A stretch of 64,000 nt of DNA, taken from the NCBI GenBank assembly GCA_022072165.1, contig JAJVIF010000001.1, forward strand, positions 1,692,575-1,756,574, in the 5' to 3' direction. The number at the start of each line of letters is the position of its first letter. Position 1 is the first letter of the stretch. The notes beneath the pieces are model-generated. The model made no database searches. It was not told the DNA's origin and saw nothing but the letters and a program-made list of their open reading frames with translations. Shown here one piece after another: positions 1 through 64,000 of this stretch. The position numbers were made by a program, and so were the translations under genes. Source of the stretch: a bacterium. Its GTDB lineage: Bacteria; JAJVIF01.

Positions 1-1671
1 AGGACCATTGAAGGTGAACGTGATGGGCGAGGCAAGCGGCACCGTCGCCGGATACGGCGAGTTGACGGTCGTCGCCAGCGTGTAGGTGCCATCGTTGTCC
101 CAGTCCACGAGGATGTCGATGGGGTCGCCATCGTCATCGTTCGGGGCCGTGACCGTCAGGCCAAACGCGCAGTTCTCCGCGACCGTTGCCGCGTCCATCG
201 CGTAAGTCCCGGTGGGGGCGGCATTGTCGGGGAGCATTTCCACGGTGAACGCCTGATAGGTGACGGGATCCGGGGTGCTCGGCAGGGGAGCGAGGGACTC
301 ATTGAGTCCGATGGTCAGGCCGGTCTGCGGATCGGTCGCGCGGACCATCCCCTTGTAGAACCCAGCTACCTGACCGGAGCCAGCGAGCTTGGTGACCAGG
401 GTGCTGTAGTACAGCGCATCGCCAGGGCGCCCGCTGTCCTCATCCACATCGCCGCCGACGCCGGAGTCGTCATCGACCACGGTCGAGGCATCCGCCGTCA
501 CCGTCGCATCACCCAGGACATCCGGGATGCAGACATCGAGGGTCGGGGTGCCCGACTCGCCCTGCGCCACGTTGGTGAAGCTGGAGTCGTTCGCCAGATC
601 CGCCTCGGCGGACTCGGTCGCCCGGGCATCCCAGTCTTCCACATGGAAGCTCATGGTCTGCGCGGAGATCGTGTTGGCGATGAAGCCAGCGGTTTCGGGC
701 AGGACGGTGATCTTGCCGGCATCCAGGGCTCCGTGGGGCATCCGATAGGCGAAGAGGCTCGCATCCGGACTTGCCGGAGGCAGGCGATTGGCCTTCTTCT
801 GCGCCGCCGTCGCACCACCACGCGGATCGTTGTAGACCGCGATGATGGAGACATCGAGGCTGAATCCACCCGTGAGGGCCGCTTTATTCAGGCTCATGGT
901 GTTGGTGACTGACTGGCCCTGGTGCATGACGCCATAGCCGGTCCAGCCGTTGTTGCCCGTACCGAACTCACTCCGGGTCCAGCCATCGCTGCCGAAGTTG
1001 CCAGTGACATCGCCGCCGTTGGACACGCCCACGCGGGGATCCAGCGACTCATCCACGAGCTGCTTGTACGGGTAGGTGTTGGCGGTGCCGGAGGTCGTCA
1101 GCAGCCCGCCGGGGCTGAAGTACGCATCGGCGTTCGCCACCAGGTCCGTATTCGCCACGCGGTCGGTGAAGTAGGTGTTCCCACTCGCCGGCGCATCGGC
1201 CATGATCAGGACCATCCCCGCCACGCCAAGGTCGGCGCGGTTGGTGGACCCGTTGGGGGTCCCGGTGGGGTTATTCGGGGCCGGGAACGGATGCTTGACC
1301 ACATAGCCCAGGTCGATGGTGGTCGCCGTGGCCGTAATGCCCGTGATCGCGAAGGACCCGGCATTCAGGAAGCTGTCGATCGAGAGCAGATACAGATCGT
1401 CGTTGGCCGCGACCGTCCGGGTCTCCTTGAGCCGGCTGGTCGCCTGCAGCGAGACCGGATCAATATCCAGCGTGTAGATCGCCAGCGCAGCGGTCGCCAG
1501 GTCCCCATTGATAAACGGGGTACCGAGCGCACCACTGGCGCCCAGAGCAGCCTGGGGCAGTGTGGCGGAATCCGGTGCGGTCTGCGGAGCCGTCACCGGA
1601 GAGCCACTCCCCGAGCACCCAAGCGTGGCGAGCAGCGCGGATGCCGCCAGCCACCAGGTGAGATTGCGCAT
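1..1671 (-). CDS. Lipoprotein with shared N-terminal module (copy 1, C-terminus cut by window)
   Basis: The coding region is open to the window edge, with 557 codons visible. ATG at 1671 follows a strong AGGAGG site. The signal peptide ends in a lipobox (ATLGC, Cys19), so the protein is probably a membrane-anchored lipoprotein. Residues 1 to ~480 match the same module in the two downstream paralogues (for example GNFGSDGWTRSEFG and VDDDSGVGGDVD), but with many more substitutions than those two show to each other. After the module begins a PKD/cadherin-like stretch with an Asp-rich DWDNDGTY loop, also found in the copy at 5926-8787. The role is unknown; a surface or extracellular structural or sensing protein is an inference from architecture only. 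Confidence 0.85.
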   Translation of the reverse strand, partial: MRNLTWWLAASALLATLGCSGSGSPVTAPQTAPDSATLPQAALGASGALGTPFINGDLATAALAIYTLDIDPVSLQATSRLKETRTVAANDDLYLLSIDSFLNAGSFAITGITATATTIDLGYVVKHPFPAPNNPTGTPNGSTNRADLGVAGMVLIMADAPASGNTYFTDRVANTDLVANADAYFSPGGLLTTSGTANTYPYKQLVDESLDPRVGVSNGGDVTGNFGSDGWTRSEFGTGNNGWTGYGVMHQGQSVTNTMSLNKAALTGGFSLDVSIIAVYNDPRGGATAAQKKANRLPPASPDASLFAYRMPHGALDAGKITVLPETAGFIANTISAQTMSFHVEDWDARATESAEADLANDSSFTNVAQGESGTPTLDVCIPDVLGDATVTADASTVVDDDSGVGGDVDEDSGRPGDALYYSTLVTKLAGSGQVAGFYKGMVRATDPQTGLTIGLNESLAPLPSTPDPVTYQAFTVEMLPDNAAPTGTYAMDAATVAENCAFGLTVTAPNDDDGDPIDILVDWDNDGTYTLATTVNSPYPATVPLASPITFTFNGP

Positions 1672-1913
1672 GATGTCCTCCTGCGAAGCAGTCGAGAGTA
1701 AGTGGGACGTAACCAGTCAGTGCCGGGGGCTGCACTGGACCTGGGACACGCGGCGTGACCGGGTGTCGCCAACCCGCCGATCCTGCGTGACGGCAGGCCG
1801 GGGGCGAAGAGTCAGTTCAGCTGGGCACTGGTGCGGTGTCAACCCATAGGCTGCCACACCTCCGACCTCATCTGAGGGCAGAGTACGAATGCGGGACGCT
1901 TAGGGATGTCGGC

Positions 1914-1943
1914 ATTATGCCCGAAAAGCCCTGTCCAATGCAA
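1914..1943 (-). promoter_or_regulatory. Candidate promoter for the first lipoprotein gene
   Basis: On the minus strand TTGCAT (1938-1943) and CATAAT (1914-1919) are separated by 18 nt, close to sigma-70 spacing. This would give a leader of roughly 240 nt before the ATG at 1671. The 352-nt gap 1672-2023 otherwise contains only the terminator of the preceding gene; I see no gene in it. Confidence 0.4.
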
Positions 1944-1969
1944 CCGGGAATCAAACGGCAGCGCATCAG

Positions 1970-2000
1970 CAAACCGACCCCCGGGAGTCCCGGGGGCCGT
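1970..2000 (-). terminator. Rho-independent terminator of second lipoprotein gene
   Basis: A GC-rich inverted repeat (CCCCGGGA against TCCCGGGG) lies 24 nt past the stop codon at 2024, with a short T run on the minus strand after the stem. It resembles the hairpin that ends the third lipoprotein gene at 5867-5899. Confidence 0.75.
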
Positions 2001-2023
2001 GCGGTGTGCTGACAGGCCGAGCC

Positions 2024-5000
2024 TTAATAGAACGCTCCAGGACCGGAGGCCAGCCTGACGGCATAGATGTCGCCTCCCCCGGCCGATGTGCGGTAATGCG
2101 TCCCCGGTCCGGGATCCCAGTCCACCACGGTCGAGGTGCCACCCCACTGACCGGTCATCACCGGATCACCGCCCGGAAGCACCGCGATCCCGGACCCGTA
2201 CTCAAACACACTGGTAGTGCCCCAAACCCGGCTGTAGCCGGTGAGGGCTCCAGTCAGCTTTTCGTACTTTGCCAGGATGATGTCTGCCGCCGTGGAAATG
2301 GACGGAACGGCACCATAACCCCAGTTCGAGGTGGTGTCGCTGTAGTGACCTGAGACGAAGAAGTCGGTGGAGGAGACGGCTCCGCAAGCCACCAGGTTGT
2401 AGGACGATCCGGTCAGGGCCCGTTGCCAGACAGGAACATTGGCCAACGTATAACGCCCCACGAATCCCTGCGTGAAGCTGGAGGCAGTCATGTTGCCCAG
2501 CGGCGCACCAAGTGACATGGTCTGACCGGCCGCGCCGGCCCAGTGTCCGGTCACATAGATACCGGTCGTGTCGATGGCCAGACTCGTGACCTGCTCGTTC
2601 CCGGTCGAGTTGCTGGCGATGATCCGATCGCTCCCGGGGATGAAAGCACCCGTGGCCGCATCGTACCCGGCGATAAAACCATCCTGACCGCCAACCGCAG
2701 GGACTTCGCCAGCCCCCAGATCGATGTAGCTGGCAAACGTTCCGCCAGCGTAGGGATTACCGCTGGGATCGACAGCAACACAGGTGCCGTACTGGTTCCA
2801 GCCGTTCGTAAAGGGCATGGCCATTTCCACTGCCCACTGGGCGAGCAAATTGGTGCTGTACTTCACCAGCGGGGCACAGCGGACATTACCCAGTGGCAGC
2901 GTCACGCCGTTACCGAAGTCCAGCGTGCCGTAATTGCCCAGCGGTGACCCCGTGTGATAGACCTCCCCAGTGGCCTTGTTGACCGCCATGACCCTCGATG
3001 ACGGTCCATACGCGGCTGAACTCAGGGAACCAGCTACTCCAGGGAGTACATACCAGTCCACAGGGTCTGCGGTTCGGGTCACGGCCAGACAGGTCCCTGC
3101 AGCATCGAACTTTAGAATAAAGAGTTCTTCCCGCCCGGTCCCCACAGCGGTCTGATTGGTAGCAGCGCCACCAAGCCCGTTAATCACAAGCTCCGGACTG
3201 CTGAAGCTCCCCGAAACGTAGACATTCCCGGCGTTGTCAGTATCGAGCCCGAGGAACTGACCGTAACTTCCGGTCTGGCCCCAGACACGATCCCAGACAT
3301 AGCCACCGCCCGAATTCAGCTTGAGCAGCCAGTACTGTTGCATGGAACCCACGGGGGGGCGGGTGCCACCTCCAAAATCCAGTTCGGCGAAGGTCGACCG
3401 GTTACCGCCGAGATAGACATTGCCGGCTGAATCAGTCGCGATAGATCGGGGGATCTCCTGTGCAGTCGTGCTGGTGAGCGGCGTGTAGATCCAGCCCGAT
3501 CCTGCCACGTTGATGTTGCCTGTCACCACCGGGAAAAAATCCGTACCTGAAGTGGTGGGGTGCAACGCATCGTTGGCGTACACCGTAAACTCGACTGTCG
3601 AGTGCGGCGGATTGGTGATAGGCGTCGTGTGAGCAGGATGTGGGAACGACGCAAACGTCATCACGTCCCCGGTCCGATTGTTCGTGATGGTGTAGGAGAC
3701 CTCGTCCCCTTCCGGGTCGATGACATTCACGGTGCCGACATTCATCACAAAGTTGGCTGGACTGGTCATCCAGTCATTCCCCAGCACCGGGATTCCCAGA
3801 ACTTCCGGCGGACGATTCGGGCCGAGGGTCCAGTTCACGGTCCCAGTAATGGGAGCCGCAAGGACACCGTCGGTGTATGCAAAATTTACGGTCCGTACTG
3901 TCGGGCTCAGCGAGGTGCTGTTGTAGTAGTTGGGAGCAGAGATAAGCACCGGCGGTGGGCTATCCAGGAGCCGGTAGTCCTCCCACGGATCATCAAAATC
4001 CCCATCCCCATTCCAGTCGAAGCGGATGGAGACCAGATCCCCGTTCGGATCACTGTAGGCTGTCACGGTCAACCACAGCGCGCCGGTTGCAGATACCACA
4101 ACCCCCGCAGGACCATTAAGTGTCACGGTGGGTGCCTCGTTGTCTGTCAGCAATTCCACGGTGAACGCCTGATAGGTGACCGGATCCGGGGTGCTCGGCA
4201 GGGGAGCCAGGGACTCGTTCAGCCCGATGGTCAGGCCGGTCTGCGGGTCGGTCGCACGGACCATCCCGGTATAGGCACCGGCAGTCTGGCCAGAGCCCGC
4301 CGCCTTGGTGACCAGGGTGCTGTAGTACAGCGCATCGCCGGGGCGGCCGCTGTCCTGATCCACATCGCCACCCACGCCGGAGTCGTCATCGACCACGGTC
4401 GAGGCATCCGCCGTCACCGTCGCATCACCCAGCACGCCGGGGATACAGACATCAAGGGTCGGGGTCCCCGACTCGCCCTGCGCCACGTTGGTGAAGCTGG
4501 CGTCGTTCGCCAGATCTGTCTCGGCGGACTCGGTCGCCCGGGCATCCCAGTCCTCCACAAAGAAGCTCAGGGTCTGCGCGGAGATCGTGTTGGCGATAAA
4601 GCCAGCAGACTCAGGCAGGACCGAAATCTTGCCGACATCCAGCGCGCCGTGGGGCATGCGATAGGCAAAGAGGCTTGCATCCGGGCTCGCCGGAGGCAGG
4701 CGGTTCGCCTTCTTCTGTGCTGCCGTCGCGCCACCGCGGGGGTCGTTGTAGACCGCGATGATCGAGACATCGAGGCTGAACCCACCACTCAGCGCGGACT
4801 TGTCGAAGCTGACCGTGTTGCTCACGGTCTGCCCCTGGTGCATGACACCGTACCCGGTCCAGCCGTTGTTGCCGGCCCCAAACTCACTCCGGGTCCAGCC
4901 ATCGCTGCCGAAGTTCCCGGTGACATCCCCACCATTGGAGACGCCGGAGCGGGGGTCCAGGGTCTCATCGACCAGCTGCTTGTACGGGTAGGTGTTGGCG

Positions 5001-5590
5001 GTCCCGGAGGTCGTCAGCAGCCCACCGGGGCTGTAGTACGCATCGGCGTTCGCCACCAGGTCCGTGTTGGCCACGCGATCGGTGAAGTAGGTGTTGCCGG
5101 TCGCCGACGGCACATCCGCCAGGAACAGCACCATCCCCGCCACGCCCAGGTCGGCGCGGTTCGTGGACCCGTTCGGGGTCCCGGTGGGATTGTTCGGGGC
5201 CGGGAACGGGTGCGCGACGGCGTACGCCAGATCCACGGTGGTCGCCGTCGCGGCCACGCCGGTGATCTTGAACGAGCCGGCGGTCAGGAAGCTGTCGATG
5301 GAGAGGAGATACAGGTCATCGTTCGCCTGCCCGGAGCGGGTCTCCTTCAGCCGGCTGGTCGCGGTCAGCGACGCCGGGTCCACATCGACCGTATAGATAG
5401 CGAGCGCGCTCTGATGGAGCATCCCCGACTGCGTCGGGGTGCCAAGAGCGGCCGAAGCGGAAGTCACGGGGTGCGTGCCATCAGGCGACGTCCCCGCCGT
5501 GGACGGCATGATCGGGGTCGATCCGCCGCCAGAGCAGCCCAGGGCCACCAGGGCCAGGCTGCTCGCGAGCCACCATGCAACTGTGCGCAT
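2024..5590 (-). CDS. Lipoprotein, shared module plus SBBP-type beta-propeller (copy 2)
   Basis: This 1188-residue protein starts at ATG 5590, directly after GGAGGAAAC; an upstream in-frame ATG at 5641 lacks such a site. The signal peptide ends in VALGC, giving a lipid-anchored Cys19. Residues 1-480 are the shared module. Residues ~490-700 contain Ig/PKD-like segments with Asp-rich loops (FDWNGDGDF, DPEGDEVSYT). Residues ~720-1180 carry repeats of the SBBP type (DSAGNVYLGG, DNAGNVYVSGSF, DPSGNPYAGGTF), a family expected to form a beta-propeller. Length is typical of large secreted repeat proteins. No catalytic motif is recognised. The first 1.44 kb is nearly identical to the next paralogue, which points to recent duplication or gene conversion. 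Confidence 0.9.
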   Translation of the reverse strand: MRTVAWWLASSLALVALGCSGGGSTPIMPSTAGTSPDGTHPVTSASAALGTPTQSGMLHQSALAIYTVDVDPASLTATSRLKETRSGQANDDLYLLSIDSFLTAGSFKITGVAATATTVDLAYAVAHPFPAPNNPTGTPNGSTNRADLGVAGMVLFLADVPSATGNTYFTDRVANTDLVANADAYYSPGGLLTTSGTANTYPYKQLVDETLDPRSGVSNGGDVTGNFGSDGWTRSEFGAGNNGWTGYGVMHQGQTVSNTVSFDKSALSGGFSLDVSIIAVYNDPRGGATAAQKKANRLPPASPDASLFAYRMPHGALDVGKISVLPESAGFIANTISAQTLSFFVEDWDARATESAETDLANDASFTNVAQGESGTPTLDVCIPGVLGDATVTADASTVVDDDSGVGGDVDQDSGRPGDALYYSTLVTKAAGSGQTAGAYTGMVRATDPQTGLTIGLNESLAPLPSTPDPVTYQAFTVELLTDNEAPTVTLNGPAGVVVSATGALWLTVTAYSDPNGDLVSIRFDWNGDGDFDDPWEDYRLLDSPPPVLISAPNYYNSTSLSPTVRTVNFAYTDGVLAAPITGTVNWTLGPNRPPEVLGIPVLGNDWMTSPANFVMNVGTVNVIDPEGDEVSYTITNNRTGDVMTFASFPHPAHTTPITNPPHSTVEFTVYANDALHPTTSGTDFFPVVTGNINVAGSGWIYTPLTSTTAQEIPRSIATDSAGNVYLGGNRSTFAELDFGGGTRPPVGSMQQYWLLKLNSGGGYVWDRVWGQTGSYGQFLGLDTDNAGNVYVSGSFSSPELVINGLGGAATNQTAVGTGREELFILKFDAAGTCLAVTRTADPVDWYVLPGVAGSLSSAAYGPSSRVMAVNKATGEVYHTGSPLGNYGTLDFGNGVTLPLGNVRCAPLVKYSTNLLAQWAVEMAMPFTNGWNQYGTCVAVDPSGNPYAGGTFASYIDLGAGEVPAVGGQDGFIAGYDAATGAFIPGSDRIIASNSTGNEQVTSLAIDTTGIYVTGHWAGAAGQTMSLGAPLGNMTASSFTQGFVGRYTLANVPVWQRALTGSSYNLVACGAVSSTDFFVSGHYSDTTSNWGYGAVPSISTAADIILAKYEKLTGALTGYSRVWGTTSVFEYGSGIAVLPGGDPVMTGQWGGTSTVVDWDPGPGTHYRTSAGGGDIYAVRLASGPGAFY
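4154..5590 (-). repeat. 1.44-kb near-identical direct repeat, unit 1 (second unit 7351-8787)
   Basis: This segment aligns without gaps to 7351-8787 at a constant offset of 3197 nt. By eye I count five differences, all in the ~260 nt nearest the start codons; two change an amino acid (Ser to Gly near residue 10, Ser to Thr in KETRxGQ). The repeat covers the signal peptide and the shared module and stops where the C-terminal domains diverge. Confidence 0.9.
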
Positions 5591-5800
5591 AGTTTCCTCC
5601 TGCGAGTTACCGGAATTGAGAATGCGGAAAGGTGCTGTCATCCGTACGCGAGGCTTCAGCCAGAGTGCTCCTCAGAGTGCGGGACAATCACGGCGAACCA
5701 GTCGGCCGTGGCAGTTCCTCACCGGCCGGACCCACCACTGGGCCCTCCCTGTCGATCCCTCGTCAGAGTCAACTGCGCTTGTGAGTGCGCTGATTTTCCC

Positions 5801-5809
5801 ACAGTAGCA
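5801..5809 (-). promoter_or_regulatory. Extended -10 promoter candidate for lipoprotein copy 2
   Basis: The minus strand reads TGC followed by TACTGT, the same extended -10 form seen before several other genes here. The leader to ATG 5590 would be ~200 nt. The rest of the 5591-5866 gap shows no gene. Confidence 0.4.
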
Positions 5810-5866
5810 TTAGCCACGACAAGCACAACTCCGCCACTGCGGCGGTGAAAAGAGTTTCGGCCTGGC

Positions 5867-5899
5867 AACAAAACGGCCCCCGGGAGTCCCGGGGGCCGT
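5867..5899 (-). terminator. Rho-independent terminator of third lipoprotein gene
   Basis: A perfect 13-bp inverted repeat (ACGGCCCCCGGGA and its complement) with a one-base centre lies 27 nt beyond the stop at 5926. It is followed on the minus strand by TTTTGTTG. Confidence 0.85.
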
Positions 5900-5925
5900 G
5901 CAAGATGCTGGTGAGCGACTGGGGA

Positions 5926-8787
5926 TTACTGCCAGCCAGTCGGCGGAGTCGTGAACCGGGCCGAGTTGGTGTACCCGGAGGTCCCCTTGGTCAGCAGGAT
6001 GTTCTGCCGGTTCACACAAACCAGCTGTCCCATGTTGAACAGGGTGCCACTCAGGTCCGGACCCGAAGCGTAGTTGCTCAGGTCCGAGTTGAAGTACCGC
6101 AGGTCCGGCTGGCCCGCACTGGTGTTGTTCGAGCCCACCACGATCTGCTGCTGCCCCTGGCTCGCCAGTACACCCCCGGAGGCGTCGCGCTGGTCAATCC
6201 AGATGTCAGCAGGGATCGAGAAGGTCGTACTGGTGTTCAGATTGATCACGGCCGGGTTGGGATTTCCCGACAACGTGGCGCTGACCGTGCCATCGCATTC
6301 GATGCGCAGGAGGCGGCCATTCGGGACAACCAGGTTGGACTGTGCCAGGATGAAGAAGGCCTTCGAGGCAAAGTCGATGGCGAAATCCTGGACGCGCCAG
6401 GTGGTCGTCGGTCCGAGGTTGTACGGAGCGTTCTTCAGGTCCATGGGATACGGGGCGGTGACGATCTCGGCGGTATAGCCGCCGGCAGTCCGGTCATACC
6501 GACGCAGGATGTTGTCCTGGCCGATGAGATACAGATTGCCGAGCTGATCCAGGGACATCGCCACGATCGGCGACGGTGCGGTGAAAGTCCCCTCAAACGC
6601 GGAGACAGTCGCACCACCCGTATAGGTCACCCAACCGACGTTGACACTCGCACCAGTCCCATAGCGGGTCGCGGGCGACCAGACATCCGTACCTGACGCA
6701 GTTGAGCGCCAGGACCAGACGATCCGGTCGTTGCTGTCAATCTCGACCTGCGTGGTCATGCCGACCTGCGTCGGGGACGCAATCGTCGCGATGGGAGTGG
6801 GATCAAGCACGCCCGCCGACGAATAGCGCGAGATGCTGAAAGGCCCAGATGAGCCAGGGGTGGTAGGAACCACGAAGTCGTCCGACCACGCGTTGTTGGA
6901 ACTGAACATGGCGATATCAGCCCAGCCCCAGAAGGTTCCGGTGGTGTTGGTTGCGCCAGCATAGGTGAAGGCTCCCGTGACCGGGGTGCCGCCCGCTGCA
7001 GCATACGCCGGACATGAGGCAGGTGCGTCGACTTCAAAGGTCGGGGTCGGCGCGATGTCGACCTGGGCGGTGCCATCATCCAGCCGCACCGGCAGGTCCC
7101 GAATATCGGGAGCCGGCGGATTGTGGGTGTAGGTGATGGGGGATGAGAGCGGAATCACACCCGCGTAAGGCGAGTTCACGGTCGTCGCCAGCGTGTAGGT
7201 GCCGTCATCATCCCAGTCCACCAGGATGTCGATCGGATCGTCATCGATATCCGCGAGGCCGTTGATGCTGATGCTGACGCTGCCGCCATCCGCCACATTC
7301 GGCGTGGTCACGACCACGGTGGCGCTCGGCGGAGCGTTGTCCGGGAGGAGTTCCACGGTGAACGCCTGATAGGTGACCGGATCCGGGGTGCTCGGCAGGG
7401 GAGCCAGGGACTCGTTCAGCCCGATGGTCAGGCCGGTCTGCGGGTCGGTCGCACGGACCATCCCGGTATAGGCACCGGCAGTCTGGCCAGAGCCCGCCGC
7501 CTTGGTGACCAGGGTGCTGTAGTACAGCGCATCGCCGGGGCGGCCGCTGTCCTGATCCACATCGCCACCCACGCCGGAGTCGTCATCGACCACGGTCGAG
7601 GCATCCGCCGTCACCGTCGCATCACCCAGCACGCCGGGGATACAGACATCAAGGGTCGGGGTCCCCGACTCGCCCTGCGCCACGTTGGTGAAGCTGGCGT
7701 CGTTCGCCAGATCTGTCTCGGCGGACTCGGTCGCCCGGGCATCCCAGTCCTCCACAAAGAAGCTCAGGGTCTGCGCGGAGATCGTGTTGGCGATAAAGCC
7801 AGCAGACTCAGGCAGGACCGAAATCTTGCCGACATCCAGCGCGCCGTGGGGCATGCGATAGGCAAAGAGGCTTGCATCCGGGCTCGCCGGAGGCAGGCGG
7901 TTCGCCTTCTTCTGTGCTGCCGTCGCGCCACCGCGGGGGTCGTTGTAGACCGCGATGATCGAGACATCGAGGCTGAACCCACCACTCAGCGCGGACTTGT
8001 CGAAGCTGACCGTGTTGCTCACGGTCTGCCCCTGGTGCATGACACCGTACCCGGTCCAGCCGTTGTTGCCGGCCCCAAACTCACTCCGGGTCCAGCCATC
8101 GCTGCCGAAGTTCCCGGTGACATCCCCACCATTGGAGACGCCGGAGCGGGGGTCCAGGGTCTCATCGACCAGCTGCTTGTACGGGTAGGTGTTGGCGGTC
8201 CCGGAGGTCGTCAGCAGCCCACCGGGGCTGTAGTACGCATCGGCGTTCGCCACCAGGTCCGTGTTGGCCACGCGATCGGTGAAGTAGGTGTTGCCGGTCG
8301 CCGACGGCACATCCGCCAGGAACAGCACCATCCCCGCCACGCCCAGGTCGGCGCGGTTCGTGGACCCGTTCGGGGTCCCGGTGGGATTGTTCGGGGCCGG
8401 GAACGGGTGCGCGACGGCGTACGCCAGATCCACGGTGGTCGCCGTCGCGGCCACGCCGGTGATCTTGAACGAGCCGGCGGTCAGGAAGCTGTCGATGGAG
8501 AGGAGATACAGGTCATCGTTCGCCTGCCCGGTGCGGGTCTCCTTCAGTCGGCTGGTCGCGGTCAGCGACGCCGGGTCCACATCGACCGTATAGATAGCGA
8601 GAGCGCTCTGATGGAGCATCCCCGACTGCGTCGGGGTGCCAAGAGCGGCCGAAGCGGAAGTCACGGGGTGCGTGCCATCAGGCGACGTCCCCGCTGTGGA
8701 CGGCATGATCGGGGTCGATCCGCCGCCAGAGCAGCCCAGGGCCACCAGGGCCAGGCTGCCCGCGAGCCACCATGCAACTGTGCGCAT
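5926..8787 (-). CDS. Lipoprotein, shared module plus divergent C-terminus (copy 3)
   Basis: This 953-residue protein uses ATG 8787 after GGAGGAAAC, the same start context as copy 2; the in-frame extension to 8916 is not used here because it passes the likely promoter. The lipobox VALGC gives Cys19. Residues 1-480 are the shared module, almost identical to copy 2. Residues ~490-560 contain a PKD-like segment (DPIDILVDWDDDGTY) also present in copy 1. The remainder has propeller-like repeats (LDQLGNLYLIGQDN, GRLLRIECDG) unlike the C-terminus of copy 2. A single conserved module is thus fused to different distal domains. Function is unknown; an extracellular location is inferred. Confidence 0.9.
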   Translation of the reverse strand: MRTVAWWLAGSLALVALGCSGGGSTPIMPSTAGTSPDGTHPVTSASAALGTPTQSGMLHQSALAIYTVDVDPASLTATSRLKETRTGQANDDLYLLSIDSFLTAGSFKITGVAATATTVDLAYAVAHPFPAPNNPTGTPNGSTNRADLGVAGMVLFLADVPSATGNTYFTDRVANTDLVANADAYYSPGGLLTTSGTANTYPYKQLVDETLDPRSGVSNGGDVTGNFGSDGWTRSEFGAGNNGWTGYGVMHQGQTVSNTVSFDKSALSGGFSLDVSIIAVYNDPRGGATAAQKKANRLPPASPDASLFAYRMPHGALDVGKISVLPESAGFIANTISAQTLSFFVEDWDARATESAETDLANDASFTNVAQGESGTPTLDVCIPGVLGDATVTADASTVVDDDSGVGGDVDQDSGRPGDALYYSTLVTKAAGSGQTAGAYTGMVRATDPQTGLTIGLNESLAPLPSTPDPVTYQAFTVELLPDNAPPSATVVVTTPNVADGGSVSISINGLADIDDDPIDILVDWDDDGTYTLATTVNSPYAGVIPLSSPITYTHNPPAPDIRDLPVRLDDGTAQVDIAPTPTFEVDAPASCPAYAAAGGTPVTGAFTYAGATNTTGTFWGWADIAMFSSNNAWSDDFVVPTTPGSSGPFSISRYSSAGVLDPTPIATIASPTQVGMTTQVEIDSNDRIVWSWRSTASGTDVWSPATRYGTGASVNVGWVTYTGGATVSAFEGTFTAPSPIVAMSLDQLGNLYLIGQDNILRRYDRTAGGYTAEIVTAPYPMDLKNAPYNLGPTTTWRVQDFAIDFASKAFFILAQSNLVVPNGRLLRIECDGTVSATLSGNPNPAVINLNTSTTFSIPADIWIDQRDASGGVLASQGQQQIVVGSNNTSAGQPDLRYFNSDLSNYASGPDLSGTLFNMGQLVCVNRQNILLTKGTSGYTNSARFTTPPTGWQ
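7351..8787 (-). repeat. 1.44-kb near-identical direct repeat, unit 2
   Basis: Partner of 4154-5590; no insertion or deletion was noticed between the two units. Upstream of the start codons only short blocks such as GCTGTCATCCGTACGCGAGG remain shared, so the near-identity stops close to the ribosome-binding site. Confidence 0.9.
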
Positions 8788-8860
8788 AGTTTCCTCCTGC
8801 GAGAGTCCACAAAATAGTGTGCAGAAAGACGCTGTCATCCGTACGCGAGGGGCCGAACTG

Positions 8861-8866
8861 ATAGTA
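8861..8866 (-). promoter_or_regulatory. Candidate -10 element for lipoprotein copy 3
   Basis: TACTAT on the minus strand would give a leader of ~65 nt to ATG 8787. It shares the 362-nt gap 8788-9149 with the divergent promoter of the export operon. I see no gene in the rest of that gap. Confidence 0.35.
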
Positions 8867-9131
8867 CCCCGAAGAGCAAGATGAGGCGTGCGAGACTTCA
8901 CTGGCAGGGTGTCCATTGCAGCGACCTGTCGCGGTACTACTGCGACTGGCCTGGACTTCCAAGCCTGGGTTCCCGTGACCTATGGATTGGCAAGCGTAAC
9001 GTCTGCCGTGCCCACGAAGGGGCGACCGTGAAAGACGGTGAGCCTGAAATCCCCGGGCTTTTGGGTGCCTCCGATTATGCACCACCCCTAGCAGTACTGG
9101 CAATAGCGCAAGACGCGACCTATCGCGGCGC

Positions 9132-9137
9132 TATCAT
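9132..9137 (+). promoter_or_regulatory. Candidate -10 element of the ABC export operon
   Basis: TATCAT lies 12 nt before ATG 9150. A transcript starting ~7 nt after it would have a leader of only ~5 nt, and no Shine-Dalgarno site is visible. Confidence 0.45.
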
Positions 9138-9149
9138 CCCCGACACACG

Positions 9150-10283
9150 ATGCGACCTCGCCGCCACACCCCTCTCGCTCTCCTCCTCTGCCTGCTGGCA
9201 GCCCTCGTAAGTTGCCAGGCCCACGATGCGGCCCATCTCGATCTCACCGGCACGGTCGAAATCACCCGACTGACCCTCGCATCCCGGGTCGGCGGGCGAG
9301 TCGCGACCCACGCCGTTTCGGAGGGAGAAACAGTCGCTGCTGGAGCCATCGTGATCACGCTGACAGAGCCGGCACTCGCGGCCCAGGCATCCGTGCTGGC
9401 CGCTCAGCGGGCACAGGCCGAGGCGACTCTGGCGGAACTGGAAGCCGGAGCACGTCCTGAGGAAGTCGCGCAGGCCCGGGCAGTGCTGGCGGCCGCAGAG
9501 TCGCGACTCCACTTGCTGGAAGCCGGGAGTCGCGCTGAAGAACGCGCCCTCGCACGGACCGAAGCCGACCTCGCACGGGCGATCCTTGACCAGGCGGAAC
9601 GGGACGCCTCCCGCGCTCGCGACCTCTTCGCGGCGGGGGTCATCGCCCAACAAGAACTGGAACAAATCGAGCTGACCCGGACCCGGGCTGCCGATCAGTG
9701 GCGGCTCGCCGACCAACGCCTGCAACTGGCGGAAGCCGGCCCCCGCCCCGAAGAAGTCGCCATCCTGCGAGCACAGGTCGCCCAGCAGCAGGCCCAAGTC
9801 GCCCTCCTTGAGGCAGGACCGACACCCGAAGCCCTGGAACGCGCCCGGCAGTTGGTCCGGCAGGCGCAGGAGCAGGAAGCCGCACTGTCAGCAGACCTGG
9901 CGGAACTGGAGGTCCGGACCCCGCGGGCGGGAGTGGTCGACCGCCTGCTGCTGGACCCCGGGGAGGTCGCGATGCCGGGACAGGCCCTCTGTTCCCTCCG
10001 GGACCCGGCCGATGTCCGCCTCCGGGTCTGGCTCCCGGAGTCTCAGCTCGGACGAGTCCAGCCCGGCAACACCGGAACCGTGACACTCCATGGCGACCAG
10101 CCACCGTTGCAGGTGACCGTGGTTACCATCGCGAGTCAGGCCGAATTCACGCCCCGGAACATCCAGACGCCCCAGGAACGGGCGACACAGGTCTTCGCCA
10201 TGGACTGCCGCTTCACCGACCCGCCCGACTGGCTCCGGGATGGCATGACCCTGACAGTCCGCTTTGACCCCACCACCCCATGA
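9150..10283 (+). CDS. HlyD/YbhG-like membrane fusion protein of ABC exporter
   Basis: The 377-residue protein has a signal peptide ending in LVSC, so Cys22 may be lipid-modified and anchor it to the membrane. Residues ~40-75 form the first half of a biotinyl-lipoyl-like domain (SRVGGRVATHAVSEGETVAAG). Residues ~85-250 are an Ala/Glu/Arg-rich alpha-hairpin with recurring LEAG-x-RPEE units. The lipoyl half returns at ~255-285 (VRTPRAGVVDRLLLDPGE), followed by a beta-barrel. This is the layout of periplasmic adaptors linking an inner-membrane ABC pump to an outer channel. It overlaps the next gene by 4 nt. No outer-membrane channel gene is adjacent. The substrate is unknown. Confidence 0.88.
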   Translation: MRPRRHTPLALLLCLLAALVSCQAHDAAHLDLTGTVEITRLTLASRVGGRVATHAVSEGETVAAGAIVITLTEPALAAQASVLAAQRAQAEATLAELEAGARPEEVAQARAVLAAAESRLHLLEAGSRAEERALARTEADLARAILDQAERDASRARDLFAAGVIAQQELEQIELTRTRAADQWRLADQRLQLAEAGPRPEEVAILRAQVAQQQAQVALLEAGPTPEALERARQLVRQAQEQEAALSADLAELEVRTPRAGVVDRLLLDPGEVAMPGQALCSLRDPADVRLRVWLPESQLGRVQPGNTGTVTLHGDQPPLQVTVVTIASQAEFTPRNIQTPQERATQVFAMDCRFTDPPDWLRDGMTLTVRFDPTTP

Positions 10284-11263
10284 CGCAGCATCTGCCCCCC
10301 GGCGATCTGGCGGTGGATGCCCGAGGATTGTCCCGTCGGTTCGGCGACTTTGTCGCGGTCGATCAGGTCGACCTCGCGGTCCCCAGAGGGCATATCTTCG
10401 GTCTCTTGGGTCCCAACGGATCGGGAAAAAGCACCACCATCCGGATGCTCACCGGCCTCCTGACACCCTCTGCCGGAACCGCCCTGGTCCTGGGGCACGA
10501 TGTCATCCGCGAGTCCCGGCAGATACGGGCCAGTATTGGCTACATGGCGCAGCGATTTGCCCTCTACGCCGAGCTTACCGTGCAGGAAAATCTCCAGTTC
10601 TTTGGACAAATTTATGGACTCACCGGACAGCGGCTCCGCCAGCGGATCGACACCCTCTATCAACGCCTCGAACTCGGCCCCTATGCCTCCCGACGTGCCG
10701 GGCAGCTGTCCGGTGGCTGGAAGCAGCGTCTGGCCCTCGGCGCAGCGCTGCTGCATGAGCCGGCCCTGATCTTCCTCGATGAACCGACCGCCGGCATCGA
10801 CCCGGTGGCACGTCGCGACATCTGGGATCTCCTGGCCACCTTCGCGCAACAGGGCCTGACACTCTTTGTCACGACCCACTACATGGACGAAGCGGAGCGC
10901 TGCCAGAGTCTGGGGTACATCTATCAGTCACGACTCCTCGCGCTGGGGACACCGCAGGAGCTGAAAGCCTGGCCCGGCATCACGCCCGCCGGCACCCGTC
11001 GCCTCGCCCTCGCCACGCCGGAACCCGCCAGAATCATGACCGCCCTCGCCCATTGGGAGCCGATCCACGCGGCATCCCTGTTTGGGGCGGAAGTGATTGC
11101 CCTCGCTGATGACACGCTGGAAGAAGCCGCCATTCGTCGCTACCTCCAGGAACAGCAGCTCACGGTCGGCGACATTCGCGAGACCGCCCCCAGCCTGGAG
11201 GATGTGTTTGTCGGGCTCTCGCGCATGGCGCAACAGGAACTCGTCGGACGGGGGCAGCGATGA
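10280..11263 (+). CDS. ABC transporter ATP-binding protein
   Basis: This 327-residue ATPase energises the ABC-2 export system encoded around it. Walker A is GPNGSGKS (44-51), the Q-loop glutamine is near 91, the signature is LSGGWKQ (143-149), Walker B is LIFLDE (163-168) and the switch histidine is H200 in TTHYMDEAE. The C-terminal ~110 residues resemble the regulatory tail of drug or multidrug exporters of the YbhF/CcmA type. It starts in an ATGA overlap with the adaptor gene and ends in an ATGA overlap with the permease gene, so the three are almost certainly cotranslated. Confidence 0.95.
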   Translation: MTQHLPPGDLAVDARGLSRRFGDFVAVDQVDLAVPRGHIFGLLGPNGSGKSTTIRMLTGLLTPSAGTALVLGHDVIRESRQIRASIGYMAQRFALYAELTVQENLQFFGQIYGLTGQRLRQRIDTLYQRLELGPYASRRAGQLSGGWKQRLALGAALLHEPALIFLDEPTAGIDPVARRDIWDLLATFAQQGLTLFVTTHYMDEAERCQSLGYIYQSRLLALGTPQELKAWPGITPAGTRRLALATPEPARIMTALAHWEPIHAASLFGAEVIALADDTLEEAAIRRYLQEQQLTVGDIRETAPSLEDVFVGLSRMAQQELVGRGQR

Positions 11264-12405
11264 TCCGCTGGTGGCACCATCTCGTGGCGGTTGCCCGCAA
11301 GGAGGTGCTGACCCTTCTCCGGGATCCGCTGGCGCTGGTTCTGATGTTCGGCATCCCGAGTCTGCAGCTGGTGATTTTCGGCTACGCCATCAACACCAAC
11401 ATCAGTCACATCCGGACCGCGGTCCTGGACCTGGATCATGGGCAGGCAGGGCGTCAGTTTGTCCAGGCGCTCGAGAGCACCGGAACCTTCGACCTCACGG
11501 GGGCTGTTCACTCCACTGAGGCGCTGGAAACCGCCATGCGTTCCGGGCAGGTGCAGGTGGGGGTGGTGATCCCGCAGGGCTTCACTACCGAGCGGCAGGC
11601 GGGACGCCCGGCGCAGGTCCAGTTCCTCATCGATGGGTCCAACGCCACCATCGCCAACACGGCCCTGCAGACTGGCCAGGCTCTTGGGCTCCACCTCTCC
11701 ATGCAGGCGGCCGGCGAGCGCTTGCTCCTGCGGGGCATCGTCACCTCCGAGCCATTGACGCCATCGGTGGAGGTCCGTCCCCGACTGCTGTACAACCCCG
11801 ACCTCAAAAGTTCTCACTTTTATGTCCCAGGGCTCATCGGGGTCGTGCTCCAGATTATCCCGGTCTTCCTCACCGCTTTTGCGATTGTGCGGGAACGTGA
11901 GAGCGGCACACTTGAGCAATTACTGGTCACACCAGTCGAAAAGAGCGCCGTAATTACCGGGAAACTTATACCTTATCTGGGAGTCGGCTTCCTCGAACTC
12001 CTCTTCGTGTTGACCGTCATGCAGCTCCTCTTTCAGGTCCCGATCCGGGGGAGCCTGCTCCTGCTGGTCCTGCTCTCGACCCTCTTTATCCTCACGGCCC
12101 TCGCCATCGGACTCCTCATCAGCACGGTGGCGAAGACCCAGCCCCAGGCGATGCAACTCGCTTACCTCATCATGCTCCCCTCGATTTTGCTGTCGGGCTT
12201 CATGTTTCCCCGGGAGAGTATGCCGTCCATCTTGCAGGGGCTGTCGTTGGCCCTGCCGGTCACCTACTACCTTGAAATCCTGCGCGGCACAATCCTGCGC
12301 GGGGCTCTCTGGGTCGACCTTTGGGATGAAGCGCTGGTCCTGGGACTGATGATGCTCGTGCTCACCACCGCCAGTGTCCGCAACTTCCGCAAGACGCTGG
12401 AGTAA
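11260..12405 (+). CDS. ABC-2 type permease
   Basis: The 381-residue membrane protein has one N-terminal transmembrane helix (~25-47, around MFGIPSLQLVIFGYAIN), a ~150-residue extracytoplasmic domain and about five C-terminal helices (~185-375). This is the ABC2_membrane_3 layout of YbhS/YhhJ-like exporters. The family motif region GLIGVVLQIIPVFLTAFAIV precedes RERESGTLEQLLVTP, a conserved cytoplasmic loop of these permeases. YbhGFSR-type systems usually encode two permeases, but only one is present, so it probably homodimerises. Substrate is unknown; xenobiotic or lipid export is plausible from homology. Confidence 0.92.
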   Translation: MIRWWHHLVAVARKEVLTLLRDPLALVLMFGIPSLQLVIFGYAINTNISHIRTAVLDLDHGQAGRQFVQALESTGTFDLTGAVHSTEALETAMRSGQVQVGVVIPQGFTTERQAGRPAQVQFLIDGSNATIANTALQTGQALGLHLSMQAAGERLLLRGIVTSEPLTPSVEVRPRLLYNPDLKSSHFYVPGLIGVVLQIIPVFLTAFAIVRERESGTLEQLLVTPVEKSAVITGKLIPYLGVGFLELLFVLTVMQLLFQVPIRGSLLLLVLLSTLFILTALAIGLLISTVAKTQPQAMQLAYLIMLPSILLSGFMFPRESMPSILQGLSLALPVTYYLEILRGTILRGALWVDLWDEALVLGLMMLVLTTASVRNFRKTLE

Positions 12406-12486
12406 GGGGTGCGCTGGTTTCTCTGAAGTACCTTTCCCCCACCCGCTCGGTGCATCGAAACTACAATCACTTTCAGGAGGCGCAAC

Positions 12487-12684
12487 ATGTGCGTGATCTG
12501 TCATCTTGTCGGCGGACTCTGCAAGCTCGTCTGGACCAGCCTCCTGACGCTGGATCGCTTCGCCCCCCGGGCGGCTTCCTGGCTGAGTCTGCGCCTCACC
12601 TGTCCTGCAGCCTGCCCCATGCCTGCGGACCGTCTGCAGTCTCTCGCCGCCCCTCGACCTCCATCACGGACTTCCCTGCGCTAG
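12487..12684 (+). CDS. Possible 65-residue Cys-containing small protein
   Basis: The ORF starts at ATG 12487, 6 nt after a good AGGAGG site that sits 81 nt beyond the permease gene. The N-terminus MCVICHLVGGLC has a CxxC and a third Cys close by; the C-terminal half is Pro/Arg/Ser-rich and ends by running 21 nt into the convergent TPR gene. The ribosome-binding site is the main support. No family is recognised and the C-terminal composition looks like a shadow of the opposite strand, so the call is tentative. Confidence 0.35.
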   Translation: MCVICHLVGGLCKLVWTSLLTLDRFAPRAASWLSLRLTCPAACPMPADRLQSLAAPRPPSRTSLR

Positions 12685-14970
12685 CCGGACCGCCGCCTGG
12701 TACTCGTAGTGGTGCGTGAGTCCTGTGGCGAGACAGGTCGCGAGGGCCATCGCTGATTCCTGCGGCGCACTCTTTCGCAGCACCTGCGCGATGTGATACT
12801 CGACCGTACAGGCCCGTCGCGACTGCTCAGTCGATGAAATGTGCGCTTCCTGATAGGCCGCTGTCCGGACTTCCGCTGGCGTGCTTTCTCCCAGGTAGAG
12901 TCCGATCACACCCCGTATCCAGACCCGGTCCTCAGCGCGTGCGACTTCCCGCAGCATCGATTCTGCATGGGGATCGCCAAGCTCCTCCAGACAGAGGTAA
13001 TAGAAGAGCCGGGCCCGGGTATGCTCCGGCACCCTGGCGACAAAGGTCGCGATGGCCTCTGCCGCATCGGCGTAGCGCTCCTGCAGGAAGCAGGCATGTC
13101 CTCGCCCATAGGTCGCGATGCCCGAGCGTTCCTGCGCGGCCTCCGAGGCGGTGTAAGCCGCTTCTGCGGCTGCCAGATCCCCGCGCAGATACGCGACATG
13201 TCCCCGGTAGAGCCAGTACCGCGCCTCGGGGATGTCGGCCGTCGTGAGGGTCTCCAACGACCGCTGCGCGGTATCCCCATCCCCTGCGGCCGCCCGGACA
13301 TACGCCCCCTGCAGCGCCAGCTCATACGCATCCGGATTCCGCGCTGCACCTTCCTCAAGGAGCCTCGCTGCTGCGACGTAGTCCCCCCGATCGAACAAGA
13401 AGCGCGCCGGATGGAGCCAGGTTGACGGCAGATGACCTGTCCGGGTTCGGGCCAGCACGAAGGAGGTCCCTGCCGCCTCCAGATCATCCTCCCGGGCCGC
13501 AAGGACCGCGCGATTCTCCAGCACGACTGCCCGTCGCGGACGCGCTTCTTCCGCCAGCGTCCAACTCGACTTCGCCGACTGTGTCGCTCCCCGATACCAG
13601 GACCAGACGCCCCGGTTGTTCAGCAGCACTGGATCGCCGGGAGCTTTGGGAAACGCGGTCGCCTCCCACTCCGCAACCAGACGTGTCGGGGCCTGCAAAC
13701 GACGCAGGATCTCCTGGTGCAGCAAGGCCGCGTGATTGGGGGACTGCGCTGGCCAGCGCACCGCCAGGGGCTCTGTCAGATCGTAGGCCTCGCGCAGGCG
13801 ACTCTGCCGCATCGAGACATACCCCAGCAGTAAGCGCGCAGAAGGGTCCCGGGGCACGAGTCGCAGCGCAACCCGTGCCAGTTCATCGCTCATGCTCAGA
13901 CTCTCGGCCTCCAGCGACTGTGCTGCCGCCAGCAGGCAGATGCCGCTCTCGAATCGTCGCTGACGCATGGTCCCGGGCCAGTGCAGCGCGATGAGCCGAC
14001 GCCATCCGTGCGAGGTCCTGATGGAACCGGTCCAGTCGAGGGCTTCATAGCCACGCCAGGGTGCCAGGACTCCACCATTGGCACACTGCACTAGGTATGT
14101 CCTGAGGGCAGCGACATACAGGGTCGGCACCCGCGCAGCTCCCTCTTCCGCGAGTCCCAGGGCCGACTCCGCCGACTCGAAACGTGCCTGTCGCAAATAA
14201 AACACTGCTGCCGCCAGGGGGGCCTGTTCCATCAGCAGCGCCTCCGCCACCGAGTTGATTCCCCAGCGCCAGTCCCGCCCTTCGATGATGTCGCTATGCA
14301 GGGAGCGTCCGTTGAGCTCGGTCTGCAACATCAGCTTGCCATCCGCTGCCAGGATGGTCCCGGACAGCACTACCACTTTGCGTCCCAGCAAGCGCCAGTA
14401 CCCCTGCTGCAGCACGGTTTGTGGCCAGACCTGCGATGCGGTGGGGCTTCCGGACGTCGTCCACCACCAGCCGCGCCGAACCCGGAGCCGCAGGTCCGGC
14501 GCAGCGGGATACCAGCGGACCTGTTCAGTGGAAGTGATCGATCGGTCAAGAGAAGGCGCACCGATGCGCAGCTCGAATCCCGGCTGTTGCAGTGTCGTAA
14601 ATTGCTCATCCAGACGGGTCACGATCGTCTCGGCAGCATTGACCGGAGACTGCCCCCCTGGTCCCAGCGACCCCCGAATCGTCAGGGGAGTCACGAGCAC
14701 CACGGTCTCCCCCTGCCCACTCCACCAGGCCGACAGCCAGCTCACCAGAAAGAGGGCTATCAGTGCGGTCCGGCCGAGACGTCGCCACTGTCGACGCTGA
14801 ACTGTTCCCCGGATCCCCCAGAGAAAATCCGGACCGCCGACTGGTGGGAGGCGTCGCGCCTCCCGGCGGCCAGTGGCTTGGCGTGCTGCTGGCTCGTCTC
14901 GCCCCATACGTGGTTCGGCATCTGCCGGGGCAGCCAGGGGGGGACGGCGTTCCCGTCGGCCTGCGGTCAT
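12664..14970 (-). CDS. Large membrane-anchored TPR protein
   Basis: The 768-residue protein begins with an Arg-rich ~45-residue cytoplasmic segment and one transmembrane helix (~47-64, around IALFLVSWLSAWW). A ~170-residue region of unknown fold follows, containing beta-rich stretches and a Trp-rich patch (RRGWWWTT). From ~230 to the end the sequence is tetratricopeptide-like, for example TYGRGHACFLQERYADAAEAI near the C-terminus. Its ATG overlaps the stop of the pyrimidine phosphorylase gene by 4 nt, so the two are translationally coupled. TPRs suggest a scaffold for protein assemblies on the outer face of the membrane. No enzymatic motif is visible. Confidence 0.85.
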   Translation of the reverse strand: MTAGRRERRPPLAAPADAEPRMGRDEPAARQATGRREARRLPPVGGPDFLWGIRGTVQRRQWRRLGRTALIALFLVSWLSAWWSGQGETVVLVTPLTIRGSLGPGGQSPVNAAETIVTRLDEQFTTLQQPGFELRIGAPSLDRSITSTEQVRWYPAAPDLRLRVRRGWWWTTSGSPTASQVWPQTVLQQGYWRLLGRKVVVLSGTILAADGKLMLQTELNGRSLHSDIIEGRDWRWGINSVAEALLMEQAPLAAAVFYLRQARFESAESALGLAEEGAARVPTLYVAALRTYLVQCANGGVLAPWRGYEALDWTGSIRTSHGWRRLIALHWPGTMRQRRFESGICLLAAAQSLEAESLSMSDELARVALRLVPRDPSARLLLGYVSMRQSRLREAYDLTEPLAVRWPAQSPNHAALLHQEILRRLQAPTRLVAEWEATAFPKAPGDPVLLNNRGVWSWYRGATQSAKSSWTLAEEARPRRAVVLENRAVLAAREDDLEAAGTSFVLARTRTGHLPSTWLHPARFLFDRGDYVAAARLLEEGAARNPDAYELALQGAYVRAAAGDGDTAQRSLETLTTADIPEARYWLYRGHVAYLRGDLAAAEAAYTASEAAQERSGIATYGRGHACFLQERYADAAEAIATFVARVPEHTRARLFYYLCLEELGDPHAESMLREVARAEDRVWIRGVIGLYLGESTPAEVRTAAYQEAHISSTEQSRRACTVEYHIAQVLRKSAPQESAMALATCLATGLTHHYEYQAAVRLAQGSP

Positions 14971-16349
14971 CCGCTCAAACTGGCGCTGGTGAGGACTTCA
15001 GCGATAAGCGGTGGCAGGGTCGCCGGTCGTTCGGGGCCAATGGTGATGAGCGATTGCAACGCTGCGACTGTCGCGGCGGCCTGCTCCTGCGATGCAGCGT
15101 GGACCTCTGCCAGCGGCTCCCCGGCCGCGACAGCATCGCCGAGATGCACCAGCAGCCGGAGCCCCACGGCGGGGTCCAGGACATCGGCCTTGGTGCGACG
15201 TCCACCCCCCATCCCCCGGACCAGTTCGCCGATCTCCCGCGTCGCGAAGTGTGTCACGAACCCCGAGTCCAGCGCTGGACAGGGCTGCACTACCGGAGCT
15301 GTTGCAAGGAAGTCCCACGGACGCTCCGCTACCTGTGGGTCCCCCCCCTGCAGGCTCACCCACTTGCGAAACACCTGCAGCGCTTGTCCCGTATGCAGGA
15401 ACGCCTGGATGCATTCGATGGTCAGGTCACTGCTGTCGCAACATTCCCAAGGGGCATCGGACGTCCGGCCGCCGCATGCCTGATAGACCTGCACCATTTC
15501 CCACGCCAGCCGGCAGATCAGCTCTTCAAAATCCTTCGGACCCCGCCCCTGTAGCGTCTCGATCGCCTCCGCGATCTCCAGCGCGTTTCCCACCGCGCTT
15601 CCCAGTGGCTGCTCCATGCTGGAGAGAACCGCCCGGACAGTCCTCCCGGTCCGCTCCCCGATGGCGACCATGGTCTCCGCCAGCTGCCGGGCATCTTCGT
15701 ACCGCTGCATGAAGGCCCCTTCACCGTACTTCACATCCAGCACGATGCCGTTGGCCCCCCCGGCGATTTTCTTGGACATGATGGACGCCGCAATCAGCGC
15801 GATGTTGTCCACCGTGACCGTGACATCCCGCAGGGCGTACAGCGCTTTGTCAGCGGGCACCATGTCCGCCGTCTGCCCCGCGATCACCAGTCCGCAGTTC
15901 GTGAGAATCGACCGCATCTGCGACGGTGTCAGATCCACCGTGAAACAGGGAATGCTTTCGAGCTTGTCAAGGGTGCCACCCGTAAAGCCGAGTGCCCGCC
16001 CGGAAAACTTCGCCACCGGGATCCCCAGGGCAGCCACCAGCGGTGCCAACGCAATGGTGGTCTTGTCCCCGACCCCGCCCGTGGAATGCTTGTCGACGAC
16101 GATTCCGACATCGGACCAGTCACAGGTCCGGCCATGCGCCGCCATTGCGAGTGTCAGGGCTGCTGTCTCATCAAAGTTCAGATCGCGCCAGCAGACCGCC
16201 ATGAGCCAGGCCGCCACCTGATAGTCCGGCAGGGGCGAATCCGACGCAATCAGGGCAGCGATAAACGCATCCAGCGCTTCCGGCGTATGGCTCCCCCCAT
16301 ACTTCTTGGTGGCGATGAATTCGAGCATGGAGAAGGGCGATGTGGTCAC
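14967..16349 (-). CDS. deoA: Thymidine/pyrimidine-nucleoside phosphorylase
   Basis: The 460-residue enzyme belongs to nucleoside phosphorylase family II, which splits thymidine (and often uridine) with phosphate to base and (deoxy)ribose 1-phosphate for salvage. The phosphate-binding KHSTGGVGDKTT lies at 87-98 and the family signature FSGRALGFTGGTLDKLES at ~115-132. Length is slightly above the usual 430-440. GTG 16349 is chosen because a TACAAT hexamer ends 6 nt before it, suggesting a leaderless mRNA; ATG 16328 (MLEFIATKK) is the alternative. DeoA and Pdp cannot be separated from sequence alone. The other deo genes are not nearby. Confidence 0.92.
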   Translation of the reverse strand: MTTSPFSMLEFIATKKYGGSHTPEALDAFIAALIASDSPLPDYQVAAWLMAVCWRDLNFDETAALTLAMAAHGRTCDWSDVGIVVDKHSTGGVGDKTTIALAPLVAALGIPVAKFSGRALGFTGGTLDKLESIPCFTVDLTPSQMRSILTNCGLVIAGQTADMVPADKALYALRDVTVTVDNIALIAASIMSKKIAGGANGIVLDVKYGEGAFMQRYEDARQLAETMVAIGERTGRTVRAVLSSMEQPLGSAVGNALEIAEAIETLQGRGPKDFEELICRLAWEMVQVYQACGGRTSDAPWECCDSSDLTIECIQAFLHTGQALQVFRKWVSLQGGDPQVAERPWDFLATAPVVQPCPALDSGFVTHFATREIGELVRGMGGGRRTKADVLDPAVGLRLLVHLGDAVAAGEPLAEVHAASQEQAAATVAALQSLITIGPERPATLPPLIAEVLTSASLSG

Positions 16350-16355
16350 CCCTGC

Positions 16356-16361
16356 ATTGTA
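16356..16361 (-). promoter_or_regulatory. -10 element, leaderless context, for the phosphorylase operon
   Basis: TACAAT on the minus strand, with 6 nt to GTG 16349. Transcription would start at or next to the start codon. Confidence 0.5.
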
Positions 16362-16375
16362 CGAAGGGTCAGGCC

Positions 16376-17527
16376 CTAGCCGGGGAGTTTGCCGCTCTGC
16401 TCCCGGGCCCGCTGCTCGATTTCCAGCAGCGTTGTCAGCGCCAGGTCCTGCAGAGCATTCTGGCTGATCTCCCCAGCATAGAGCAGTGAATAGAGCATCT
16501 GCTCGCCGTTCCAGGTATGCGTCCAGAGGACCAGATGGCGGTCGCCAGCGTGTGCATAGCGAAACTCGTACTCATCCACCCGGACCGCCGGCAGGGCTTC
16601 AGCGCCGGAGACCGGCTCGCCCGCCTTCCAGGGCGAGCACATCACCGCGACTGTCGCGCCATCCATGTCCATGACCGCACAGGCGACATCCTTCTGATCT
16701 GCGCGCCAGACATCGGCGGAGACATACGCCCCCAGATCGGGAAAGACCACCGGGCTCCAGCTGACATTCCGGGCGACAAAATGCTCGACCCCGGTCACGC
16801 TGGAGTCTTCCAGCTTGCGATAGGTCTGGAAGTTCACCGCCAGCAGGGCTTCGACATAGTTTTTCTCGGCCACAATCCCCGGATCGCCCCGGTCCACCGG
16901 ACCGGTCGGGCGCATGAACTGGCCCACCAGGAGCCCCAGCAGCAACAGCGCTGCGATGCCCGCCGCATAGAAGTACTGGATCCGGGTCCGGACCACTTTC
17001 GCGCTCTCGGTCTGACGCGCCAGCTGGGCCGCCGAGGGCAACGCCACCCCATTCGAGGCGGCTGGCTGCACCGGCACCTCGAGCAGGACTTCCTCAGGGA
17101 AAGGCCAGGGAAAACTCTCCCGACCCGCTGCCCGATCTTCCGGCGCGATGGCCGCCGCTGCCAACTCCGCATCATCCCTGGTCGAGACCCGTCGTGTACT
17201 GAATTTGGAGAGTCGGCGAATCCGCTCTGCTTCGGTCTCTGGGACCGGCCAGGTCCCGGGCAGTTCTTCGGCGGCTGGAGCATCAGCGAGCCGAGACTGG
17301 AATCGCTCCCACAGGCCTCCTGGTGCGACCTCCTCTCCCGCCGCTGCCAGTGCCCCGCGCAGCCCTTTCAGTTGCTGCATCCAGGGACCGCACCCCTCGC
17401 AAAGCCGGAGATGGGCCGCGACCTTTTCCGCCTCTGTCTGTGGCAGGACTCCATCCAGATACTCATAGAGCCGAGGGTAGGTCTCTTCACAGGTGAAGCC
17501 ACCGCGAGGCAGGGCGGGAGTCGTCAT
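16376..17527 (-). CDS. Transmembrane anti-sigma factor with zinc-finger (ZAS-like) domain
   Basis: The 383-residue protein begins with an anti-sigma zinc-finger-like domain: Cys13, His39, Cys43 and Cys46 form the HxxxCxxC arrangement (HLRLCEGC) typical of RsrA/RseA-type zinc anti-sigma factors. A linker of ~140 residues leads to one transmembrane helix (~195-215, around IAALLLLGLLVGQF), then a ~165-residue outer domain. It starts in a 4-nt overlap with the upstream sigma factor gene, the usual arrangement of a sigma/anti-sigma pair. It probably holds the sigma factor inactive at the membrane until an envelope or redox signal is received. The outer domain is not recognised. Confidence 0.88.
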   Translation of the reverse strand: MTTPALPRGGFTCEETYPRLYEYLDGVLPQTEAEKVAAHLRLCEGCGPWMQQLKGLRGALAAAGEEVAPGGLWERFQSRLADAPAAEELPGTWPVPETEAERIRRLSKFSTRRVSTRDDAELAAAAIAPEDRAAGRESFPWPFPEEVLLEVPVQPAASNGVALPSAAQLARQTESAKVVRTRIQYFYAAGIAALLLLGLLVGQFMRPTGPVDRGDPGIVAEKNYVEALLAVNFQTYRKLEDSSVTGVEHFVARNVSWSPVVFPDLGAYVSADVWRADQKDVACAVMDMDGATVAVMCSPWKAGEPVSGAEALPAVRVDEYEFRYAHAGDRHLVLWTHTWNGEQMLYSLLYAGEISQNALQDLALTTLLEIEQRAREQSGKLPG

Positions 17528-18105
17528 GACCGCACCTCTTTCGGGGTGCGGCCCGTCTGGGTCGCGAATTCATGCAGCGCGAGACAGAGCAGGCGACGAC
17601 CCCGGTAGATCCGGCTCATCACGGTGCCGATGGGCACTTCCAGCATCTCGCTGATCTCCCGGTAGCTGAAGCCTTCCAGGTCGCAGAGGATTACCGGCAG
17701 CCGAAAGCTGTCGGGCAGGCCATCAATCGCCTGCCGGACTGTGGCAGCTTCCAGCCGGAGCAGCACCACCTCTTCCGGATTGCTTCCCCCCGACCGCAGG
17801 CCTGCGCGGGCCAGGGCTTCATACTCCCGGTCCGCCGCTTCCAGGGCTGCTGCGGGCGGTGCTGTTTCCGCCTGACGGTAGCTGTTGATGAAGAGATTCG
17901 TCAGGATGCGAAAGACCCACGCCCGAAAATTGGTCCCCTGCTCATAGCGATCATAAAAGCGCCAGGCACGCAGCAGGGCATCCTGCACCAGATCCTCAGC
18001 GGCTTCGACGCGACGGGTCATCCGGAGGGCTGCGCCATACAACTGGTCCACCAGGGGCTGGACGAGCGCTTCAAACTCCGCCTGTCGATCATGCGAGAGT
18101 GACAC
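17524..18105 (-). CDS. ECF RNA polymerase sigma factor
   Basis: This ~193-residue group IV sigma factor has region 2 (DLVQDALLRAWRFYDR, then FRAWVFRILTNLFINSYR) and region 4 with the helix-turn-helix FSYREISEMLEVPIGTVMSR. The GTG start at 18105 is chosen because an extended -10 at 18158-18166 would place the transcript start downstream of the longer in-frame ATG at 18207. An AAGGAG lies in the leader, ~16 nt before this GTG. It is cotranscribed with its membrane anti-sigma factor. ECF factors usually autoregulate, so this promoter may be self-recognised, although it looks like the general -10 class of this window. Confidence 0.93.
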   Translation of the reverse strand: MSLSHDRQAEFEALVQPLVDQLYGAALRMTRRVEAAEDLVQDALLRAWRFYDRYEQGTNFRAWVFRILTNLFINSYRQAETAPPAAALEAADREYEALARAGLRSGGSNPEEVVLLRLEAATVRQAIDGLPDSFRLPVILCDLEGFSYREISEMLEVPIGTVMSRIYRGRRLLCLALHEFATQTGRTPKEVRS

Positions 18106-18157
18106 CAGCCTACACGCCGCTCCTTGCCAGACCTCCAGACAGAGGCTCAGGAAGCTG

Positions 18158-18166
18158 ATTTTAGCA
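18158..18166 (-). promoter_or_regulatory. Extended -10 promoter of the sigma/anti-sigma operon
   Basis: The minus strand reads TGC followed by TAAAAT. The flanking block (GTGCTAAAATCAGC) closely resembles those at 35236-35244 and 55042-55047. The 18106-18431 gap also contains a small hairpin (GCCTGA/TCAGGC at 18351-18368) upstream of the divergent gene. Confidence 0.5.
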
Positions 18167-18431
18167 CCGGCCCTCCCGATCCCTACTACCATCGCCTGTA
18201 CGGTCATCCTGGACGACTTCCCCTTTTTGCTGTCAGCAGCCTCACCGCTCCCGCCTGCTCAGCAACCGTCGGAGCACGGGCTTTATTCCCTCGCCAGCGG
18301 GTCTCCCGGCAATCAATCCGCACTGAGCGTCTTAGAACCGATTAATGCTGCCTGACTTCCTTCAGGCGAGATTAGAACAGACCAGCACCTTGCCGCCACG
18401 ACTCCCCCGTGGCCCCGGAGTACGACCGCCC

Positions 18432-19793
18432 ATGACCGACTGGATCGCCAGCCTCTTTCCCGGAGGCCGCCCTACCCTCACCCACGTGGCGGCGTTCTAC
18501 GCCACCTATGCGCTGGGTTTCGGAGCTTTCTTCCTGGTGATCGGACTCCTCCGCGCCCTGGCACGTCGCGCCATGCTCCAACAGCAGACCGAGGCTGCCC
18601 TTCGCTGGTACGACCGCCTCTGGTTCCTCTTCGCCCCCGCCGTACGCAAAGAACTGAAGCCACAGATTCAGATCAATCTGGCCCTGGTCCATGCCTCGCA
18701 GGGACATCACGAGCGTGCCTTGCGGCTGCTGCAGGATGCGCGTCGCGGGTCCCGGTCGCTGAAGACCCCTGATCTGCTCATCCAGAGTTGTGTCCTCATC
18801 GCCCGGATGCAGCAGCAGGCCCACCATTGGGACCAGGCCGCCTTCGCCCTGCAGGAAGCCCGAAAAGCATCCGAAAGCAATCGCCGGACTCCGGGGCTGA
18901 TGCGAATTGTCCGGCTCCAGGCCGACCTCGCAACGCTGCGGGGCGAAACCGACACCGCCCTCACACACTGGCATACCCTGCGGCGACTGGCGGATGCCCG
19001 CACCGACACCCCGACCGCGATCCTGGCGCTGACACAACTTGGTCGCACGGCGTATGAAATGGGGGATTGGGAAGCCGCTGATGAGCTCCTCTCCGACGCG
19101 GTCTCACGGGTCCGGGAAGGACGACTTACCGGTCGCAATGCCATCCTCGCCTGCCTTCTCTTCGGACGCCTCCAGCTGCAGCGAGGGCACTATGAACTCG
19201 CCCGGGGCTACCTCCTGGATGCAGTGATGAGTGCCCGTCAGCGGGAAGAGCCGAGCCTCGAATGCTCTGCCCAGACCGAGGTTGCGCGACTCTGGGTCGA
19301 GCAGGCGCGCTTCGACAAGGCCGAAGAAGCTGGCGATGCCGCCCTCGCTCTCGCAAACCAGCTCCACGACACCGCACGGCAGGCGATGGCGACCCAGGTC
19401 CTGGGAGACCTCTATGTGCAGTCGGAGCAATGGCAGGGAGCCCGGGTCTTTCTGCGACGATCACTGGAACTGCTGCAGCAGTCACCTCTCCCCCGCACCA
19501 GCCTGCTGGTCCGGACCGGGCAGGCCCTGGTGGAAGCTCACACCGGCTCTCCTGCCGAAGCCCTGGCGCTCCTCCATGACCTGGATCGGGAAGCGCGACA
19601 ACTCAATGCTGGTTTCGAGCGGATCACCATCCTCGATGCCCTCGCCCGGGTCGCGCTCCTCATGGAAGATGGCGAGTGGGCGCAGCGCTACCAGCGGGCT
19701 GCCCATGCGCTGCGGCAGGATCTCGGGGTCACCGCGGCCCTGAGCGCGCAGTACCGACGTCCTGTCAGGGTCACGGTGGCGATCGGCGGCTAG
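18432..19793 (+). CDS. Membrane-anchored TPR protein (paralogue of 48644-49978)
   Basis: The protein has ~453 residues from ATG 18432, or 482 from an in-frame ATG at 18345. One transmembrane helix (~22-44 from the shorter start, around YALGFGAFFLVIGLL) precedes tetratricopeptide repeats that fill the rest, for example ALRWYDRLWFLFAPAV and RFDKAEEAGDAALALANQL. Architecture and the first repeat (ALRWYDRLWFLF against ALKYYEYTWWLF) match the gene at 48644-49978, so the two are probably paralogues. It is divergent from the ECF sigma operon and may share its regulation, though I see no direct evidence. It ends convergently, overlapping the hydrolase gene by 4 nt. Function is unknown. Confidence 0.82.
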   Translation: MTDWIASLFPGGRPTLTHVAAFYATYALGFGAFFLVIGLLRALARRAMLQQQTEAALRWYDRLWFLFAPAVRKELKPQIQINLALVHASQGHHERALRLLQDARRGSRSLKTPDLLIQSCVLIARMQQQAHHWDQAAFALQEARKASESNRRTPGLMRIVRLQADLATLRGETDTALTHWHTLRRLADARTDTPTAILALTQLGRTAYEMGDWEAADELLSDAVSRVREGRLTGRNAILACLLFGRLQLQRGHYELARGYLLDAVMSARQREEPSLECSAQTEVARLWVEQARFDKAEEAGDAALALANQLHDTARQAMATQVLGDLYVQSEQWQGARVFLRRSLELLQQSPLPRTSLLVRTGQALVEAHTGSPAEALALLHDLDREARQLNAGFERITILDALARVALLMEDGEWAQRYQRAAHALRQDLGVTAALSAQYRRPVRVTVAIGG

Positions 19794-21229
19794 TGCAGTC
19801 CCGCAATAAAAGTCGTGATGATCGTAAGTGCTTCCGGGGCGAAGGTCTCCTCGATCTGTCCATACTCGCTGGGGCTTCCTGTCTTCGCTGTCTGGAACAG
19901 ATGATTCAGACCGTGGAGGATCTCGAACTGGTACTCCCAGTGCCCCCCGATGTCCAGCGCTTGCCGAATCGCCGTCTGATTCACACTCGCTGGAACCTGC
20001 TGGTCCAGTGAGCCGTGGAGGATCAGCACCGGACAGCGGACCGCGACGTAGTACGCCTCCGGCTCCAGCCCCATGAATTGCCGGAACCAGGGGCCGACAA
20101 ATTGCTGGATTGCCTTGGCCTGCGACTCCACCGGCCCCAATTGCTTCTGAACACTGGCGGGAGCTTTGTTGTACGACTGCTTCACGATGTCGCCAATGGC
20201 GGTGCGGGCTTTGTCGTCATCGGGCTCCGTCGCCAGCAGATTCCCGAACCCCCGCCAGATCTCCGCCGACCAGTCCGCGACATCCTGCGAGGCCCCGGCG
20301 CTGGTGGCAAGTCCCGCCGCCTGAAGGGGCATGAGCATCGCGCCGGGGATGCCATGTGGGGCCAGCCCGACCATGAACGCCACCTCTTCGGGATACTCCG
20401 CTGCCAGCATCGCCGCGATGAGGCCCCCTTCGCTGTGTCCGATGATGCCGACCCGCTCCGGATCGATCCCCGGCTGCTGGCGCAGGAAGCTGAACACGGC
20501 ATAGGCATCACTGGCGAAATCCCGGGTGGTGCCATTGGGGTCGCCGGTCGACTCCCCCACCCCCCGATCGTCGTAGCGCAACACTGCGATCCCGGCCCGG
20601 CTTAAGTGATCCGCCAGCACCCAGAAGGGCTGATGCCCGAAGAGTGACTCATCGCGGTCCTGCGCGCCTGATCCCGATACCAGGATCACCGCCGGACAGG
20701 GACACCCCGCCTCCGGGAGGGTGAGGGTCCCGCCCAGCTGATGCCCGGCTGTCGGATGCGGCACGCTGACTGTCGTGTTGCTATAGGGGAAGGGCGGTAT
20801 GGGTCGCTGCGGACGTGCCGGCGGTGGTATCGGAGTGTCCCGGAACTTCAGCACCAGCGGAAACTCCTGCCCCCCTTGAGTCCAGATCCCTTCGACCCGT
20901 TTCCCATCAGGCTGCAGAGTCCCCGTGAAACTCCCCTGTACCGCATCGACATAGATCGCGAAGCGCTGCTGCTCCACGGAGACACCGGAGCAGGGAATCC
21001 CCAGCGCTCCCTGCGTCACGCTATCCAGCGTGGCTGAATAGCCGTGGGCATCGGGGTCATCCTTCAGGTGAAAGCGCAACAGGAGGTCGGTCTCACCCGC
21101 CCGCAACGTCCCCTCCCACACCCCGATGAGTGAGGGGTCCGTCATGGCAGGCAGGCTGCAGAGGACCCAGCAGCAGAGGCAGGTCAGCAGCGTGAGGAAC
21201 GGCTTCGAGGCGGGGCGATGCGATGTCAT
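19790..21229 (-). CDS. Secreted alpha/beta hydrolase (serine esterase/peptidase-like)
   Basis: The 479-residue protein has a signal peptide (~1-29, with TLLTCLCCWVLCSLPA), a beta-rich N-terminal domain (~35-130) and an alpha/beta-hydrolase domain from ~150. The nucleophile elbow is GHSEGG (Ser266), the acid is Asp409 in HGSLDQQVP and the base His443 in LHGLNHLFQ, so the triad appears complete. The oxyanion-region sequence VSGSGAQDRDES is typical of the YqiA/S33-like group that follows such N-terminal domains. It probably hydrolyses esters or peptides outside the cytoplasm; substrate is unknown. A -10-like TAGCCT lies just 9 nt before the ATG. Confidence 0.9.
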   Translation of the reverse strand: MTSHRPASKPFLTLLTCLCCWVLCSLPAMTDPSLIGVWEGTLRAGETDLLLRFHLKDDPDAHGYSATLDSVTQGALGIPCSGVSVEQQRFAIYVDAVQGSFTGTLQPDGKRVEGIWTQGGQEFPLVLKFRDTPIPPPARPQRPIPPFPYSNTTVSVPHPTAGHQLGGTLTLPEAGCPCPAVILVSGSGAQDRDESLFGHQPFWVLADHLSRAGIAVLRYDDRGVGESTGDPNGTTRDFASDAYAVFSFLRQQPGIDPERVGIIGHSEGGLIAAMLAAEYPEEVAFMVGLAPHGIPGAMLMPLQAAGLATSAGASQDVADWSAEIWRGFGNLLATEPDDDKARTAIGDIVKQSYNKAPASVQKQLGPVESQAKAIQQFVGPWFRQFMGLEPEAYYVAVRCPVLILHGSLDQQVPASVNQTAIRQALDIGGHWEYQFEILHGLNHLFQTAKTGSPSEYGQIEETFAPEALTIITTFIAGLH

Positions 21230-21278
21230 AGCCCCGATAGGCTACCCCATTGTCAGCTTGAGCGAGCGGGAGGCCACC

Positions 21279-22211
21279 TCACTCCGGAAACTGCATGGTC
21301 CCCCACCAGACCCACTCGCTGGCGGGAATGGATCGTTCCATGGGCACGCTCCGTGTGCCAGGAACGCTTCTCGCATTCTCGCTGGACCAGTCGACTTCCA
21401 TCACATGGAACAGCGGCACGTCGCCGCTGGCAAAGAGACCAAAGAGATTTCGCTCGGGATGGATCGCAAGTGAAACACCATTCGGCAGCGGATCGGGCAG
21501 CTGCGGGCTGGTTGCGGGCTGCCATGTGTAGCCGACCGGAGCTTGCCGGGAAGCGATGAGTGCCTCCTCCCAACTCAGAGGAAGTCGCTCATGGGTCCGA
21601 CCGAACAAGCCGAACAATGTGCCTACAGATCTTGATAATGCCCACTGCCGGACCCACGTCACTTTCGACGGCAGCGCCGCATCACCCTCTGGCTGATGCT
21701 CCAGCAGCACGGGATGCAAACGTGGTCCGAAGCCTGCCGGCATGGAGTTGTCGCCAATGGAACAGACGGCAACCTTTGTGGGGGATGGCCTTCCGGTTTC
21801 CGACGGGATGGTCATGCTGAGAGACTCGTCTCCCTCTGCCTGGAGCTCCCACCCGCTGATCGGTTGCAGCGGCGAGGCGGGGTCCGCAGGGGCATGTAGG
21901 ACCAGCTGATGCTCCTGCACCGCATCAAAGGCGGTCGTGACATCGCCCGTAAGAATGGCGGCCGCAGTAACAGCAAACCGGAACTGCTCCATCAGCGGAT
22001 CCCGGTCCAGCTGCGGCTGATGAACGTAGACAGGGATGCCGTACATCTCTGCCAGTCGCTCCGCAGTCGGTGGGACCTGGCCAGCCAGCGGGAACTGGGT
22101 TGCCGGAGGGACCCGGGCGGTCGCGGCGGCACTCAACGCCTGCAGCTGCTGGCATCCGGCCAGCAACAGCAGACTGCTCGAAACTACCAGTAGAGAACCT
22201 CGGTGCGTCAT
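21279..22211 (-). CDS. Lipoprotein of unknown family (paralogue 1 of 2)
   Basis: The 310-residue protein starts at ATG 22211 after AAGGAGA, so longer in-frame extensions are rejected. The signal peptide ends in LLLAGC, a good lipobox. The mature part has a C-terminal block LPLSWEEALIASRQAPVGYT and the terminal sequence WVWWGTMQFPE, both shared with the next gene upstream (22489-23373). N-terminal blocks (PPTAERLAEMYGIPV, EHQLVLHAPADP) also match. It was not assigned to any family. The pair arose by tandem duplication. Confidence 0.82.
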   Translation of the reverse strand: MTHRGSLLVVSSSLLLLAGCQQLQALSAAATARVPPATQFPLAGQVPPTAERLAEMYGIPVYVHQPQLDRDPLMEQFRFAVTAAAILTGDVTTAFDAVQEHQLVLHAPADPASPLQPISGWELQAEGDESLSMTIPSETGRPSPTKVAVCSIGDNSMPAGFGPRLHPVLLEHQPEGDAALPSKVTWVRQWALSRSVGTLFGLFGRTHERLPLSWEEALIASRQAPVGYTWQPATSPQLPDPLPNGVSLAIHPERNLFGLFASGDVPLFHVMEVDWSSENARSVPGTRSVPMERSIPASEWVWWGTMQFPE

Positions 22212-22308
22212 GTTGAAGTCTCCTTGCATCATCCAGTCTGTCCCAGGAGAGACTCCTGGCGACTCGTTACCCATTGGCCGCAAAACGTACCTATTGGGTA
22301 ATGATGTA

Positions 22309-22317
22309 ATGGTAGCA
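22309..22317 (-). promoter_or_regulatory. Extended -10 promoter of lipoprotein paralogue 1
   Basis: The minus strand reads TGC followed by TACCAT, giving a ~90-nt leader to ATG 22211. Confidence 0.45.
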
Positions 22318-22488
22318 AGACTCAGCAGCCGCTGCAACATCTGCTCATTGCCTCGGCTGTGCCCCGAACCTTCCAGGACGAGCCATCGCTTCGCTGTAGG
22401 GCTCGTGGTTGAGTCAGCATGGTCTGCCTGGTTGTCATCGACCACAGCTCCCTAGGCGAAGGCGCGGTTGGCTGGACGAGCCCTAGTC

Positions 22489-23373
22489 CTATTCCGGGAA
22501 CTGCATGGTCCCCCACCAGACCCACTCGTCGGCGGGAATGCTCTGGGCATGAGTTATAGACTTGACGTTGAAGCCTGTAGTGTCGCTCCATGTGAACTCC
22601 AACGCCTCTGTGCGGATCCCTGACTGTGCACTGGTGAACTTTCCGACTAACCGGCGGGCCGGATGAAAAGCCAGAGATACGCCTGCCGGAAGCTGGTTCG
22701 GGAGCATTGTTGTCGGAGCTGGCACCCAAGTGTAGCCGACTGGCGCTTGCCCAGTCGCTGAAAGCGCTTCCTCCCAACTCGTTGGGAAACGATCGTGCGA
22801 CAACAAGAAGTAACCAATTGTGGACTGAATGGCCTTGTGTGCCAGCCAATCTTTGAAAGAAGAAACCGTTGGGGGTGCAATTGTACTCCCCGCCGGGGTT
22901 ACTGAGAAATCCGCCCGCACGCGGTGGCCCAGCTTGGCTGCATTTCCATCAGTCTTGAGGGAACTTCCCACCACTCGGACTGCAGGAGACTCCGGCATTG
23001 AACCGGGTACAGTCAGGTATAGCATTTGCTCGCTGTCAGACCGCTCCAGCCTCCAGCCATTCACCGGTTGCAGTGCCGTGCCGGGGTCAGCCGGGACATG
23101 GAGCAACAGCTGGTGCTCAGTCACGAAGCCCGGAGCTTCGGAAATTTCTCCCGTGAGGGCTACTGCTGCCAATAAGGAATGCATCAGCTCCATCACGAGA
23201 ACCCGATTCTGCACTGACGGCGGCGGTGCGATTGGCAGTCCAGTCGCCTGTGCGACTCGTTCTGCCGAGGGCGGAAGTTTGGATACCAGCCGTTCCTGGA
23301 CCGGTTTCAACTGCTGGCAACCCTGTAGCAGCAGTGCCTGCAAGACCAAGGGAAGGATGATTGAGTGCTTCAT
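22489..23373 (-). CDS. Lipoprotein of unknown family (paralogue 2 of 2)
   Basis: This 294-residue protein starts at ATG 23373; AGGAG is present but ~13 nt upstream. The lipobox is LLQGC. It shares with its neighbour the blocks PSAERVAQATGLPI, TEHQLLLHVPADPG, SWEEALSATGQAPVGYTW and the terminal DEWVWWGTMQFPE. Divergence is high in the middle third, so the duplication is old, unlike the 1.44-kb repeat at 4154/7351. Conservation of the C-terminal Trp-rich end suggests it is a functional or structural core. Function is unknown. Confidence 0.82.
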   Translation of the reverse strand: MKHSIILPLVLQALLLQGCQQLKPVQERLVSKLPPSAERVAQATGLPIAPPPSVQNRVLVMELMHSLLAAVALTGEISEAPGFVTEHQLLLHVPADPGTALQPVNGWRLERSDSEQMLYLTVPGSMPESPAVRVVGSSLKTDGNAAKLGHRVRADFSVTPAGSTIAPPTVSSFKDWLAHKAIQSTIGYFLLSHDRFPTSWEEALSATGQAPVGYTWVPAPTTMLPNQLPAGVSLAFHPARRLVGKFTSAQSGIRTEALEFTWSDTTGFNVKSITHAQSIPADEWVWWGTMQFPE

Positions 23374-23447
23374 CGTTTCAGGTACTCCTGTTCGAAGATT
23401 CAGTACTGAAGAGTTAGGCAGAAAGTAAGCCGACTGCTTTGTAGGTC

Positions 23448-23972
23448 TTAAGTCTCCAGACCACAACACCCCCGCTCGTGACACTCCTCATATGTCGGTG
23501 AATAATTCCGCTGGCGTCGAGGGGGAACGTCACAATCAAGGGCCTCGCAGTCGTTGTATAAAATGGGATCGATCTCACGCGGCTCCCAGCCTATGCACTC
23601 AATATCCAGTGGGAAAATTGCCTGCCCAAACTGGTCACAGTCTAGCTGTGCCACAAAATTGAGGGGTTCTGAGGGTGGAGGACACGGCGGGTTGTTTTCT
23701 GGCTCCCGGCAGGCGGTGATCACCATGCTGTCGGAGTAACAGACAATGTCGGTGATGACTATCTGTTGGTCCCCCTCCACATTGCAGCTCCAAATGCAGT
23801 AGCCGACAGTGACTCCAAAATCGTCATAGAGCCAGTGCCTGATTTCATAACAGCATCCGTGAGCGCCTACATTCTGCGCCTGGGCGCCTGTTGTAGGAAA
23901 GACGTTCAGGACGAGCAAGAATACGAAGCAGCGAACCACCCGAAGGATTAGCGCCGTGTGAGAGGTGGCCAT
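23448..23972 (-). CDS. Secreted cysteine-rich protein
   Basis: The 174-residue protein has a Sec signal peptide (hydrophobic core VVRCFVFLLVLNVFPTTGA, likely cleavage after AQA near residue 33). The mature ~141 residues contain 14 cysteines, including CC pairs at both ends (AHGCCYE and RGCCGLET), a Pro-rich NNPPCPPP stretch and many acidic residues. This pattern suggests a small disulfide-stabilised extracellular protein. No family is recognised. The ATG at 23972 immediately follows four 10-bp tandem repeats in the leader. Codon use is less GC-biased than neighbouring genes by eye, so acquisition by transfer is possible. Confidence 0.75.
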   Translation of the reverse strand: MATSHTALILRVVRCFVFLLVLNVFPTTGAQAQNVGAHGCCYEIRHWLYDDFGVTVGYCIWSCNVEGDQQIVITDIVCYSDSMVITACREPENNPPCPPPSEPLNFVAQLDCDQFGQAIFPLDIECIGWEPREIDPILYNDCEALDCDVPPRRQRNYSPTYEECHERGCCGLET

Positions 23973-23975
23973 TAA

Positions 23976-24015
23976 CCGTTACCTGCCGTTACCTGCCGTT
24001 ACCTGCCGTTACCTG
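23976..24015 (-). repeat. Four perfect 10-bp tandem repeats in the leader of the Cys-rich gene
   Basis: On the minus strand CAGGTAACGG is repeated four times and ends 3 nt before ATG 23972. Each unit contains a Shine-Dalgarno-like AGGT. Copy-number change would alter leader length and the number of such sites but not the reading frame. Confidence 0.92.
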
Positions 24016-24030
24016 CAGGGCGATAGCAGG

Positions 24031-24036
24031 ATGATA
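24031..24036 (-). promoter_or_regulatory. Candidate -10 element of the Cys-rich gene
   Basis: TATCAT on the minus strand; a start ~7 nt downstream puts the four tandem repeats inside the 5' untranslated leader. The remaining gap up to 24374 contains a small GGTCGC/GCGACC hairpin near 24190-24204 and no evident gene. Confidence 0.4.
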
Positions 24037-24271
24037 GGGAATCGCCCTCACCAATGCAATAGCCATGAGAAAAAATTTACAGCAGGGTGAAACTGGCGGC
24101 CATCGGAGTCGGCTCGCCTTCTCCATCCACTTGCGACCGCGCCACCACGATGATCCAGAAATCGTCTCCCCTCCCCCCGGCACGGGGGTGGTCGCGCAGC
24201 GACCGGGGTTTCCGCGTGCTCCCGCAGCGACCACTCGCTTCCACAAAGATGCATAAGCGCCAGACACGAAC

Positions 24272-24280
24272 TGGTACCCT
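24272..24280 (+). promoter_or_regulatory. Extended -10 candidate for the MocR regulator
   Basis: TGG followed by TACCCT. If used, it excludes the ATG at 24249 and favours GTG 24375, which has a GGAG site 6 nt upstream. Confidence 0.35.
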
Positions 24281-24374
24281 CCGACTGGCCTCCTATTGGA
24301 CCTTTGCGGATCCTCCGCTGCCCCGTACCTTTCCCCCTGTCACTACACCACTTCGTCCGGGCCTGGAGCCAGTC

Positions 24375-25907
24375 GTGTACCTCCCGATCGATCACGCCAC
24401 CGAGGTTCCCCTCTACCAGCAGGTCGTGGATGGCGTCAAAGCCCTGGTCGATGATGGCCGGCTCCCCGCCAACACCCGGGTCCCCTCGTCCCGACAGCTG
24501 GCGGAAGAACTCGACCTCTCCCGCAAGACCGTCCTGACCGCCTACCAGATTCTGATCGCCGACCACTATCTGGAGACTCGTCCCCAGGCCGGGACCTTCG
24601 TGGTCGATCGCTCCGCGCTGAAGGAAGTCCAGACCGGTACACCGGCCACCCCGCCGCCGGTGGTCGATTCCTCCCTCTTCGACTGGTCCCCCTTCGCGGT
24701 CCCCAACACCTTTTTCGCCCTCCCCCGGCAGCGGGTCGCCACCGACCACGCCCTCGATGTCATCAACCTGATCTCCGCGACTCCGGATCCCCATCTCTTT
24801 CCCTTCGACCGGATCAAGCAGATCGCCCAGACCATGGTCTGGAACCCCAAGGATTACTTCTTCACCTACGGTCACGCCCAGGGGTACCAGCCGCTGGTGG
24901 AGCATCTGGAGCAGCGGATGGCGCTGGAAGGGGTCGCCATGGCCCCAGGGCAGAACGACATCGTGCTGGTCACCGGCTTCCAGAAGGGGCTCCATCTCCT
25001 GATCGATCTGTTGGCCCAGCCTGGCGATGTCTTCGCGGTGGAGCAGCCGACCTACGCCAGCATTCTCAATCTCCTGATGGCCCGACGGCTGGACTATGTC
25101 GGCATCCCCATGGACCGCGAGGGGATGCGCCTGGATCGGCTGGAAGCCGCCCTGAAGCAGCAACAAATACGGGCGATCATCACGATTCCGACCTGCCATA
25201 ACCCCACCGGCACCACGATGTCGCTGGAGCGCCGGGAGCAGTTGCTGGCGCTGGCCGGACAATATCAGGTCCCGGTCATCGAGGACGACTACGCCCTGGA
25301 CCTCCGCTTTGATGGCCCCCGGCTCCCCAGCCTCAAAGCGCTGGACCAGTCCGGCCTGGTCCTGCACATCGGATCGTTCTCCAAAGTCTTCCTGCCAGGC
25401 CTTCGCCTCGGCTGGATCACCGCCCCGAGCCCGGCCGCCCTGGAGCTGGTCCGCCTCAAGCGGGCAGTCGACCAGAGCGACAGCTACTTCCTCCAGGCGT
25501 TCCAGCACGAGTTCATCAAACGGGGGTACTACGACCAGCATGTCCGCCTCGTCACCCGCACCTATCAGTCGCGGCGCGACGCGCTCATCGAGGGACTCGC
25601 CCATTACCTCCCGCCGGGCATCGGCTTTTCCCGCCCCCAGGGAGGCTTGAGCCTCTGGGTCGACCTCCCCGCCCCCTGGCAGTCCCTGCCGGTCTACCAC
25701 CTCGCCCGGGAAGAAGGCGTCGAGATCGGGGTCGCGCCTTTCTTCATGCCGGGCAAATCCGATACTTCCGGCTTTCGGCTGGCCTACAGCCTCCATAGCG
25801 AAGCCTCCCTGAAGGAGGCCGCCCGTCGACTGGGACAGGCGCTAACCCGACTGTCCGATGATCCGACACTGTACGAGCATTACGCAGCGACCTGGCCCCA
25901 TCTGTGA
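24375..25907 (+). CDS. MocR/GntR-type PLP-dependent transcriptional regulator
   Basis: From GTG 24375 the protein has 510 residues, normal for the family. Residues ~10-78 form a GntR winged helix-turn-helix (PLYQQVVDGVKALVDDGRLP, then PSSRQLAEELDLSRKT). Residues ~130-500 form a fold-type I aminotransferase-like domain with the PLP lysine K337 in SFSKVFLPGLRLG, Asn276 in HNPTG and Asp/Tyr in EDDYALD (303-309). MocR proteins commonly control vitamin B6 or amino-acid metabolism, but no such target gene is adjacent. ATG 24249 in the same frame would add a Pro-rich 42-residue extension and is the alternative. Confidence 0.9.
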   Translation: MYLPIDHATEVPLYQQVVDGVKALVDDGRLPANTRVPSSRQLAEELDLSRKTVLTAYQILIADHYLETRPQAGTFVVDRSALKEVQTGTPATPPPVVDSSLFDWSPFAVPNTFFALPRQRVATDHALDVINLISATPDPHLFPFDRIKQIAQTMVWNPKDYFFTYGHAQGYQPLVEHLEQRMALEGVAMAPGQNDIVLVTGFQKGLHLLIDLLAQPGDVFAVEQPTYASILNLLMARRLDYVGIPMDREGMRLDRLEAALKQQQIRAIITIPTCHNPTGTTMSLERREQLLALAGQYQVPVIEDDYALDLRFDGPRLPSLKALDQSGLVLHIGSFSKVFLPGLRLGWITAPSPAALELVRLKRAVDQSDSYFLQAFQHEFIKRGYYDQHVRLVTRTYQSRRDALIEGLAHYLPPGIGFSRPQGGLSLWVDLPAPWQSLPVYHLAREEGVEIGVAPFFMPGKSDTSGFRLAYSLHSEASLKEAARRLGQALTRLSDDPTLYEHYAATWPHL

Positions 25908-25980
25908 GGTATCTCAGGTGAGCCACACCCATCATCCAGCAACCTGTTCTGCGTCAGATCTGATCCTGAAGGAGTCTCCC

Positions 25981-27633
25981 ATGCTGTCCCGACTCTCCAG
26001 CCGCCACTCCCGTGCCTGGCTGCTGCTCACGCTGCTAAGCACGATCACCCTCCTCTCCGCCTGTGGTGGCGGCGGAGGGGGCACGACCAATCCCCCACCC
26101 GGAACACCGGCAGGCACCGTGACTGGCCAGGTGTTGCTGGGGGGTGGCCTGCCGATTCTGGCGCAGGGTGATGGCACCCGCGCCTCCACCCGCATCATCG
26201 ATCCGCAGGACATCATTGCGTCCCTCCCCGCCCCCGTGAATGTCGGCAGCGATGGCCGCTTCACCATCACGAAGGTCCCGGCCCGCACCACCCCGCTCTA
26301 TCTCCAGCTCCGATTCACCACGAACCGGAACCTGAAGACCGGCGGCGGCGGCACGACTCCGGTCGCCCTCAACATCCCGGTGGTCGTCACTGATGGCGGC
26401 ACCGTGCAGGTCAACGCGAACCTGAATGAGGCCACGATCACCACGGCGATCCGGATGGGTGTGGCCTATACCGGTCCCGATGGACGCCGGGAGACCCTGG
26501 CGATGGTCCGCTTCGATGACAACACCGTCAGCGCTGACCTCAACGGCGATGGTCAGTTCAGTGATGATGTCGCCCCCGACAACAACAACGATGGACTGGG
26601 CGATGACCGCAACAAGTACGACGACAACCCGGGGGCGTACAACGAAATCGAGCGCGAAGGTGCCATCACTGCCATCACCAATGATCGGGTGACCATCGGC
26701 GGCATCGTCTTCCGCATCACTGCCTCTACCAGCATCCTGGGAGAGGACAACCAGACACTGAAGCTCTCAGATTTCAATGTCGGCGACCTCGCCGAAGCCG
26801 AAGGCTTCGCACTCCCCGGCAGCAACGATGTCCTGGCGAAAAAGCTTAAGGCGGAGGACCGCCTGGATGATGACGACCCCGTGAATCCGACACCGGGAGG
26901 CCGGGAAGTGGAGCGCGAGGGGATCCTGCTGGCGAAGACAGCGAACAGCGTGACGGTCCGTGACATCACCTTCACGGTCACCGCCGCTACTGCGATCTTC
27001 AACAAGGAGACCGATGCCCCCATGACCCTGGCGGACCTGCCGGTCGGCGGCTGCCTCGACGCCAAGGGGAATCGCACCGCAGATGGGATCGTCGCCACCC
27101 GCCTCCGCTACGACCCCACCTGTGATGATGGTGGCGCGGGCATCGAAGTCGAAGTGGAAGGGCGCATCACCGCCATCACCAGCGACACCATCACGGTCCG
27201 CAACAAAACTTTCCAGGTCATCCCGCCCCTGGAGATCGTGAACAAAGAAACGGATCAGCCGATCCCCTTCTCGAGCCTCAAAGTCGGCGACTTCGTGAAC
27301 GTCAAAGGGGTTCCCAGCGGTGACACCCTCCGCGCCACCCGGATCCGCTTCGACCCGGATGAAGATGACGACGACGGTGGTGGCGGCGGCGGAACCGGCG
27401 GGATCGAGATCGAGCGCGAAGGCACCGTCCAGGCGCGCACCAGCACCTCCATCACGGTCCTGAACACCACGTTTACGGTCAACGCCAGCACCGTCGTGGT
27501 CGACAAGGACACCGACCAGCCCGTCGCGTTCTCTTCCATTCAGGTGGGCGAGAAAGTCGATGTCCGGGGAATTCAGAACGGGACCTCCCTGGTCGCGAAC
27601 CGCATCCGGGTCGATCGCGACAGCGACGACTAG
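25981..27633 (+). CDS. Lipoprotein with four DUF5666-like repeats
   Basis: The 550-residue protein starts at ATG 25981 after AAGGAG. The signal peptide ends in LLSAC (Cys28), followed by a Gly-rich linker. Residues ~40-190 form a beta-rich domain and an Asp/Asn-rich stretch (DLNGDGQFSDD, DNNNDGLGDDRN) that could bind calcium. Four repeats of ~75-85 residues follow, each starting EREG/EVEG and ending VGDxxxVxG, in the style of DUF5666 (for example ITVLNTTFTVNASTVVVDKD and FSSIQVGEKVDVRG). Acidic linkers separate them (DEDDDDGGGG). Its role is unknown; it is probably an extracytoplasmic beta-domain protein. Confidence 0.87.
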   Translation: MLSRLSSRHSRAWLLLTLLSTITLLSACGGGGGGTTNPPPGTPAGTVTGQVLLGGGLPILAQGDGTRASTRIIDPQDIIASLPAPVNVGSDGRFTITKVPARTTPLYLQLRFTTNRNLKTGGGGTTPVALNIPVVVTDGGTVQVNANLNEATITTAIRMGVAYTGPDGRRETLAMVRFDDNTVSADLNGDGQFSDDVAPDNNNDGLGDDRNKYDDNPGAYNEIEREGAITAITNDRVTIGGIVFRITASTSILGEDNQTLKLSDFNVGDLAEAEGFALPGSNDVLAKKLKAEDRLDDDDPVNPTPGGREVEREGILLAKTANSVTVRDITFTVTAATAIFNKETDAPMTLADLPVGGCLDAKGNRTADGIVATRLRYDPTCDDGGAGIEVEVEGRITAITSDTITVRNKTFQVIPPLEIVNKETDQPIPFSSLKVGDFVNVKGVPSGDTLRATRIRFDPDEDDDDGGGGGGTGGIEIEREGTVQARTSTSITVLNTTFTVNASTVVVDKDTDQPVAFSSIQVGEKVDVRGIQNGTSLVANRIRVDRDSDD

Positions 27634-27670
27634 CCCTGGCTGACACCAGTTCCTGCGCCACCTGTGAGTG

Positions 27671-27704
27671 AACACCCCCGGAAGCCAGAGCAACCGGGGG
27701 TGTT
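27671..27704 (+). terminator. Hairpin terminator after the DUF5666-like lipoprotein
   Basis: A perfect 11-bp stem (AACACCCCCGG and its complement) with a 12-nt loop starts 38 nt beyond the stop. The U tract after it is weak (TGTTCGGCTT). Confidence 0.7.
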
Positions 27705-27801
27705 CGGCTTCAGGAGCAACAGACAGACCGCAGTGTGAGCCGAAAAGTGACTGTCAGAGTCACAATGCCAGGACATCTGCCACGCTGAAAGGACCCCGCT
27801 C

Positions 27802-29259
27802 ATGCGATCCCCCGCCACCAGTTCGCTGCTCGCCGGACTCCTGCTGATCCTCACTGGACTCCCCTCGCAAGCCGCGCCGCAAAGCGTCCCGGTCCAGAGC
27901 GGCTCCACCGAGTACTACGAGTGGACGCTTTACCGGACGATAGCCGGTCCGGCGCTGCCGACCCCCTCACCCGGAACCCAGCAGCAGGAATGGACCCTCG
28001 ATGCTGCGAAGCACTTTGTCGCCGCCGACTCCTGGGGCGCGGCGGGCAATCTGCGGCAGCTAAACTCCGCGGTGCCGGTCACGATTCGCTGGGACCGGGG
28101 GGAGGCCTGGGCGAGTCCGACCCAGCGCTTCACCTGCCTCGTGCTCGTGGCCATCGATGCGAATCCCCTGAGTACCTCCCGCCCATATCTGTTGCGACCC
28201 AATGAGGAAATCACGATTCATCCTGCCAATCGCACGCTCTTCGCGTTTTTCCCGGACCTTGATGCCAAAACGAACAATCGCGGGACCGTCCGCCTCGCGC
28301 TCCATGACCGGAGCGACCGTCGCACCACCCTGGAAGTCGATGCCCGGCGCCATGCGATTGATCTCACGGCCACCAACGCCCTGCCGGTGACCCTCGTCCC
28401 GCAGCGACCCGCCATCATCACGGCAACACGCGCGGCGGCCCAGGACCACTTCCGCGATGCGCCTCTGCGTCATGCCCTGGTGGGCTTCGATTCCGCCGCT
28501 GGTCGCGATGCGGCGGTGATCTCGGATCAGGCGCGCTTCCCGATCACCATTGTTCCAACCACCGCTACCGGAGCCCTCTGCTTCATCGGTGCGGAAAATG
28601 TCACTGATGCCAGCGGCACCATCCGCTGGCAGGTATCGCAACAGGCCCAACTCGGGTACTTCAAAAAGGGGGTCCGCACAAATCAGCCGATTTTCGACGC
28701 CACTCCGCCGGCCCTCGGACGATCCGGCTATGAACTGCGCCTCTCGCAGATCAGCGTCGGCACCATGGGCGCTGCCCTGATCCCCATCGCGCTATCGCAG
28801 GTCTATGCCGGCGACCAGCTCCTGATCACCGGGACCCTCCCGGTCGGGATCAGTGTCGCGGCCTTGCGTCTCTACGATGGCACCGGGTCGACAAGTGGTT
28901 TCAAGGCCCGGGCAACCTGCGTGAGTGGCGCCCTGGCAGTCACGGCTCTGGGAGCCGCCGACCAGACTACGAGTCGCTGGGACGAGTTGCTCTGGGGGGA
29001 CTTCTCCAGCGATGCCCTCCTCGCTGCCGGCCAGGCAACATCCCGCCAACGGATTCCGGCCGGGACCCCGTTCCGCGTCACTCTCAATGTTGCGCCCTAT
29101 CGCGATGGGCGTCGCGGCAATCCGCAAACGCTCTATCTGGGGCTGGCGGTTGGTCCTGATGAGTTCTGGGTGAGTAGCGAAGCCCGGAGCACATTTGACA
29201 CCGCCGCAGCGCTCCCTCCCATCCCCCTCACAACCTCATCGGGGTGGTATCAGGATTAG
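27802..29259 (+). CDS. Secreted protein of unknown function
   Basis: The 485-residue protein has a Sec signal peptide (~1-24, cleavage after SQA) and begins 8 nt after AAAGGA. The mature protein is rich in beta-strand-like alternation with few Cys and no repeats I could align. It includes WTLDAAKHFVAADSWGAAGN near the N-terminus and VFxVTLNVAPY-like C-terminal strands. No catalytic motif or family is recognised. It has its own space after the hairpin at 27671, so it is probably a separate transcript. Confidence 0.8.
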   Translation: MRSPATSSLLAGLLLILTGLPSQAAPQSVPVQSGSTEYYEWTLYRTIAGPALPTPSPGTQQQEWTLDAAKHFVAADSWGAAGNLRQLNSAVPVTIRWDRGEAWASPTQRFTCLVLVAIDANPLSTSRPYLLRPNEEITIHPANRTLFAFFPDLDAKTNNRGTVRLALHDRSDRRTTLEVDARRHAIDLTATNALPVTLVPQRPAIITATRAAAQDHFRDAPLRHALVGFDSAAGRDAAVISDQARFPITIVPTTATGALCFIGAENVTDASGTIRWQVSQQAQLGYFKKGVRTNQPIFDATPPALGRSGYELRLSQISVGTMGAALIPIALSQVYAGDQLLITGTLPVGISVAALRLYDGTGSTSGFKARATCVSGALAVTALGAADQTTSRWDELLWGDFSSDALLAAGQATSRQRIPAGTPFRVTLNVAPYRDGRRGNPQTLYLGLAVGPDEFWVSSEARSTFDTAAALPPIPLTTSSGWYQD

Positions 29260-29280
29260 ACCAGGGCTGCCGCAACGGGA

Positions 29281-30336
29281 CTAGTGTCCGGCCACCCAAA
29301 TCGCCACGCACGCCAGGGCTGCGGTGCAGCTCCAGAGCAGCAGGGTCGCCTGATTGGGCGTCAGACCCCGTCGCAGCAACTGATGGTGGATGTGGTTCTT
29401 GTCCGGGACACCAATCGGCTGGCCGGAGAGGGAGCGGCGAATCATCGCCCAGGTGGTGTCGAAAATCGGGACACCCAGGATGAGGAACGGCAGGAGCAGC
29501 GTCAGACCCGCAGCAGTCTTGTACGCCCCTTCGATGGCGATGGCTCCCAACAAAAATCCAAACAGGAGGCTTCCGGCATCGCCGAGAATGATCTTCGCTT
29601 TGGGGAAGTTGTGCGGCAGAAACCCCAGCGCCGCGCCGCACATCGCTGCCGCCAGCAACGCCGCCACATGCTGATCGGACAGCGATGCCAGGAAAAGAAA
29701 CGCCGCCCCCGCTATGAGGGTCGTGCCGCTTGCCAGCCCATCGAGCCCATCTGACAGATTAATGGCGTTCATGCACCCCATCAGCCAGAGGATCGTCAGG
29801 AAGATGTTCAGGTACCCATGAAAGACCAGCAGTCCCCCCTGGTCATCCCGGAAGAGAAGGCGCAGCCAAGGCATGTTTTCCAGTGCGTTTGGACCGAAGG
29901 GATTGGACACAAAGTCCCAGGAGAGTCCGAAACACAGGACCACCACGCAAATCGCCAGCTGCCCGAGCGCTTTGGAGCTGGGGCGGAGATGGTACAGGTC
30001 GTCGAACAGGCCCAGGATAAACACCAGCGTGCCGCCGATGACAATTCCCAGCGTCCGATAGACCGTCAGCGCCTCTTCCGGGTCCCCCGGATGCTGCACC
30101 ACCCCGCTAATGTGAATCCCGCCGAGCACCGGCATCAGACTGACCAGCCCCACCAGGAAGCCGACCAGCACCCCCAACCCCCCCAGGAGGGCCAGTGGAT
30201 CCTTGTGGATTTTGCGCGGGTCCGGGTGGTCGAGGACTTCCCGCTGATGCGCAAAGCGAATCACCCGGAAGGTGAAGAGCCAGGTGGTCGCCATGGCGAA
30301 CACGAGCGGGATCCAGAGGAGCAGGACGAAGTCCAC
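29281..30336 (-). CDS. WecA/MraY-like polyprenyl-phosphate sugar-1-phosphate transferase
   Basis: This 351-residue multi-pass membrane enzyme should transfer a sugar 1-phosphate (typically GlcNAc-1-P) from a UDP-sugar to undecaprenyl phosphate, the first step of O-antigen, enterobacterial common antigen or teichoic acid-like polymers. Visible family motifs are DD at 112-113 (FDDLYHL), NLSDGLDGL (193-201), the catalytic-region Asp in ILGDAGSLL (~253) and HIHHQL (315-320), which is the WecA/TagO type rather than MraY. GTG 30336 lies 8 nt after TATACT, suggesting its own near-leaderless promoter in addition to readthrough from the upstream genes. Confidence 0.92.
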   Translation of the reverse strand: MDFVLLLWIPLVFAMATTWLFTFRVIRFAHQREVLDHPDPRKIHKDPLALLGGLGVLVGFLVGLVSLMPVLGGIHISGVVQHPGDPEEALTVYRTLGIVIGGTLVFILGLFDDLYHLRPSSKALGQLAICVVVLCFGLSWDFVSNPFGPNALENMPWLRLLFRDDQGGLLVFHGYLNIFLTILWLMGCMNAINLSDGLDGLASGTTLIAGAAFLFLASLSDQHVAALLAAAMCGAALGFLPHNFPKAKIILGDAGSLLFGFLLGAIAIEGAYKTAAGLTLLLPFLILGVPIFDTTWAMIRRSLSGQPIGVPDKNHIHHQLLRRGLTPNQATLLLWSCTAALACVAIWVAGH

Positions 30337-30344
30337 GAGGGGCC

Positions 30345-30350
30345 AGTATA
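30345..30350 (-). promoter_or_regulatory. -10 element close to the WecA-like gene start
   Basis: TATACT on the minus strand, 8 nt before GTG 30336; near-leaderless context. Confidence 0.5.
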
Positions 30351-30405
30351 CCTTTCAGCGCGACCGGTCAGCCCTCATTCGCAGCAGCCAGGGTGCCATA
30401 ACGGG

Positions 30406-32112
30406 CTACTGCGGACCGTAGAGATACGGGTCCGGGTCGGCCGCCCGTGGCTCCAGTTCATGGAGGATCACCGGCCACGCCTTCCCGGTCAGCTTCGGGG
30501 TGTGATTCCAGGTCGTGCTGACCAGAATCATCTCGACCGGCACCTCACCGGGGGGCCGCAGGACCGGGAAGCGCAGTTCCCCCGCGCGATCCATCTGTAC
30601 CGTCAGCGCCTGCTCCAGATAGACCCGTTTGAACAGCTTCATCAAATGTGTCCCGGAGAGAAGCATGAAGTCCTGCTCCGGCACTCCGGGCGGGGGATAT
30701 ACGAGCCGCGGCTCTCCCCCGACCAGCATCCTGTCCGCACCGGTGAAGACCCGCACCATCCGGGAGAGGTAATCCTCCTCCACCGGCAGGATCACCAGAT
30801 CGTTGGGTCCCATCGCCCAACGCCAGGAGATAACTTCCTGATACGCCCCCGGACGTCCAAAAACACTGTTCGGCCAGATCCCCATCCCCAGATTCCACGC
30901 CAGCATCAGGACCACGAGCGCCTGGATGGGGCGCTTGCGGGTCTGCGGACTGAGCGTAATCCAGAGCCCCACCAGCAGCGCCATCGCTGGCAGATAGATC
31001 AGCCGCAGATAGCCAAAAACCGGATTAATCGCCCCGATGATGAAAAAGCTCGGCGTGGTCCAGAGGAGGAACATGGCAAGATTCCGCCCCGGCTCGCCCT
31101 GACGCAGCATGGTGACGGTCGGAAACAGCGCGATCGCCGCCAGGATCGTGTTCAGCAACCACAGATACGGCAGCCATTTGCCCAGGACCGGGCTATCGAA
31201 CAAGGCGGTTTCCGATGGCGGACGGCGATAGGTGTAATACAGGCTGTCGTGGTCCGCCCAAAAGGCCAGATTAAAGTGCCCCAGCGCCATGGAGTAGAGC
31301 CAGGGCTGCTGCTCATCGCCGCGGGCTTGCGCGCCGAAGGGGGTGGACCGCACGAGCCCCTGGGCGAGAAACGGCACGATGCCCCCGGTCCGCTCTTTGT
31401 ACAACCCCTCCCCTACCACCAGATACGGCGTACCTACCAGCAACGCCAGGATCGCAGCATGGACTCCCCAGGCAAGGAGCTTCCGCTTCACCGGATGCTC
31501 CTGCCGCGTCCAGATGGCGTACCAAATCGGGATGATCAGCACGATCGCCAGCAGGTGGATCAGCAGTGCCAGCGACAGAAAGAACCCGCTCCAGTAGAGC
31601 CGGTCCTTGTGCCCGACAGTCGCATAGCTCCAGGCACACCAGACCGCAGCGGTGCCGAAGAGGGTCATCAGGATGTAGGGGTTCACATCGGTCCCGCAGT
31701 GCCAGAGCGTGAAATTCGCCCCGACAAACCCGGTGATCGTGAACGCCACTGAGGTCCGCGACCCCATGAGCCGGGACCAGCGATACACGCAGGCCAGCAG
31801 CAGCAGTGTCAGCAGGCCGTTAGCGGTCTGACAGAAGAAGAGTTCCTGACCGGGGGTCTGATCAAACCCGAAGAGCCGCGCGAGAGTCAGCCCGAATTGC
31901 AGCATCGGGGCCCACGCGAACGCGTTGGGGTGGAAGTTTTCCCACCAGGGCGACTGCGAAAGTCGCCAGACCATCGTCAGGGTTTCCCCATTAAACAGCC
32001 GAGTCGGCAGGAGCAGGTACAGGCAGGCCCAGGCCAGCCAGAAGGCGAAGCGGACCGACTTGTGGACATCGTGTGGGGTGCGACGTCCTGCCGCATCGAA
32101 GTAGTAGGTCAT
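30406..32112 (-). CDS. Polytopic membrane protein, probable GT-C fold glycosyltransferase
   Basis: The 568-residue protein has about ten hydrophobic helices across residues ~20-430 and a ~130-residue hydrophilic C-terminal domain. This layout, together with its place beside a WecA-like enzyme, resembles GT39/GT-C glycosyltransferases that use polyprenyl-linked sugars. The usual acidic motif of the first outer loop is not clear: an Asn/Glu-containing FNGETLTMVWRL is at ~40. The assignment therefore rests on topology and context. It starts 26 nt after the stop of the large exported protein gene and ends 69 nt before the WecA-like start. Confidence 0.7.
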   Translation of the reverse strand: MTYYFDAAGRRTPHDVHKSVRFAFWLAWACLYLLLPTRLFNGETLTMVWRLSQSPWWENFHPNAFAWAPMLQFGLTLARLFGFDQTPGQELFFCQTANGLLTLLLLACVYRWSRLMGSRTSVAFTITGFVGANFTLWHCGTDVNPYILMTLFGTAAVWCAWSYATVGHKDRLYWSGFFLSLALLIHLLAIVLIIPIWYAIWTRQEHPVKRKLLAWGVHAAILALLVGTPYLVVGEGLYKERTGGIVPFLAQGLVRSTPFGAQARGDEQQPWLYSMALGHFNLAFWADHDSLYYTYRRPPSETALFDSPVLGKWLPYLWLLNTILAAIALFPTVTMLRQGEPGRNLAMFLLWTTPSFFIIGAINPVFGYLRLIYLPAMALLVGLWITLSPQTRKRPIQALVVLMLAWNLGMGIWPNSVFGRPGAYQEVISWRWAMGPNDLVILPVEEDYLSRMVRVFTGADRMLVGGEPRLVYPPPGVPEQDFMLLSGTHLMKLFKRVYLEQALTVQMDRAGELRFPVLRPPGEVPVEMILVSTTWNHTPKLTGKAWPVILHELEPRAADPDPYLYGPQ

Positions 32113-32138
32113 GCCCCGGCGACCCTCGTCGCCCTGTC

Positions 32139-35100
32139 CTAAAAGATGTTGAAGCGATTCCGGCGCTTAGCCGGTCCGGCGGCCACATAGTCCAGCAGTC
32201 CCTGCCGCAACACGACCCGTTGATGCGCTGTCTTGAGTTCACCCTTCGTCGTCAGAATCACGGCGAAGAGTGTGATATCGCCGGTATGTCCCGGCCGTGA
32301 CGGGTCAAAGCCTGGAACGCGCTGTGCTGCAGAAAGATCGAATGTCAGCCGGAAGTCCGGCGTATTGATCGCCTGCTGGGATTGCGTCACCACCTGCCCA
32401 TTCGCCAGGAAGGTCCAGAAGAGTTCCGCCTGCTGAAACTCCTCGCCATTGATGGTCCCGGAGAGCGTGAAGGCACTCCCCCAGTCCACCGGCTGCAGGG
32501 GGGCTTCATTGAGCACCATCTGGAAGGTCGACTTCCGGTTTGGGACGTAGAACTGATACGACGGCGGCACCTGCAGTGCCCCATCAATCGCCAGTTGCGG
32601 CGACACTGTGTACACCCCTGGTTGCTGGATACTGGCACCAGCCGCCGGGGATCCGGCGAATCCCCGGGCATCGACCGGCACCTGGAAGTACTCTTCCGTG
32701 CTGTCAGGGCGGCGCATGGTGACTTTCAGCGTCCCCGGACGAGGCGGAAAGATATGCATTTGCGGGACATAGGTTCGGAACTGGTCGACGATCATCCCTG
32801 GGGGGATCGCCTGTTGCAGGATGAATGGAGCGGTCCGCCCCAGCAGGTCATCGGCTCCGGATCCCGGTGGCATGACACTGAAGCGCGCCACCCGGTCGGA
32901 GACCACCATGCCTGCGGAATACCCCCCCTGCGCGGAGTCCTTCAGTTTGTGGTCGTACACACTCACCCCACCATAGAGGAGCCAGGCACTGCCACGAGGC
33001 CAGTCGAGCAACGGACCCGCAAGCAGCGCGGGGTCATCACTGTCGCCATCCCGGACCATCGCGCGCGCCCCCTCACCCGGCGCGACCGCCCAGGCATAGA
33101 GCCGACCCGCCCGGTCCCGGGACTCCGGATAGGCCGCTGCCGGATAGCCCTGCGGGGTCGCGGAAGTCGGCAGGAAGCCCCGTTCGCCATTGGAGAGATC
33201 CACCAGCGAGCTGGCGGGCAACAGTCGCCGGTCGATGAGGCTCAACTCCCCGCGCCCATAGAGCCGTGGATCGAAGCGCTGATCGCCGGGGGGAATAAAG
33301 AGAAGCTCCCCCGCAACCAGCGGGAAATCGAGCCCCAGTTCCAGCGTTGGGCTCTGACGCGCTCCCAGTCCGCCGAACGCTGGCAGCAGCCCCAGCGACT
33401 GATCGTCATCCTGCCCCTTCTGCACCGGCGGCATCACGATGCTCGCCGACTCCCACTGCCCCAGATACTCCCAGCCGTTGCTCGCAGTGAAGGAAGCTTC
33501 GGCCAGAATGCGATACTCCCCATCGTTCTGGAAGAACAACTGACCAGGACCGCTCCAGCCATCTTTGAGGTAGCGCAGTTCCGGCACGAAGTCGCCTGCA
33601 TCGTTGCACTTGCCATCCTGAATCCAGCGAAAGACCCGCTCGGACCCATGCACGGCCAGCCACTGCGTAAAGGTGAGCTTTGCCGGCACCGGCGGATAGA
33701 CCCGCGTAGCGAGGGAAATCGATTCTTTCTCGAATGCCGGCATCCCCGGCAGGGTCGCGACCCGCAGGTCGAGTGGCATCGCGACGTGGATGTCGTACGT
33801 TCCATCCAGGCGATAGGTCTGCCCATCGGGATCGGTCAGCTGCCCCTGAGCTCGCAGGACATGCTTCCCAAAGCGTGAGAACGCGAAGGTGGTCTGCAGT
33901 CGGTCGGTCCGGAGCCGGCCCTCCTCGATGCCGAGGATGTGGGCGTTCCCCAACTGCATGGTGGTGCGGTCTGGCGTCTCCAGGCTGAGTGCCAAATGGC
34001 TGTCCGCACCGACTGGCTGCAGCATCAGGGGGAAGAGCCCGCTCGACTGCCCGGTCTCCTGCAGAAATGGGATAGTCGCTTCGAGGGAGTACTGACGCTG
34101 GATGCCGTTCGGCTCGAAGGGGGGCAGGATGGTCTTCGGACCCTGCATCTGCCGCGTCAGCAGTCCCAGCTTGCCTTTGAGTCGGTCCGGCAGGGCTCCG
34201 CCCTGCGGGGCCTCGGTGAAGAACGCCACCGGCAATGTCGGCTCGGCAGCGGTTTTGACGGCGGTGAGGGGATAGCGGGCAAGGGAATCGGCGCTGGTGT
34301 TCAGCGCCAGTTCCGCCGGATTCATCCCCATCAGCGTGGTGTACTCCAGCGATGACAACCGGATCCCAAACTGTGCGGTGAAGCGATACCACCCCGGCAA
34401 AAACTCTTCCCCCACCGGGACCGTGTAGCGGAAGCGTGCTGAGAAATGCTCCTGGTCGGCGGCCTTCGCGATGTCCGCCACGGGGACCAGCAGGAGCCGG
34501 TTCCCCGGATGACGAATCGCACCACCAAAGGCATCGGTCGGATTTCTGGGCGCTGCTGCCGCCACGGGGACACCGGTGGGGCTCAGGACCGTCGTCCCCA
34601 GTCCCGAAGCCCCATAGCGATAGTCGCCATCGCCATCAAAAATCCGCTCCGCCAGCAATACCAGATAGAGCCCCTGTGTCCGGTCGAGCCAGTACCAGAG
34701 TCCCGGCGACCGGACCGTCAGGCTCGCTTCGTACTCCAGCACCTGGTCGTTCTGGAAAAAGCTCGATTGCAGCGCCCAGTGCCCCCCCTCGCGAACCGCG
34801 CCTTCATGGATGAAGCTTCCGAGGAGTCGGCTGTCAGCGGCCAGCGGCGGGGGAGGCGGTAGCTCGCCATCGGGACCGGGCTGCGGTTGTCCAGCATCGG
34901 CCGCCAGCAGATTTGTGGGATCTGATGGCGCGGGTGCTGCCTGCGACGGTGCCGGGGCTGGCTTGTCTTTGGGCTTCGCGACCGGCGTCTTGCCGTAGTT
35001 CTTTGTGTCCCGGGGATTGCGATTTCCCTGGGCATAGCCCGGATCGCTGCTTCCCAGGAAGAGCAGGAGTACGCCCCAGAGCCAGATAAGTTGGCGCATG

Positions 35101-35141
35101 GTGGATCGTGCCGGGGTGGTCCCCGTCCGCTGCTGAGTCAT
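32139..35141 (-). CDS. Large exported protein of unknown function
   Basis: The ~1000-residue protein starts at ATG 35141, preceded by GGGAGG and AGAGGA; ATG 35099 lacks such a site, and a much longer in-frame start at 35387 lies upstream of the likely promoter. A signal sequence (LIWLWGVLLLFLGSS, cleavage after YAQ) is followed by a Pro/Ala/Lys-rich linker (~35-85) and then beta-rich sequence throughout. Several segments read like immunoglobulin-like or macroglobulin-like modules (YDIHVAMPLDLRVATLPG, GTLKVTMRRPDSTEEYFQVP). No catalytic motif is visible. It is the first gene of a run leading to two probable glycan-synthesis proteins, so an envelope role is inferred. Confidence 0.82.
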   Translation of the reverse strand: MTQQRTGTTPARSTMRQLIWLWGVLLLFLGSSDPGYAQGNRNPRDTKNYGKTPVAKPKDKPAPAPSQAAPAPSDPTNLLAADAGQPQPGPDGELPPPPPLAADSRLLGSFIHEGAVREGGHWALQSSFFQNDQVLEYEASLTVRSPGLWYWLDRTQGLYLVLLAERIFDGDGDYRYGASGLGTTVLSPTGVPVAAAAPRNPTDAFGGAIRHPGNRLLLVPVADIAKAADQEHFSARFRYTVPVGEEFLPGWYRFTAQFGIRLSSLEYTTLMGMNPAELALNTSADSLARYPLTAVKTAAEPTLPVAFFTEAPQGGALPDRLKGKLGLLTRQMQGPKTILPPFEPNGIQRQYSLEATIPFLQETGQSSGLFPLMLQPVGADSHLALSLETPDRTTMQLGNAHILGIEEGRLRTDRLQTTFAFSRFGKHVLRAQGQLTDPDGQTYRLDGTYDIHVAMPLDLRVATLPGMPAFEKESISLATRVYPPVPAKLTFTQWLAVHGSERVFRWIQDGKCNDAGDFVPELRYLKDGWSGPGQLFFQNDGEYRILAEASFTASNGWEYLGQWESASIVMPPVQKGQDDDQSLGLLPAFGGLGARQSPTLELGLDFPLVAGELLFIPPGDQRFDPRLYGRGELSLIDRRLLPASSLVDLSNGERGFLPTSATPQGYPAAAYPESRDRAGRLYAWAVAPGEGARAMVRDGDSDDPALLAGPLLDWPRGSAWLLYGGVSVYDHKLKDSAQGGYSAGMVVSDRVARFSVMPPGSGADDLLGRTAPFILQQAIPPGMIVDQFRTYVPQMHIFPPRPGTLKVTMRRPDSTEEYFQVPVDARGFAGSPAAGASIQQPGVYTVSPQLAIDGALQVPPSYQFYVPNRKSTFQMVLNEAPLQPVDWGSAFTLSGTINGEEFQQAELFWTFLANGQVVTQSQQAINTPDFRLTFDLSAAQRVPGFDPSRPGHTGDITLFAVILTTKGELKTAHQRVVLRQGLLDYVAAGPAKRRNRFNIF

Positions 35142-35235
35142 TCCTCTGCTCGTCCTCCCGTACACAACACCCCCAGGACCTCCCCGGGGGTTTTCGCCCG
35201 GCCTCCTGCCGGCAGAAGCAGGGCTCGTAAAGCCG

Positions 35236-35244
35236 ATTCTAGCA
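35236..35244 (-). promoter_or_regulatory. Extended -10 promoter of the exported protein-glycan cluster
   Basis: The minus strand reads TGC followed by TAGAAT. The ~90-nt leader includes an inverted repeat (ACCCCC...GGGGGT around 35165-35192) without a clear U tract on the minus strand. The plus-strand CACAAT of the divergent gene at 35281 lies only 22 nt away. Confidence 0.5.
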
Positions 35245-35265
35245 CCGGCATCTTTTCTTCTCAGG

Positions 35266-35271
35266 CACAAT
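35266..35271 (+). promoter_or_regulatory. -10-like element 9 nt before ATG 35281
   Basis: CACAAT in near-leaderless context; no Shine-Dalgarno site precedes the ATG. Confidence 0.35.
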
Positions 35272-35280
35272 AACTCCACC

Positions 35281-36246
35281 ATGACTCCCCCGCCGATGGC
35301 TGCTGCTCCCCCTCCCGCCAGGACTCTGTCACCGGCTATGCGCTGGCTCATCGTCCTGGCACTGCTGGTCCTCGCGACCCCTTTCATCCTCTTCGCGGTC
35401 CTGGCGAAGAATCCGGAGCTCGCTGGTCGGCTGGAGCAACAGGTCAGCGATGCAGAGTTCCGTGTGAAAGAGGAGTACTACGAGCGGATCGCAGCCCGAC
35501 TCCGCAGCAATCCCGCAGAAGCCCGATTGCCTCTCGGGAGTGAACTCGCAGGGCAACTCAGCACGCAGGTCGTGGGAGCGCAGCTGCTGCTACAGGAGCC
35601 GCCAGCCACTACACCAGACATCCTCCTGGCATCGCCGGTTCTGTTCTACTGGCCACTCCTCGCCTCGGGCGACCCACGACCGCTCCTGCCACTCCCGCCA
35701 CGCGCCGCTATCAGCCCGGCGGAAGTGGTCTACTACGGCCAGTTGCCCCCGCAAGCCTCCGGACAGCCATTACAAACGGATCCTCCCTTCACTCTCCATG
35801 CACCATTACCGGATTACTACAAAGAAGCGGATCCCGATTTGTTGGCGGGCCCCCATGCCGAGCAGCTGGCGGTCCTGACCCGGCCCTACAAACGATTCGT
35901 GGGGCAGGCATTGCTGCTACCGCTGGAGCAACTCTCCAATAGCCTGGCATCGATTGGTCAAATCCCCGCCAGCTTCGGTGAGTTTCAGACGATGGCGAGC
36001 TTCGCGCTGGTCCAGGAACCACTCGCCCCGGTGATGGATGTGGTCCCCGGCATTGAGGCGTTTATCGATCGGTCGCAGCCTGACGCCCCCCGCGTTACGG
36101 TCGTCCTCCAGCAGGACACCCGGCTGGTGGACTCCCTGGGAGTGCCGTTCCATGCGGTCGCGCCCTGGCAACCCCTCTGGACCCTCGCCTGGGATGACCC
36201 GTCGCTGCGCTGGATCAGCCGCGACACGATCCCGGTCCAGCGTTAG
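35281..36246 (+). CDS. Single-pass membrane protein of unknown function
   Basis: The 321-residue protein has a Pro/Ala-rich N-terminus, one transmembrane helix (~20-42, around IVLALLVLATPFILFAVLA) and a ~275-residue domain probably outside the cytoplasm. A charged helical stretch (NPELAGRLEQQVSDAEFRVK) follows the membrane segment directly and could be a short coiled coil. No family is recognised. The gene is divergent from the exported protein gene, with promoter elements only ~20 nt apart, and overlaps the convergent SMR gene by 4 nt. Confidence 0.75.
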   Translation: MTPPPMAAAPPPARTLSPAMRWLIVLALLVLATPFILFAVLAKNPELAGRLEQQVSDAEFRVKEEYYERIAARLRSNPAEARLPLGSELAGQLSTQVVGAQLLLQEPPATTPDILLASPVLFYWPLLASGDPRPLLPLPPRAAISPAEVVYYGQLPPQASGQPLQTDPPFTLHAPLPDYYKEADPDLLAGPHAEQLAVLTRPYKRFVGQALLLPLEQLSNSLASIGQIPASFGEFQTMASFALVQEPLAPVMDVVPGIEAFIDRSQPDAPRVTVVLQQDTRLVDSLGVPFHAVAPWQPLWTLAWDDPSLRWISRDTIPVQR

Positions 36247-36575
36247 CCGGTCGCCGGAGGGGTCGACCACTGCAACAGCACGACGCCGGCGATGATGAGT
36301 CCGATGCCCGCAAGCTGCGGAGCTCCCAAGGCTTCCCGAAAGAGCCACAGACCAATGAGCGCAGTCCCTGCGGTCCCCACGCCCGACCAGATGGCGTAGA
36401 CCACCCCCAGCGGCAGCACCTTGAGGGTCTGCGCCATCAGGGCAAACGCGCAGCCATACCCAACGACGACACCCAGACTTGGCACCAGCTTTGTGAAGCC
36501 GACCGACAGCTTCATGGAGGTCGTCCCGGCAATCTCAAAAAGGATCGCCAACCCCAGCAGCAGGTAGGGAGTCAT
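36243..36575 (-). CDS. SMR family efflux protein, EmrE/Qac-like
   Basis: The 110-residue, four-helix protein is normal length for small multidrug resistance transporters, which work as proton-coupled dimers exporting cationic compounds. The essential membrane glutamate is Glu14 (LAILFEIAGTTSMK). The conserved third-helix motif VYAIWSGVGTAG and the GVVLLQ end of the last helix are present. AIWSGVG and the GFTKLVPS loop place it with EmrE/Qac proteins rather than the Gdx/SugE guanidinium exporters. Only one SMR gene is visible, so a homodimer is expected. Its stop overlaps the convergent gene by 4 nt. Confidence 0.93.
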   Translation of the reverse strand: MTPYLLLGLAILFEIAGTTSMKLSVGFTKLVPSLGVVVGYGCAFALMAQTLKVLPLGVVYAIWSGVGTAGTALIGLWLFREALGAPQLAGIGLIIAGVVLLQWSTPPATG

Positions 36576-36608
36576 GATGTCAGTCTGCCCCGTTTCTCAG
36601 ATGGTCAG

Positions 36609-36639
36609 CAAAACGCCCCCGGAAAGCATCCAGGGGCGT
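36609..36639 (-). terminator. Rho-independent terminator of the first peroxidase gene
   Basis: An ACGCCCC...GGGGCGT stem with one mismatch lies 45 nt past the stop at 36684 and runs into TTTTGCTG on the minus strand. Confidence 0.75.
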
Positions 36640-36683
36640 CAGAGTATGGTCAGTATGCAACCTGAGGGCGCTACGAACGCCGG

Positions 36684-38222
36684 CTAAATCGCCGGATCGA
36701 CAGGCGGACCCTGTTCTTCGCCCGGCCGCTTGCCCGGGTCAGTACCGGGATCCGTCCCTGGATTGTTCCCGACGTCATAGTCCGTCGAGAGATTGCTCGG
36801 GACTTCCGCCGGCTCCAGCTCCTTCACGATTTCATCGAGCCGGACATCCGTCAGGCTCTCCAGAAACTCCACCAGATGCCCGACTTCCTCGTCTGTCAGG
36901 ACCGGTGGCTGCTTGAAGAACGCATCCAGGGTTGCCTTCTGCTTTTGCAGCGCGCCTTCGCTCTTGTTCACGGTCGAGCGCAGGTCCTCTGGGAGATGAC
37001 TGGTGTCCAGATTCCGGAAGCCCCGGACCGGGTCCAGGTGATGCCGGACCACCTGCTCCAGCGAACCAATCGCGCCGTTGTGCATGTACGGCCCGGTCTC
37101 CGCGACATTCCGCAGCGGGGGGGTCCGGAACCGATAGCTGTCTTCCGGCTTCCCGGTGATGTCGCCGCGACCCCGGTCTTCACCCGGAGTCCCGGCCTTA
37201 CCAGGACCGATCTCTGGCACCAGCAGGTTATGCAGCTTCTGGTCGGTCATCAGCGGGCCCGCATGACAACTGGAGCACTGGGCCTTCCCATAGAAGAGGA
37301 CCGCGCCTTCCTTCTGCGTGGCAGTCAGCGCGTACTGGTCCCCCTTGAGGTACCGGTCAAAGGGGGTATCGAGGGTCGTCAGACGTTCCGTCTGGAACGC
37401 TGCGAGGGCGTTACCCACATCGGCGATGGAAAACTCCCAGATCGGCTGGTCGGGATACGCCGCCTCGATGAGTGGGACGTAACCCGGTGTAAACCGGACG
37501 CGATTCGCGATGTTCTGCCAGATCGCGGTCGTGGAACTTTCTTCCTCGCGCGGGAAGGGGGGCATGAATCCTCCGGCATCCGGACCGCCAGTCAGCGGTG
37601 AAAACATGCCGTCCTTCGCGTGCATTTCCCGGTCATCGATCATGGCGAAGAGGGCCTGGGCTGCCAGGGCACCGCTGAGCCCGGAAGGTAAATCGCTCCC
37701 CGCCGGCGTCACCAGCCTACCGGTCGAGAGTTCCTCCACCCGGGCATCCCACAGCATCGTCTTCATCCCCGGGAGCCCCCGGTTAAAGACATCCGTGGCA
37801 TTTCGCGCGACCATCATCTGCCCTTCAAACAACCGACGCTCCTTGCCCAGTCCTTCACCCTGCGTCCCTTTCGAGAGGGGGATGGCGTCGTGCATCCGCA
37901 GGGTCGGGTGATGACAGCCCGAGCAGGAGATGTCACCCCGGGTGCTCAGGATCTTGTCGAAGAAAAGCATCCGTCCCAACTCGACCTCGTGCGGGTCCTG
38001 CGTCGCAGGAGTCGCCGGCGACTGCATGTTCTGCGCCGCTAGCGCGGTCCGCAGGCGGGTGTCGACATCCACGACCGGCGGGTCATCGGGCTTCGGACCG
38101 ACCGGCGGCTGGGTTGTGCTCCCGCCACCTCCGCACCCCGCCAGCAGCAACATCGCCAGGCTCGTCAGGACTCCTGGGCCCCACACATGTCGTCGTCCCG
38201 CTGCGCTTTGAAGATCGCGCAT
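36684..38222 (-). CDS. Di-haem cytochrome c peroxidase-like lipoprotein
   Basis: From ATG 38222 (AAGGAG upstream) the protein has 512 residues. A lipobox LLLAGC makes Cys30 the likely lipid anchor. Two c-type haem sites are present: CSGCH (100-104) and CSSCH (316-320), the CcpA/MauG family arrangement. Regions around them (LGRMLFFDKILS, YGKAQCSSCHAGPLMTDQ) match bacterial cytochrome c peroxidases, which reduce peroxide with electrons from small cytochromes; MauG-like oxidation of a partner cannot be excluded. The C-terminus carries a Pro/Gly/Asp repeat tail (DPGTDPGTDPGK). A closely similar gene lies directly upstream. Confidence 0.9.
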   Translation of the reverse strand: MRDLQSAAGRRHVWGPGVLTSLAMLLLAGCGGGGSTTQPPVGPKPDDPPVVDVDTRLRTALAAQNMQSPATPATQDPHEVELGRMLFFDKILSTRGDISCSGCHHPTLRMHDAIPLSKGTQGEGLGKERRLFEGQMMVARNATDVFNRGLPGMKTMLWDARVEELSTGRLVTPAGSDLPSGLSGALAAQALFAMIDDREMHAKDGMFSPLTGGPDAGGFMPPFPREEESSTTAIWQNIANRVRFTPGYVPLIEAAYPDQPIWEFSIADVGNALAAFQTERLTTLDTPFDRYLKGDQYALTATQKEGAVLFYGKAQCSSCHAGPLMTDQKLHNLLVPEIGPGKAGTPGEDRGRGDITGKPEDSYRFRTPPLRNVAETGPYMHNGAIGSLEQVVRHHLDPVRGFRNLDTSHLPEDLRSTVNKSEGALQKQKATLDAFFKQPPVLTDEEVGHLVEFLESLTDVRLDEIVKELEPAEVPSNLSTDYDVGNNPGTDPGTDPGKRPGEEQGPPVDPAI

Positions 38223-38303
38223 CGCTGTTCTCCTTCCCGGACTCCACGAGGGCTCCGGGCGCTGACTGAATACCGTACTGTCGAAGAGGACTGGGTTGAC
38301 GGA

Positions 38304-38309
38304 ATGGTA
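38304..38309 (-). promoter_or_regulatory. Candidate -10 element of the first peroxidase gene
   Basis: TACCAT on the minus strand with TG directly before it; leader ~75 nt. Confidence 0.35.
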
Positions 38310-38358
38310 CACCCGTTACCGGAGATCGTCCGTTCTGATGATTTCCACACGAAGCGAC

Positions 38359-39846
38359 CTAGTCGTCGTAGCCCACCGGCAGTGCGCTGGGACTTGGCAA
38401 CACCGGGACTTCGGTCTTCAGCTGCGCCACCTTTGGATCGCTCAGCGTCATCAGGAATGCCAGCAACTGGCGAAACTCCCGTTCGGTCAGCTCGGGCCCG
38501 TTGAGGATCTGCGGATCTACGGTTGCCAGCAGGGCGCTCTCGACCGCCTCGCCTCGTCGCACGAGCGGCTGGACATCCGCCCGGAGCTTGTTGGGAGTAT
38601 AGGACCCCAGCATCCCGGCCGGATCAAAGTGATGCCGGACGGCATCCTCGAGCGTCGCATAGGCCCCCGAGTGCATGTAGGGCGCAGTGTCGGCCACCTG
38701 ACGCAATGGTGGGGTCCGGAACGCGAACTCCTGCGACGGGTCGCCGCTAATGGCAGCTCCGCCCCGGTCGAGACCTCCGATGCCCGGCAGTAACTGCGGC
38801 ACCGCCAGGTTGTGCAGCTGCTGATCCGTCATCAGCGTCCCGCTGTGGCAGGTGCTGCACTGGGCCTTCCCGTAGAAGAGCAATGCGCCGGCCTTTGCCT
38901 GGTCGCTGATGGCGTGCGGGTCACCGGCGAGCCAGTTGTCCCAGGGCGTATTCGGGAAACTGAACTCCACCCGCTCGAAGGCCGCGATGGCGTTGGCCAG
39001 ATGCTGGATGGTGAACTGCCCCCCTGTCACTTCCGGATAGGCGCGCTCCAACTGACGCTGATACCCCGGCACATCGGTGACACGCTTCATCACGCCGTTC
39101 CAGATCGCATGGGGATCATCCAGGAGGGCCAGTTCATTGCTCCCGTTCAGGACCGTCACGTCCCCCGGGGTCCCGCGCATTTCCGCCGGATTGAGCAGGG
39201 TATGGAGCACCTGTCCCGCCAGGGGACCATCCAGGCCAGCAATCGGCTCCGGGACATCCGGAATCCGGACCCGACCATCCGGCTCCTGCCGGATCCGGGC
39301 ATCCCACATCATCGTGGTCCACTCCGATTCGCCCCGGTTGAAGAGGTCCGGCGAGTGCCGGGCAATAAAGTCCCGCCCGGCCCCCAGGGTCCGCGCCGGT
39401 CCCAGTTTTTTGCCACCCGTGCCAATGGAGAGGGGGATATGGTCAGTCAGTGCATGTTCCGGCGCATGGCATCCCGCGCAGGAGATGTCCTTGTTGCCGC
39501 TCAGAATCTTGTCGAAAAAGAGAGCTTTCCCCAGTCGGACCTGCTCGGGGTCTTGCAGAATCTGTGGCTGTAGCGGCTGGAGTCGATGCTGGGCCGCGAC
39601 TCCACGCAAATCTGCTTCCAGTCCGGTACTCATCGGACCCTTCGGCATCCCGAAGGTCGTGAGCGCGGCGGTCGCGCTCCCTGCCAGTACCAGGACCGTC
39701 ACCAGCGGCAGCAACATCATCCGGGGAATGAGGTCTGGCTGGCGGAGCCGGACACGTCGCGAGGCATGGGCAGCCTTGCGGCGTCGATATTGCTCTCGCA
39801 TCGCAGCGAGCGAACGACGAAATTTCGGTTCCGGCGTAGCAATCAT
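38359..39846 (-). CDS. Di-haem cytochrome c peroxidase-like membrane-anchored protein
   Basis: The 495-residue protein starts at ATG 39846 with GGAG ~9 nt upstream; a TTG two codons earlier is the only longer option. An Arg/Lys-rich cytoplasmic start leads to one transmembrane helix (~44-64, around MLLPLVTVLVLAGSATAAL), so it is membrane-anchored rather than lipid-anchored. Haem sites are CAGCH (123-127) and CSTCH (330-334), with LGKALFFDKILS and YGKAQCSTCHSGTLMTDQ nearly identical to the neighbour. The two arose by duplication and differ in anchoring. They are ~137 nt apart, and a separate promoter for the second gene is likely. Confidence 0.9.
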   Translation of the reverse strand: MIATPEPKFRRSLAAMREQYRRRKAAHASRRVRLRQPDLIPRMMLLPLVTVLVLAGSATAALTTFGMPKGPMSTGLEADLRGVAAQHRLQPLQPQILQDPEQVRLGKALFFDKILSGNKDISCAGCHAPEHALTDHIPLSIGTGGKKLGPARTLGAGRDFIARHSPDLFNRGESEWTTMMWDARIRQEPDGRVRIPDVPEPIAGLDGPLAGQVLHTLLNPAEMRGTPGDVTVLNGSNELALLDDPHAIWNGVMKRVTDVPGYQRQLERAYPEVTGGQFTIQHLANAIAAFERVEFSFPNTPWDNWLAGDPHAISDQAKAGALLFYGKAQCSTCHSGTLMTDQQLHNLAVPQLLPGIGGLDRGGAAISGDPSQEFAFRTPPLRQVADTAPYMHSGAYATLEDAVRHHFDPAGMLGSYTPNKLRADVQPLVRRGEAVESALLATVDPQILNGPELTEREFRQLLAFLMTLSDPKVAQLKTEVPVLPSPSALPVGYDD

Positions 39847-39881
39847 GAGCAACGCTCCGGGGAAGAGGGCGGGATGCAGGA

Positions 39882-39887
39882 AGTATA
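39882..39887 (-). promoter_or_regulatory. -10 element of the second peroxidase gene
   Basis: TATACT on the minus strand, ~35 nt before ATG 39846. The divergent TAGACT for the methyltransferase is at 39942-39947. Confidence 0.5.
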
Positions 39888-39941
39888 CCAGCCCATAGCA
39901 TCGCGTAAGGCAAGCGCTCCGCCACCTTTTGCATCAGCGAG

Positions 39942-39947
39942 TAGACT
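39942..39947 (+). promoter_or_regulatory. -10 element of the methyltransferase gene
   Basis: TAGACT, 11 nt before ATG 39959; short or absent leader. Confidence 0.4.
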
Positions 39948-39958
39948 CCCAGGCACCG

Positions 39959-40696
39959 ATGCCCACGATCCCTGCCCATGACATGCCCGGCTATGGCCTC
40001 GGACGCCGGGTCATGGTGGCCCGCTGGCTCACCGCCTGGCGCGACTGGTCACGAGCCTGTCAGCGGCTGACAGCGCTGCATCAGGAAGCCCCGGAACTCG
40101 AAACGCTGGTCGATCGGGCGCTGGAGCTGGGGACCCATGGGCTGTTCGAGGTCCGGGCCTCGCAGGTTCGCAGCGAAATCCTGGCACTGGCGCAACAGGT
40201 CGCTGCCCTGGAGCCACAGGTGATTGTCGAAATCGGGGTCTATAAGGGAGGCACCGGGCTCCTCTGGAGTCACCTCGCCCGAAGCCTGGTCCTGTTGTGC
40301 GATCTGCGTTCGCTCCACCTGGAGTCGCACCTGTTGCGACGCTTCCCACCCCCTGGCGGCCCCCGGGTCGAGGTCCTCCGCGGCGACTCTCACGCACCTA
40401 TATTCCAGGCGTCGTTGCGTCAGCAACTTCAGGGACGCCACATCGATTTTCTCTTCTTAGATGGCGATCACTCGCTGGACGGCATCCGGCAGGACTTCGC
40501 GGATTTCGCGCCACTGGTGCGACCGGGTGGCCTCATCGCCTGCCATGACATCGTGCCCCGTCAGCCCTTCCCCACCACGCAGGTCCATCGCTTTTGGGAA
40601 GACCTCAAGGCAGAGGGGAAGTACGAACTGACAGAGTATGTCGAGGACTGGCAACAGGTGGGGTATGGCATAGGGGTGATCCACTGGCCCGGTTAG
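39959..40696 (+). CDS. Class I SAM-dependent methyltransferase
   Basis: The 245-residue protein has the SAM-binding glycine motif at ~88-100 (VIVEIGVYKGGTG) and an acidic motif at ~165-174 (FLFLDGDHS), as in the cephalosporin hydroxylase/Methyltransf_24 group. A later block GGLIACHDIVP is also typical; these proteins often methylate sugars or secondary metabolites. The ~85-residue N-terminal part is helical and not recognised. The substrate is unknown. The gene stands alone between the peroxidases and the ATP synthase terminator. Confidence 0.85.
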   Translation: MPTIPAHDMPGYGLGRRVMVARWLTAWRDWSRACQRLTALHQEAPELETLVDRALELGTHGLFEVRASQVRSEILALAQQVAALEPQVIVEIGVYKGGTGLLWSHLARSLVLLCDLRSLHLESHLLRRFPPPGGPRVEVLRGDSHAPIFQASLRQQLQGRHIDFLFLDGDHSLDGIRQDFADFAPLVRPGGLIACHDIVPRQPFPTTQVHRFWEDLKAEGKYELTEYVEDWQQVGYGIGVIHWPG

Positions 40697-40782
40697 CGGT
40701 TTCACCTGGCCGTTTCTGGCGTCGGCTCGCTCTTGCGCCGCGCAGCCCGCGCATCCGCAGCCGTCACGGGGGTGTGCATCAT

Positions 40783-40817
40783 CAAAAAGAAAACGCTGCC
40801 GTCGATACGGCAGCGTT
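40783..40817 (-). terminator. Rho-independent terminator of the ATP synthase operon
   Basis: A perfect 11-bp stem (AACGCTGCCGT and its complement) with a 4-nt loop lies 33 nt after the atpA stop and is followed on the minus strand by TTTTCTTTTTGATG. It separates the operon from the convergent methyltransferase gene. Confidence 0.9.
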
Positions 40818-40849
40818 CTGGATTGTCAGACCCCGCAGCGATCCAGCCC

Positions 40850-42448
40850 TTAGGCCGACACTGCCTCGGTCTTCTTGATCACCTGGTGTCGGGTGAAGTC
40901 AATCGACGCCGGGAACTCCGCGGTCCCAGCCTGATACTTCGCCTTGAACTCAGCGATCGCCTTCTTCAGCAGCGACTCGACTTCGTCGTCAATCGCCAGC
41001 CGGGTCTGCATCTCGTGCAGCAACTGGCTCTGCTGGTGCTCCAGGTAATGATGGAAGCCCGCCTCGAACTTTCGGACATCCTCTTTGGCGATGTCATCCA
41101 GATGCCCCTGACCGGCGGCCCAGATGATGGCCACCTGGTGCTCGACAGGCATCGGGACATACTGCCCCTGCTTGAGGATCTCCACCATCCGCTCACCGCG
41201 AATCAACCGGGCCATGGTGGCTTTGTCGAGGTCGGAGCCGAACTGGGCGAACGCCGCCAGCTCGCGGTACTGCGCGAGGTCGAGGCGGAGCGTACCGGCG
41301 ACCTTCTTCATCATCTTGGTCTGTGCGTTTCCACCCACACGGGAGACGGAGATACCGACGTTGATGGCCGGGCGGACACCAGCGTAGAAGAGGTCCGCTT
41401 CCAGGAACATCTGACCATCGGTGATGGAGATGACGTTCGTCGGGATGTAGGCCGAGATGTCGCCCGCCTGGGTCTCAATCACCGGCAGTGCGGTCAGCGA
41501 CCCGGCACCCATCTCATTGGAGAGCTTGCAGGCCCGTTCCAGCAGGCGGCTGTGGAGATAGAACACGTCGCCGGGATACGCCTCGCGGCCCGGGGGACGG
41601 CGGAGGAGGAGCGAGAGTTCGCGATACGCGACCGCCTGCTTGGAGAGGTCGTCGTAGCAGCAGAGGACGTGGCCGCCATTGAAAGTGAAGAACTCTCCCA
41701 TCGCCGCACCGGCGTAGGGAGCGATGAACTGCATGGGGGCCGGGTCCGAGGCGGAGGCCACCACGACCGTGGTGTATTCCATCGCGCCGTACTCTTCGAA
41801 GGTCCGGATCACCTGCGCGACCGTGGACTTCTTCTGCCCCACCGCCACATAGATGCACTTAACGCCAGTCCCCTTCTGATTGAGGATGGCATCGACGAGC
41901 ACGGCGGTTTTGCCGGTCTGGCGGTCGCCAATGATCAGTTCGCGCTGGCCGCGTCCGATGGGGATCATGGAGTCAATCGCCTTGATCCCGGTCTGGAGCG
42001 GCTCCTTCACCGGCTGGCGCTGGATGATGCCCTCGGCCACCTTTTCAATCGGACGTGTTTCCGACGACGGGATCGGACCTTTGCCATCGATGGGCTCACC
42101 CACCGCGTTCACGACGCGCCCGATGACACCCTCGCCCACCGGCACGGAGGCGATGCGCTCGGTGCGGTGCACCTGCATCCCCTCTTTAATGTGACCGCTG
42201 TAGCCCAGAATCGCGGCGGCTACAGAGTCCTCTTCGAGGTTGAGCACGATGCCGTAGACCTTGGAGCCATCCGGGGCATCGGGGAACGACAGCAGTTCCA
42301 GGGCAGCGGCATCCTCGAGCCCGTAAATACGGGCCACGCCATCGCCGACCTGGAGCACGGTGCCGACCGACTCCATCTTCAGGTCCTGGTTGTACTTCTC
42401 GATCTCCTGCTGCAGGATCGTCGAGACTTCCTCGGGTCGCAGGGCCAT
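40850..42448 (-). CDS. atpA: ATP synthase F1 subunit alpha
   Basis: The 532-residue protein is the non-catalytic nucleotide-binding subunit of F1. The P-loop is GDRQTGKT (174-181), and [18 protein letters not shown] is typical of alpha rather than beta. The C-terminal helical region includes the usual QEIEKYN-rich start and the LYHEMQTRL-like end. It is the last gene before a strong terminator. In most bacteria gamma and beta follow alpha directly, but here they do not, so the operon is split. It lies 62 nt after atpH. Confidence 0.98.
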
Positions 42449-42510
42449 AACGTCTTTCAGCCTCTCTTCGTCGTCGTCCAGTCAGCGTCACTCGCGATGC
42501 GCCGATGCCG

Positions 42511-43068
42511 TTAATGCACCTGCGCCGCCTGCAGCGTCCGCTTCAGTTCCTGCAAACGATGGCGTACGGAGCCATCGATGATCCGGTTCCCCAGCCGGAG
42601 GATGACGCCCCCCAGGATGGACGGATCAATAGTGGTCTTCAGCCGGACTTCATGGCTGCTGAAGCGCTGCACTTCGGCGGTGAGCCGCTGCAACTGCTCC
42701 GGCGGGAGAGGAACCGCCGAGATGACCTCGGCTTCTTCCACACCCCGGCGCTCATCTGCCATCCGGCTAAAGCGATCCGCGATTCCCCGCAACTCCCGCT
42801 CCCGATGCTTGTCGATCAGGAGCAGCATGAGCTGCAGGACCGCCGGTGTCACCCGCTCGCCAAAGACCCGCTGCACCAGCCCCTTCTTGTCTGCAGCAGC
42901 GATCCTGGGGTTTTCCAGGAACGCGCTCAGGGACGGGGTGGTCGCCAGAATCTCCCCGATCGCGTCGAGGTCGTCATCGATCCGGTCCAGCGTCGCGCTG
43001 TCCGGACCAACCAGGCCCATCAGCGCGGTAGCGTAGCGATCGGCAACGATCTGATCAGACATGGACAC
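42511..43068 (-). CDS. atpH: ATP synthase subunit delta
   Basis: The 185-residue subunit links the F1 head to the peripheral stalk. The N-terminal DRYATALMGLV and the C-terminal region (LKTTIDPSILGGVILRLGNRI) are family-typical. GTG 43068 has a GAGG site 9 nt upstream; ATG 43062 two codons later is also possible. Either start overlaps the end of atpF. Confidence 0.95.
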   Translation of the reverse strand: MSMSDQIVADRYATALMGLVGPDSATLDRIDDDLDAIGEILATTPSLSAFLENPRIAAADKKGLVQRVFGERVTPAVLQLMLLLIDKHRERELRGIADRFSRMADERRGVEEAEVISAVPLPPEQLQRLTAEVQRFSSHEVRLKTTIDPSILGGVILRLGNRIIDGSVRHRLQELKRTLQAAQVH

Positions 43069-43543
43069 GGCGGAGGTCCTCGATGTAGCGATCGATCAGG
43101 CTGTGCTGTAGCGGGGTGTCCAGGCGCTTGCGGATGATCTCCTCGGCGGCCGAGGTCGCGCTCTGGGCGATGGCATCGCGGAAGGAGATCCGGGCTTTGG
43201 CGATCTCGCGATCGACATCCCCTTTCGCCTTGAGCAGCAGGTCCTGATACCGACGCTGTGCATCGGACAGCAGCTCTGCAGCAATCCGCTCACCTTCGGC
43301 CTGCGCGGCGGCTTCCCGCTTCGCACTTTCCTCGCTCAGACGGGCCAGGCGGGACTCGTAGTCCGCCTTCAGCTGCGTCAGCTCAGCCTGTTGCTGGTCC
43401 AGCTCGCTAAAGGTCCGTTGAATGGTCGCCTTGCGCTCATCCAGCAGTCCCACGACTGGTTTGACGGCTACCCGGCTCAGCACCCAGACATAGAGTGCGA
43501 AACCGATCGCCTGCGTAAGAGTCAGATCCCAGCCGGAAGTCAT
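43055..43543 (-). CDS. atpF: ATP synthase subunit b
   Basis: The 162-residue protein has one N-terminal transmembrane helix (~10-30) and a long charged coiled coil (ERKATIQRTFSELDQQQAEL onward), the peripheral stalk layout. It begins in a 4-nt overlap with the end of the other b-type gene. Together they form a b/b' heterodimer, as known for cyanobacteria and some other phototrophic bacteria. Confidence 0.93.
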   Translation of the reverse strand: MTSGWDLTLTQAIGFALYVWVLSRVAVKPVVGLLDERKATIQRTFSELDQQQAELTQLKADYESRLARLSEESAKREAAAQAEGERIAAELLSDAQRRYQDLLLKAKGDVDREIAKARISFRDAIAQSATSAAEEIIRKRLDTPLQHSLIDRYIEDLRRVHV

Positions 43544-44079
43544 GCGTGAATCGCCTCCTCCAGTTGCTGGCGCACCCCGGCTTCATAGGCGGCGCGATCC
43601 ACTGGCTCGGCCAGGGTCCGCTCCACCGTCGTGAAGGTCAGGGTCAGGACCTGCTCCAGGAGCTGATCCTTCGCGTTACTGAACTCTGCTTCCAGCTGCT
43701 GATGCCCGGCCTCGACCAGCGCCAGATACTCGGCGCGGGCCTGATCCTGCAGGGCCATCACTTCCCGCTTACCGGTATCGATGGCGGCCTGTGTTTTCGC
43801 CGCCGCAGCGGCCTCGACCTGTGCCCACTGGCGGTCATAGTCCTGCTTCAGGCGCTCCACCTCAGCGCGCTGCGCCTCGACCTGGTTGAGGCCAGACATA
43901 ATCTTTGTCTGACGCTCTTCCAGCAGGGCGAGCACCGGCCCGAAGACCAGTGAGCGCATGAGATTGAGGAACACCACAAAGAACAGGATGGTCAGTGCAA
44001 TGACCGTCCAGTCCGTGGCGTCATCGACCTGGGCGAGCGGCGAAGGATCCGCCGCCGCCAGGAACAGCAGCCAGTGCAT
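43540..44079 (-). CDS. atpF': ATP synthase subunit b' (second b-type)
   Basis: The 179-residue subunit has a transmembrane helix at ~25-45 (VIALTILFFVVFLNLMRSL) after an N-terminal hydrophobic stretch (MHWLLFLAAADPS) that could be a signal peptide. A long coiled coil rich in Glu/Ala/Gln follows. It precedes atpF in the order a-c-b'-b-delta-alpha, the cyanobacterial order. A GAGGT site precedes the ATG. Confidence 0.9.
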   Translation of the reverse strand: MHWLLFLAAADPSPLAQVDDATDWTVIALTILFFVVFLNLMRSLVFGPVLALLEERQTKIMSGLNQVEAQRAEVERLKQDYDRQWAQVEAAAAAKTQAAIDTGKREVMALQDQARAEYLALVEAGHQQLEAEFSNAKDQLLEQVLTLTFTTVERTLAEPVDRAAYEAGVRQQLEEAIHA

Positions 44080-44117
44080 CCGCGAGACCTCGGCGGGCGA
44101 AAGTTAGATGAGCCGGA

Positions 44118-44360
44118 CTAGACCGTGATCTTGCCCGACAGCACGAACACCGACACCAGCGCGTAGATGGTCAGCGCCTCGATGAAGGCGGCGCCGATGA
44201 TCATCGCGGTCTGAATCTGACCGGCGGCTTCCGGCTGGCGGCTCATGGCGGTGACGGCCTCGCCGACCGCGCGGCCCAGACCCAGAGCTGAACCAAAAGC
44301 GGCCACGGCCAGGGCCATGGGGACGGCAAAACCGGCGCCAAGAATGATGCTGCTTTCCAC
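44118..44360 (-). CDS. atpE: ATP synthase subunit c
   Basis: From GTG 44360 (AAGGAGT 7 nt upstream) the proteolipid has 80 residues, normal length; a longer in-frame ATG at 44396 would add a polar tail foreign to the family. Two helices flank the RQPE loop (AMSRQPEAAGQ). The ion-binding carboxylate is the Glu in AAFIEALTIYALV. The residue after it is Ala rather than the Ser/Thr of sodium-binding rings, so proton coupling is more likely; this is inference. Confidence 0.95.
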   Translation of the reverse strand: MESSIILGAGFAVPMALAVAAFGSALGLGRAVGEAVTAMSRQPEAAGQIQTAMIIGAAFIEALTIYALVSVFVLSGKITV

Positions 44361-44451
44361 GTACGGACTCCTTCTGTCTGACTTGTCGCTTGTCACGCAA
44401 CCCCGCTAAAGGGCTGCGGGAAAGTGTTTGCTCCCCGCAGGCTGACAGTCG

Positions 44452-45483
44452 CTAGTGCGACGTCACCGCGCCTTCGGGGACTCCGGGCAGGCCATGCACA
44501 TGACCCGCACCGTGGGCATCATGATGATGCTCCCCTTCATGGTGCTCTTCGTGATGGTGGCTCATGCTTCCGATGTACGCGCAGGTCAGCAGCGTAAAGA
44601 CCATCGCCTGCACAAACCCCACCAGCAGCCCCAGGAAGTAGAAGGGGAAATGGAACGGCAGGAAGAAGGCAGCGCCCAGCCCGATAAAGGCGGTCACCAG
44701 CATCTCCTCCCCGAAAATGTTGCCGAAGAGTCGCAGGGCCAGCGACACCGGCTTCACCAGCTCCCCGATGACGTGGAGCGGGAAGTTAATCGGGGCCATC
44801 CAGGCCGGCGCATCCGGCATCCCCGCCAGGTGCCCCAGCCAGCCACCAAAGCCGAGCTGGCGAATCCCCTGCAACTGCACCACCACAAAGACGCAGAGCC
44901 CCAGCGCAATGGTGGTCCGGAAGTCGGCGGTCACCGGCTTCATCATCGGCACCTGGCCGGAGTAGTTGTTGATCCAGATGAAGAGGAACAGGCTGCCAAT
45001 AAACACCACGAAGGGTTTCGCCTGCTCGCCCAGATTGCCATGGACAAAGTCCCGCAATCCCTGAATCAAAAACTCCACGAAGAGCTGCGCCCGGGACTCG
45101 GGGATCAGCTTCATCTTTCTGGTGGTTGTGGCCAGAAACGCAATCAGCAGTCCCATCCAGAGCGTGGCGTAGAAGAAATTCTCATACGCCATGATGGTGG
45201 TGTAGGCCTGCTTGTTGCCCCCGGCCTTCATGCTTTCCGCGACCCGGGTGGTCACGGTCGGCAGATGCGCTATCCCTTCGTCATGATTCTCATCGCCATG
45301 CGCGGCTTCGCCGTGATGCGGATCCGCCCCATGCGCATCGGCGGCATGGGGATCCGCGCCATGGGCCGCCCCATGACCACTGGCGGCAGCATCCGCTGCT
45401 CCGTGCAGCGCGGCATCGCTACCTTCGCGCTCGGCATGGGCCTGTCCCAGCAGGGGCCAGACGATGAAAGTGACGTGCGTCAT
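44452..45483 (-). CDS. atpB: ATP synthase subunit a with His-rich ends
   Basis: From ATG 45483 (AAAGGA upstream) the protein has 343 residues, far longer than the usual ~240-270. The core contains the conserved essential region PVSLALRLFGNIFGEEM and FVQAMVFTLLTCAYI. The extra length is an N-terminal segment (~25-70) with repeated HGA/DPH/AHG units and a C-terminal tail with clustered His (HHHEEHHEGEHHHDAHG). N-terminal residues ~1-20 could act as a signal peptide ending at AHA. The 114-nt gap to atpI contains a GCCCCC/GGGGGC hairpin without a U tract. Confidence 0.93.
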   Translation of the reverse strand: MTHVTFIVWPLLGQAHAEREGSDAALHGAADAAASGHGAAHGADPHAADAHGADPHHGEAAHGDENHDEGIAHLPTVTTRVAESMKAGGNKQAYTTIMAYENFFYATLWMGLLIAFLATTTRKMKLIPESRAQLFVEFLIQGLRDFVHGNLGEQAKPFVVFIGSLFLFIWINNYSGQVPMMKPVTADFRTTIALGLCVFVVVQLQGIRQLGFGGWLGHLAGMPDAPAWMAPINFPLHVIGELVKPVSLALRLFGNIFGEEMLVTAFIGLGAAFFLPFHFPFYFLGLLVGFVQAMVFTLLTCAYIGSMSHHHEEHHEGEHHHDAHGAGHVHGLPGVPEGAVTSH

Positions 45484-45597
45484 GCGTCCTTTTCTCGTAC
45501 CCAACCACCGTCACATGTGCCGGCAGGCGGGCATAGTGTGGCCCCCAGTGACGGGGGCGACTCCGGCGTCGGACTCTACAGCATTTTCCCGGTGGAC

Positions 45598-46023
45598 TCA
45601 AACGCCACTGGAGGGCTCCCGACCACGCGGGCTCCCTTTCTGGAGCCATGTCCCGGCGGCCCGCAGGGCGACCAGCACCAGGGGCAGAGTGATGCCGGCG
45701 GTCAACGCCGTCAGCCCCTCCACCGACCGACTCCAGAAGAGCAATCCCAGGAGCAGCGCAGGCAGCACCAGTAACACCAGCGCGCCGTACAGCGCCCCCG
45801 ATTGTTTGTCGATCGCCTCCGGGGGAGCGAGCAACGCCCGGATCATCCGCTCCAGTGAGTACAGATTTGCCAGCATCCAGACGACGCCACCGGTCCAGGA
45901 CCAAAGGGAGCCCCCGCCGCCATGCTGCGCGAAGTAGGCCATCCCCACGGGCAGGGCGATCGCCACTGCGACGGCGGTTCGTTGCAGGCTGAAGCTGTCG
46001 ACAGGCGGCGTGGAACCGGTCAT
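45598..46023 (-). CDS. atpI: ATP synthase subunit I (AtpI-like)
   Basis: The 141-residue protein has about four transmembrane helices (LQRTAVAVAIALPVGMAYF, then WMLANLYSLE, GALVLLVLPALLLGLLFWS and a last one near residue 115). Length, topology and position between atpZ and atpB match AtpI, an assembly helper for the c-ring. AtpI sequences are poorly conserved, so the call depends partly on position. Confidence 0.75.
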   Translation of the reverse strand: MTGSTPPVDSFSLQRTAVAVAIALPVGMAYFAQHGGGGSLWSWTGGVVWMLANLYSLERMIRALLAPPEAIDKQSGALYGALVLLVLPALLLGLLFWSRSVEGLTALTAGITLPLVLVALRAAGTWLQKGSPRGREPSSGV

Positions 46024-46034
46024 AAACCAGGAGC

Positions 46035-46541
46035 TTACCGGGTCCGGGACTTTTGGTCATCCCTGGCGGCCTGGGCATCCCGCTCCAGCTTCCGGCTATG
46101 ACGCAGCAACTCGATGATGCCGTTGTAGAACCCCAGTAGCACGCCAATGAGCATCGGGAGGTAGTTTGGCTCGCCGGTTCGGGGAAACAGGAACCAACGA
46201 TCTATGACGTAGCCCAGGATCGCACCACCAATGGGATAGGAGATGAAAATGAAGGCAAGACCGGCCGCTGGTCCGATGCCCCGCTGGCTCCCAATCGACA
46301 TGGTCCGCATGGCCCGTTGATATCGTTCTTCAGCGGGACCCACCGGGATTTTGGGCGCGACGGGTTCAGTAGTTTTGCCCATCCCGCTCTGCACCGCTTC
46401 CAGCGCTGCCAGCTTTTCGGCGGTCAGCGCTTCTTCCCGCTCCAGTGCGAGTTCCAGTTCGTCACGCAGCCGCGTCTCGTACTCCTGTGCGATCGCTTCT
46501 GCGGCTTCCTCAAACTCCCGTGCCTGCTCGTCGCGGTTCAT
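46035..46541 (-). CDS. atpZ: AtpZ-like protein (ATPase gene 1 family) with coiled-coil extension
   Basis: This 168-residue protein has an N-terminal ~60-residue Glu/Ala-rich coiled coil (EFEEAAEAIAQEYETRLRDE) and two C-terminal transmembrane helices (~95-145; GLAFIFISYPIGGAILGYVIDRW and PMLIGVLLGFYNGIIELL in shortened form). The double helix with DRW and GxxxG is the AtpZ pattern. A strong GAGGAGGT precedes the ATG. A CATACT hexamer at 46560-46565 on the minus strand, overlapping the end of the upstream gene, could be an internal promoter. Confidence 0.78.
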   Translation of the reverse strand: MNRDEQAREFEEAAEAIAQEYETRLRDELELALEREEALTAEKLAALEAVQSGMGKTTEPVAPKIPVGPAEERYQRAMRTMSIGSQRGIGPAAGLAFIFISYPIGGAILGYVIDRWFLFPRTGEPNYLPMLIGVLLGFYNGIIELLRHSRKLERDAQAARDDQKSRTR

Positions 46542-46565
46542 CTCACCTCCTCGACTGGGAGTATG

Positions 46566-46982
46566 TTACGGCGTCAGGTCCCCCGCCTGGTATTTCATGT
46601 AGCCCGTGAGATGCGTAATCGGGAAGGCGAATGCAATGCCAGCGTGGGGATTGTCGAGGTCTCCCACTTCCCCCTCGATCGCGCCGATGACCTCCCAGAC
46701 CGCGTTCTCCCCGTCCACGACACTCAGCACCGTGACGTTGAGATCTTTGCTGCTCTGGAGAAACTTGCTGATCGAGGCGATCAGCGGAATGTCTGGCGAC
46801 TGGGAACGATGCCGTCCCATGCCGATCGAATTGAACACCGTGGCTCCGTGTCCACGACGCGCCAGCGCTTTCAGCACGGCGTCCAGCTTCTCCTCACGGT
46901 CCAGGATGGCGACCACCACATAGGGTCGTTTGGCCTGGGATGGCACCACTTTGCCGGCAGCAGGGGAAGTCTCGTCAGACAT
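46566..46982 (-). CDS. PII-like signalling protein
   Basis: The 138-residue protein is probably a PII-superfamily ferredoxin-like fold (GHGATVFNSIGMGR, then VLSVVDGENAVWEVIGAIEG). Key blocks resemble PII-like proteins encoded beside CPA-type antiporters and bicarbonate transporters. It should form trimers that bind nucleotides and regulate a membrane partner. A tyrosine modification site is not evident; GIAFAFPITHLTGY ends the core. It starts 32 nt after the antiporter gene with AAGGAGTG as ribosome-binding site, so the antiporter is the likely partner. Confidence 0.72.
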   Translation of the reverse strand: MSDETSPAAGKVVPSQAKRPYVVVAILDREEKLDAVLKALARRGHGATVFNSIGMGRHRSQSPDIPLIASISKFLQSSKDLNVTVLSVVDGENAVWEVIGAIEGEVGDLDNPHAGIAFAFPITHLTGYMKYQAGDLTP

Positions 46983-47014
46983 GTGCGGTCACTCCTTGTT
47001 CATGACAGGCTGGA

Positions 47015-48472
47015 TCAGTCCTGGTCGGTGTAGTGCGCTGTACGGTACGGATTTTCATGGGCGGAGGCAGGAGCACCGACGATCGACTCAATCTGCGCGT
47101 CCTCAGCGATGCCTGCCAGGTCGGAGCCCAGCGGACCATCGTCCGTGGCTGCTGCCCCGCTGAAGACCAGCTTCAGCAACGGCGGCGTCACGAGGGTGGT
47201 CACCAGCACCATGACCACCATCACCGAAAAGATCGTCTGGTTAATGATGCCCGACTGCACTCCGATGTTCGCGATGATGAGTCCCACTTCTCCACGGCTG
47301 ATCATCCCGACCCCGACGCGCAATGCCTCCAGTGACTTGAACCCGGCGGGCAGACAGCCGAGATAGCACCCCCCCACTTTGGCGATGACCGCCACCACAC
47401 AAATGGCGACTGTGAAGAGGAACGCTCCCCATTCCGGGGTCCCCCCCTGAGCCAGCGCAGTAAAAGGGGCAAAGAGCGGACGGGCATCCGCGTTCAGCCC
47501 GATGTTGATGAAAAAGACCGGCACAAACAGGCTGTAGGTAATGGTCGAAATCCGCTCCTCCACCAGGTGTTTGTAGTGTGTCTGGGCGATCAGCAGTCCG
47601 GCGACATAGGACCCGGTGATAAACGCCACAGACCCGATCCACTCCGCGCCCCATGCCATCAGGAACGCGATGAACAGCACCATCGCCATCAGCGGCTGGG
47701 AGGTCGGCAGATTTTCGCTGTAGGCCAGCAGCCGCGGAATCAGGCGCCCCATCAGGAACCAGGACCCGACAAAAAAGAGGGCCATGCACGACAACAACAC
47801 AGCGATGGAAGCACCAGCGTCCAGGTGCAGCGACGTGGAAATCAGCGTCGCGAGATCCTTCATCCCGTTGTGTTCGGCTTCCCCGGACCCGCTGGTGGCA
47901 TGGAACGCCAGGATGACCGACACCAGCACAATGCCGATGACGTCATCGATCACCGCAGCTCCGAGAATGGTGGTTCCCTCTTTGCTCCGCAGATGCCCCA
48001 ACTCCAGCAGCGTCTGGGCGGAAATCGACACCGAGGTCGCCGCCAGAATGGTCGCGATAAACAGGGCATTAAAGAGGTGCATGGGACCATCGACCATGCC
48101 CCCCAGCAGGAGGCTCGCCCCAACTCCCAACACGACGGGGCCGATTACCCCGCCGACCGCCCCCATGAACGCCGCCTTGCCAACCCGGGCCATCGCGGCC
48201 AGGTCGGTTTCCATCCCGGCGATGAACATCAGCAGCAGAACACCGATTTCGGCCAGCTCGTGGATCGTGGTGAAGACGCTGTGGCCGTGGTCACCGTGGG
48301 CGGCGAACAGCGCGAACGCCGGTAAGTTCAGGAGGGTCGGGCCCAATACCAGCCCGGCGAGAATCTCGCCCAGGATCGCGGGTTGTTTGAACCGCAGGAA
48401 GAGGATTCCTGCGCCCTTCGCCACCACGATGATGGCGGCGAGCAGAAGGAGCAACTGCAGAAGTGGCGACAT
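47015..48472 (-). CDS. CPA2 family cation/proton antiporter (KefB/NapA-like)
   Basis: From ATG 48472 the protein has 485 residues; GTG 48505 is an alternative. About twelve to thirteen transmembrane helices are visible. QPAILGEILAGLVLGP is the N-terminal CPA2 signature, and VIDDVIGIVLVS carries the paired acidic DD of the ion-binding site. The C-terminal ~35 residues are hydrophilic (AEDAQIESIVGAP), too short for a TrkA-N domain. It would exchange Na+ or K+ for protons. It precedes the PII-like gene and the atp genes on the same strand, so it may be cotranscribed with ATP synthase. Confidence 0.93.
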   Translation of the reverse strand: MSPLLQLLLLLAAIIVVAKGAGILFLRFKQPAILGEILAGLVLGPTLLNLPAFALFAAHGDHGHSVFTTIHELAEIGVLLLMFIAGMETDLAAMARVGKAAFMGAVGGVIGPVVLGVGASLLLGGMVDGPMHLFNALFIATILAATSVSISAQTLLELGHLRSKEGTTILGAAVIDDVIGIVLVSVILAFHATSGSGEAEHNGMKDLATLISTSLHLDAGASIAVLLSCMALFFVGSWFLMGRLIPRLLAYSENLPTSQPLMAMVLFIAFLMAWGAEWIGSVAFITGSYVAGLLIAQTHYKHLVEERISTITYSLFVPVFFINIGLNADARPLFAPFTALAQGGTPEWGAFLFTVAICVVAVIAKVGGCYLGCLPAGFKSLEALRVGVGMISRGEVGLIIANIGVQSGIINQTIFSVMVVMVLVTTLVTPPLLKLVFSGAAATDDGPLGSDLAGIAEDAQIESIVGAPASAHENPYRTAHYTDQD

Positions 48473-48526
48473 AGCGGCCTGCTTTGCGGACGGTGTCCCA
48501 GCCACTCAGGGGGCTGTCGGGCCGGG

Positions 48527-48535
48527 ACTGTAGCA
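48527..48535 (-). promoter_or_regulatory. Extended -10 promoter of the antiporter-PII-atp unit
   Basis: The minus strand reads TGC followed by TACAGT, ~55 nt before ATG 48472. No strong promoter is seen between it and atpZ apart from CATACT at 46560-46565. Confidence 0.5.
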
Positions 48536-48643
48536 CCCTCTGCGCCGAAATCGTATTCTTATCTCTAGGCCCGCAGACGAATCTTGCTGGTCCTCTTCCC
48601 TCATCAGCTGGCTGAACTGCGCGACCCCAGTCCCCACCGGTGA

Positions 48644-49978
48644 CTAGTTGTCCACCCGCAGTTCTGCCAAGCCCGCCCGGACTCCCAGCTTCCGGCGGAG
48701 CTGGTGTGCTTTTTTCTGATACGCCACCGCCAGATCCCCCTTCTTGGCCCGGGCGTAGAGGGCCGCGAAGGCATCGTAAATCGCCACCAGTTCGAACACC
48801 GCCGCTCCCTGCTTCGCGAGCTTTTCCGCCTGATGCAGGGTTTGCCGTGCCTGCCCCTGCTCTCCCCGGGAGTCGTAGTACTGCGCCAGCCCCGCCAGTA
48901 CCAGGGCCTCGATTCGCGGCATGTAGTGCGAACGCAGCAGCACGCTGGCCTTCTTGAGATGCAGAAAGGCCTGTTGCGGCTGATCCTCAGCCAGATAACT
49001 GGAGCCGATCGCTTCCAGGGCCATGGCTTGCCGACGCGGGTCCTTTTGCTCCTTCGCCCACTTCAGCGCTTGCTCCAGATGTTCCCGGGCCTGCTGTGGA
49101 TTCCCCATATCCCGGGCGAGTCGTCCCATCTCCAGTGACGCGGCGAAGAGGGCTCCTTTGTCTTTCAGGGCGCGACCCATCTTGAGGGCTTCGCGCAGAT
49201 GCTGGCGAGCTTCATCCCAGTACGCCTGCTGCGCGTAGAGGCGGCCGGACCAGACGTACGCCAGTGCGCCAGCGCGCCCTGGGGTGCGGCGCTCCTTCGC
49301 CTTTTCCAGCGCCACATTCAGCATTTCCCGGGCTTTGCTCCAGTGGCCCTGATCGTAAGCCAGCTTGCCCACGGAAACCCAGATGTTGATGCTGGCGGTC
49401 AGATCCTGCCGGGTATCCGCGATCCGACGCGCTTCCTGCAGCAATGCTTCGGCTTCTTCGAACTCCTGGTGCTCCGCGTAGGCGTCCGCCATCGCCATCA
49501 GGATTTTGATCAGGTACGGCTTTTTCGGATGCTGCTCCGAGAGTTCCCGGGCCTCCAGATACGCCTGAATCGACCGCTCCCAGTCCTCCAGCTTGGCGTA
49601 GAGCCGACCAATCTCGATGCTCGACATCGCCACGATGAGCGGGTTGTCGACTTCCAGTGCCAGCCTGCGGGCCCGCAGATACCACTCAATCGCCCGTTGG
49701 GGTCGGCTCCGGGCCGCATTGATTTTTGCCAGGTTGAAATCAAAAAGCGGACGGACATCTTTCTTGGTCGAAACGCCGAAGAGCCACCAGGTGTATTCGT
49801 AATACTTCAGCGCCCGGTCCCATTGCCCTGCCTCAAATGCGCGTCGCGCCTTGATATGCAGAATCTGGACCGCCCCCAAAAAGAGGGCAAGGAAGAGGAA
49901 GAGCCCGATGTACGGGGCCCAGGCGAGGTGCGTCGGGATGGGAGCTGCCAGGACTGGCAGGCTGACGTGGCAGGTCAT
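48644..49978 (-). CDS. Membrane-anchored TPR protein
   Basis: The 444-residue protein from ATG 49978 has one transmembrane helix (~20-40, around YIGLFLFLALFLGAV) and ~10 tetratricopeptide-like repeats of ~40 residues (for example QGHWSKAREMLNVALEKAKE and KKGDLAVAYQKKAHQLRRKL). The first repeat matches the paralogue at 18432-19793. No Shine-Dalgarno site is clear. It is divergent from the RDD gene; the two start codons are 65 nt apart. Function is unknown; a protein-assembly scaffold at the membrane is likely. Confidence 0.82.
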   Translation of the reverse strand: MTCHVSLPVLAAPIPTHLAWAPYIGLFLFLALFLGAVQILHIKARRAFEAGQWDRALKYYEYTWWLFGVSTKKDVRPLFDFNLAKINAARSRPQRAIEWYLRARRLALEVDNPLIVAMSSIEIGRLYAKLEDWERSIQAYLEARELSEQHPKKPYLIKILMAMADAYAEHQEFEEAEALLQEARRIADTRQDLTASINIWVSVGKLAYDQGHWSKAREMLNVALEKAKERRTPGRAGALAYVWSGRLYAQQAYWDEARQHLREALKMGRALKDKGALFAASLEMGRLARDMGNPQQAREHLEQALKWAKEQKDPRRQAMALEAIGSSYLAEDQPQQAFLHLKKASVLLRSHYMPRIEALVLAGLAQYYDSRGEQGQARQTLHQAEKLAKQGAAVFELVAIYDAFAALYARAKKGDLAVAYQKKAHQLRRKLGVRAGLAELRVDN

Positions 49979-50030
49979 GACATCGCCGGATGGCTGACTG
50001 AACACTGAACGTGCCGGAACCAGCCCCCCG

Positions 50031-50036
50031 TACAAT
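50031..50036 (+). promoter_or_regulatory. -10 element, leaderless context, for the RDD gene
   Basis: TACAAT, 7 nt before GTG 50044; it excludes the longer in-frame GTG at 50011. Confidence 0.5.
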
Positions 50037-50043
50037 CGTCGCT

Positions 50044-50832
50044 GTGCCCCCGCCTGCGAACCACTCCGGCCCGGATCGACTGGATGAACACCTCGCCATT
50101 GAAACTGCGGAGCAGGTCACCCTGGCCCTCCCTGTGGCCGGACTCTCCTCCCGGTCGATGGCATTCCTGATCGATCATGCCCTGTTGATTCCAGTCGGGA
50201 TCGGGCTTTACCTGCTCCAGGAGGCCTTCGCCTGGCTGGATCAGGTCGGCGAAGTCCTCAGCATCATTCTGCTCGCCAGCTTCTATACCCTTTATTTTTT
50301 AGGGTGTGAGTTCTGGATGCAGGGGCAGACTCCGGCGAAGCGCGCCCTGAAGCTCCGGGTGGTGGACCACACCGGACATCCCGCAGCGCCCACACAGATC
50401 CTCATTCGGAACCTGATGCGACCCGCCGACCTTCTCCTCACCGCCCTGGGTGTGCAGCTTTTTGTGGTCTTCTGGACCCCCCGCAACCTGCGACTGGGGG
50501 ATCTGGTCGCCGGGACCCTGGTGATCCGGGAGTCCACCACGCCCCTGGCGGCAGTCGAGGCCGCGATTCAGCGCCAGGCGTTTCTCGAAGGCACTGGACG
50601 GGAATCCGGCGGACGGATCGGTCGGCGGCTCTCTGCGGCGGACCGCGATCTGCTCCGACGTTTCTTTGATCGGGCCGGACGGCTTTCGGCAGCGGAGCGC
50701 GAGACCCTGGCGGCGCGACTCCTGGAGCGATTGCAGCCACAGATCGGGGCCCTGGCGACCTCGGAGGGGCTCGGCGCGTATGAGCGACTGGTCACGCTCT
50801 GGCGGTCCCTGGAGCACGAAACGAGGGCGTAA
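50044..50832 (+). CDS. RDD family membrane protein
   Basis: The 262-residue protein has an RDD-type membrane core (~30-165): SRSMAFLIDHALLIP supplies the Arg and first Asp of the family motif, and two or three helices follow before RLGDLVAGTLVI. RDD proteins are polytopic, sometimes linked to Na+/H+ exchange, often of unknown role. The C-terminal ~85 residues are charged and helical (RLSAADRDLLRRFFDRAGRL). The GTG start is fixed by the TACAAT just before it. Confidence 0.88.
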   Translation: MPPPANHSGPDRLDEHLAIETAEQVTLALPVAGLSSRSMAFLIDHALLIPVGIGLYLLQEAFAWLDQVGEVLSIILLASFYTLYFLGCEFWMQGQTPAKRALKLRVVDHTGHPAAPTQILIRNLMRPADLLLTALGVQLFVVFWTPRNLRLGDLVAGTLVIRESTTPLAAVEAAIQRQAFLEGTGRESGGRIGRRLSAADRDLLRRFFDRAGRLSAAERETLAARLLERLQPQIGALATSEGLGAYERLVTLWRSLEHETRA

Positions 50833-50934
50833 CGCAGCCCGTCCGAAACTGGGGCATACTGCAGGCAGCCCAGGTGGTGCAGAGTGGTCATCCCCGGCCG
50901 ACGTCGGAACACGTTGCAGGTCAGGAGCAGGCGC

Positions 50935-51111
50935 ATGTCTCCCTCTCATCCACAGAGCATCGTGACTGACTCGCCTCCGCTACGCCTCGCCACCGATGGC
51001 GCAGGCCGCCCCCCCGGACGTCGGCGGCCCCCCCGCGCTGCCCGCCATCGCACACGTCTGCTGCGTCCAAAGCAGCGACGGCGTGCTCATGCCCCCCGGA
51101 TCTCCCGGTAG
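50935..51111 (+). CDS. Possible 58-residue basic small protein
   Basis: ATG 50935 has AGGAG 7 nt upstream. The predicted product is rich in Arg and Pro (GRPPGRRRPPRAARHRTRLL), with no recognised family. A CATACT hexamer near 50853 could serve as a -10. It ends 18 nt before the methyltransferase gene. The 297-nt gap would otherwise be empty. Low-complexity composition makes this tentative. Confidence 0.3.
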   Translation: MSPSHPQSIVTDSPPLRLATDGAGRPPGRRRPPRAARHRTRLLRPKQRRRAHAPRISR

Positions 51112-51117
51112 TTCACG

Positions 51118-51123
51118 GATAAT
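51118..51123 (+). promoter_or_regulatory. -10 element, leaderless context, for the DNA methyltransferase
   Basis: GATAAT with exactly 6 nt to ATG 51130; no Shine-Dalgarno site. Confidence 0.55.
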
Positions 51124-51129
51124 CCCCTG

Positions 51130-52932
51130 ATGCGCCCTGCATCAGGCACGCGCCGTCGCCCTCCCGCCCCGGTCAGTCGGCTGCCGGATTCTCCGGACCT
51201 GTTCCCCCTCTGGGACCTCGCGGCAACCGACCCCTGGTTACCGGGTTGTGACCCCGGCTATGTCGTCGACGAACCCGCCGCGCTGCTCGAAGGCCTCCTC
51301 GCCACCACGGGGTACAGCGAAACAGCCGCCCAACTTGCGGCCCTGGGAGCCCGACAGGGTGGAACCCGCCTCCGTAAAGCGCAGGGATCGTTCGACACTC
51401 CCCCTGTACTGATTCGTCAGGTCCTTGATCAGACGCTGTCGCATCTGCGCTGGCCGGTGCATCGCCCTTGCCGCATCCTGGAGCCTGCAGCGGGCTACGG
51501 CGGATTCGCGGTCGCGTTGCAGGAGCGCCTCGGATTCCAGCAAGAAGCGCTGCTGCACTGTTGCGAGCTGAACCCAGCAACAGCTGATGTGGCGCAACGA
51601 CTCCTGATCCGTCAGCGACGAGACCTTGGGCTGACCGGAGTCACCGAGCGGTGGACAGTCGGCGATGCGCTGTTAACGACGGACATCGAGCCGGGGACCT
51701 ACGACCTGGTGATGGGGAATCCCCCCTTTGTCGCGACCTACGCCCGGGATGCCCAGGCCCTCGCCTCCAAAGCGACACTGCGGGAGCGGTATCGCTTTGC
51801 CCAGGGACGCATCAACACGGCGGTCTGTTTTCTGGAGCTTGGCATCGCCGCGCTCCGACCCGGCGGGCTGCTGGCCCTGGTCCTCCCCAGTGCGCTGTTT
51901 CACATGACCTCCTGGGGCAAATTGCGACACTGGCTCCTGACCGAGCATGAAGTGCTGGCGATTCGGTACTGCGGGGAATGGGCCTTCCATGCTGATGTCC
52001 CTACCGGCGTACTGATTTTGCGCAAGGGCGCGACCGCCGATGCCCCGTCGCTCCCGGGTCTGCCGCAGCCGTCAACTGCCTCGATCTGTCGCGATTACCC
52101 TCCCCATGCCGCAACCGTTCCGCAGTCGACCTTTCTTCATCTGCCGCAACAGATCTGGACCCCCTATGTCGATCCAGCCAGTCGCGCATTGCTCGACGCG
52201 ATGGAGCGGGACGCGGTTCCCCTGGGCGAACTGGTGGAGATTCGGGATGGCATCAATCTCGCCAACTGCCGGGAGCAACTGCTCAGCGAGTCGCCTACAA
52301 CATCCGAGCATCGACCGGTCCTGCGCGGCGGCGACATCGCCCCCTGGCAGATTCGCTGGGGAGGCAGCTATGTGTGGTACGACCCCACGGCGGTCGCGGC
52401 CCTTGAGGAATCGGGCGGCTATGCCTTCCTGCGGGAGCCCTGGTTGTTCGCGGTGTCGGAGAAGCTGGTCCACCGGCAGACTGCGGACCGGCTAATCGCC
52501 GCACCAGACCGGTCGCAGTTTTGCGTCCTGAATAGCTGCCATCTCACGATTCCCCGACCCCTGTTGCCCGATCCCCAGCGGGGCGGTGCCCGGTTGCTGA
52601 CCGACCACACCTGGGCGCCGCTGACCGATCTGCGCTTTCTCTGCGCGCTCTACAACTCCCGACTCCTGAACACCTATTACAGGCTGGTCTTTTGCGAAGT
52701 CGAGGCGACTTTCCCGCAAGTGAAGACCGTCAATCTGCGACAGCTGCCGATGCCGCGACTAGCCCCCGACGTGTACGCCCAGGTGATCGCACTGGCCGGC
52801 CAGATTCAGCAGGCCCCGCTGCCGGAGCAGGCTGCCGGCGCGATGGACGCCATCGATCGTCTCCTCGCAGATCATTACCAGATCGCCTGGCCCTTCGCGG
52901 CTCCCCATCTGGCGGCGCTGTCGGCCTGCTAA
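51130..52932 (+). CDS. Adenine-type DNA methyltransferase with TaqI/Eco57I-like specificity region
   Basis: The 600-residue protein has SAM motif I at ~116-128 (ILEPAAGYGGFAVA) and catalytic motif IV NPPF at 197-200 (VMGNPPFVATYA), which marks N6-adenine methyltransferases. The later part (~380-590) resembles the TaqI-like target recognition domain: EIRDGINLANCREQ, LRGGDIAPWQIRWGG, CALYNSRLLNTYYRL and QVKTVNLRQLPMP. No restriction nuclease domain is visible in the protein or next door, so it may be a solitary methyltransferase. Length fits gamma-class enzymes with a C-terminal recognition domain. Confidence 0.9.
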   Translation: MRPASGTRRRPPAPVSRLPDSPDLFPLWDLAATDPWLPGCDPGYVVDEPAALLEGLLATTGYSETAAQLAALGARQGGTRLRKAQGSFDTPPVLIRQVLDQTLSHLRWPVHRPCRILEPAAGYGGFAVALQERLGFQQEALLHCCELNPATADVAQRLLIRQRRDLGLTGVTERWTVGDALLTTDIEPGTYDLVMGNPPFVATYARDAQALASKATLRERYRFAQGRINTAVCFLELGIAALRPGGLLALVLPSALFHMTSWGKLRHWLLTEHEVLAIRYCGEWAFHADVPTGVLILRKGATADAPSLPGLPQPSTASICRDYPPHAATVPQSTFLHLPQQIWTPYVDPASRALLDAMERDAVPLGELVEIRDGINLANCREQLLSESPTTSEHRPVLRGGDIAPWQIRWGGSYVWYDPTAVAALEESGGYAFLREPWLFAVSEKLVHRQTADRLIAAPDRSQFCVLNSCHLTIPRPLLPDPQRGGARLLTDHTWAPLTDLRFLCALYNSRLLNTYYRLVFCEVEATFPQVKTVNLRQLPMPRLAPDVYAQVIALAGQIQQAPLPEQAAGAMDAIDRLLADHYQIAWPFAAPHLAALSAC

Positions 52933-52959
52933 ATGGGGCAACAGCGACCCCTCTGGCGG

Positions 52960-52968
52960 TGCTACCGT
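52960..52968 (+). promoter_or_regulatory. Extended -10 promoter for lepB
   Basis: TGC followed by TACCGT; leader ~50 nt to ATG 53027. Confidence 0.4.
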
Positions 52969-53026
52969 ATGGCGACCCGGTCCGACGACTGAACCCCAAG
53001 CCGCCGGACAGACTCTGGGGGTATGC

Positions 53027-53983
53027 ATGTCCGTCTCCACCGTCACACTCCACCTGCAGGCTGCCAGCCTGGCCATTCATTGGCCCCGAGAAGCGCAGAC
53101 CCAGGATCCCGGCAGCATTATTCCCGTCAGGATCGTCCGGTCGCTGGCGGAAGGCGACACCCCGGACCTGACCCCCATCGCCATCGAAGTGGAAGGCGCC
53201 ACCCTCGCCCCCGCCCCAGGGATGGGGAGCAACTGGCAGGTCTGGGAGCGCAAGGCCGATGGCCACCGGCTCGTCCGGCTCCAGGGGATGGCCAGCGGAT
53301 CGAGCATTACCCTTCAGGTGGTCCCCGATCCCGAAGAAAAGGCCGTCAGGCTCCATGCCCGGTGGGGTGCCCTGAGCAATGAAACCGGCGTCCCGCTTCA
53401 GCAAGGATTCAAGCAATCCCTGCGCGAGACCTTCGAGAGCATCATCTACGCCTTCTTCATTGCGATCGTCCTCCGGACCTTCCTCTTCCAGGCGTTCTAC
53501 ATCCCTTCCGCTTCCATGGAGCCGACCCTGGTGGAGCGGGATCGCCTGGTCGCCAACAAATTCATCTATCACTTCTCCGAGCCCCAAACCCAGGACATCA
53601 TCATTTTCCGGGTCTACACCAACAAGCGGACTGGGGCGCAGCGACTCTCCCGGCCAGCGGACACTGTGGCGCACAACTGGGAAGTCAAGGACTACATCAA
53701 GCGGGTCATTGCCCGTCCGAATCAGTACATCATGATTCGCGATGGCCAGGTCTATGTCGACAACCAGCCGCTGGACGAGTCGGCGTATCTCACCGATGAA
53801 GCCCGCCTCGGCATGGCCGACATGGACCCGGTCTATATCCCGCCGGGGTACTACTTCGTCATGGGCGACAACCGGGGGAACTCCAAGGACAGCCGCTGGA
53901 TTGGCCCTGTCCCAGAAGAAAGCGTAGTCGGGAAAGCCCATTTCATCTTTTGGCCCATGGATCATGTGACGTGGCTCCGGTAG
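53027..53983 (+). CDS. lepB: Signal peptidase I with N-terminal extension
   Basis: The 318-residue membrane protease removes Sec signal peptides. The catalytic Ser163 is in PSASMEPTL, Lys225 in YIKRVIARP, and GDNRGNSKDSR with the later motif SVVGKAHFIFWP completes the family set. The membrane helix is ~139-160 (IIYAFFIAIVLRTFLFQAF). The ~130 residues before it are unusual for LepB and form a small beta-rich cytoplasmic region of unknown function. The gene overlaps rnhB by 13 nt. Confidence 0.96.
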   Translation: MSVSTVTLHLQAASLAIHWPREAQTQDPGSIIPVRIVRSLAEGDTPDLTPIAIEVEGATLAPAPGMGSNWQVWERKADGHRLVRLQGMASGSSITLQVVPDPEEKAVRLHARWGALSNETGVPLQQGFKQSLRETFESIIYAFFIAIVLRTFLFQAFYIPSASMEPTLVERDRLVANKFIYHFSEPQTQDIIIFRVYTNKRTGAQRLSRPADTVAHNWEVKDYIKRVIARPNQYIMIRDGQVYVDNQPLDESAYLTDEARLGMADMDPVYIPPGYYFVMGDNRGNSKDSRWIGPVPEESVVGKAHFIFWPMDHVTWLR

Positions 53984-54609
53984 CCCGTCGCTGGACCGCC
54001 CTCCGCGATTTCGATGCGACCCTGGTGGCCCCGGGCACCCTCTGTGGAGTCGATGAAGTCGGACGCGGGCCCCTGGCAGGTCCTGTCGTAGCTGCCGCCG
54101 TGATCCTGCATCCGGACGCGACCCTCGAAGGGCTCGGCGACTCCAAGCAGCTCTCCCATCAGCAACGCGAAGCTCTTTTTCCCCGCATTTGTCAGCAGTC
54201 GCTGGCCCTCGGCATTGCGTGGATCGATCCGGGGACTATCGACCAGATCAACATCCTCCGGGCAGCCCTCCTGGCGATGGAACGGGCGATTGCGCGCCTC
54301 AGGCAGGCACCAGCCCTGGTGCTGGTTGATGGCAATCAGCGACTCCCCCGGTATCGCGGCCCTCAGCAGTCGGTGATCAAAGGAGACTCCCAGAGCGCCG
54401 CTATTGCTGCCGCCGCGATCATTGCGAAGGTGCTCCGGGATCGCTACATGACCACCCTCGACCTCCGGCATCCGGCCTATGGCTTCGCTGGTCACAAGGG
54501 GTACTACGCCCCGCAGCAAATTGACGCCCTCCGGACGCTGGGTCCTTCGCCGCATCACCGGGCTTCCTTTCAGCCCCGGGTCCTCCGCGAACCCGCGTTT
54601 CCCTTCTGA
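53971..54609 (+). CDS. rnhB: Ribonuclease HII
   Basis: From GTG 53971 the enzyme has 212 residues, normal length; it degrades the RNA strand of RNA-DNA hybrids. The DEVGRGPLAGPVVAAAVIL block holds the first catalytic Asp/Glu pair, LVLVDGNQ the third acidic residue and KVLRDRYM the last. The start inside lepB suggests coupling; a TTG at 53950 is also possible. lepB-rnhB-yraN is a common conserved order. Confidence 0.96.
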   Translation: MAPVARRWTALRDFDATLVAPGTLCGVDEVGRGPLAGPVVAAAVILHPDATLEGLGDSKQLSHQQREALFPRICQQSLALGIAWIDPGTIDQINILRAALLAMERAIARLRQAPALVLVDGNQRLPRYRGPQQSVIKGDSQSAAIAAAAIIAKVLRDRYMTTLDLRHPAYGFAGHKGYYAPQQIDALRTLGPSPHHRASFQPRVLREPAFPF

Positions 54610-54615
54610 GCCACC

Positions 54616-55026
54616 GTGCGGCACTGGCATCTGCATCCAGATCCGCCCCCTGACCGGACACGCCGGACCCTCGGGCATTGGGGCGAAATGGTGGTCCGGG
54701 ATTTCGCCCTCGCCCAGGGACAAACGCTCCTGGCGGGGCATGTCACCGGCCAGGGCTACGAGCTCGATTGTGTGCTCCAGCAGGGCGACCGGATCGCGAT
54801 CTGCGAAGTGCGGGTGCGTCAGACGCGACGGGGGCCCGCCGCCATCGAGAGCCTCGCGACCCGCAAGCAGGAGGCGCTGCGACGGGGGGCCAGCGCGTGG
54901 CTGGCCGGACTTCCCAGCATTCCACCCGCCTGGCACTTTCATATCGATCTGGTGACCCTGGAACCACACCCCGAGGGTGGCTGGGTACTCACCTGGATTC
55001 CGGATGCTGTCGAGATGGACCGGTAA
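54616..55026 (+). CDS. yraN: YraN/UPF0102-like protein with altered nuclease motif
   Basis: The 136-residue protein starts at GTG 54616, 6 nt after rnhB. GHWGEMVVRDFALAQG matches the start of YraN. In the Holliday-junction-resolvase-like core, the usual GEIDLI reads YELDCV (Asp retained, Gly/Ile changed), and the EVK-x-R motif reads EVRVR, with Arg in place of the catalytic-type Lys. It is therefore either a divergent or an inactive member. Position after rnhB supports the assignment. Confidence 0.82.
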   Translation: MRHWHLHPDPPPDRTRRTLGHWGEMVVRDFALAQGQTLLAGHVTGQGYELDCVLQQGDRIAICEVRVRQTRRGPAAIESLATRKQEALRRGASAWLAGLPSIPPAWHFHIDLVTLEPHPEGGWVLTWIPDAVEMDR

Positions 55027-55041
55027 GCCATGCGGCTGCGC

Positions 55042-55047
55042 TAGAAT
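55042..55047 (+). promoter_or_regulatory. -10 element for the TPR gene
   Basis: TAGAAT in the block GCGCTAGAATCGGC, matching the block at 35236-35244; leader ~40 nt with AAGGGAG well upstream of the ATG. Confidence 0.45.
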
Positions 55048-55094
55048 CGGCCTGTACTCTGTCTCATCACGCCAAGGGAGCATCCTGCACCTCC

Positions 55095-55766
55095 ATGTCG
55101 ACCGTTGCCGAACTGCGCGAGGCGGGCCTCGCGCTCTGCCGCCAGAAAGATTTCTCCGGAGGGGAAGCCAAGCTGAAAGAAGCCCTCACCCTCGCCCCCG
55201 GAGACCCGGACACACTGGAAGCCCTGATCAAGGTTCGGGGCATTCAGAAAGATTACGACGGGGCCCGGAGCTACCTCCAGGACGCCATCAAGGCGGACCC
55301 GACCCAACCGAAGCCCCGGCACACCTTCGGGCTGCTGATGTACAACGCCGCCCGGTACGACGATGCCCGGGAAGTCTTCCGCCAGCTGGTCGAGATGAAC
55401 CCCAAGGATGGCGAAGCCCATTTCCAGCTCGCCAATGTCTACCGCAAAGAGAACAAGGTCGCGGATGCGACCAAGCACTACAACGAAGCGATCTCGGCGA
55501 TCCCGAACCACGCGGCAGCCTTCAACAATCTGGGGATGCTCCAGATGTCGCAGGAACTGGCGTCGGAATCGGTGAGCAACTTCAAGCAGGCTATCGCGCT
55601 GGACCCGAAGAACGTCAACTACAAGATGAACCTCGGCAAAGCCCTGGAAGCCTGTCAGCGCTACCGGGAGGCGGGGTCGCTCTGGGAAGAGATCCTGACC
55701 CTGAACCTGAATCCGGAACAGCAGGACGAAGCCATCACCCGCCTCGCCGCCTGCAAAGAAAAGTAG
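55095..55766 (+). CDS. Soluble TPR protein
   Basis: The 223-residue protein consists almost entirely of five to six tetratricopeptide repeats (for example ARYDDAREVFRQLVEMNP, EAHFQLANVYRKENKVADA and AAFNNLGMLQMSQELASES). No signal peptide or membrane helix is present, unlike the two other TPR genes in the window. ATG 55095 is chosen; upstream in-frame extension runs antisense-like through yraN and is rejected. It lies between yraN and the pseudopilin. The interaction partner is unknown. Confidence 0.88.
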   Translation: MSTVAELREAGLALCRQKDFSGGEAKLKEALTLAPGDPDTLEALIKVRGIQKDYDGARSYLQDAIKADPTQPKPRHTFGLLMYNAARYDDAREVFRQLVEMNPKDGEAHFQLANVYRKENKVADATKHYNEAISAIPNHAAAFNNLGMLQMSQELASESVSNFKQAIALDPKNVNYKMNLGKALEACQRYREAGSLWEEILTLNLNPEQQDEAITRLAACKEK

Positions 55767-55856
55767 CAGCCTCCATTCCCGGCTACCCGGCAGTCCACGC
55801 CGGATAAACGCCCTACGAAACGTCTCCCGCCCCGTATCCAATCGTGGGGGGAGTCG

Positions 55857-55862
55857 TATCAT
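55857..55862 (+). promoter_or_regulatory. Candidate -10 for the pseudopilin gene
   Basis: TATCAT, ~50 nt before the start; AAGGAGG is correctly placed in the leader. Confidence 0.45.
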
Positions 55863-55913
55863 TACAGCGCCCCCCACACCCGCTTCTGCTTCGGACCGCA
55901 AGGAGGCTGTCAG

Positions 55914-57053
55914 GTGATGCGACCCAACCGCGCCTTTACCCTTATTGAACTGCTGGTGGTCATCACGATCATCGGGATCCTCGCTGCCATCGCCCTGCCG
56001 AACTATGTCAAGGCGAAGGACAAAGCGAAGGAAGTCCAGGCCAAGAGCAGCGTCCATGCGATCCAGGTCGCGCTGGAGCGATACCAGACCGATCAGGAGC
56101 AGTACCCCCTCTTTCTGATCGGCGGCAATGCGGAAGGCTGGCGGGTCTGGCATCAGCGCTATGACGAAGCCAATCCCGATCCCCTCCTCCCGGCGAACAA
56201 GTGGGTCATGGATCCCCTCATCTTCGGGGGCTACATTGAGTCTTACCCGACGAATCCATTTGTCGACAACGGCAGCGCTGTGATCTCTTCCACCGGAGTC
56301 GCTACCGGGCCCGGAGGCTCCCATCAGCCCGGCGATGGCGATCCCCGCTTCGGATTCCGCGGCAACATCATGGGTAACGGCCTCGATGCCCCCATGGTCT
56401 ATCGTCGCAATCTCTCCGGTGAAGACAACAAGGCCGAGAGCAACGTGGTGGAAACCCGTAGGACCCTCCTGACCACTACCAACAACAATCCCCTCGCCCT
56501 CGGCTTCCCGGACTGGGAGCAGCGGGGGAGTCACTGGAACATGGGGGGACGCCGGCAGAAGAAGACCATCAATGGGCAGCAGACCATCACCACAGTCACC
56601 ACGCACTGGCCGGGCAATTTCTTCTATCGCGGCTTCCCCGAGCGCTTCGCCATCCGCAAAGGCTGGACCATCGATGAGCCGAACTGGTATCACCACACGG
56701 AAGTCAGCCGCTACATGCTCGGGCTCTATGGCGCCTACACCAGCGAGGGGGCCGATGCCATCCGCCTGGAGCAGTCCTGCAATACCTGCCCCGACCAGGG
56801 GGATCAGGGCCTCCGCTACCAGCTCCCGAGCCCCTTTGACAACTACCTTTTCTACCTGAGCTGGATGCCCCTCCACGACCGCAAAGGCGGGATGCCGGAA
56901 GTGGCGGGGGGCGGCAGTGAAATCAAAGGGCCCTGGCTGCCGTATGACGGTTCCGAGGAGTATCGCGGTGCGTTCATCTACGGCGCTCCCGACGGTCACA
57001 ACGACGGCATCGTGCTGGTGCTGACCCCCGGCGAAGAGGTCCAGGCCTACTAG
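55914..57053 (+). CDS. Large type II secretion/type IV pilus-like pseudopilin
   Basis: The 379-residue protein has a class III signal (NRAFTLIELLVVITIIGILA): short positive leader, cleavage before Phe with Glu at +5, then the hydrophobic helix. At ~30-60 a charged helix follows (VKAKDKAKEVQAKSSVHAIQ), as in PulG-type pseudopilins. The C-terminal ~300 residues are much larger than usual (~100-150) and contain CNTCPD, a possible disulfide pair. AAGGAGG lies 7 nt before GTG 55914 and 10 nt before ATG 55917; either may be used. No prepilin peptidase or secretion ATPase is in the window. Confidence 0.93.
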   Translation: MMRPNRAFTLIELLVVITIIGILAAIALPNYVKAKDKAKEVQAKSSVHAIQVALERYQTDQEQYPLFLIGGNAEGWRVWHQRYDEANPDPLLPANKWVMDPLIFGGYIESYPTNPFVDNGSAVISSTGVATGPGGSHQPGDGDPRFGFRGNIMGNGLDAPMVYRRNLSGEDNKAESNVVETRRTLLTTTNNNPLALGFPDWEQRGSHWNMGGRRQKKTINGQQTITTVTTHWPGNFFYRGFPERFAIRKGWTIDEPNWYHHTEVSRYMLGLYGAYTSEGADAIRLEQSCNTCPDQGDQGLRYQLPSPFDNYLFYLSWMPLHDRKGGMPEVAGGGSEIKGPWLPYDGSEEYRGAFIYGAPDGHNDGIVLVLTPGEEVQAY

Positions 57054-57637
57054 CCTGCGCCGCCGCCCCCGGCCTTCCCCTGCCAGGGGATGTCCGCGAT
57101 GCCCCGCTGGTGGTTATGCGCCCGGGCCATGATGAACAGCAGGTCGGAGAGCCGATTGAGATAGACCAGGACCTGGTCGCTCACCGGTTCTTCCCGACGC
57201 AGGGCGACCACCAGTCGTTCGGCGCGACGCGCCACGGTCCGCGCAATATGCAGTTGCGCCGCGAGCAGGGTTCCCCCCGGCAGCACAAAATACTGAAACG
57301 GTCCCACCAGATCTTCCAGCGGATCGATCTGCGACTCCAGCCACGCGACCCGTCCGGCATCAATCCGCAGATAGTTGATCCGGTCGGCATCCAGCCCCGC
57401 GCTTTCCGGCGCAGCGAGATCTGACCCAATGACAAACAGATCGTCCTGCAGGGCGGGGAGCAGCTCCGGAAAGACCGCCGGAGCATCGGCAGCATCCAGG
57501 GTCCGGCAGACTCCGAGGACCGAGTTCAGTTCATCCACCGTGCCGTAGGCTTCAATGCGCAGATGGTCCTTGGGGAGCCGTCCGCCGCCGATGAGGGAAG
57601 TGTCGCCCTGGTCGCCGCCGCGTGTGTAGATCCGCAT
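57050..57637 (-). CDS. pduO: Corrinoid adenosyltransferase, PduO type
   Basis: The 195-residue enzyme transfers the 5'-deoxyadenosyl group of ATP to cob(I)alamin. The ATP-binding N-terminus is YTRGGDQGDTSL (4-15), followed by EAYGTVDELNS and FVLPGG. The conserved ARTVARRAER and YLNRLSDLLFIMAR complete the PduO/MMAB pattern, distinct from CobA/BtuR. The ATG lies exactly 6 nt after TAGGAT. The Gly-rich end (GKAGGGGAG) overlaps the convergent pseudopilin gene by 4 nt. Confidence 0.95.
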   Translation of the reverse strand: MRIYTRGGDQGDTSLIGGGRLPKDHLRIEAYGTVDELNSVLGVCRTLDAADAPAVFPELLPALQDDLFVIGSDLAAPESAGLDADRINYLRIDAGRVAWLESQIDPLEDLVGPFQYFVLPGGTLLAAQLHIARTVARRAERLVVALRREEPVSDQVLVYLNRLSDLLFIMARAHNHQRGIADIPWQGKAGGGGAG

Positions 57638-57643
57638 ACCGGC

Positions 57644-57649
57644 ATCCTA
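57644..57649 (-). promoter_or_regulatory. -10 element, leaderless context, for the adenosyltransferase
   Basis: TAGGAT on the minus strand with exactly 6 nt to ATG 57637. Confidence 0.5.
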
Positions 57650-57739
57650 ACAGCACGCTTCCACACGAGTCATGGACCCATCGGGAGTCCTGCAGTCCAG
57701 CAGATTCAAACGGCCGTGGGATACTTGCCGGGCTGGACC

Positions 57740-58849
57740 ATGACGCCGTCACCTGCCCCATCCCTCACCATCGGCACCTGTGCGCCGCTCGCGGGCACCC
57801 TCGCCCGGGGACTCTTGCCTGTCGGACATCCCCCAGGACGCCCCCAGCTCTATGTGCCGGTCCAGATCGCCCGGGGTCTCCAGGCGGGTCCCGTCCTGCT
57901 CCTCCTGTCGGCGGTCCACGGCGACGAAGTCACCGGGATTGAAGTCATTCGCCAGATCATGCGATCGCTGCCGCTGTCCCAGCTACATGGTGCGGTAGTC
58001 GCGCTGCCCATCACCAATCCGCCAGCGTTCCGGGCCGGGCAACGCCTTTCGCCGGACGATCAGCGCGACCTCAATCGTTCCTTCCCCGGACTCCGCGATG
58101 GGGTCCTGATCGATCAGCTGGCCTGGCATCTCTTCGAGGATGTCCTGCGCCAGGTCGATGTCGTGATCGATCTGCACGATGCCGGGCGCTTCAACCAGCT
58201 CTATCCCCATTGCCGGATTCCGACCGGGGCGAGTCCCGCCTTACTGGAACTGGCCCGCGCCTTTGGGACCGAAGCGCTACTGGAACGCTCCGGGGCGAGC
58301 GGGATGCTGGCCATTGAAGCCGACCGGATTCTCCGGCTCCCGGTGCTGACCATCGAACTGGGGGGCGGCGGTTCCCTCGATCCCGCGATCGTGGCGGTGG
58401 GGACCTCCGGGGTCACAAATGTGCTCTATCACCTGGGGATGCTGCCGGGCGAAACGTCCAGACCCGCCACGCAGTTCCTGTTGCGCGAGCAGAGCGGCCT
58501 CCCGGCCCCTCTGGGCGGGCTGCTGCATCTCCCCCATGCCACCGGGACTCCCCTCAGGCGGGGCGAACTGGTCGCACTAATCACAGATCCCTTTTCCGGT
58601 CGCGAAGAAGCGGTCCTCGCTCCGCAGGATGGCGTCCTGTTTGGCCGACGCTGCTCCGGGCGGGTCGAGGAGGGGGAATCCCTGGGAAGCCTCATCGGCT
58701 TTCAGTCGGATCGACGCTGGGGCGCCCTCCCGCTGGCAGGTCAACTCTTCGACAACCAGCACCACGCAGGTCCCCTCACGCCCGCCCATGTGCGGGAAGC
58801 GATGGCCGGTCGCTTCTCTCCGGAGTGGCACCGTCAGGCTGCCGAGTAG
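57740..58849 (+). CDS. AspA/AstE-type zinc amidohydrolase
   Basis: From ATG 57740 the protein has 369 residues; the longer in-frame start at 57563 would run through the divergent adenosyltransferase promoter and is rejected. Zinc ligands are His60 and Glu63 (AVHGDEVTG) and His146 (DLHDAGR), with DLNRSFPG (110-117) as in succinylglutamate desuccinylase/aspartoacylase-like carboxypeptidases. The C-terminal part includes a beta-barrel (PLRRGELVALI). Substrate is unknown: an N-acyl amino acid or peptide is likely. It is followed 12 nt later by an aldehyde dehydrogenase. Confidence 0.88.
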   Translation: MTPSPAPSLTIGTCAPLAGTLARGLLPVGHPPGRPQLYVPVQIARGLQAGPVLLLLSAVHGDEVTGIEVIRQIMRSLPLSQLHGAVVALPITNPPAFRAGQRLSPDDQRDLNRSFPGLRDGVLIDQLAWHLFEDVLRQVDVVIDLHDAGRFNQLYPHCRIPTGASPALLELARAFGTEALLERSGASGMLAIEADRILRLPVLTIELGGGGSLDPAIVAVGTSGVTNVLYHLGMLPGETSRPATQFLLREQSGLPAPLGGLLHLPHATGTPLRRGELVALITDPFSGREEAVLAPQDGVLFGRRCSGRVEEGESLGSLIGFQSDRRWGALPLAGQLFDNQHHAGPLTPAHVREAMAGRFSPEWHRQAAE

Positions 58850-58854
58850 ACAAT
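58849..58854 (+). promoter_or_regulatory. -10 element, leaderless context, for the aldehyde dehydrogenase
   Basis: GACAAT overlaps the end of the preceding stop codon and ends 7 nt before ATG 58862. Confidence 0.45.
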
Positions 58855-58861
58855 CCCCGGC

Positions 58862-60289
58862 ATGACCTCGCCTCCACTCCCCCTGCTGGTCGATGGGACG
58901 CTCCGCACCACCGACACCACCCTCACCTTGCGATCCCCCTGGGATGGGGCGACTGTCGGCACGGCTGCACTGGCGGGAGCTGCTGAAATCGAACAGGCCT
59001 GCGAAGCGGCGCAGCGGATTGCTCCGATCCTGGCAGCGCAAGCCGCCTGCGACCGTTCCCAGCTCCTGCAGCGTCTGCGTGATCTGGTCGCCCGGGAGGC
59101 CGAGGCGTTAACTGCGGCGATCGTGGCGGAAGCCGGGAAGCCCGTGCCGTACGCCCGGGGCGAGGTCGAGCGTGCCCAGCAGACCCTCCAGGCCGCCACC
59201 GAAGCGGCAAATCAACTCACCGGTGACATGGTCCCTCTCGACTGGAGTCCCGCCGGTGCCGGGACCCTCGCCTTTACGCGACCTGTCCCGGTGGGGCCGG
59301 TCCTGGGCATCAGCCCCTTCAACTTTCCCCTGAATCTGATGCTCCACAAGATCGCCCCCGCCATCGCCGCCGGCTGCCCGATAGTCCACAAGCCCGCCAG
59401 CAGTGTCTCCGGTGTCGCCCTTCGATTCGCAGCGCTGGTGGCCGAAGCGGGCGCACTGCCGGGGCAGGTCCAGATTCTCCCGATGCCGGCCACCGATGCT
59501 GCCCACCTCGCCGTACAGGGACCCTTCGCGGCGGTGTCCTTTACTGGCTCGCCGGAAGTCGGCTGGGGGCTGAAAGCCACCGCTGGCCACCGGCGAGTGA
59601 CCCTCGAACTCGGCGGCAACGCGGCCGCCATCCTCGCGCCGGACGCCACCATCGACTCCGCGCTCCCTTCTCTGGTGACGGCAGCCTTTGCCTATGCCGG
59701 ACAGGTCTGCATCTCGCTCCAGCGGCTCTTTGTCCATCGCGACCATTACGCCGCAGTCCGGCAGCAACTCATCGCGCTGACTTCCCAGGTGCCGACAGGT
59801 GATCCTCACGATCCCGCGACTGTGGTAGGGCCACTCATCACCGCTGGGGATGCTGACCGGATTGAGTCCTGGATCGCCGAGGCGGTGGCCGCGGGAGCGA
59901 CCACACTGGTGCCGGCACGTCGCCTCAATGCCCAGACCCTGACACCAGCCCTCCTGGAAGGGGTCCCGTCGGAGTTGCCGCTCTCTGCCGAGGAAGTCTT
60001 CGGACCGGTCCTGCTCCTGGAGGAGTACGACACTATCGAGGAGGCGTTCGCCCGGGTCAACGCGAGTCGCTATGGACTGCAGGCGTCGGTCTACACCCAC
60101 GATTGGCGCATCATGCAGCAGGCCCATGCGACCCTCGAAGTGGGAGGCGTGATGATCAATCTGCCACCGAATTTCCGCATCGACTCCATGCCCTATGGTG
60201 GGGTCAAACGCTCCGGCTTTGGGCGCGAGGGGATCGCTTCGGCCATCGCCGAGTACACCGAACCCCGCCTCTGTGTCATCCGGGCTTAA
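58862..60289 (+). CDS. NAD(P)-dependent aldehyde dehydrogenase
   Basis: The 475-residue enzyme oxidises an aldehyde to an acid. SPFNFPLNLMLHKIAPA (with Asn154), VHKPASS (Lys177), FTGSPEVGW, the Glu249 of LELGG and catalytic Cys283 (AGQVCISLQR) are all present, so it looks active. EEVFGPVLLLEEYD is the late family motif. The closest groups are lactaldehyde/glyceraldehyde-3-phosphate (GapN-like) dehydrogenases; the substrate cannot be fixed. The gene follows the zinc hydrolase by 12 nt but probably has its own start signal. Its end overlaps the convergent EVE gene by 4 nt. Confidence 0.95.
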   Translation: MTSPPLPLLVDGTLRTTDTTLTLRSPWDGATVGTAALAGAAEIEQACEAAQRIAPILAAQAACDRSQLLQRLRDLVAREAEALTAAIVAEAGKPVPYARGEVERAQQTLQAATEAANQLTGDMVPLDWSPAGAGTLAFTRPVPVGPVLGISPFNFPLNLMLHKIAPAIAAGCPIVHKPASSVSGVALRFAALVAEAGALPGQVQILPMPATDAAHLAVQGPFAAVSFTGSPEVGWGLKATAGHRRVTLELGGNAAAILAPDATIDSALPSLVTAAFAYAGQVCISLQRLFVHRDHYAAVRQQLIALTSQVPTGDPHDPATVVGPLITAGDADRIESWIAEAVAAGATTLVPARRLNAQTLTPALLEGVPSELPLSAEEVFGPVLLLEEYDTIEEAFARVNASRYGLQASVYTHDWRIMQQAHATLEVGGVMINLPPNFRIDSMPYGGVKRSGFGREGIASAIAEYTEPRLCVIRA

Positions 60290-60774
60290 CTCCCGATGAG
60301 CGCTTTCGCCTCTTCGGGGAGCTTGTCACCACCGATACGTCCGGGGAACCGGGCCAGCAGCTTCTTCGCCTGGGACTCACTGATCGCATAATTGAAAGCG
60401 CCGGGCTCTTCGGTCAGACAAGGAAGCGCGGCGAGTTCCGGGTCATCGCTCAGATGCCCCCGCATCAGCGGCTGTTCGTGAATCTTGGTCACATACTCAA
60501 TCCAGACCCAGGTGGTGTTGTCGAGGACGATGTCTTCATCGAGCCAGAACGATTGCACTTCCCCGGAGGGGTACTCGAAGTCGCCGGGCGCCTCCAGAAT
60601 CCGCCCCAGGGCATAAACGCCTTCGTTCGCCCCAACCATGCCGAAGAAGACCCAGTCGCCCGGCTTGAGTTCATCCCGATGACCAGTAACTGGCCACGGC
60701 TCCCTGTTGAGGAACGCCAGCGAAGCTGACAGCAGATACTGATTGGGATGAGTCTGGAAGAGCCAGAAGGACAT
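60286..60774 (-). CDS. EVE (PUA-like) domain protein
   Basis: The 162-residue protein begins MSFWLFQTHPNQY, and GDWVFFGMVGANEGVYALG gives the EVE core; PLMRGHLSDDPEL and AFNYAISESQAKKLL complete the domain. EVE domains resemble YTH/PUA folds and are thought to bind modified bases. Start 60774 is chosen from the domain start; no ribosome-binding site is clear. It is isolated from the solitary DNA methyltransferase by ~7 kb, so a link between them would be speculative. Confidence 0.85.
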   Translation of the reverse strand: MSFWLFQTHPNQYLLSASLAFLNREPWPVTGHRDELKPGDWVFFGMVGANEGVYALGRILEAPGDFEYPSGEVQSFWLDEDIVLDNTTWVWIEYVTKIHEQPLMRGHLSDDPELAALPCLTEEPGAFNYAISESQAKKLLARFPGRIGGDKLPEEAKALIGS

Positions 60775-60837
60775 AGGTCTGCTTTCAGGGCCACTACTGG
60801 CCGGTAGAGTGCGCTGCAAGGCAGCATCCGGACCGGG

Positions 60838-60843
60838 ATTGTA
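60838..60843 (-). promoter_or_regulatory. Candidate -10 for the EVE gene
   Basis: TACAAT on the minus strand in GGCTACAATCCCGG; leader ~55 nt. Confidence 0.45.
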
Positions 60844-60891
60844 GCCCGCTGACGCCCCGTATGGGGGTCACAATCAACGAACACCACTGGA

Positions 60892-60900
60892 TGCTATGTC
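60892..60900 (+). promoter_or_regulatory. Extended -10 for the PP2C phosphatase
   Basis: TGC followed by TATGTC; leader ~50 nt including GAGGTG before ATG 60957. Confidence 0.4.
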
Positions 60901-60956
60901 AGTAGCCCCTCATCCCCTGAGGGGACCCGGTGTCCTGCGCACGAGGTGGGCACTTC

Positions 60957-63020
60957 ATGCCCTGGCGGAATCAGCGGATCGCTCGGTTTCTGCTGACTGC
61001 GGTCTCCATTCTTGGATGGGGCATTCTGCTCGCGCAGCTCGCCACCAGTTCCGGGAGCTTTTTCCACTCCCTGGTCATTCTCTTTTTTGTCGCCAGTGCC
61101 TGGGCCAACTATCTGAAGATTGAGCACGGACCGGTCTCAGTCAATCAGGCTTTCGCCTTCGAGCTCCTGGCGGTCCTCTTTCTCGACCCCGTCCGCGCCG
61201 CCTGGATCGGGGCCCTCGCTTACATCGCCGGGACGGGCATCCCCCAGCGGCACTCCCTTGGCCGCAACCTGGCGAATGGCGCGATCATCGGGATTTCCAC
61301 CCTCGCGATGGGACTGGTCTATCAGGGTCTAGGGGGCTACGACACTCTCAATGAACGGGGCGTCATGGACCTCGTGGGGTTGCTGGCTGTCCTGGTTTCG
61401 AGTCTCGCCCACTTTACGGTCAACAGCTTGCTGGTCTACGCCATTGTCCTGAGCCGGCCAGCGGCGCCGAATCTCAAAGTCATCGGCAAGACCATCCAGT
61501 GGGACCTCCTCGCAAAGTTCGTCTTTGCCCCGCTGGCCTGGTACATCTACCTCGCCTACCAGCCCGCCACCGCGCTGCACCTCGCACCACCGATGATCTT
61601 TGTCCTCGGCATCTGGCTCCTCCTGAAAAACACGATGGAGCTGAACCAGACCAAAACCGATCTCGGACGCAACATCTCCATTCTGGAGCATCTGCACGAT
61701 TTCTCCCGGGAGGCTTTCGCGAGCCTCGACCTGAACGAGGTGCTGGCGACAGCGGTCCGACGCTGCACAGCGCTGTCGGAAGGGTCCTATGGCGCGATGT
61801 TTGTCCTTGATGAGTACACCCGGGAGCCCTATGTCGGCTACGAGGGTTCCACGGATCGTCACTGGCTCGCCTATCTGCATTCGCCGGAACTGGACCGCCT
61901 GGTGCAGGCCCTCGTGCATGCGGACCAGCCCCTGCCGGAACAGGTGACTCCCCGCCTTGGGGGCTACTGGCTCACCTGTCAGGATTCCCAGGCGGAAACT
62001 CTGGGGATTGCCCAGGTCCTGGCCTTCCCGCTGTATGACAACTCCCGGGTCGAAGGGGTCCTGGTGATCGGACTCCCCGATGAGCGCGAGCCTGATGAAG
62101 CCGCCATGCAGACCCTGGCGATCATCTGCATGGAAGTCACGCAGGCGATGACCAATGCCGAGATGCACACATCGCTGCGACGGGATCAGGAACGCCGGCT
62201 GGAAGAACTGGCCCTTGCCGAGAAAATCCAGCGACGCGCGCTGGAGAAAAATCGACGGGTCGCCCTCCCCGGAGTCCGGGTGGAGTCCTACTTCCGCCCG
62301 GCCCGCAGTGTCGGCGGCGACTACTACGACATCATCCGCATCGCCGGCAATCGCCTCGCGATTGTCATGGGCGATGTCTCCGGCAAAGGGATCCCCGCCG
62401 CACTGACAATGATGTCGGTGCTGAACCGTGTGCAGGTCTGGACCAACGACTACCGGACCCCCGACCGGGTGCTGGAACTCCTCAACAGCTCCCTGGTGGA
62501 GCCCGCCCGGGCGTTCGACGAGGTGTTGCAGTACTCCACGGCGGTCTTCGGCATCCTCGACCTGGAAACTCAGCGCTTCACCTATAGCATGGCGGGCCAC
62601 GAGCGTCCCCTGCTGCTGCATACCGCGAGCAATCTGCCAATTCCCCTGGAAGGTGAGGGGTATCCCCTGGGGCTCTTTGCCGAAAGCACTTACACCGCCA
62701 GGACCATTCAGCTTGCGCCCGGCGACCGTCTCATCTTCTTCACTGATGGCATCACCGACATGCGGTGCTCCGAGGGGACCCGGCTGACGCGCGATGGCTT
62801 CGCCCAGCTGGTGGCGCAGGTCCACAGCGCTGATCCGGAAGACTTCCCGGCAGAGCTCATCCGGACCATCAAGGACATCGCCGGCATCGATGACAAGCTC
62901 CTGGTCGATGATCAGGCGCTGGTGATCGTGGAAATCACCAACGAGCGACCGGTCGAGGACCGGCCAGTCGCAGCAGCCCAGACCCATCCACAGGGTGGCA
63001 TCCAGCCCGCCGTCTGCTAA
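60957..63020 (+). CDS. Membrane GAF-PP2C (SpoIIE/RsbU-like) serine phosphatase
   Basis: The 687-residue protein has a GAGGTG site ~9 nt before its ATG. Residues ~8-230 contain about seven transmembrane helices, followed by a GAF-like sensor (~245-400) and a PP2C domain (~430-680). Metal and catalytic motifs are VGGDYYD, MGDVSGKGIPAAL, FFTDGITD and DDQALVIVEI, so it looks active. It should dephosphorylate an anti-sigma-factor antagonist, as in partner-switching pathways, in response to an internal or membrane signal. No antagonist or switch kinase gene is in the window. Confidence 0.94.
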   Translation: MPWRNQRIARFLLTAVSILGWGILLAQLATSSGSFFHSLVILFFVASAWANYLKIEHGPVSVNQAFAFELLAVLFLDPVRAAWIGALAYIAGTGIPQRHSLGRNLANGAIIGISTLAMGLVYQGLGGYDTLNERGVMDLVGLLAVLVSSLAHFTVNSLLVYAIVLSRPAAPNLKVIGKTIQWDLLAKFVFAPLAWYIYLAYQPATALHLAPPMIFVLGIWLLLKNTMELNQTKTDLGRNISILEHLHDFSREAFASLDLNEVLATAVRRCTALSEGSYGAMFVLDEYTREPYVGYEGSTDRHWLAYLHSPELDRLVQALVHADQPLPEQVTPRLGGYWLTCQDSQAETLGIAQVLAFPLYDNSRVEGVLVIGLPDEREPDEAAMQTLAIICMEVTQAMTNAEMHTSLRRDQERRLEELALAEKIQRRALEKNRRVALPGVRVESYFRPARSVGGDYYDIIRIAGNRLAIVMGDVSGKGIPAALTMMSVLNRVQVWTNDYRTPDRVLELLNSSLVEPARAFDEVLQYSTAVFGILDLETQRFTYSMAGHERPLLLHTASNLPIPLEGEGYPLGLFAESTYTARTIQLAPGDRLIFFTDGITDMRCSEGTRLTRDGFAQLVAQVHSADPEDFPAELIRTIKDIAGIDDKLLVDDQALVIVEITNERPVEDRPVAAAQTHPQGGIQPAVC

Positions 63021-63040
63021 CGGATCCGCCCGACGGGTGG

Positions 63041-63046
63041 CACAAT
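63041..63046 (+). promoter_or_regulatory. Candidate -10 for the small membrane gene pair
   Basis: CACAAT, 14 nt before ATG 63061. Confidence 0.3.
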
Positions 63047-63060
63047 CGTCTGACCACCCG

Positions 63061-63381
63061 ATGACCCTCACCAATCCCCTCACCTTTGCCATCAACTGGA
63101 CCCTCGCCGGGGTCTGGGCACTTATCGTGGGTGCCGCCGCCCTCCGCACTCTCGGCTACACCTTGCACAGTGTGCCGCTCACCATTTCGTTGGGGGCGGT
63201 GGGACTTCTGTTGGGCTACCACTGGTTCCCCCGGGGACTCTGGGACTTCCCCTGGTGGTCCTTCCCCTTCACGCTCTCTCCGGTGGCGGGGTACTGCTGG
63301 GCGCTTGCCATCGCCGGGATGTACCGAGGCTTCGACTGGTGGATGGCCCGGGACAACCCCGCAGGGGACACCCCCCCATGA
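63061..63381 (+). CDS. Small membrane protein of unknown function
   Basis: The 106-residue protein has about three transmembrane helices (AINWTLAGVWALIVGAAAL, LTISLGAVGLLLGY and FTLSPVAGYCWALAIAGMY) and a Trp-rich loop (WFPRGLWDFPWWSFPF). No family is recognised. Its stop overlaps the ATG of the next gene (ATGA), so they are coupled. ATG 63061 is chosen; an in-frame extension to 62995 would run from the end of the phosphatase gene. Confidence 0.75.
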   Translation: MTLTNPLTFAINWTLAGVWALIVGAAALRTLGYTLHSVPLTISLGAVGLLLGYHWFPRGLWDFPWWSFPFTLSPVAGYCWALAIAGMYRGFDWWMARDNPAGDTPP

Positions 63382-64000
63382 GTCCGGCGACCCCGCGCCG
63401 ACCACGCCCCACACGCTCAGGCTGGCAGCAGATGCTGCTCGCGAATCCGACCCTGGTCGGCTGGGCGATCTTCATGCTGCTGATGCTGGCGGGAACCGTG
63501 AAGATCGTCATGGACCTCCCCACACCACAGGAGCGGGTGGTCCGGCAGTTCTTTGGGGCCATCCGGGATGGCGACTACCCCCGGGCGGTCGGGCATCTGG
63601 AGCATGGGAGCTTTGCATCGCTGGCGGACCAGTCCGTGATTCGGGGAGTCCCCGGAGGCACGATCTCGCTCACCGGAGCGATCGCCGATGAGCTCACCAT
63701 TCAGCAGCAGCTCCCACAGGCGCGCCTCGTGCTGTCCGAGTTTCGCTTTGACCATCTCCGGATGCAGCGGGACCGGACGCCTCATCGCAAGATCGTCAAT
63801 TTCGAGGTCGCCTTTTCAGTAACTCCTGGCGGCCGCTACCCACTGGGAGCTGCTCCTCCGAACGCCCTGCACTTTGTCCTGGATGGCCATGCCGATGTGG
63901 TCCGCAAGGGCGACGTCTGGCTGATCCACGCGCTAGACTTCCGCATCGTGCCCCAGCCCGGGACATCGGCGCAGGAGTTGCTGCGGCTGATGCAGGGAAT
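63378..64000 (+). CDS. Single-pass membrane protein, possibly NTF2-like (cut by window end)
   Basis: At least 207 residues are encoded and the frame stays open at the window edge. A short basic N-terminus (TPRRPRPTRSG) precedes one transmembrane helix (~24-45, around LVGWAIFMLLMLAGTVKIV). The outer part begins ERVVRQFFGAIRDGDYPRAV, which resembles the first helix of DUF4878/NTF2-like domains, and continues as beta-strands. It is translationally coupled to the upstream membrane gene. Function is unknown. Confidence 0.75.
   Translation, partial: MSPATPRRPRPTRSGWQQMLLANPTLVGWAIFMLLMLAGTVKIVMDLPTPQERVVRQFFGAIRDGDYPRAVGHLEHGSFASLADQSVIRGVPGGTISLTGAIADELTIQQQLPQARLVLSEFRFDHLRMQRDRTPHRKIVNFEVAFSVTPGGRYPLGAAPPNALHFVLDGHADVVRKGDVWLIHALDFRIVPQPGTSAQELLRLMQG

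Follow-up and report, generated by a model that had tools for sequence, protein, structure and literature searches.

The tandem lipoprotein genes

The window analyzed here is a 64,000-nt stretch of a bacterial genome (lineage JAJVIF01; assembly GCA_022072165.1, contig JAJVIF010000001.1, positions 1,692,575 to 1,756,574). The genome comprises 3.26 Mb in four contigs, referred to as C1 to C4, and is 99.1% complete. Three genes for predicted lipoproteins, named A, B, and C, lie in tandem at the beginning of the window. Their features are collected in Table 1, together with a second near-identical gene pair (X1 and X2) located elsewhere in the genome.

Table 1. Features of the tandem lipoprotein genes (positions in the window) and of the X1/X2 pair (positions on contig C1).
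Feature	Position	Strand	Description	Basis
Gene A	5926-8787	-	Predicted lipoprotein, 953 aa, lipobox Cys19; module of codons 1-479, then A-class distal part of ~473 aa	ORF, boundaries, lipobox conserved in alignment
A module	7351-8787	-	Five differences from B module	Alignment; AlphaFold2, all-beta
A distal part	5926-7350	-	Linker and probable propeller	
Gene B	2024-5590	-	Predicted lipoprotein, 1188 aa	ORF
B module	4154-5590	-		Alignment with A
B distal part	2024-4153	-	Linker of ~225 aa, then SBBP-type beta-propeller	Pfam SBBP, Foldseek, tree
Gene C	1-1671	-	Leaves the window; whole ORF C1:1691354-1694290; A-class tip	
5' flank of A	8788-8862	-	Homologous to B flank, diverged	
5' flank of B	5591-5665	-	Counterpart of A flank	
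Hairpin 3' of A	5866-5910	-	Terminator-like; 12-bp stem at 5873-5899, T-rich tail	
Hairpin 3' of B	1967-2011	-	Terminator-like; 84% identical to that of A	
X1	C1:1022273-1025896		Second near-identical pair	
X2	C1:1016325-1020038		Second near-identical pair	

The alignment of 7351-8787 with 4154-5590 ran over 1,437 nt without a gap, which is exactly the extent over which the sequence-only reading had claimed near-identical 5' modules. Its count of five differences near the start codons was exact as well. These differences are found at 0-based nt 27, 92, 185, 239, and 255 from the ATG (both genes on the minus strand), all within the first 256 nt. Three of them are synonymous and two are non-synonymous, and the rates between the two modules were dS 0.0078 and dN 0.0019. 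The following 1,181 nt (7351-8531 and 4154-5334) contain no difference. If the differences were placed uniformly, all five would lie within the first 258 nt with a probability of approximately 2e-4, and this clustering at the 5' end suggests two or more tracts. Between A and B, the five sites are of mixed polarity.

The similarity between A and B breaks off at codon 480. The distal parts (473 aa in A and ~708 aa in B) displayed no detectable homology, with no blastp match at E 1e-3 and a profile-profile probability of 4%, in agreement with the earlier claim that the C-terminal parts are unrelated. On the 5' side, nt -16 to -1 are identical, and the flank from nt -75 to -18 is still homologous, with differences at 20 of 58 positions. 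By these alignments, the near-identical piece is sandwiched between an older, diverged homologous flank at its 5' side and an unrelated distal part at its 3' side. Because the 5' flank is old, module copying is favored over a recent whole-gene duplication for the A/B pair.

Gene C is the third, more diverged copy that had also been claimed at this locus. Its module is 84% identical to those of A and B, with dS 0.61, and the dN/dS between the A and C modules is about 0.2, which indicates purifying selection. Among the distal parts, those of C4:33652 (39%), C1:1681676 (35%), and C (34%) are closest to that of A.

Upstream of A and B, where the sequences have otherwise diverged, both genes share an exact 20-nt block, CCTCGCGTACGGATGACAGC, at 8831-8850 and 5634-5653. 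This block was not present in the other family loci that were fetched, and it possibly has a regulatory role. Approximately 8 kb from the array, a gene for a sigma-70-family factor (17524-18207, minus strand) adjoins a zinc-finger, anti-sigma-like gene (16376-17527, minus strand).

Size and distribution of the family

The three genes stand at the edge of a genome-wide family of predicted lipoproteins, and this family is very large. In this genome, the module gave 77 matches by tblastn and at least 141 by profile search. The genes with a full module that were extracted numbered 75 and occupy at least 6.7% of the genome; for 51 of these, another such gene is no more than 12 kb away. Strict terminator-like hairpins were found 3' of 31 of 73 family genes, compared to 0 in shuffled controls. 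Many copies therefore resemble transcription units of a single gene. Broken members were observed at C1:1685000-1688037, C1:158581-159831, C2:420678-421526, and C2:381435-382799; in one, a frameshift separates the module from the tip, and three have an in-frame stop.

A relative from the same class, MAG AUK107 (JAGGVT01), showed 108 module profile matches, and two further genomes of the class showed 10-11 each. No genome with the module was found among the 144 searched outside the class, which is a small sample, and confinement of the module to the class is only suggested. Furthermore, the module was not found on plasmids, and a contig scan queried with the A module returned no match. The contig JAHIRU010000051.1, which is assigned to a Nanoarchaeota MAG but probably mis-binned, encodes a relative of the AUK107 module.

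The module as a predicted anchor and stalk

The lipobox pattern was present in 64 of 75 members, Asp at +2 was present in none, and Cys19 was kept in 90% or more of the members in the alignment. Based on the criterion of a signal peptide with a lipobox, the family members are predicted bacterial lipoproteins. The AlphaFold2 model of the A module is all-beta, with pLDDT values mostly of 85-98. A Foldseek search with the full A model yielded no more than weak matches to tandem Ig-like and macroglobulin-like structures (TM about 0.15), and since these matches were weak, no fold family was assigned to the module. The Pfam scan of A, B, and C gave no family for the module, and no sequence relative was found in the PDB.

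The sequence-only reading had described this part as a fixed export and attachment module. This part is not a short signal but consists of the lipobox and a predicted Ig-like stalk, ~480 aa in all. The modules range from 28 to 100% identity across the genome and are homogenized locally.

The genome contains three copies of Omp85. LolA was not found in it (Pfam), despite the very large lipoprotein family. The members are predicted to be outer-membrane or cell-surface lipoproteins. With less confidence, we infer that the family provides a repertoire of surface heads, for binding or catalysis, which are all carried by a common type of anchor-stalk.

Distal parts

The tips are mostly beta-propellers that follow PKD-like linkers. 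The domains recognized across 69 distal parts were PKD (15), SBBP (8), BNR (4), Ig-like, and others. The B tip matched Pfam SBBP at 23.1 bits, compared to the gathering score of 20.5, and its fold resembled the CylK beta-propeller (Foldseek E 1e-18, probability 1). A had no Pfam match. Its tip showed weak Foldseek matches to propeller structures and, judged from the model, is probably a different propeller from that of B. At C1:905006-907882 (plus strand), the family module is fused to PKD and a di-haem cytochrome c peroxidase of the MauG type (E 2e-49, two CxxCH motifs), which would place a redox enzyme on the stalk.

Different histories of modules and tips

The X1 and X2 genes are identical over 2,269 nt, with zero differences. 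The identical tract starts at the hairpin that forms the terminator of the gene upstream and continues through a TATAAT-like box, the leader, the module, and the linker. It ends at the start of the propellers, which are ~25% identical. In a tree of the propellers of 14 genes, B and X2 were joined with support of 100/98. The propeller data rejected a forced X1+X2 grouping (AU p = 0.0016), although the X1 and X2 modules are identical.

The same conflict was observed in an older pair. The modules of C4:36677 and C4:33652 are 79% identical and sisters (100/100), whereas sisterhood of their tips was rejected (AU p = 4e-5). The identities of module and tip also contrasted in A/C (84% vs. 38%) and in the C3 pair (80% vs. 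37%). A split of the A and C tips was tested and not supported, since A+C sisterhood in the tips was not rejected (AU p 0.33); deep tip trees are poorly resolved.

Other neighbor pairs displayed matching divergence of module and tip (51/47, 61/57, 50/52, and 44/46%). Because such pairs are equally diverged in both halves, the tips are not intrinsically faster. In 37 of 64 genes, the best partner of the module differed from that of the tip. Furthermore, 34 of 75 genes had their nearest module no more than 20 kb away, compared to 2.7 by permutation.

Probable recombination of the module and alternative explanations

Among neighboring members, the modules are far more alike than the tips, and the edges are abrupt. 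The sharp-edged near-identical tracts, together with the conflict between module and tip trees, indicate a family that appears to be under gene conversion, or concerted evolution. Our preferred reading, with a probability of about 0.75, is that homology-limited gene conversion homogenizes the module, with the tips remaining distinct. RecA-type homologous recombination would copy module tracts between paralogs, mostly neighbors, and a tract would halt where homology fails, either at the tip or within common terminator or leader sequences. The display chassis would be homogenized while the tips stay distinct, and new chassis-tip pairs would arise occasionally. RecA is present in this genome. The earlier proposal of cassette diversification by recombination or gene conversion holds in so far as the two halves are decoupled, as seen in the X1/X2 pair and in the AU conflict between module and tip. 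The dominant process, any adaptive role, and the surface location of the proteins are what we infer from these patterns.

The alternative that survives best, and which we regard as rather doubtful, is an Rhs-like tip replacement, in which a recent whole-gene duplication is followed by displacement of one distal part by a donor tip. The X1/X2 pair is consistent with it, as promoter, module, and linker are identical while the X2 propeller groups with that of B. A pure C-terminal exchange would give the same picture, and module copying and tip replacement cannot be told apart for this pair. However, the A/B 5' flank is homologous but old and gives no support for a recent whole-gene duplication. 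In addition, the fetched loci included only one tip without a module, and this was derived from a frameshifted gene.

An assembly or polishing artefact, in the form of a collapsed, duplicated, or chimeric repeat, is very improbable. Exact repeats of 1.2-2.3 kb are present in a draft assembly of four contigs, and long-read polishing can turn near-identical repeats into identical ones. However, both copies have unique flanks and tips, the five differences were kept, the ORFs are intact, and the contig extends over 1.88 Mb. Long-read polishing could erase small repeat differences but could create neither the older pairs nor the conflicts between trees. These older pairs, at 79-84% identity, show the same pattern, and no artefact makes those.

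A dedicated diversification machinery, such as retroelement mutagenesis, site-specific inversion, or transfer of silent cassettes to one expression site, rates lower still. The many copies and variable tips would suit it, but the genome contains no reverse transcriptase (no PF00078 match, controls positive), by which a diversity-generating retroelement was ruled out. No inverted repeats of at least 40 nt were found in positions 1-16000 of the window, and the copies are nearly all intact, many with their own terminator-like hairpin.

Least probable of all are stable paralogs produced by whole-gene duplication, with the module under purifying selection and the tips diverging fast: the A/C dN/dS and some neighbors resembling plain duplicates are consistent with it, but divergence cannot yield non-homologous tips at dS 0.008, plain duplicates show equal divergence of module and tip, and the sharp edges and AU rejections also argue against an explanation that is contradicted by A/B, X1/X2, and the C4 pair.

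A wider form of the gene conversion reading is put forward more tentatively than tip replacement, as a chassis-and-passenger display. A single lipidated stalk module, in some cases together with its promoter, would be copied repeatedly by recombination onto unrelated heads at no fewer than 75 loci, and strains of this uncultured lineage would thus differ in their surface repertoire. The heads would comprise several propeller classes, PKD arrays, and the di-haem peroxidase.

Comparison with known systems

The PE/PPE proteins have a conserved N-terminal module and a variable C-terminal part, and they are exported by the type VII route. In Mycobacterium tuberculosis, gene conversion between PE/PPE paralogs has been documented in long-read genomes (PMC13061034). 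The present family resembles them as a large paralog family with apparent gene conversion among copies. Unlike PE/PPE, A, B, and C contain no PE or PPE domain (Pfam), export is predicted through the lipobox, the module is ~480 aa long, and the tips comprise propellers, PKD domains, and, in one case, an enzyme.

In Rhs genes, the core and the C-terminus are evolutionarily decoupled via homologous recombination, with displacement of C-terminal tips (PMC2935791). The evolution of core and tip is likewise decoupled here. In contrast to Rhs, A, B, and C showed no Rhs match (Pfam), the extracted copies are without arrays of dissociated tips, and the conserved part itself is homogenized between neighbors. 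The family works like PE/PPE and Rhs, and the domain features tested place it in neither group.

The LipL53 family of Leptospira (NCBIfam NF047494) also combines a lipoprotein with an SBBP beta-propeller. However, B scored 37.7 bits over 714-795 against NF047494, which is far below the membership cut-off of 400 bits, the N-terminal module differs, and A had no match. The fold of the B tip is like that of the CylK-type beta-propeller (PDB 7fh8 and 7ron), but the B tip is only 17-18% identical, and an alkylating activity is not inferred for it.

Significance

A single lipoprotein family takes up at least 6.7% of this genome, and its module has neither a Pfam family nor a PDB sequence relative. 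The surface-protein module and its tip would be evolving apart by recombination, in a lineage without known surface biology. The tract boundaries, from promoter or terminator to linker, are concrete and testable in strain genomes. Should families of this type be common in uncultured phyla, automatic annotation and best-hit orthology would be wrong for them, because the best module and tip partners differ in over half of the genes.

What the first reader, a model, noticed from the sequence alone, without database searches (positions are those of the whole stretch)
23976..24015. Four 10-bp tandem repeats with SD-like cores in the leader of a Cys-rich secreted protein
Perfect copies of CAGGTAACGG end 3 nt before the start codon, and a -10 candidate places them inside the mRNA leader. 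Loss or gain of units by slippage would change leader length and the number of AGGT sites without changing frame, giving adjustable translation of a surface-exposed protein.
Basis: partly seen in the sequence, partly recalled or inferred. Interest (0 to 1): 0.65.

Follow-up and report, generated by a model that had tools for sequence, protein, structure and literature searches.

The report
Lone ten-base repeat before orphan gene
Four perfect copies of a ten-base sequence sit just before the start of a gene with no known relatives; the repeat is real and unusual for this genome, but whether it varies or tunes the gene cannot be shown from the one genome available.

Summary
Four perfect 10-bp copies (41-bp perfect run) lie at window 23976-24016; read on the minus strand they are CAGGTAACGG and end 3 nt before the ATG (23972) of a 174-aa, 15-Cys ORF with a signal-peptide-like N-terminus (judged by eye). 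It is the only perfect array of four or more copies in 584 kb sampled from a 3.26-Mb genome, and the only tandem occurrence of this unit in the whole genome. A weak promoter-like site (TTGCAT-17-TATCAT) would put the array in a leader of about 52 nt. The genome uses GGAGG-like SD sites; the unit offers AGGU, improved to a bulged GGcAGGU at each unit junction. Added units leave the last site at a fixed distance from ATG, so 'more sites' is not automatically 'more translation'; folding predicts only mild competition that frees the last AGGU. No other genome searched carries the gene, so copy-number variation is untested. Best reading: a young slippage-made repeat whose last copies act as the ribosome-binding site, with possible modest tuning. 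Precedents exist (AGAT repeats in Moraxella uspA2 leaders; TAACTGA repeats in Beggiatoaceae). Ordinary to mildly interesting.

The parts
23976..24015 (-). four perfect tandem copies of CAGGTAACGG (41-bp perfect run to 24016)
23448..23972 (-). 174-aa ORF, 15 Cys, signal-peptide-like N-terminus, no relatives found; in-frame TAA lies inside the last repeat so ATG 23972 is its most upstream start
24031..24036 (-). -10-like TATCAT
   Evidence: together with the -35-like hexamer reached by 3.6% of Markov controls
24054..24059 (-). -35-like TTGCAT, 17-nt spacer
24017..24048 (.). perfect 8-bp dyad AGGGCGAT-N16-ATCGCCCT spanning the -10-like site; candidate operator, its 7-bp-arm form is unique in the genome

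Best explanation
A young short tandem repeat, made by replication slippage, that lies in the 5' leader of an orphan gene for a probably secreted protein. The last two units supply the ribosome-binding site (bulged GGcAGGU, 8 nt before ATG). Copies further up are identical spare sites: they do not strengthen the last site directly, but can compete with it for pairing to a short complementary stretch, so copy number could tune expression mildly. Shown: array, position, pairing potential. Inferred: transcription start, slippage origin, any effect on expression.
For: Perfect copies with sharp edges and no recognisable diverged neighbour unit (a diverged fifth unit is matched by 27% or 79% of controls, by two measures). 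Only tandem occurrence of the unit in the genome; single copies occur at 5 other places, near the roughly 6 that simple base counting gives. The 16S tail is GGATCACCTCCTTTCT, and GGAG lies upstream of 52 of 202 ORF starts against 15 of 202 in a control stretch, so SD-led starts are usual here; the array's best pairing in the SD stretch, -7.1, is exceeded by 33% of 201 ORFs and by 15% of their control stretches. Mean opening cost of the last AGGU falls with copy number from two units on.
Against: Promoter is weak and unproven. Cost of opening the whole start region barely changes with copy number. The ORF's codon score (0.003) is below the 5th percentile (0.046) of long ORFs, though far above its other two forward frames (-0.33, -0.36) and only slightly above the best reverse frame (-0.05), so the gene itself is only moderately supported. 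No population data.
Confidence: 0.5

Rival explanations
1. Neutral short tandem repeat: a slippage by-product between a promoter and a weakly constrained orphan gene, without effect on expression.
For: No relative carries the gene. Upstream regions of the neighbouring regulator differ between relatives: the G003 locus has its own imperfect array of period 10-11 (L016 3163-3225), while G001 of the same genus has no TRF array there, so such arrays seem to come and go. Opening cost of the start region is flat with copy number.
Against: It lies exactly where the ribosome-binding site must be and supplies the only SD-like match there.
Confidence: 0.25
2. Protein-binding array: repeats about one helical turn apart let a repressor sit side by side on one face of the DNA just downstream of the promoter, with or without the 8-bp dyad around the -10.
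For: Period 10 is close to a helical turn; a dyad spans the -10-like site; a MocR/PdxR-type regulator gene is divergent next door and such regulators often bind direct repeats (PMC5320631, passages read).
Against: A different conserved element (ACTGGTA.CCT...ACTGG...ATTGG, window about 24269-24300) lies just upstream of the regulator gene in the three genomes with a close orthologue, this one included, is the better candidate for its operator, and does not resemble the array; the array unit is not dispersed in the genome. (Of the two other genomes, G001 L017 has c-to-a in one ACTGG.)
Confidence: 0.15
3. Post-transcriptional regulator site: an RNA-binding protein or ribosomal protein S1 binds the repeated leader, as proposed for TAACTGA repeats.
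For: Same position next to a start codon as TAACTGA repeats in Beggiatoaceae (PMC4679880, abstract and passages read).
Against: Those occur as 169 sets in one genome; here the unit is tandem once and TAACTGA pairs are absent, so a network like theirs is excluded.
Confidence: 0.07

Closest known systems
AGAT tetranucleotide repeats in the uspA2 5' leader, Moraxella catarrhalis (Attia and Hansen 2006, as described in PMC4679880; original not read)
   Same: short tandem repeat between promoter and start codon of a surface or secreted protein gene
   Different: there copy number varies by strain (6-23) and affects expression; here the unit is 10 bp, four copies, variation and effect unknown, protein of no known family
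TAACTGA direct repeats of marine Beggiatoaceae, Cyanobacteria and Bacteroidetes (PMC4679880)
   Different: 7-bp unit with little SD character and many sets per genome; here a 10-bp unit with AGGU core and a single set
7-bp repeats in the leader of Haemophilus hmw1A/hmw2A (recalled, not looked up)
   Same: leader tandem repeats upstream of a secreted protein gene
   Different: known variation of copy number there; none can be shown here

Membership tests
variable leader tandem repeat (contingency locus, uspA2 type) | perfect short tandem repeat | tested here: met
variable leader tandem repeat (contingency locus, uspA2 type) | repeat lies between promoter and start codon | tested here: inconclusive
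   promoter only predicted, 3.6% of controls as good
variable leader tandem repeat (contingency locus, uspA2 type) | copy number differs among strains | not testable with these tools
   gene in 1 of 59 genomes; none of the listed relatives is closer than class
variable leader tandem repeat (contingency locus, uspA2 type) | expression depends on copy number | not testable with these tools
   folding models only
TAACTGA-type dispersed leader repeats | same unit tandem before many genes | tested here: not met
   one array only; TAACTGA pair absent
MocR/PdxR operator | array conserved upstream of orthologous regulators | tested here: not met
   another element is conserved instead

The most novel reading that the evidence does not exclude
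Copy-number tuning by internal competition: identical AGGU units compete for one complementary stretch, so each added unit frees the start-proximal site a little more while its distance to ATG stays constant, giving a stepwise, frame-neutral, slippage-driven dial on translation.
Probability: 0.1. Interest if true: 0.5.

Novelty: new member of a known kind. Interest (0 to 1): 0.2.

Why it matters
If variable, it would be a leader-repeat locus with SD-bearing units in a poorly sampled bacterial class and an easily tested case of expression tuning without frame change. As it stands it is one array in one genome.

Tried and rejected
Dispersed regulatory motif: rejected, 9 copies of the 10-mer in the genome, 4 of them this array, the other 5 near chance. 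Horizontal or phage origin: the 30-mer of three units is absent from viral contigs; the one hit among genome contigs, Pseudonocardia sp. ICBG1293 (L005 2118-2147), lies about 55 bp upstream of an unrelated HerA/FtsK-like ORF (sub-threshold DUF87 match) in the opposite orientation to that gene, and one hit is what independent arrays in so large a collection could give (reasoned, not computed by a call). Known RNA element: no Rfam match in the window. Diverged fifth unit containing the ATG: not better than chance. Leaderless start below the array: best promoter-like match there 5 of 12. Known protein family for the 174-aa ORF: none in Pfam, NCBIfam, plasmids, or PDB beyond chance. Short upstream ORF ending inside the array (ATG at 24065, TAA in the repeats; the tail of the ORF 23989-24267): its ATG lies upstream of the predicted transcript start, so not pursued. 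Structure prediction not run: a single orphan sequence would fold poorly.

Full report
What is there. The window lies at C1:1692575-1756574 of a 3,260,764-base genome in four contigs. On the minus strand the sequence reads ...TTGCAT-N17-TATCAT...CCCTG (CAGGTAACGG)x4 TTA ATG GCC ACC.... TRF scores the array 82 with 100% match, best of its 26 rows in the window. Chance is negligible. In 584 kb sampled (the 64-kb window and 26 stretches of 20 kb) three perfect arrays reach 2.5 copies: this one, a 9-bp one and a 6-bp one, the other two with periods divisible by three. An earlier pass over 384 kb with a stricter rule gave two. Longer arrays that are imperfect or have fewer copies exist (best TRF score 356), so the genome is not free of repeats; what is unusual is a perfect four-copy array of a period not divisible by three.

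The gene. The ORF has 174 aa and 15 Cys. An in-frame TAA inside the last unit (TAA CGG TTA ATG) makes ATG 23972 its most upstream start (sequence). No Pfam or NCBIfam family, no plasmid-encoded relative, no PDB relative beyond chance, and no relative in the 58 other genomes of the 59 searched, three of which belong to the same class and the rest only to the same domain. Its codon score is low for this genome but clearly frame-specific on its own strand; the best reverse frame is close. The next gene downstream has one paralogue beside it and none in the three class relatives.

Ribosome binding. The 16S rRNA ends GGATCACCTCCTTTCT, and GGAG, GAGG and AGGA are enriched before ORF starts (52 against 15, 37 against 12, 33 against 14, each of 202; starts chosen by rule, not verified). 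AGGT is enriched twofold (16 against 8). Pairing of the array with the anti-SD is -3.9 kcal/mol at the first unit and -7.1 at each of the three unit junctions, where GG-c-AGGU pairs with one bulge. The last junction is placed like an ordinary SD. Thus strength rises from one to two units and then saturates. A first fold series showed the last AGGU mostly paired at 1-3 units and mostly open at 4, 5 and 8. Over 30 combinations of leader start and 3' end the mean cost of opening that AGGU was 3.3, 3.9, 3.2, 1.8, 1.2, 0.8, 0.5 and 0.4 kcal/mol for 1 to 8 units, but the ranges overlap (2.1-5.7 at 2 units, 0.2-3.9 at 4) and the mean cost of opening everything from AGGU to 10 nt past the ATG stayed at 7.9-9.3. 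Any effect is therefore predicted to be modest.

Promoter and operator. The best sigma-70-like site in the 128 nt upstream matches 8 of 12 (TTGCAT-17-TATCAT), reached by 3.6% of Markov controls and 1.4% of window 65-mers; the stricter scan lists no minus-strand site. An 8-bp perfect dyad spans the -10-like site; its 7-bp-arm form is unique in the genome. The divergent neighbour is a MocR-type regulator (NCBIfam PdxR model, 329.9 bits against a cut-off of 320; 552-aa reading). Its close orthologues (52% identity, two genomes of one other genus) lack the array and share with it a three-part element ACTGGTA.CCT...AC.GG...CC.ATTGG, in the window at about 24269-24300. The paper on such regulators reports frequent direct-repeat operators (PMC5320631, passages seen), so that element, not the array, is the likely operator.

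Comparison with what is known. Tandem repeats between promoter and start codon that affect expression are known in Moraxella uspA1 and uspA2, and TAACTGA repeats lie next to start codons in Beggiatoaceae (PMC4679880: abstract and passages seen). A search for papers joining tandem repeats, SD and copy number found only an unrelated chloroplast paper (listing only; one search, limited library), which does not prove absence in print.

Verdict. Observation confirmed; interpretation partly supported; copy-number variation and any effect on translation remain untested. The array is most likely a young slippage repeat that happens to carry, or has been kept as, the ribosome-binding site of an orphan gene.

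Noticed in passing
window 24269-24300: Conserved three-part element ACTGGTACCCT...ACTGG...ATTGG upstream of a MocR/PdxR-type regulator, shared with both close orthologues of the class; likely its own operator, which puts the regulator's start near GTG 24375 rather than 24087 or 24249.
   Followed up: partly
L016 3163-3225: Imperfect array of period 10-11 (AAACCCCCGT, about 6 copies) upstream of the orthologous regulator in G003, absent from the same-genus G001 locus L017.
   Followed up: partly
window 25858-27633: Lipoprotein-like gene after the regulator with a sub-threshold 'lipo-invert' domain match; similar genes follow the orthologous regulators in L016 and L017 (by eye).
   Followed up: no
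window 21279-23373: Two adjacent paralogous lipoprotein-like genes (40% identity) with no relatives in the three class genomes.
   Followed up: no
L005 2110-2150: Pseudonocardia carries three perfect copies of the same unit with diverged neighbours, upstream of a HerA/FtsK-like ORF.
   Followed up: partly

What the first reader, a model, noticed from the sequence alone, without database searches (positions are those of the whole stretch)
40850..48535. Antiporter and PII-like gene fused in order to an ATP synthase operon
A CPA2 antiporter, a PII-like protein and eight atp genes lie on one strand with small gaps (32, 24 and 11 nt, then overlaps) and one clear terminator at the end. This suggests joint control of cation/proton exchange and ATP synthesis, with the PII-like protein as a nucleotide or metabolite sensor. 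I do not know of a described system with this order.
Basis: partly seen in the sequence, partly recalled or inferred. Interest (0 to 1): 0.7.

Follow-up and report, generated by a model that had tools for sequence, protein, structure and literature searches.

The report
PII-like antiporter regulator beside ATP synthase
A gene cluster in an uncultured bacterium from a small phylum places a sodium/proton antiporter and a small PII-like protein, a likely nucleotide sensor, at the head of the ATP synthase operon; the PII-like protein belongs to a widespread family that usually sits next to such antiporters, which suggests it controls them.

Summary
On the minus strand a NapA-like CPA2 antiporter, a PII-like protein and eight atp genes (Z-I-B-E-F-F'-H-A) run to a good terminator at 40819-40790. 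Gaps of 32, 24 and 11 nt are right, but "then overlaps" is not (114, 55, 38, -4, -14, 62 nt), and atpG and atpD lie elsewhere. The PII-like protein has the PF00543 profile signal and a PII fold, but none of 146 relatives carries a GlnB/GlnK signature. A survey of 385 diverse genomes gave the main result: 45 of 66 family loci have a cation/proton antiporter within 2.5 kb on the same strand (41 CPA-type, 5 Mrp, one both), and 43 have a PTS EIIA gene or domain. I found no paper describing a PII-antiporter pair. The atp linkage is local: PII-atpZ recurs in one classmate, antiporter-PII in another (followed by a terminator), and a looser PII-atpI-atpB linkage in an unrelated lineage. Best reading: the PII-like protein gates the antiporter in response to nucleotides, and joint transcription matches antiport to proton-driven ATP synthesis. 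The first part is well supported by context; the second rests on gene order alone.

The parts
47015..48472 (-). CPA2 cation/proton antiporter, NapA-like, 485 aa, two-aspartate motif (IDD), no C-terminal RCK domain matched
   Evidence: Pfam Na_H_Exchanger 2e-60 as the only Pfam match; phmmer to T. thermophilus Na+/H+ antiporter structures 5bz2/4bwz, E about 1e-38, with ILGAAVIDDV aligned to ILGAAVIDDV; 50% identical to the antiporter beside PII in G002
46566..46982 (-). PII-like protein, 138 aa, with an 18-residue N-terminal extension and a degenerate T-loop holding the conserved IP[IL] motif; member of the antiporter-linked PII-like family
   Evidence: PF00543 21.2 bits; family profile hits PII in PDB, E 2e-4; AlphaFold2 model, beta-alpha-beta-beta-alpha-beta, core pLDDT above 90; Foldseek GlnK1 2e-6, also PstA
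46035..46541 (-). AtpZ-like protein (F0F1 gene 1), 168 aa with a charged N-terminal extension
   Evidence: Sub-threshold PF09527 (15.3 bits); BLASTP E 0.001 to the protein at the same position in G001
45598..46023 (-). AtpI-like membrane protein, 141 aa
   Evidence: Position and hydrophobicity; no Pfam hit; weak similarity (E 0.004) to G001's AtpI, itself PF03899 2.8e-6
45573..45601 (-). Promoter-like pair TTGAGT-17-TAGAGT before atpB; possible internal promoter
   Evidence: Read from the sequence; 8 of 12 matches, below the scan's threshold; TANAGT is intergenic 2 times against 0.7 expected in the window
44452..45483 (-). atpB, F0 subunit a
   Evidence: PF00119 8.6e-52
44397..44451 (-). atpB-atpE spacer with a GC-rich hairpin and no T run
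   Evidence: Folding z only -1.1
44118..44396 (-). atpE, F0 subunit c; lacks the Gln and Glu-Ser/Thr of sodium-type rings, so predicted proton-coupled
   Evidence: PF00137 1.4e-13; alignment with classmates; reading of ion type from general knowledge
43540..44079 (-). atpF, subunit b
   Evidence: PF00430 1.3e-16
43055..43543 (-). second atpF (b or b'), overlapping by 4 nt
   Evidence: PF00430 6.5e-15
42511..43068 (-). atpH, subunit delta, overlapping by 14 nt
   Evidence: PF00213 9.7e-49
40850..42448 (-). atpA, subunit alpha
   Evidence: PF00006 8.8e-81
40790..40819 (-). intrinsic terminator of the operon
   Evidence: 13-pair stem plus T run; fold z -2.5

Best explanation
The PII-like protein is a small-ligand-sensing regulator, probably a trimer, of the antiporter beside it. 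When a nucleotide signal (most likely adenine-nucleotide energy status) changes, its remodelled hydrophobic T-loop docks on the cytoplasmic face of the antiporter and gates Na+(K+)/H+ exchange, as SbtB does to SbtA and GlnK to AmtB. In this organism the antiporter-regulator pair heads the ATP synthase operon, so the machineries that use protons for antiport and for ATP synthesis are made in step. Shown: gene order, PII superfamily membership, family-wide linkage to antiporters, loss of canonical PII signatures. Inferred: ligand, oligomer, docking, sign of regulation, co-transcription.
For: In a survey of 385 diverse genomes, 65 carry the family. Of 66 loci read, 45 have an antiporter within 2.5 kb on the same strand. 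Over all 146 loci, no CPA antiporter lies on the opposite strand within 2.5 kb and only one lies 4 kb or more away. Many antiporter genes abut or overlap the PII-like gene. Antiporter type clusters on the PII tree: the Mrp group needs 4 changes against 30 expected. EIIA genes or fusions accompany the module in 43 of 66 and 67 of 80 loci. An EIIA protein, PtsN, is shown to inhibit the E. coli K+/H+ antiporter YcgO directly (PMC11808508). PII-family proteins gate transporters by T-loop docking (PMC8352866; PMC10710835). Linked antiporters are mostly transmembrane-only in length (median 415 aa), so an external sensor is plausible. PII-atpZ adjacency recurs in G001, whose PII is only about 30% identical.
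Against: No binding, transport or expression data exist. No canonical ATP-site signature is present, so the ligand is unknown. About a third of surveyed loci (21 of 66) have no antiporter within 2.5 kb. Diadenylate cyclase is not enriched among carriers (60 of 65 against 343 of 385 overall) and was not found in five carriers, two of them rated 99-100% complete, which argues against c-di-AMP as the general ligand. A 114 nt gap with a weak promoter-like pair precedes atpB.
Confidence: 0.5

Rival explanations
1. The antiporter and PII-like protein form a functional pair, but their place before the atp operon is incidental: neighbouring or read-through transcription without joint regulation.
For: The pair stands apart in G002, where a strong terminator (fold z -3.7) follows PII. 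Only 3 distinct genomes, the window's included, are atp-linked among 147 loci. A promoter-like pair precedes atpB.
Against: PII-atpZ is tight (24 nt here, about 12 nt in G001) across families of the class at roughly 30% PII identity, so the order appears to have been kept.
Confidence: 0.32
2. The PII-like protein acts mainly on the ATP synthase (for example through AtpZ/AtpI or F1), and the antiporter is the passenger.
For: G001 and G358 have PII beside atp genes with no antiporter in view, and neither has a close homologue of this antiporter.
Against: Across the family, linkage is to antiporters and hardly ever to atp genes. In G358 PII is closer to tatC (18 nt) than to atpI (about 176 nt). 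G001's contig ends 268 nt before PII.
Confidence: 0.12
3. It is an ordinary nitrogen-signalling PII (GlnB/GlnK) that happens to lie here.
For: PII fold and sub-threshold PF00543 match.
Against: None of 146 relatives has either PROSITE PII signature, while the E. coli GlnB control has both. No GxGK motif occurs. The usual neighbours are antiporters and EIIA genes.
Confidence: 0.03

Closest known systems
SbtB-SbtA (PII-like regulator of the cyanobacterial bicarbonate transporter; PMC8352866)
   Same: A small PII-like protein encoded beside an elevator-type secondary transporter; altered PII core; T-loop as the docking element (shown for SbtB, inferred here)
   Different: Partner here is an H+-coupled CPA2 antiporter; no CGPxGC tail; different T-loop motif (IP[IL]FAGL); SbtB does not appear among the sequence hits or the top 50 fold hits
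GlnK-AmtB (canonical PII and ammonium channel)
   Same: Gene pair of transporter and PII; same fold (Foldseek best hits are GlnK)
   Different: No uridylylation motif, no C-terminal PII signature; antiporter partner
PstA/DarA c-di-AMP receptors
   Same: PII fold; one relative matches PF06153 at 1.9e-4
   Different: Weak, single match; carriers are not enriched for diadenylate cyclase
EIIANtr (PtsN)-YcgO antiporter control (PMC11808508)
   Same: A cytosolic metabolic signal protein controls a cation/proton antiporter; EIIA genes are the commonest third member of this module
   Different: The window locus has no EIIA gene in the operon; no PII-like partner is described in that paper's abstract
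Kef/CpaA/KhtTU antiporters with RCK sensors (general knowledge)
   Same: A nucleotide-type sensor attached to a CPA antiporter
   Different: Sensor there is an RCK domain, here a PII-like protein encoded in trans

Membership tests
PII superfamily (PF00543 fold) | Sequence profile of P-II | tested here: met
   Window protein 21.2 bits, below cut-off, but all 45 aligned relatives match, best 2e-9; family profile hits PII structures at 2e-4
PII superfamily (PF00543 fold) | Ferredoxin-like beta-alpha-beta-beta-alpha-beta fold | tested here: met
   AlphaFold2 model and Foldseek GlnK1 E 2e-6
PII superfamily (PF00543 fold) | Trimer | not tested
   Only a single chain was predicted
Canonical GlnB/GlnK | Uridylylation-site signature Y-[KR]-G-[AS]-[AE]-Y | tested here: not met
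   0 of 146 relatives; E. coli GlnB control positive
Canonical GlnB/GlnK | C-terminal signature with the GDGK nucleotide loop | tested here: not met
   0 of 146; GxGK in 0 of 146
SbtB | Linked sbtA bicarbonate transporter | tested here: not met
   Neighbour is a CPA2 antiporter
SbtB | Binding of AMP/cAMP | not testable with these tools
   Needs purified protein
PstA/DarA | Match to PF06153 / NF058593 | tested here: not met
   Window protein no match; 1 of 45 relatives weakly
CPA2 antiporter, NapA type | Na_H_Exchanger domain with two-aspartate motif | tested here: met
   PF00999 2e-60; ILGAAVIDDV aligned to the Thermus Na+/H+ antiporter
CPA2 antiporter, NapA type | Na+/H+ exchange activity | not testable with these tools
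   Needs transport assay
F-type ATP synthase operon | Full subunit set in one operon | tested here: not met
   a, c, b, b', delta, alpha here; gamma and beta on contig C4

The most novel reading that the evidence does not exclude
A widespread, undescribed class of PII-like proteins, often with a PTS EIIA partner, forms a general control module for cation/proton antiporters (CPA2 and Mrp), and in this phylum the module has been built into the ATP synthase operon so that one sensor sets both the cation and the proton side of the energy budget.
Probability: 0.3. Interest if true: 0.75.

Novelty: new variant of a known kind. Interest (0 to 1): 0.55.

Why it matters
How bacteria match cation/proton exchange to their energy state is poorly known outside the Kef/RCK systems. 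A recurrent PII-like protein beside CPA2 and Mrp antiporters, often with an EIIA regulator, offers a concrete, testable sensor. If it also shares a transcript with the ATP synthase, it would tie the proton budget of antiport and ATP synthesis to one signal.

Tried and rejected
c-di-AMP as family ligand: diadenylate cyclase co-occurrence shows no enrichment, and five carriers lack a match. Canonical nitrogen PII: signatures absent. Sodium-coupled ATP synthase fitting a Na+ antiporter: the c subunit lacks the sodium-type residues (interpretation from general knowledge). Extending the atp linkage in the phylum of G358: only 4 genomes are held, and the other two carriers are not atp-linked. Promoter scan: no sigma-70 sites at threshold anywhere in the region, so it does not inform on operon structure. 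Literature: nine of ten full-text searches ran on PII or the atp operon with antiporters and gave no description of a PII-antiporter pair; the tenth found PtsN-YcgO. Only open-licence PMC papers are searched.

Full report
What is there. The window lies in contig C1 of a 3.26 Mb genome whose phylum has only four held genomes. On the minus strand, after a TPR-protein gene and a 171 nt gap, come a CPA2 antiporter, a PII-like protein, AtpZ- and AtpI-like proteins, and atpB, E, F, F', H and A, ending in a strong terminator. AtpG and atpD are on another contig, separated by other genes. The antiporter's best solved relative is the Thermus Na+/H+ antiporter NapA, and the two-aspartate motif is conserved. 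The c subunit looks proton-type.

The PII-like protein. It scores just below the P-II cut-off, and a genome-wide search for that family found no canonical PII in its genome. Its relatives make the case: all 45 aligned members match PF00543, the family profile finds PII structures, and the predicted model has the PII fold with a low-confidence T-loop at about residues 52-70. None of 146 relatives has a canonical PII signature, and the GxGK nucleotide motif is absent. Instead, the T-loop carries a conserved IP[IL]-type hydrophobic motif (a loose pattern for it is met in 130 of 146; alignment). So it belongs to the PII superfamily but is not a GlnB/GlnK; ligand and oligomer are untested.

The family's company. 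A profile built from six members found the family in 65 of 385 diverse genomes. I fetched 66 loci, called ORFs mechanically, and classified neighbours with profiles seeded from verified genes, spot-checked with Pfam. Within 2.5 kb on the same strand, 41 have a CPA-type antiporter and 5 an Mrp antiporter (45 distinct loci); 43 have a PTS EIIA gene or fused domain. A separate scan of 84,980 genomes gave 80 named loci: 33 with Mrp, 14 with CPA, 67 with EIIA, from Spirochaetota, Aerophobota, Gemmatimonadota, Aminicenantes, Calditrichota and others. That scan favours relatives of its seed, so its proportions are not a census, and some genomes occur in both sets. Over all 146 loci no CPA antiporter lies on the opposite strand within 2.5 kb, and only one lies 4 kb or more away. 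The window's own genome has just three PF00999 genes in 3.26 Mb, so such closeness by chance would be rare. A tree of 131 members groups them by antiporter type far more than shuffled labels do, though long branches make parts of it unsure.

The atp linkage. In the phylum, G001 has PII-atpZ-atpI-atpB with about 12 nt between PII and atpZ, but its contig begins 268 nt before PII, and the genome has no close homologue of this antiporter. G002 has antiporter-PII, then a terminator and the contig end, with its atp operon on another contig. G003 (82% complete) has no PII hit. Outside the phylum only G358 (= L107) has PII near atpI-atpB, and there PII is closer to tatC. The three-part order is therefore seen whole only in this genome, but its two halves each recur in a different classmate.

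Mechanism. PII-family proteins are known to gate AmtB, Amt1, Nrt, Urt and SbtA (table in PMC10710835). SbtB inserts its T-loop into the cleft between the core and gate domains of SbtA, a 5+5-fold elevator transporter topologically like ASBT (PMC8352866). CPA2 antiporters share that general elevator design (general knowledge). The common third partner, EIIA, has a direct precedent: unphosphorylated PtsN binds and inhibits the K+/H+ antiporter YcgO (PMC11808508). I therefore infer that the PII-like protein gates the antiporter in response to an adenine nucleotide. c-di-AMP is not supported as the general ligand. Joint control with ATP synthase is a hypothesis resting on order. I would put about 0.65 on antiporter regulation by this protein and about 0.5 on the combined claim.

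Novelty and limits. I found no held paper describing a PII-antiporter pair, but the library has only open-licence papers. The kind (PII-like protein beside a transporter) is known; the partner class, the EIIA association and the joining to an atp operon are the new variant. No expression, binding or transport evidence is available, MAG contigs are short, and the atpZ/atpI identities are weak.

Noticed in passing
L011:3874-4713 and 6442-9339; L196:6693-7511 and 2040-4829; L197:3065-3904: In three classmates a secreted-looking protein of 273-280 aa lies between atpH and atpA (38-72% identical), and in two a 930-966 aa secreted-looking protein lies between atpA and atpG (29% over 913 aa). None of those scanned has a Pfam match; they are absent from the window operon.
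   Followed up: partly
L205 (G000:C4:100000-114000): In the window's genome atpG and atpD lie on another contig, about 4 kb apart with other ORFs on both strands between them, so the ATP synthase genes are split.
   Followed up: partly
L016, L086, L091, L095, L097, L104, L105: Apparent natural fusions of a PTS EIIA domain to the PII-like domain (about 275 aa), each next to a CPA-type antiporter; evidence that the two regulators act together.
   Followed up: partly
L013, L054, L055, L108, L109, L015, L050: Family members without an antiporter nearby (for example after a HAD-like phosphatase gene, or in what look like purine-synthesis gene regions); their partner is unknown.
   Followed up: no
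window 36684-39852, minus strand: Two adjacent di-haem cytochrome c peroxidase (MauG-type) genes in tandem.
   Followed up: no
window 44397-44451: GC-rich hairpin just before atpE without a T run; possible translational control of subunit c, but folding is not clearly better than shuffles (z -1.1).
   Followed up: partly
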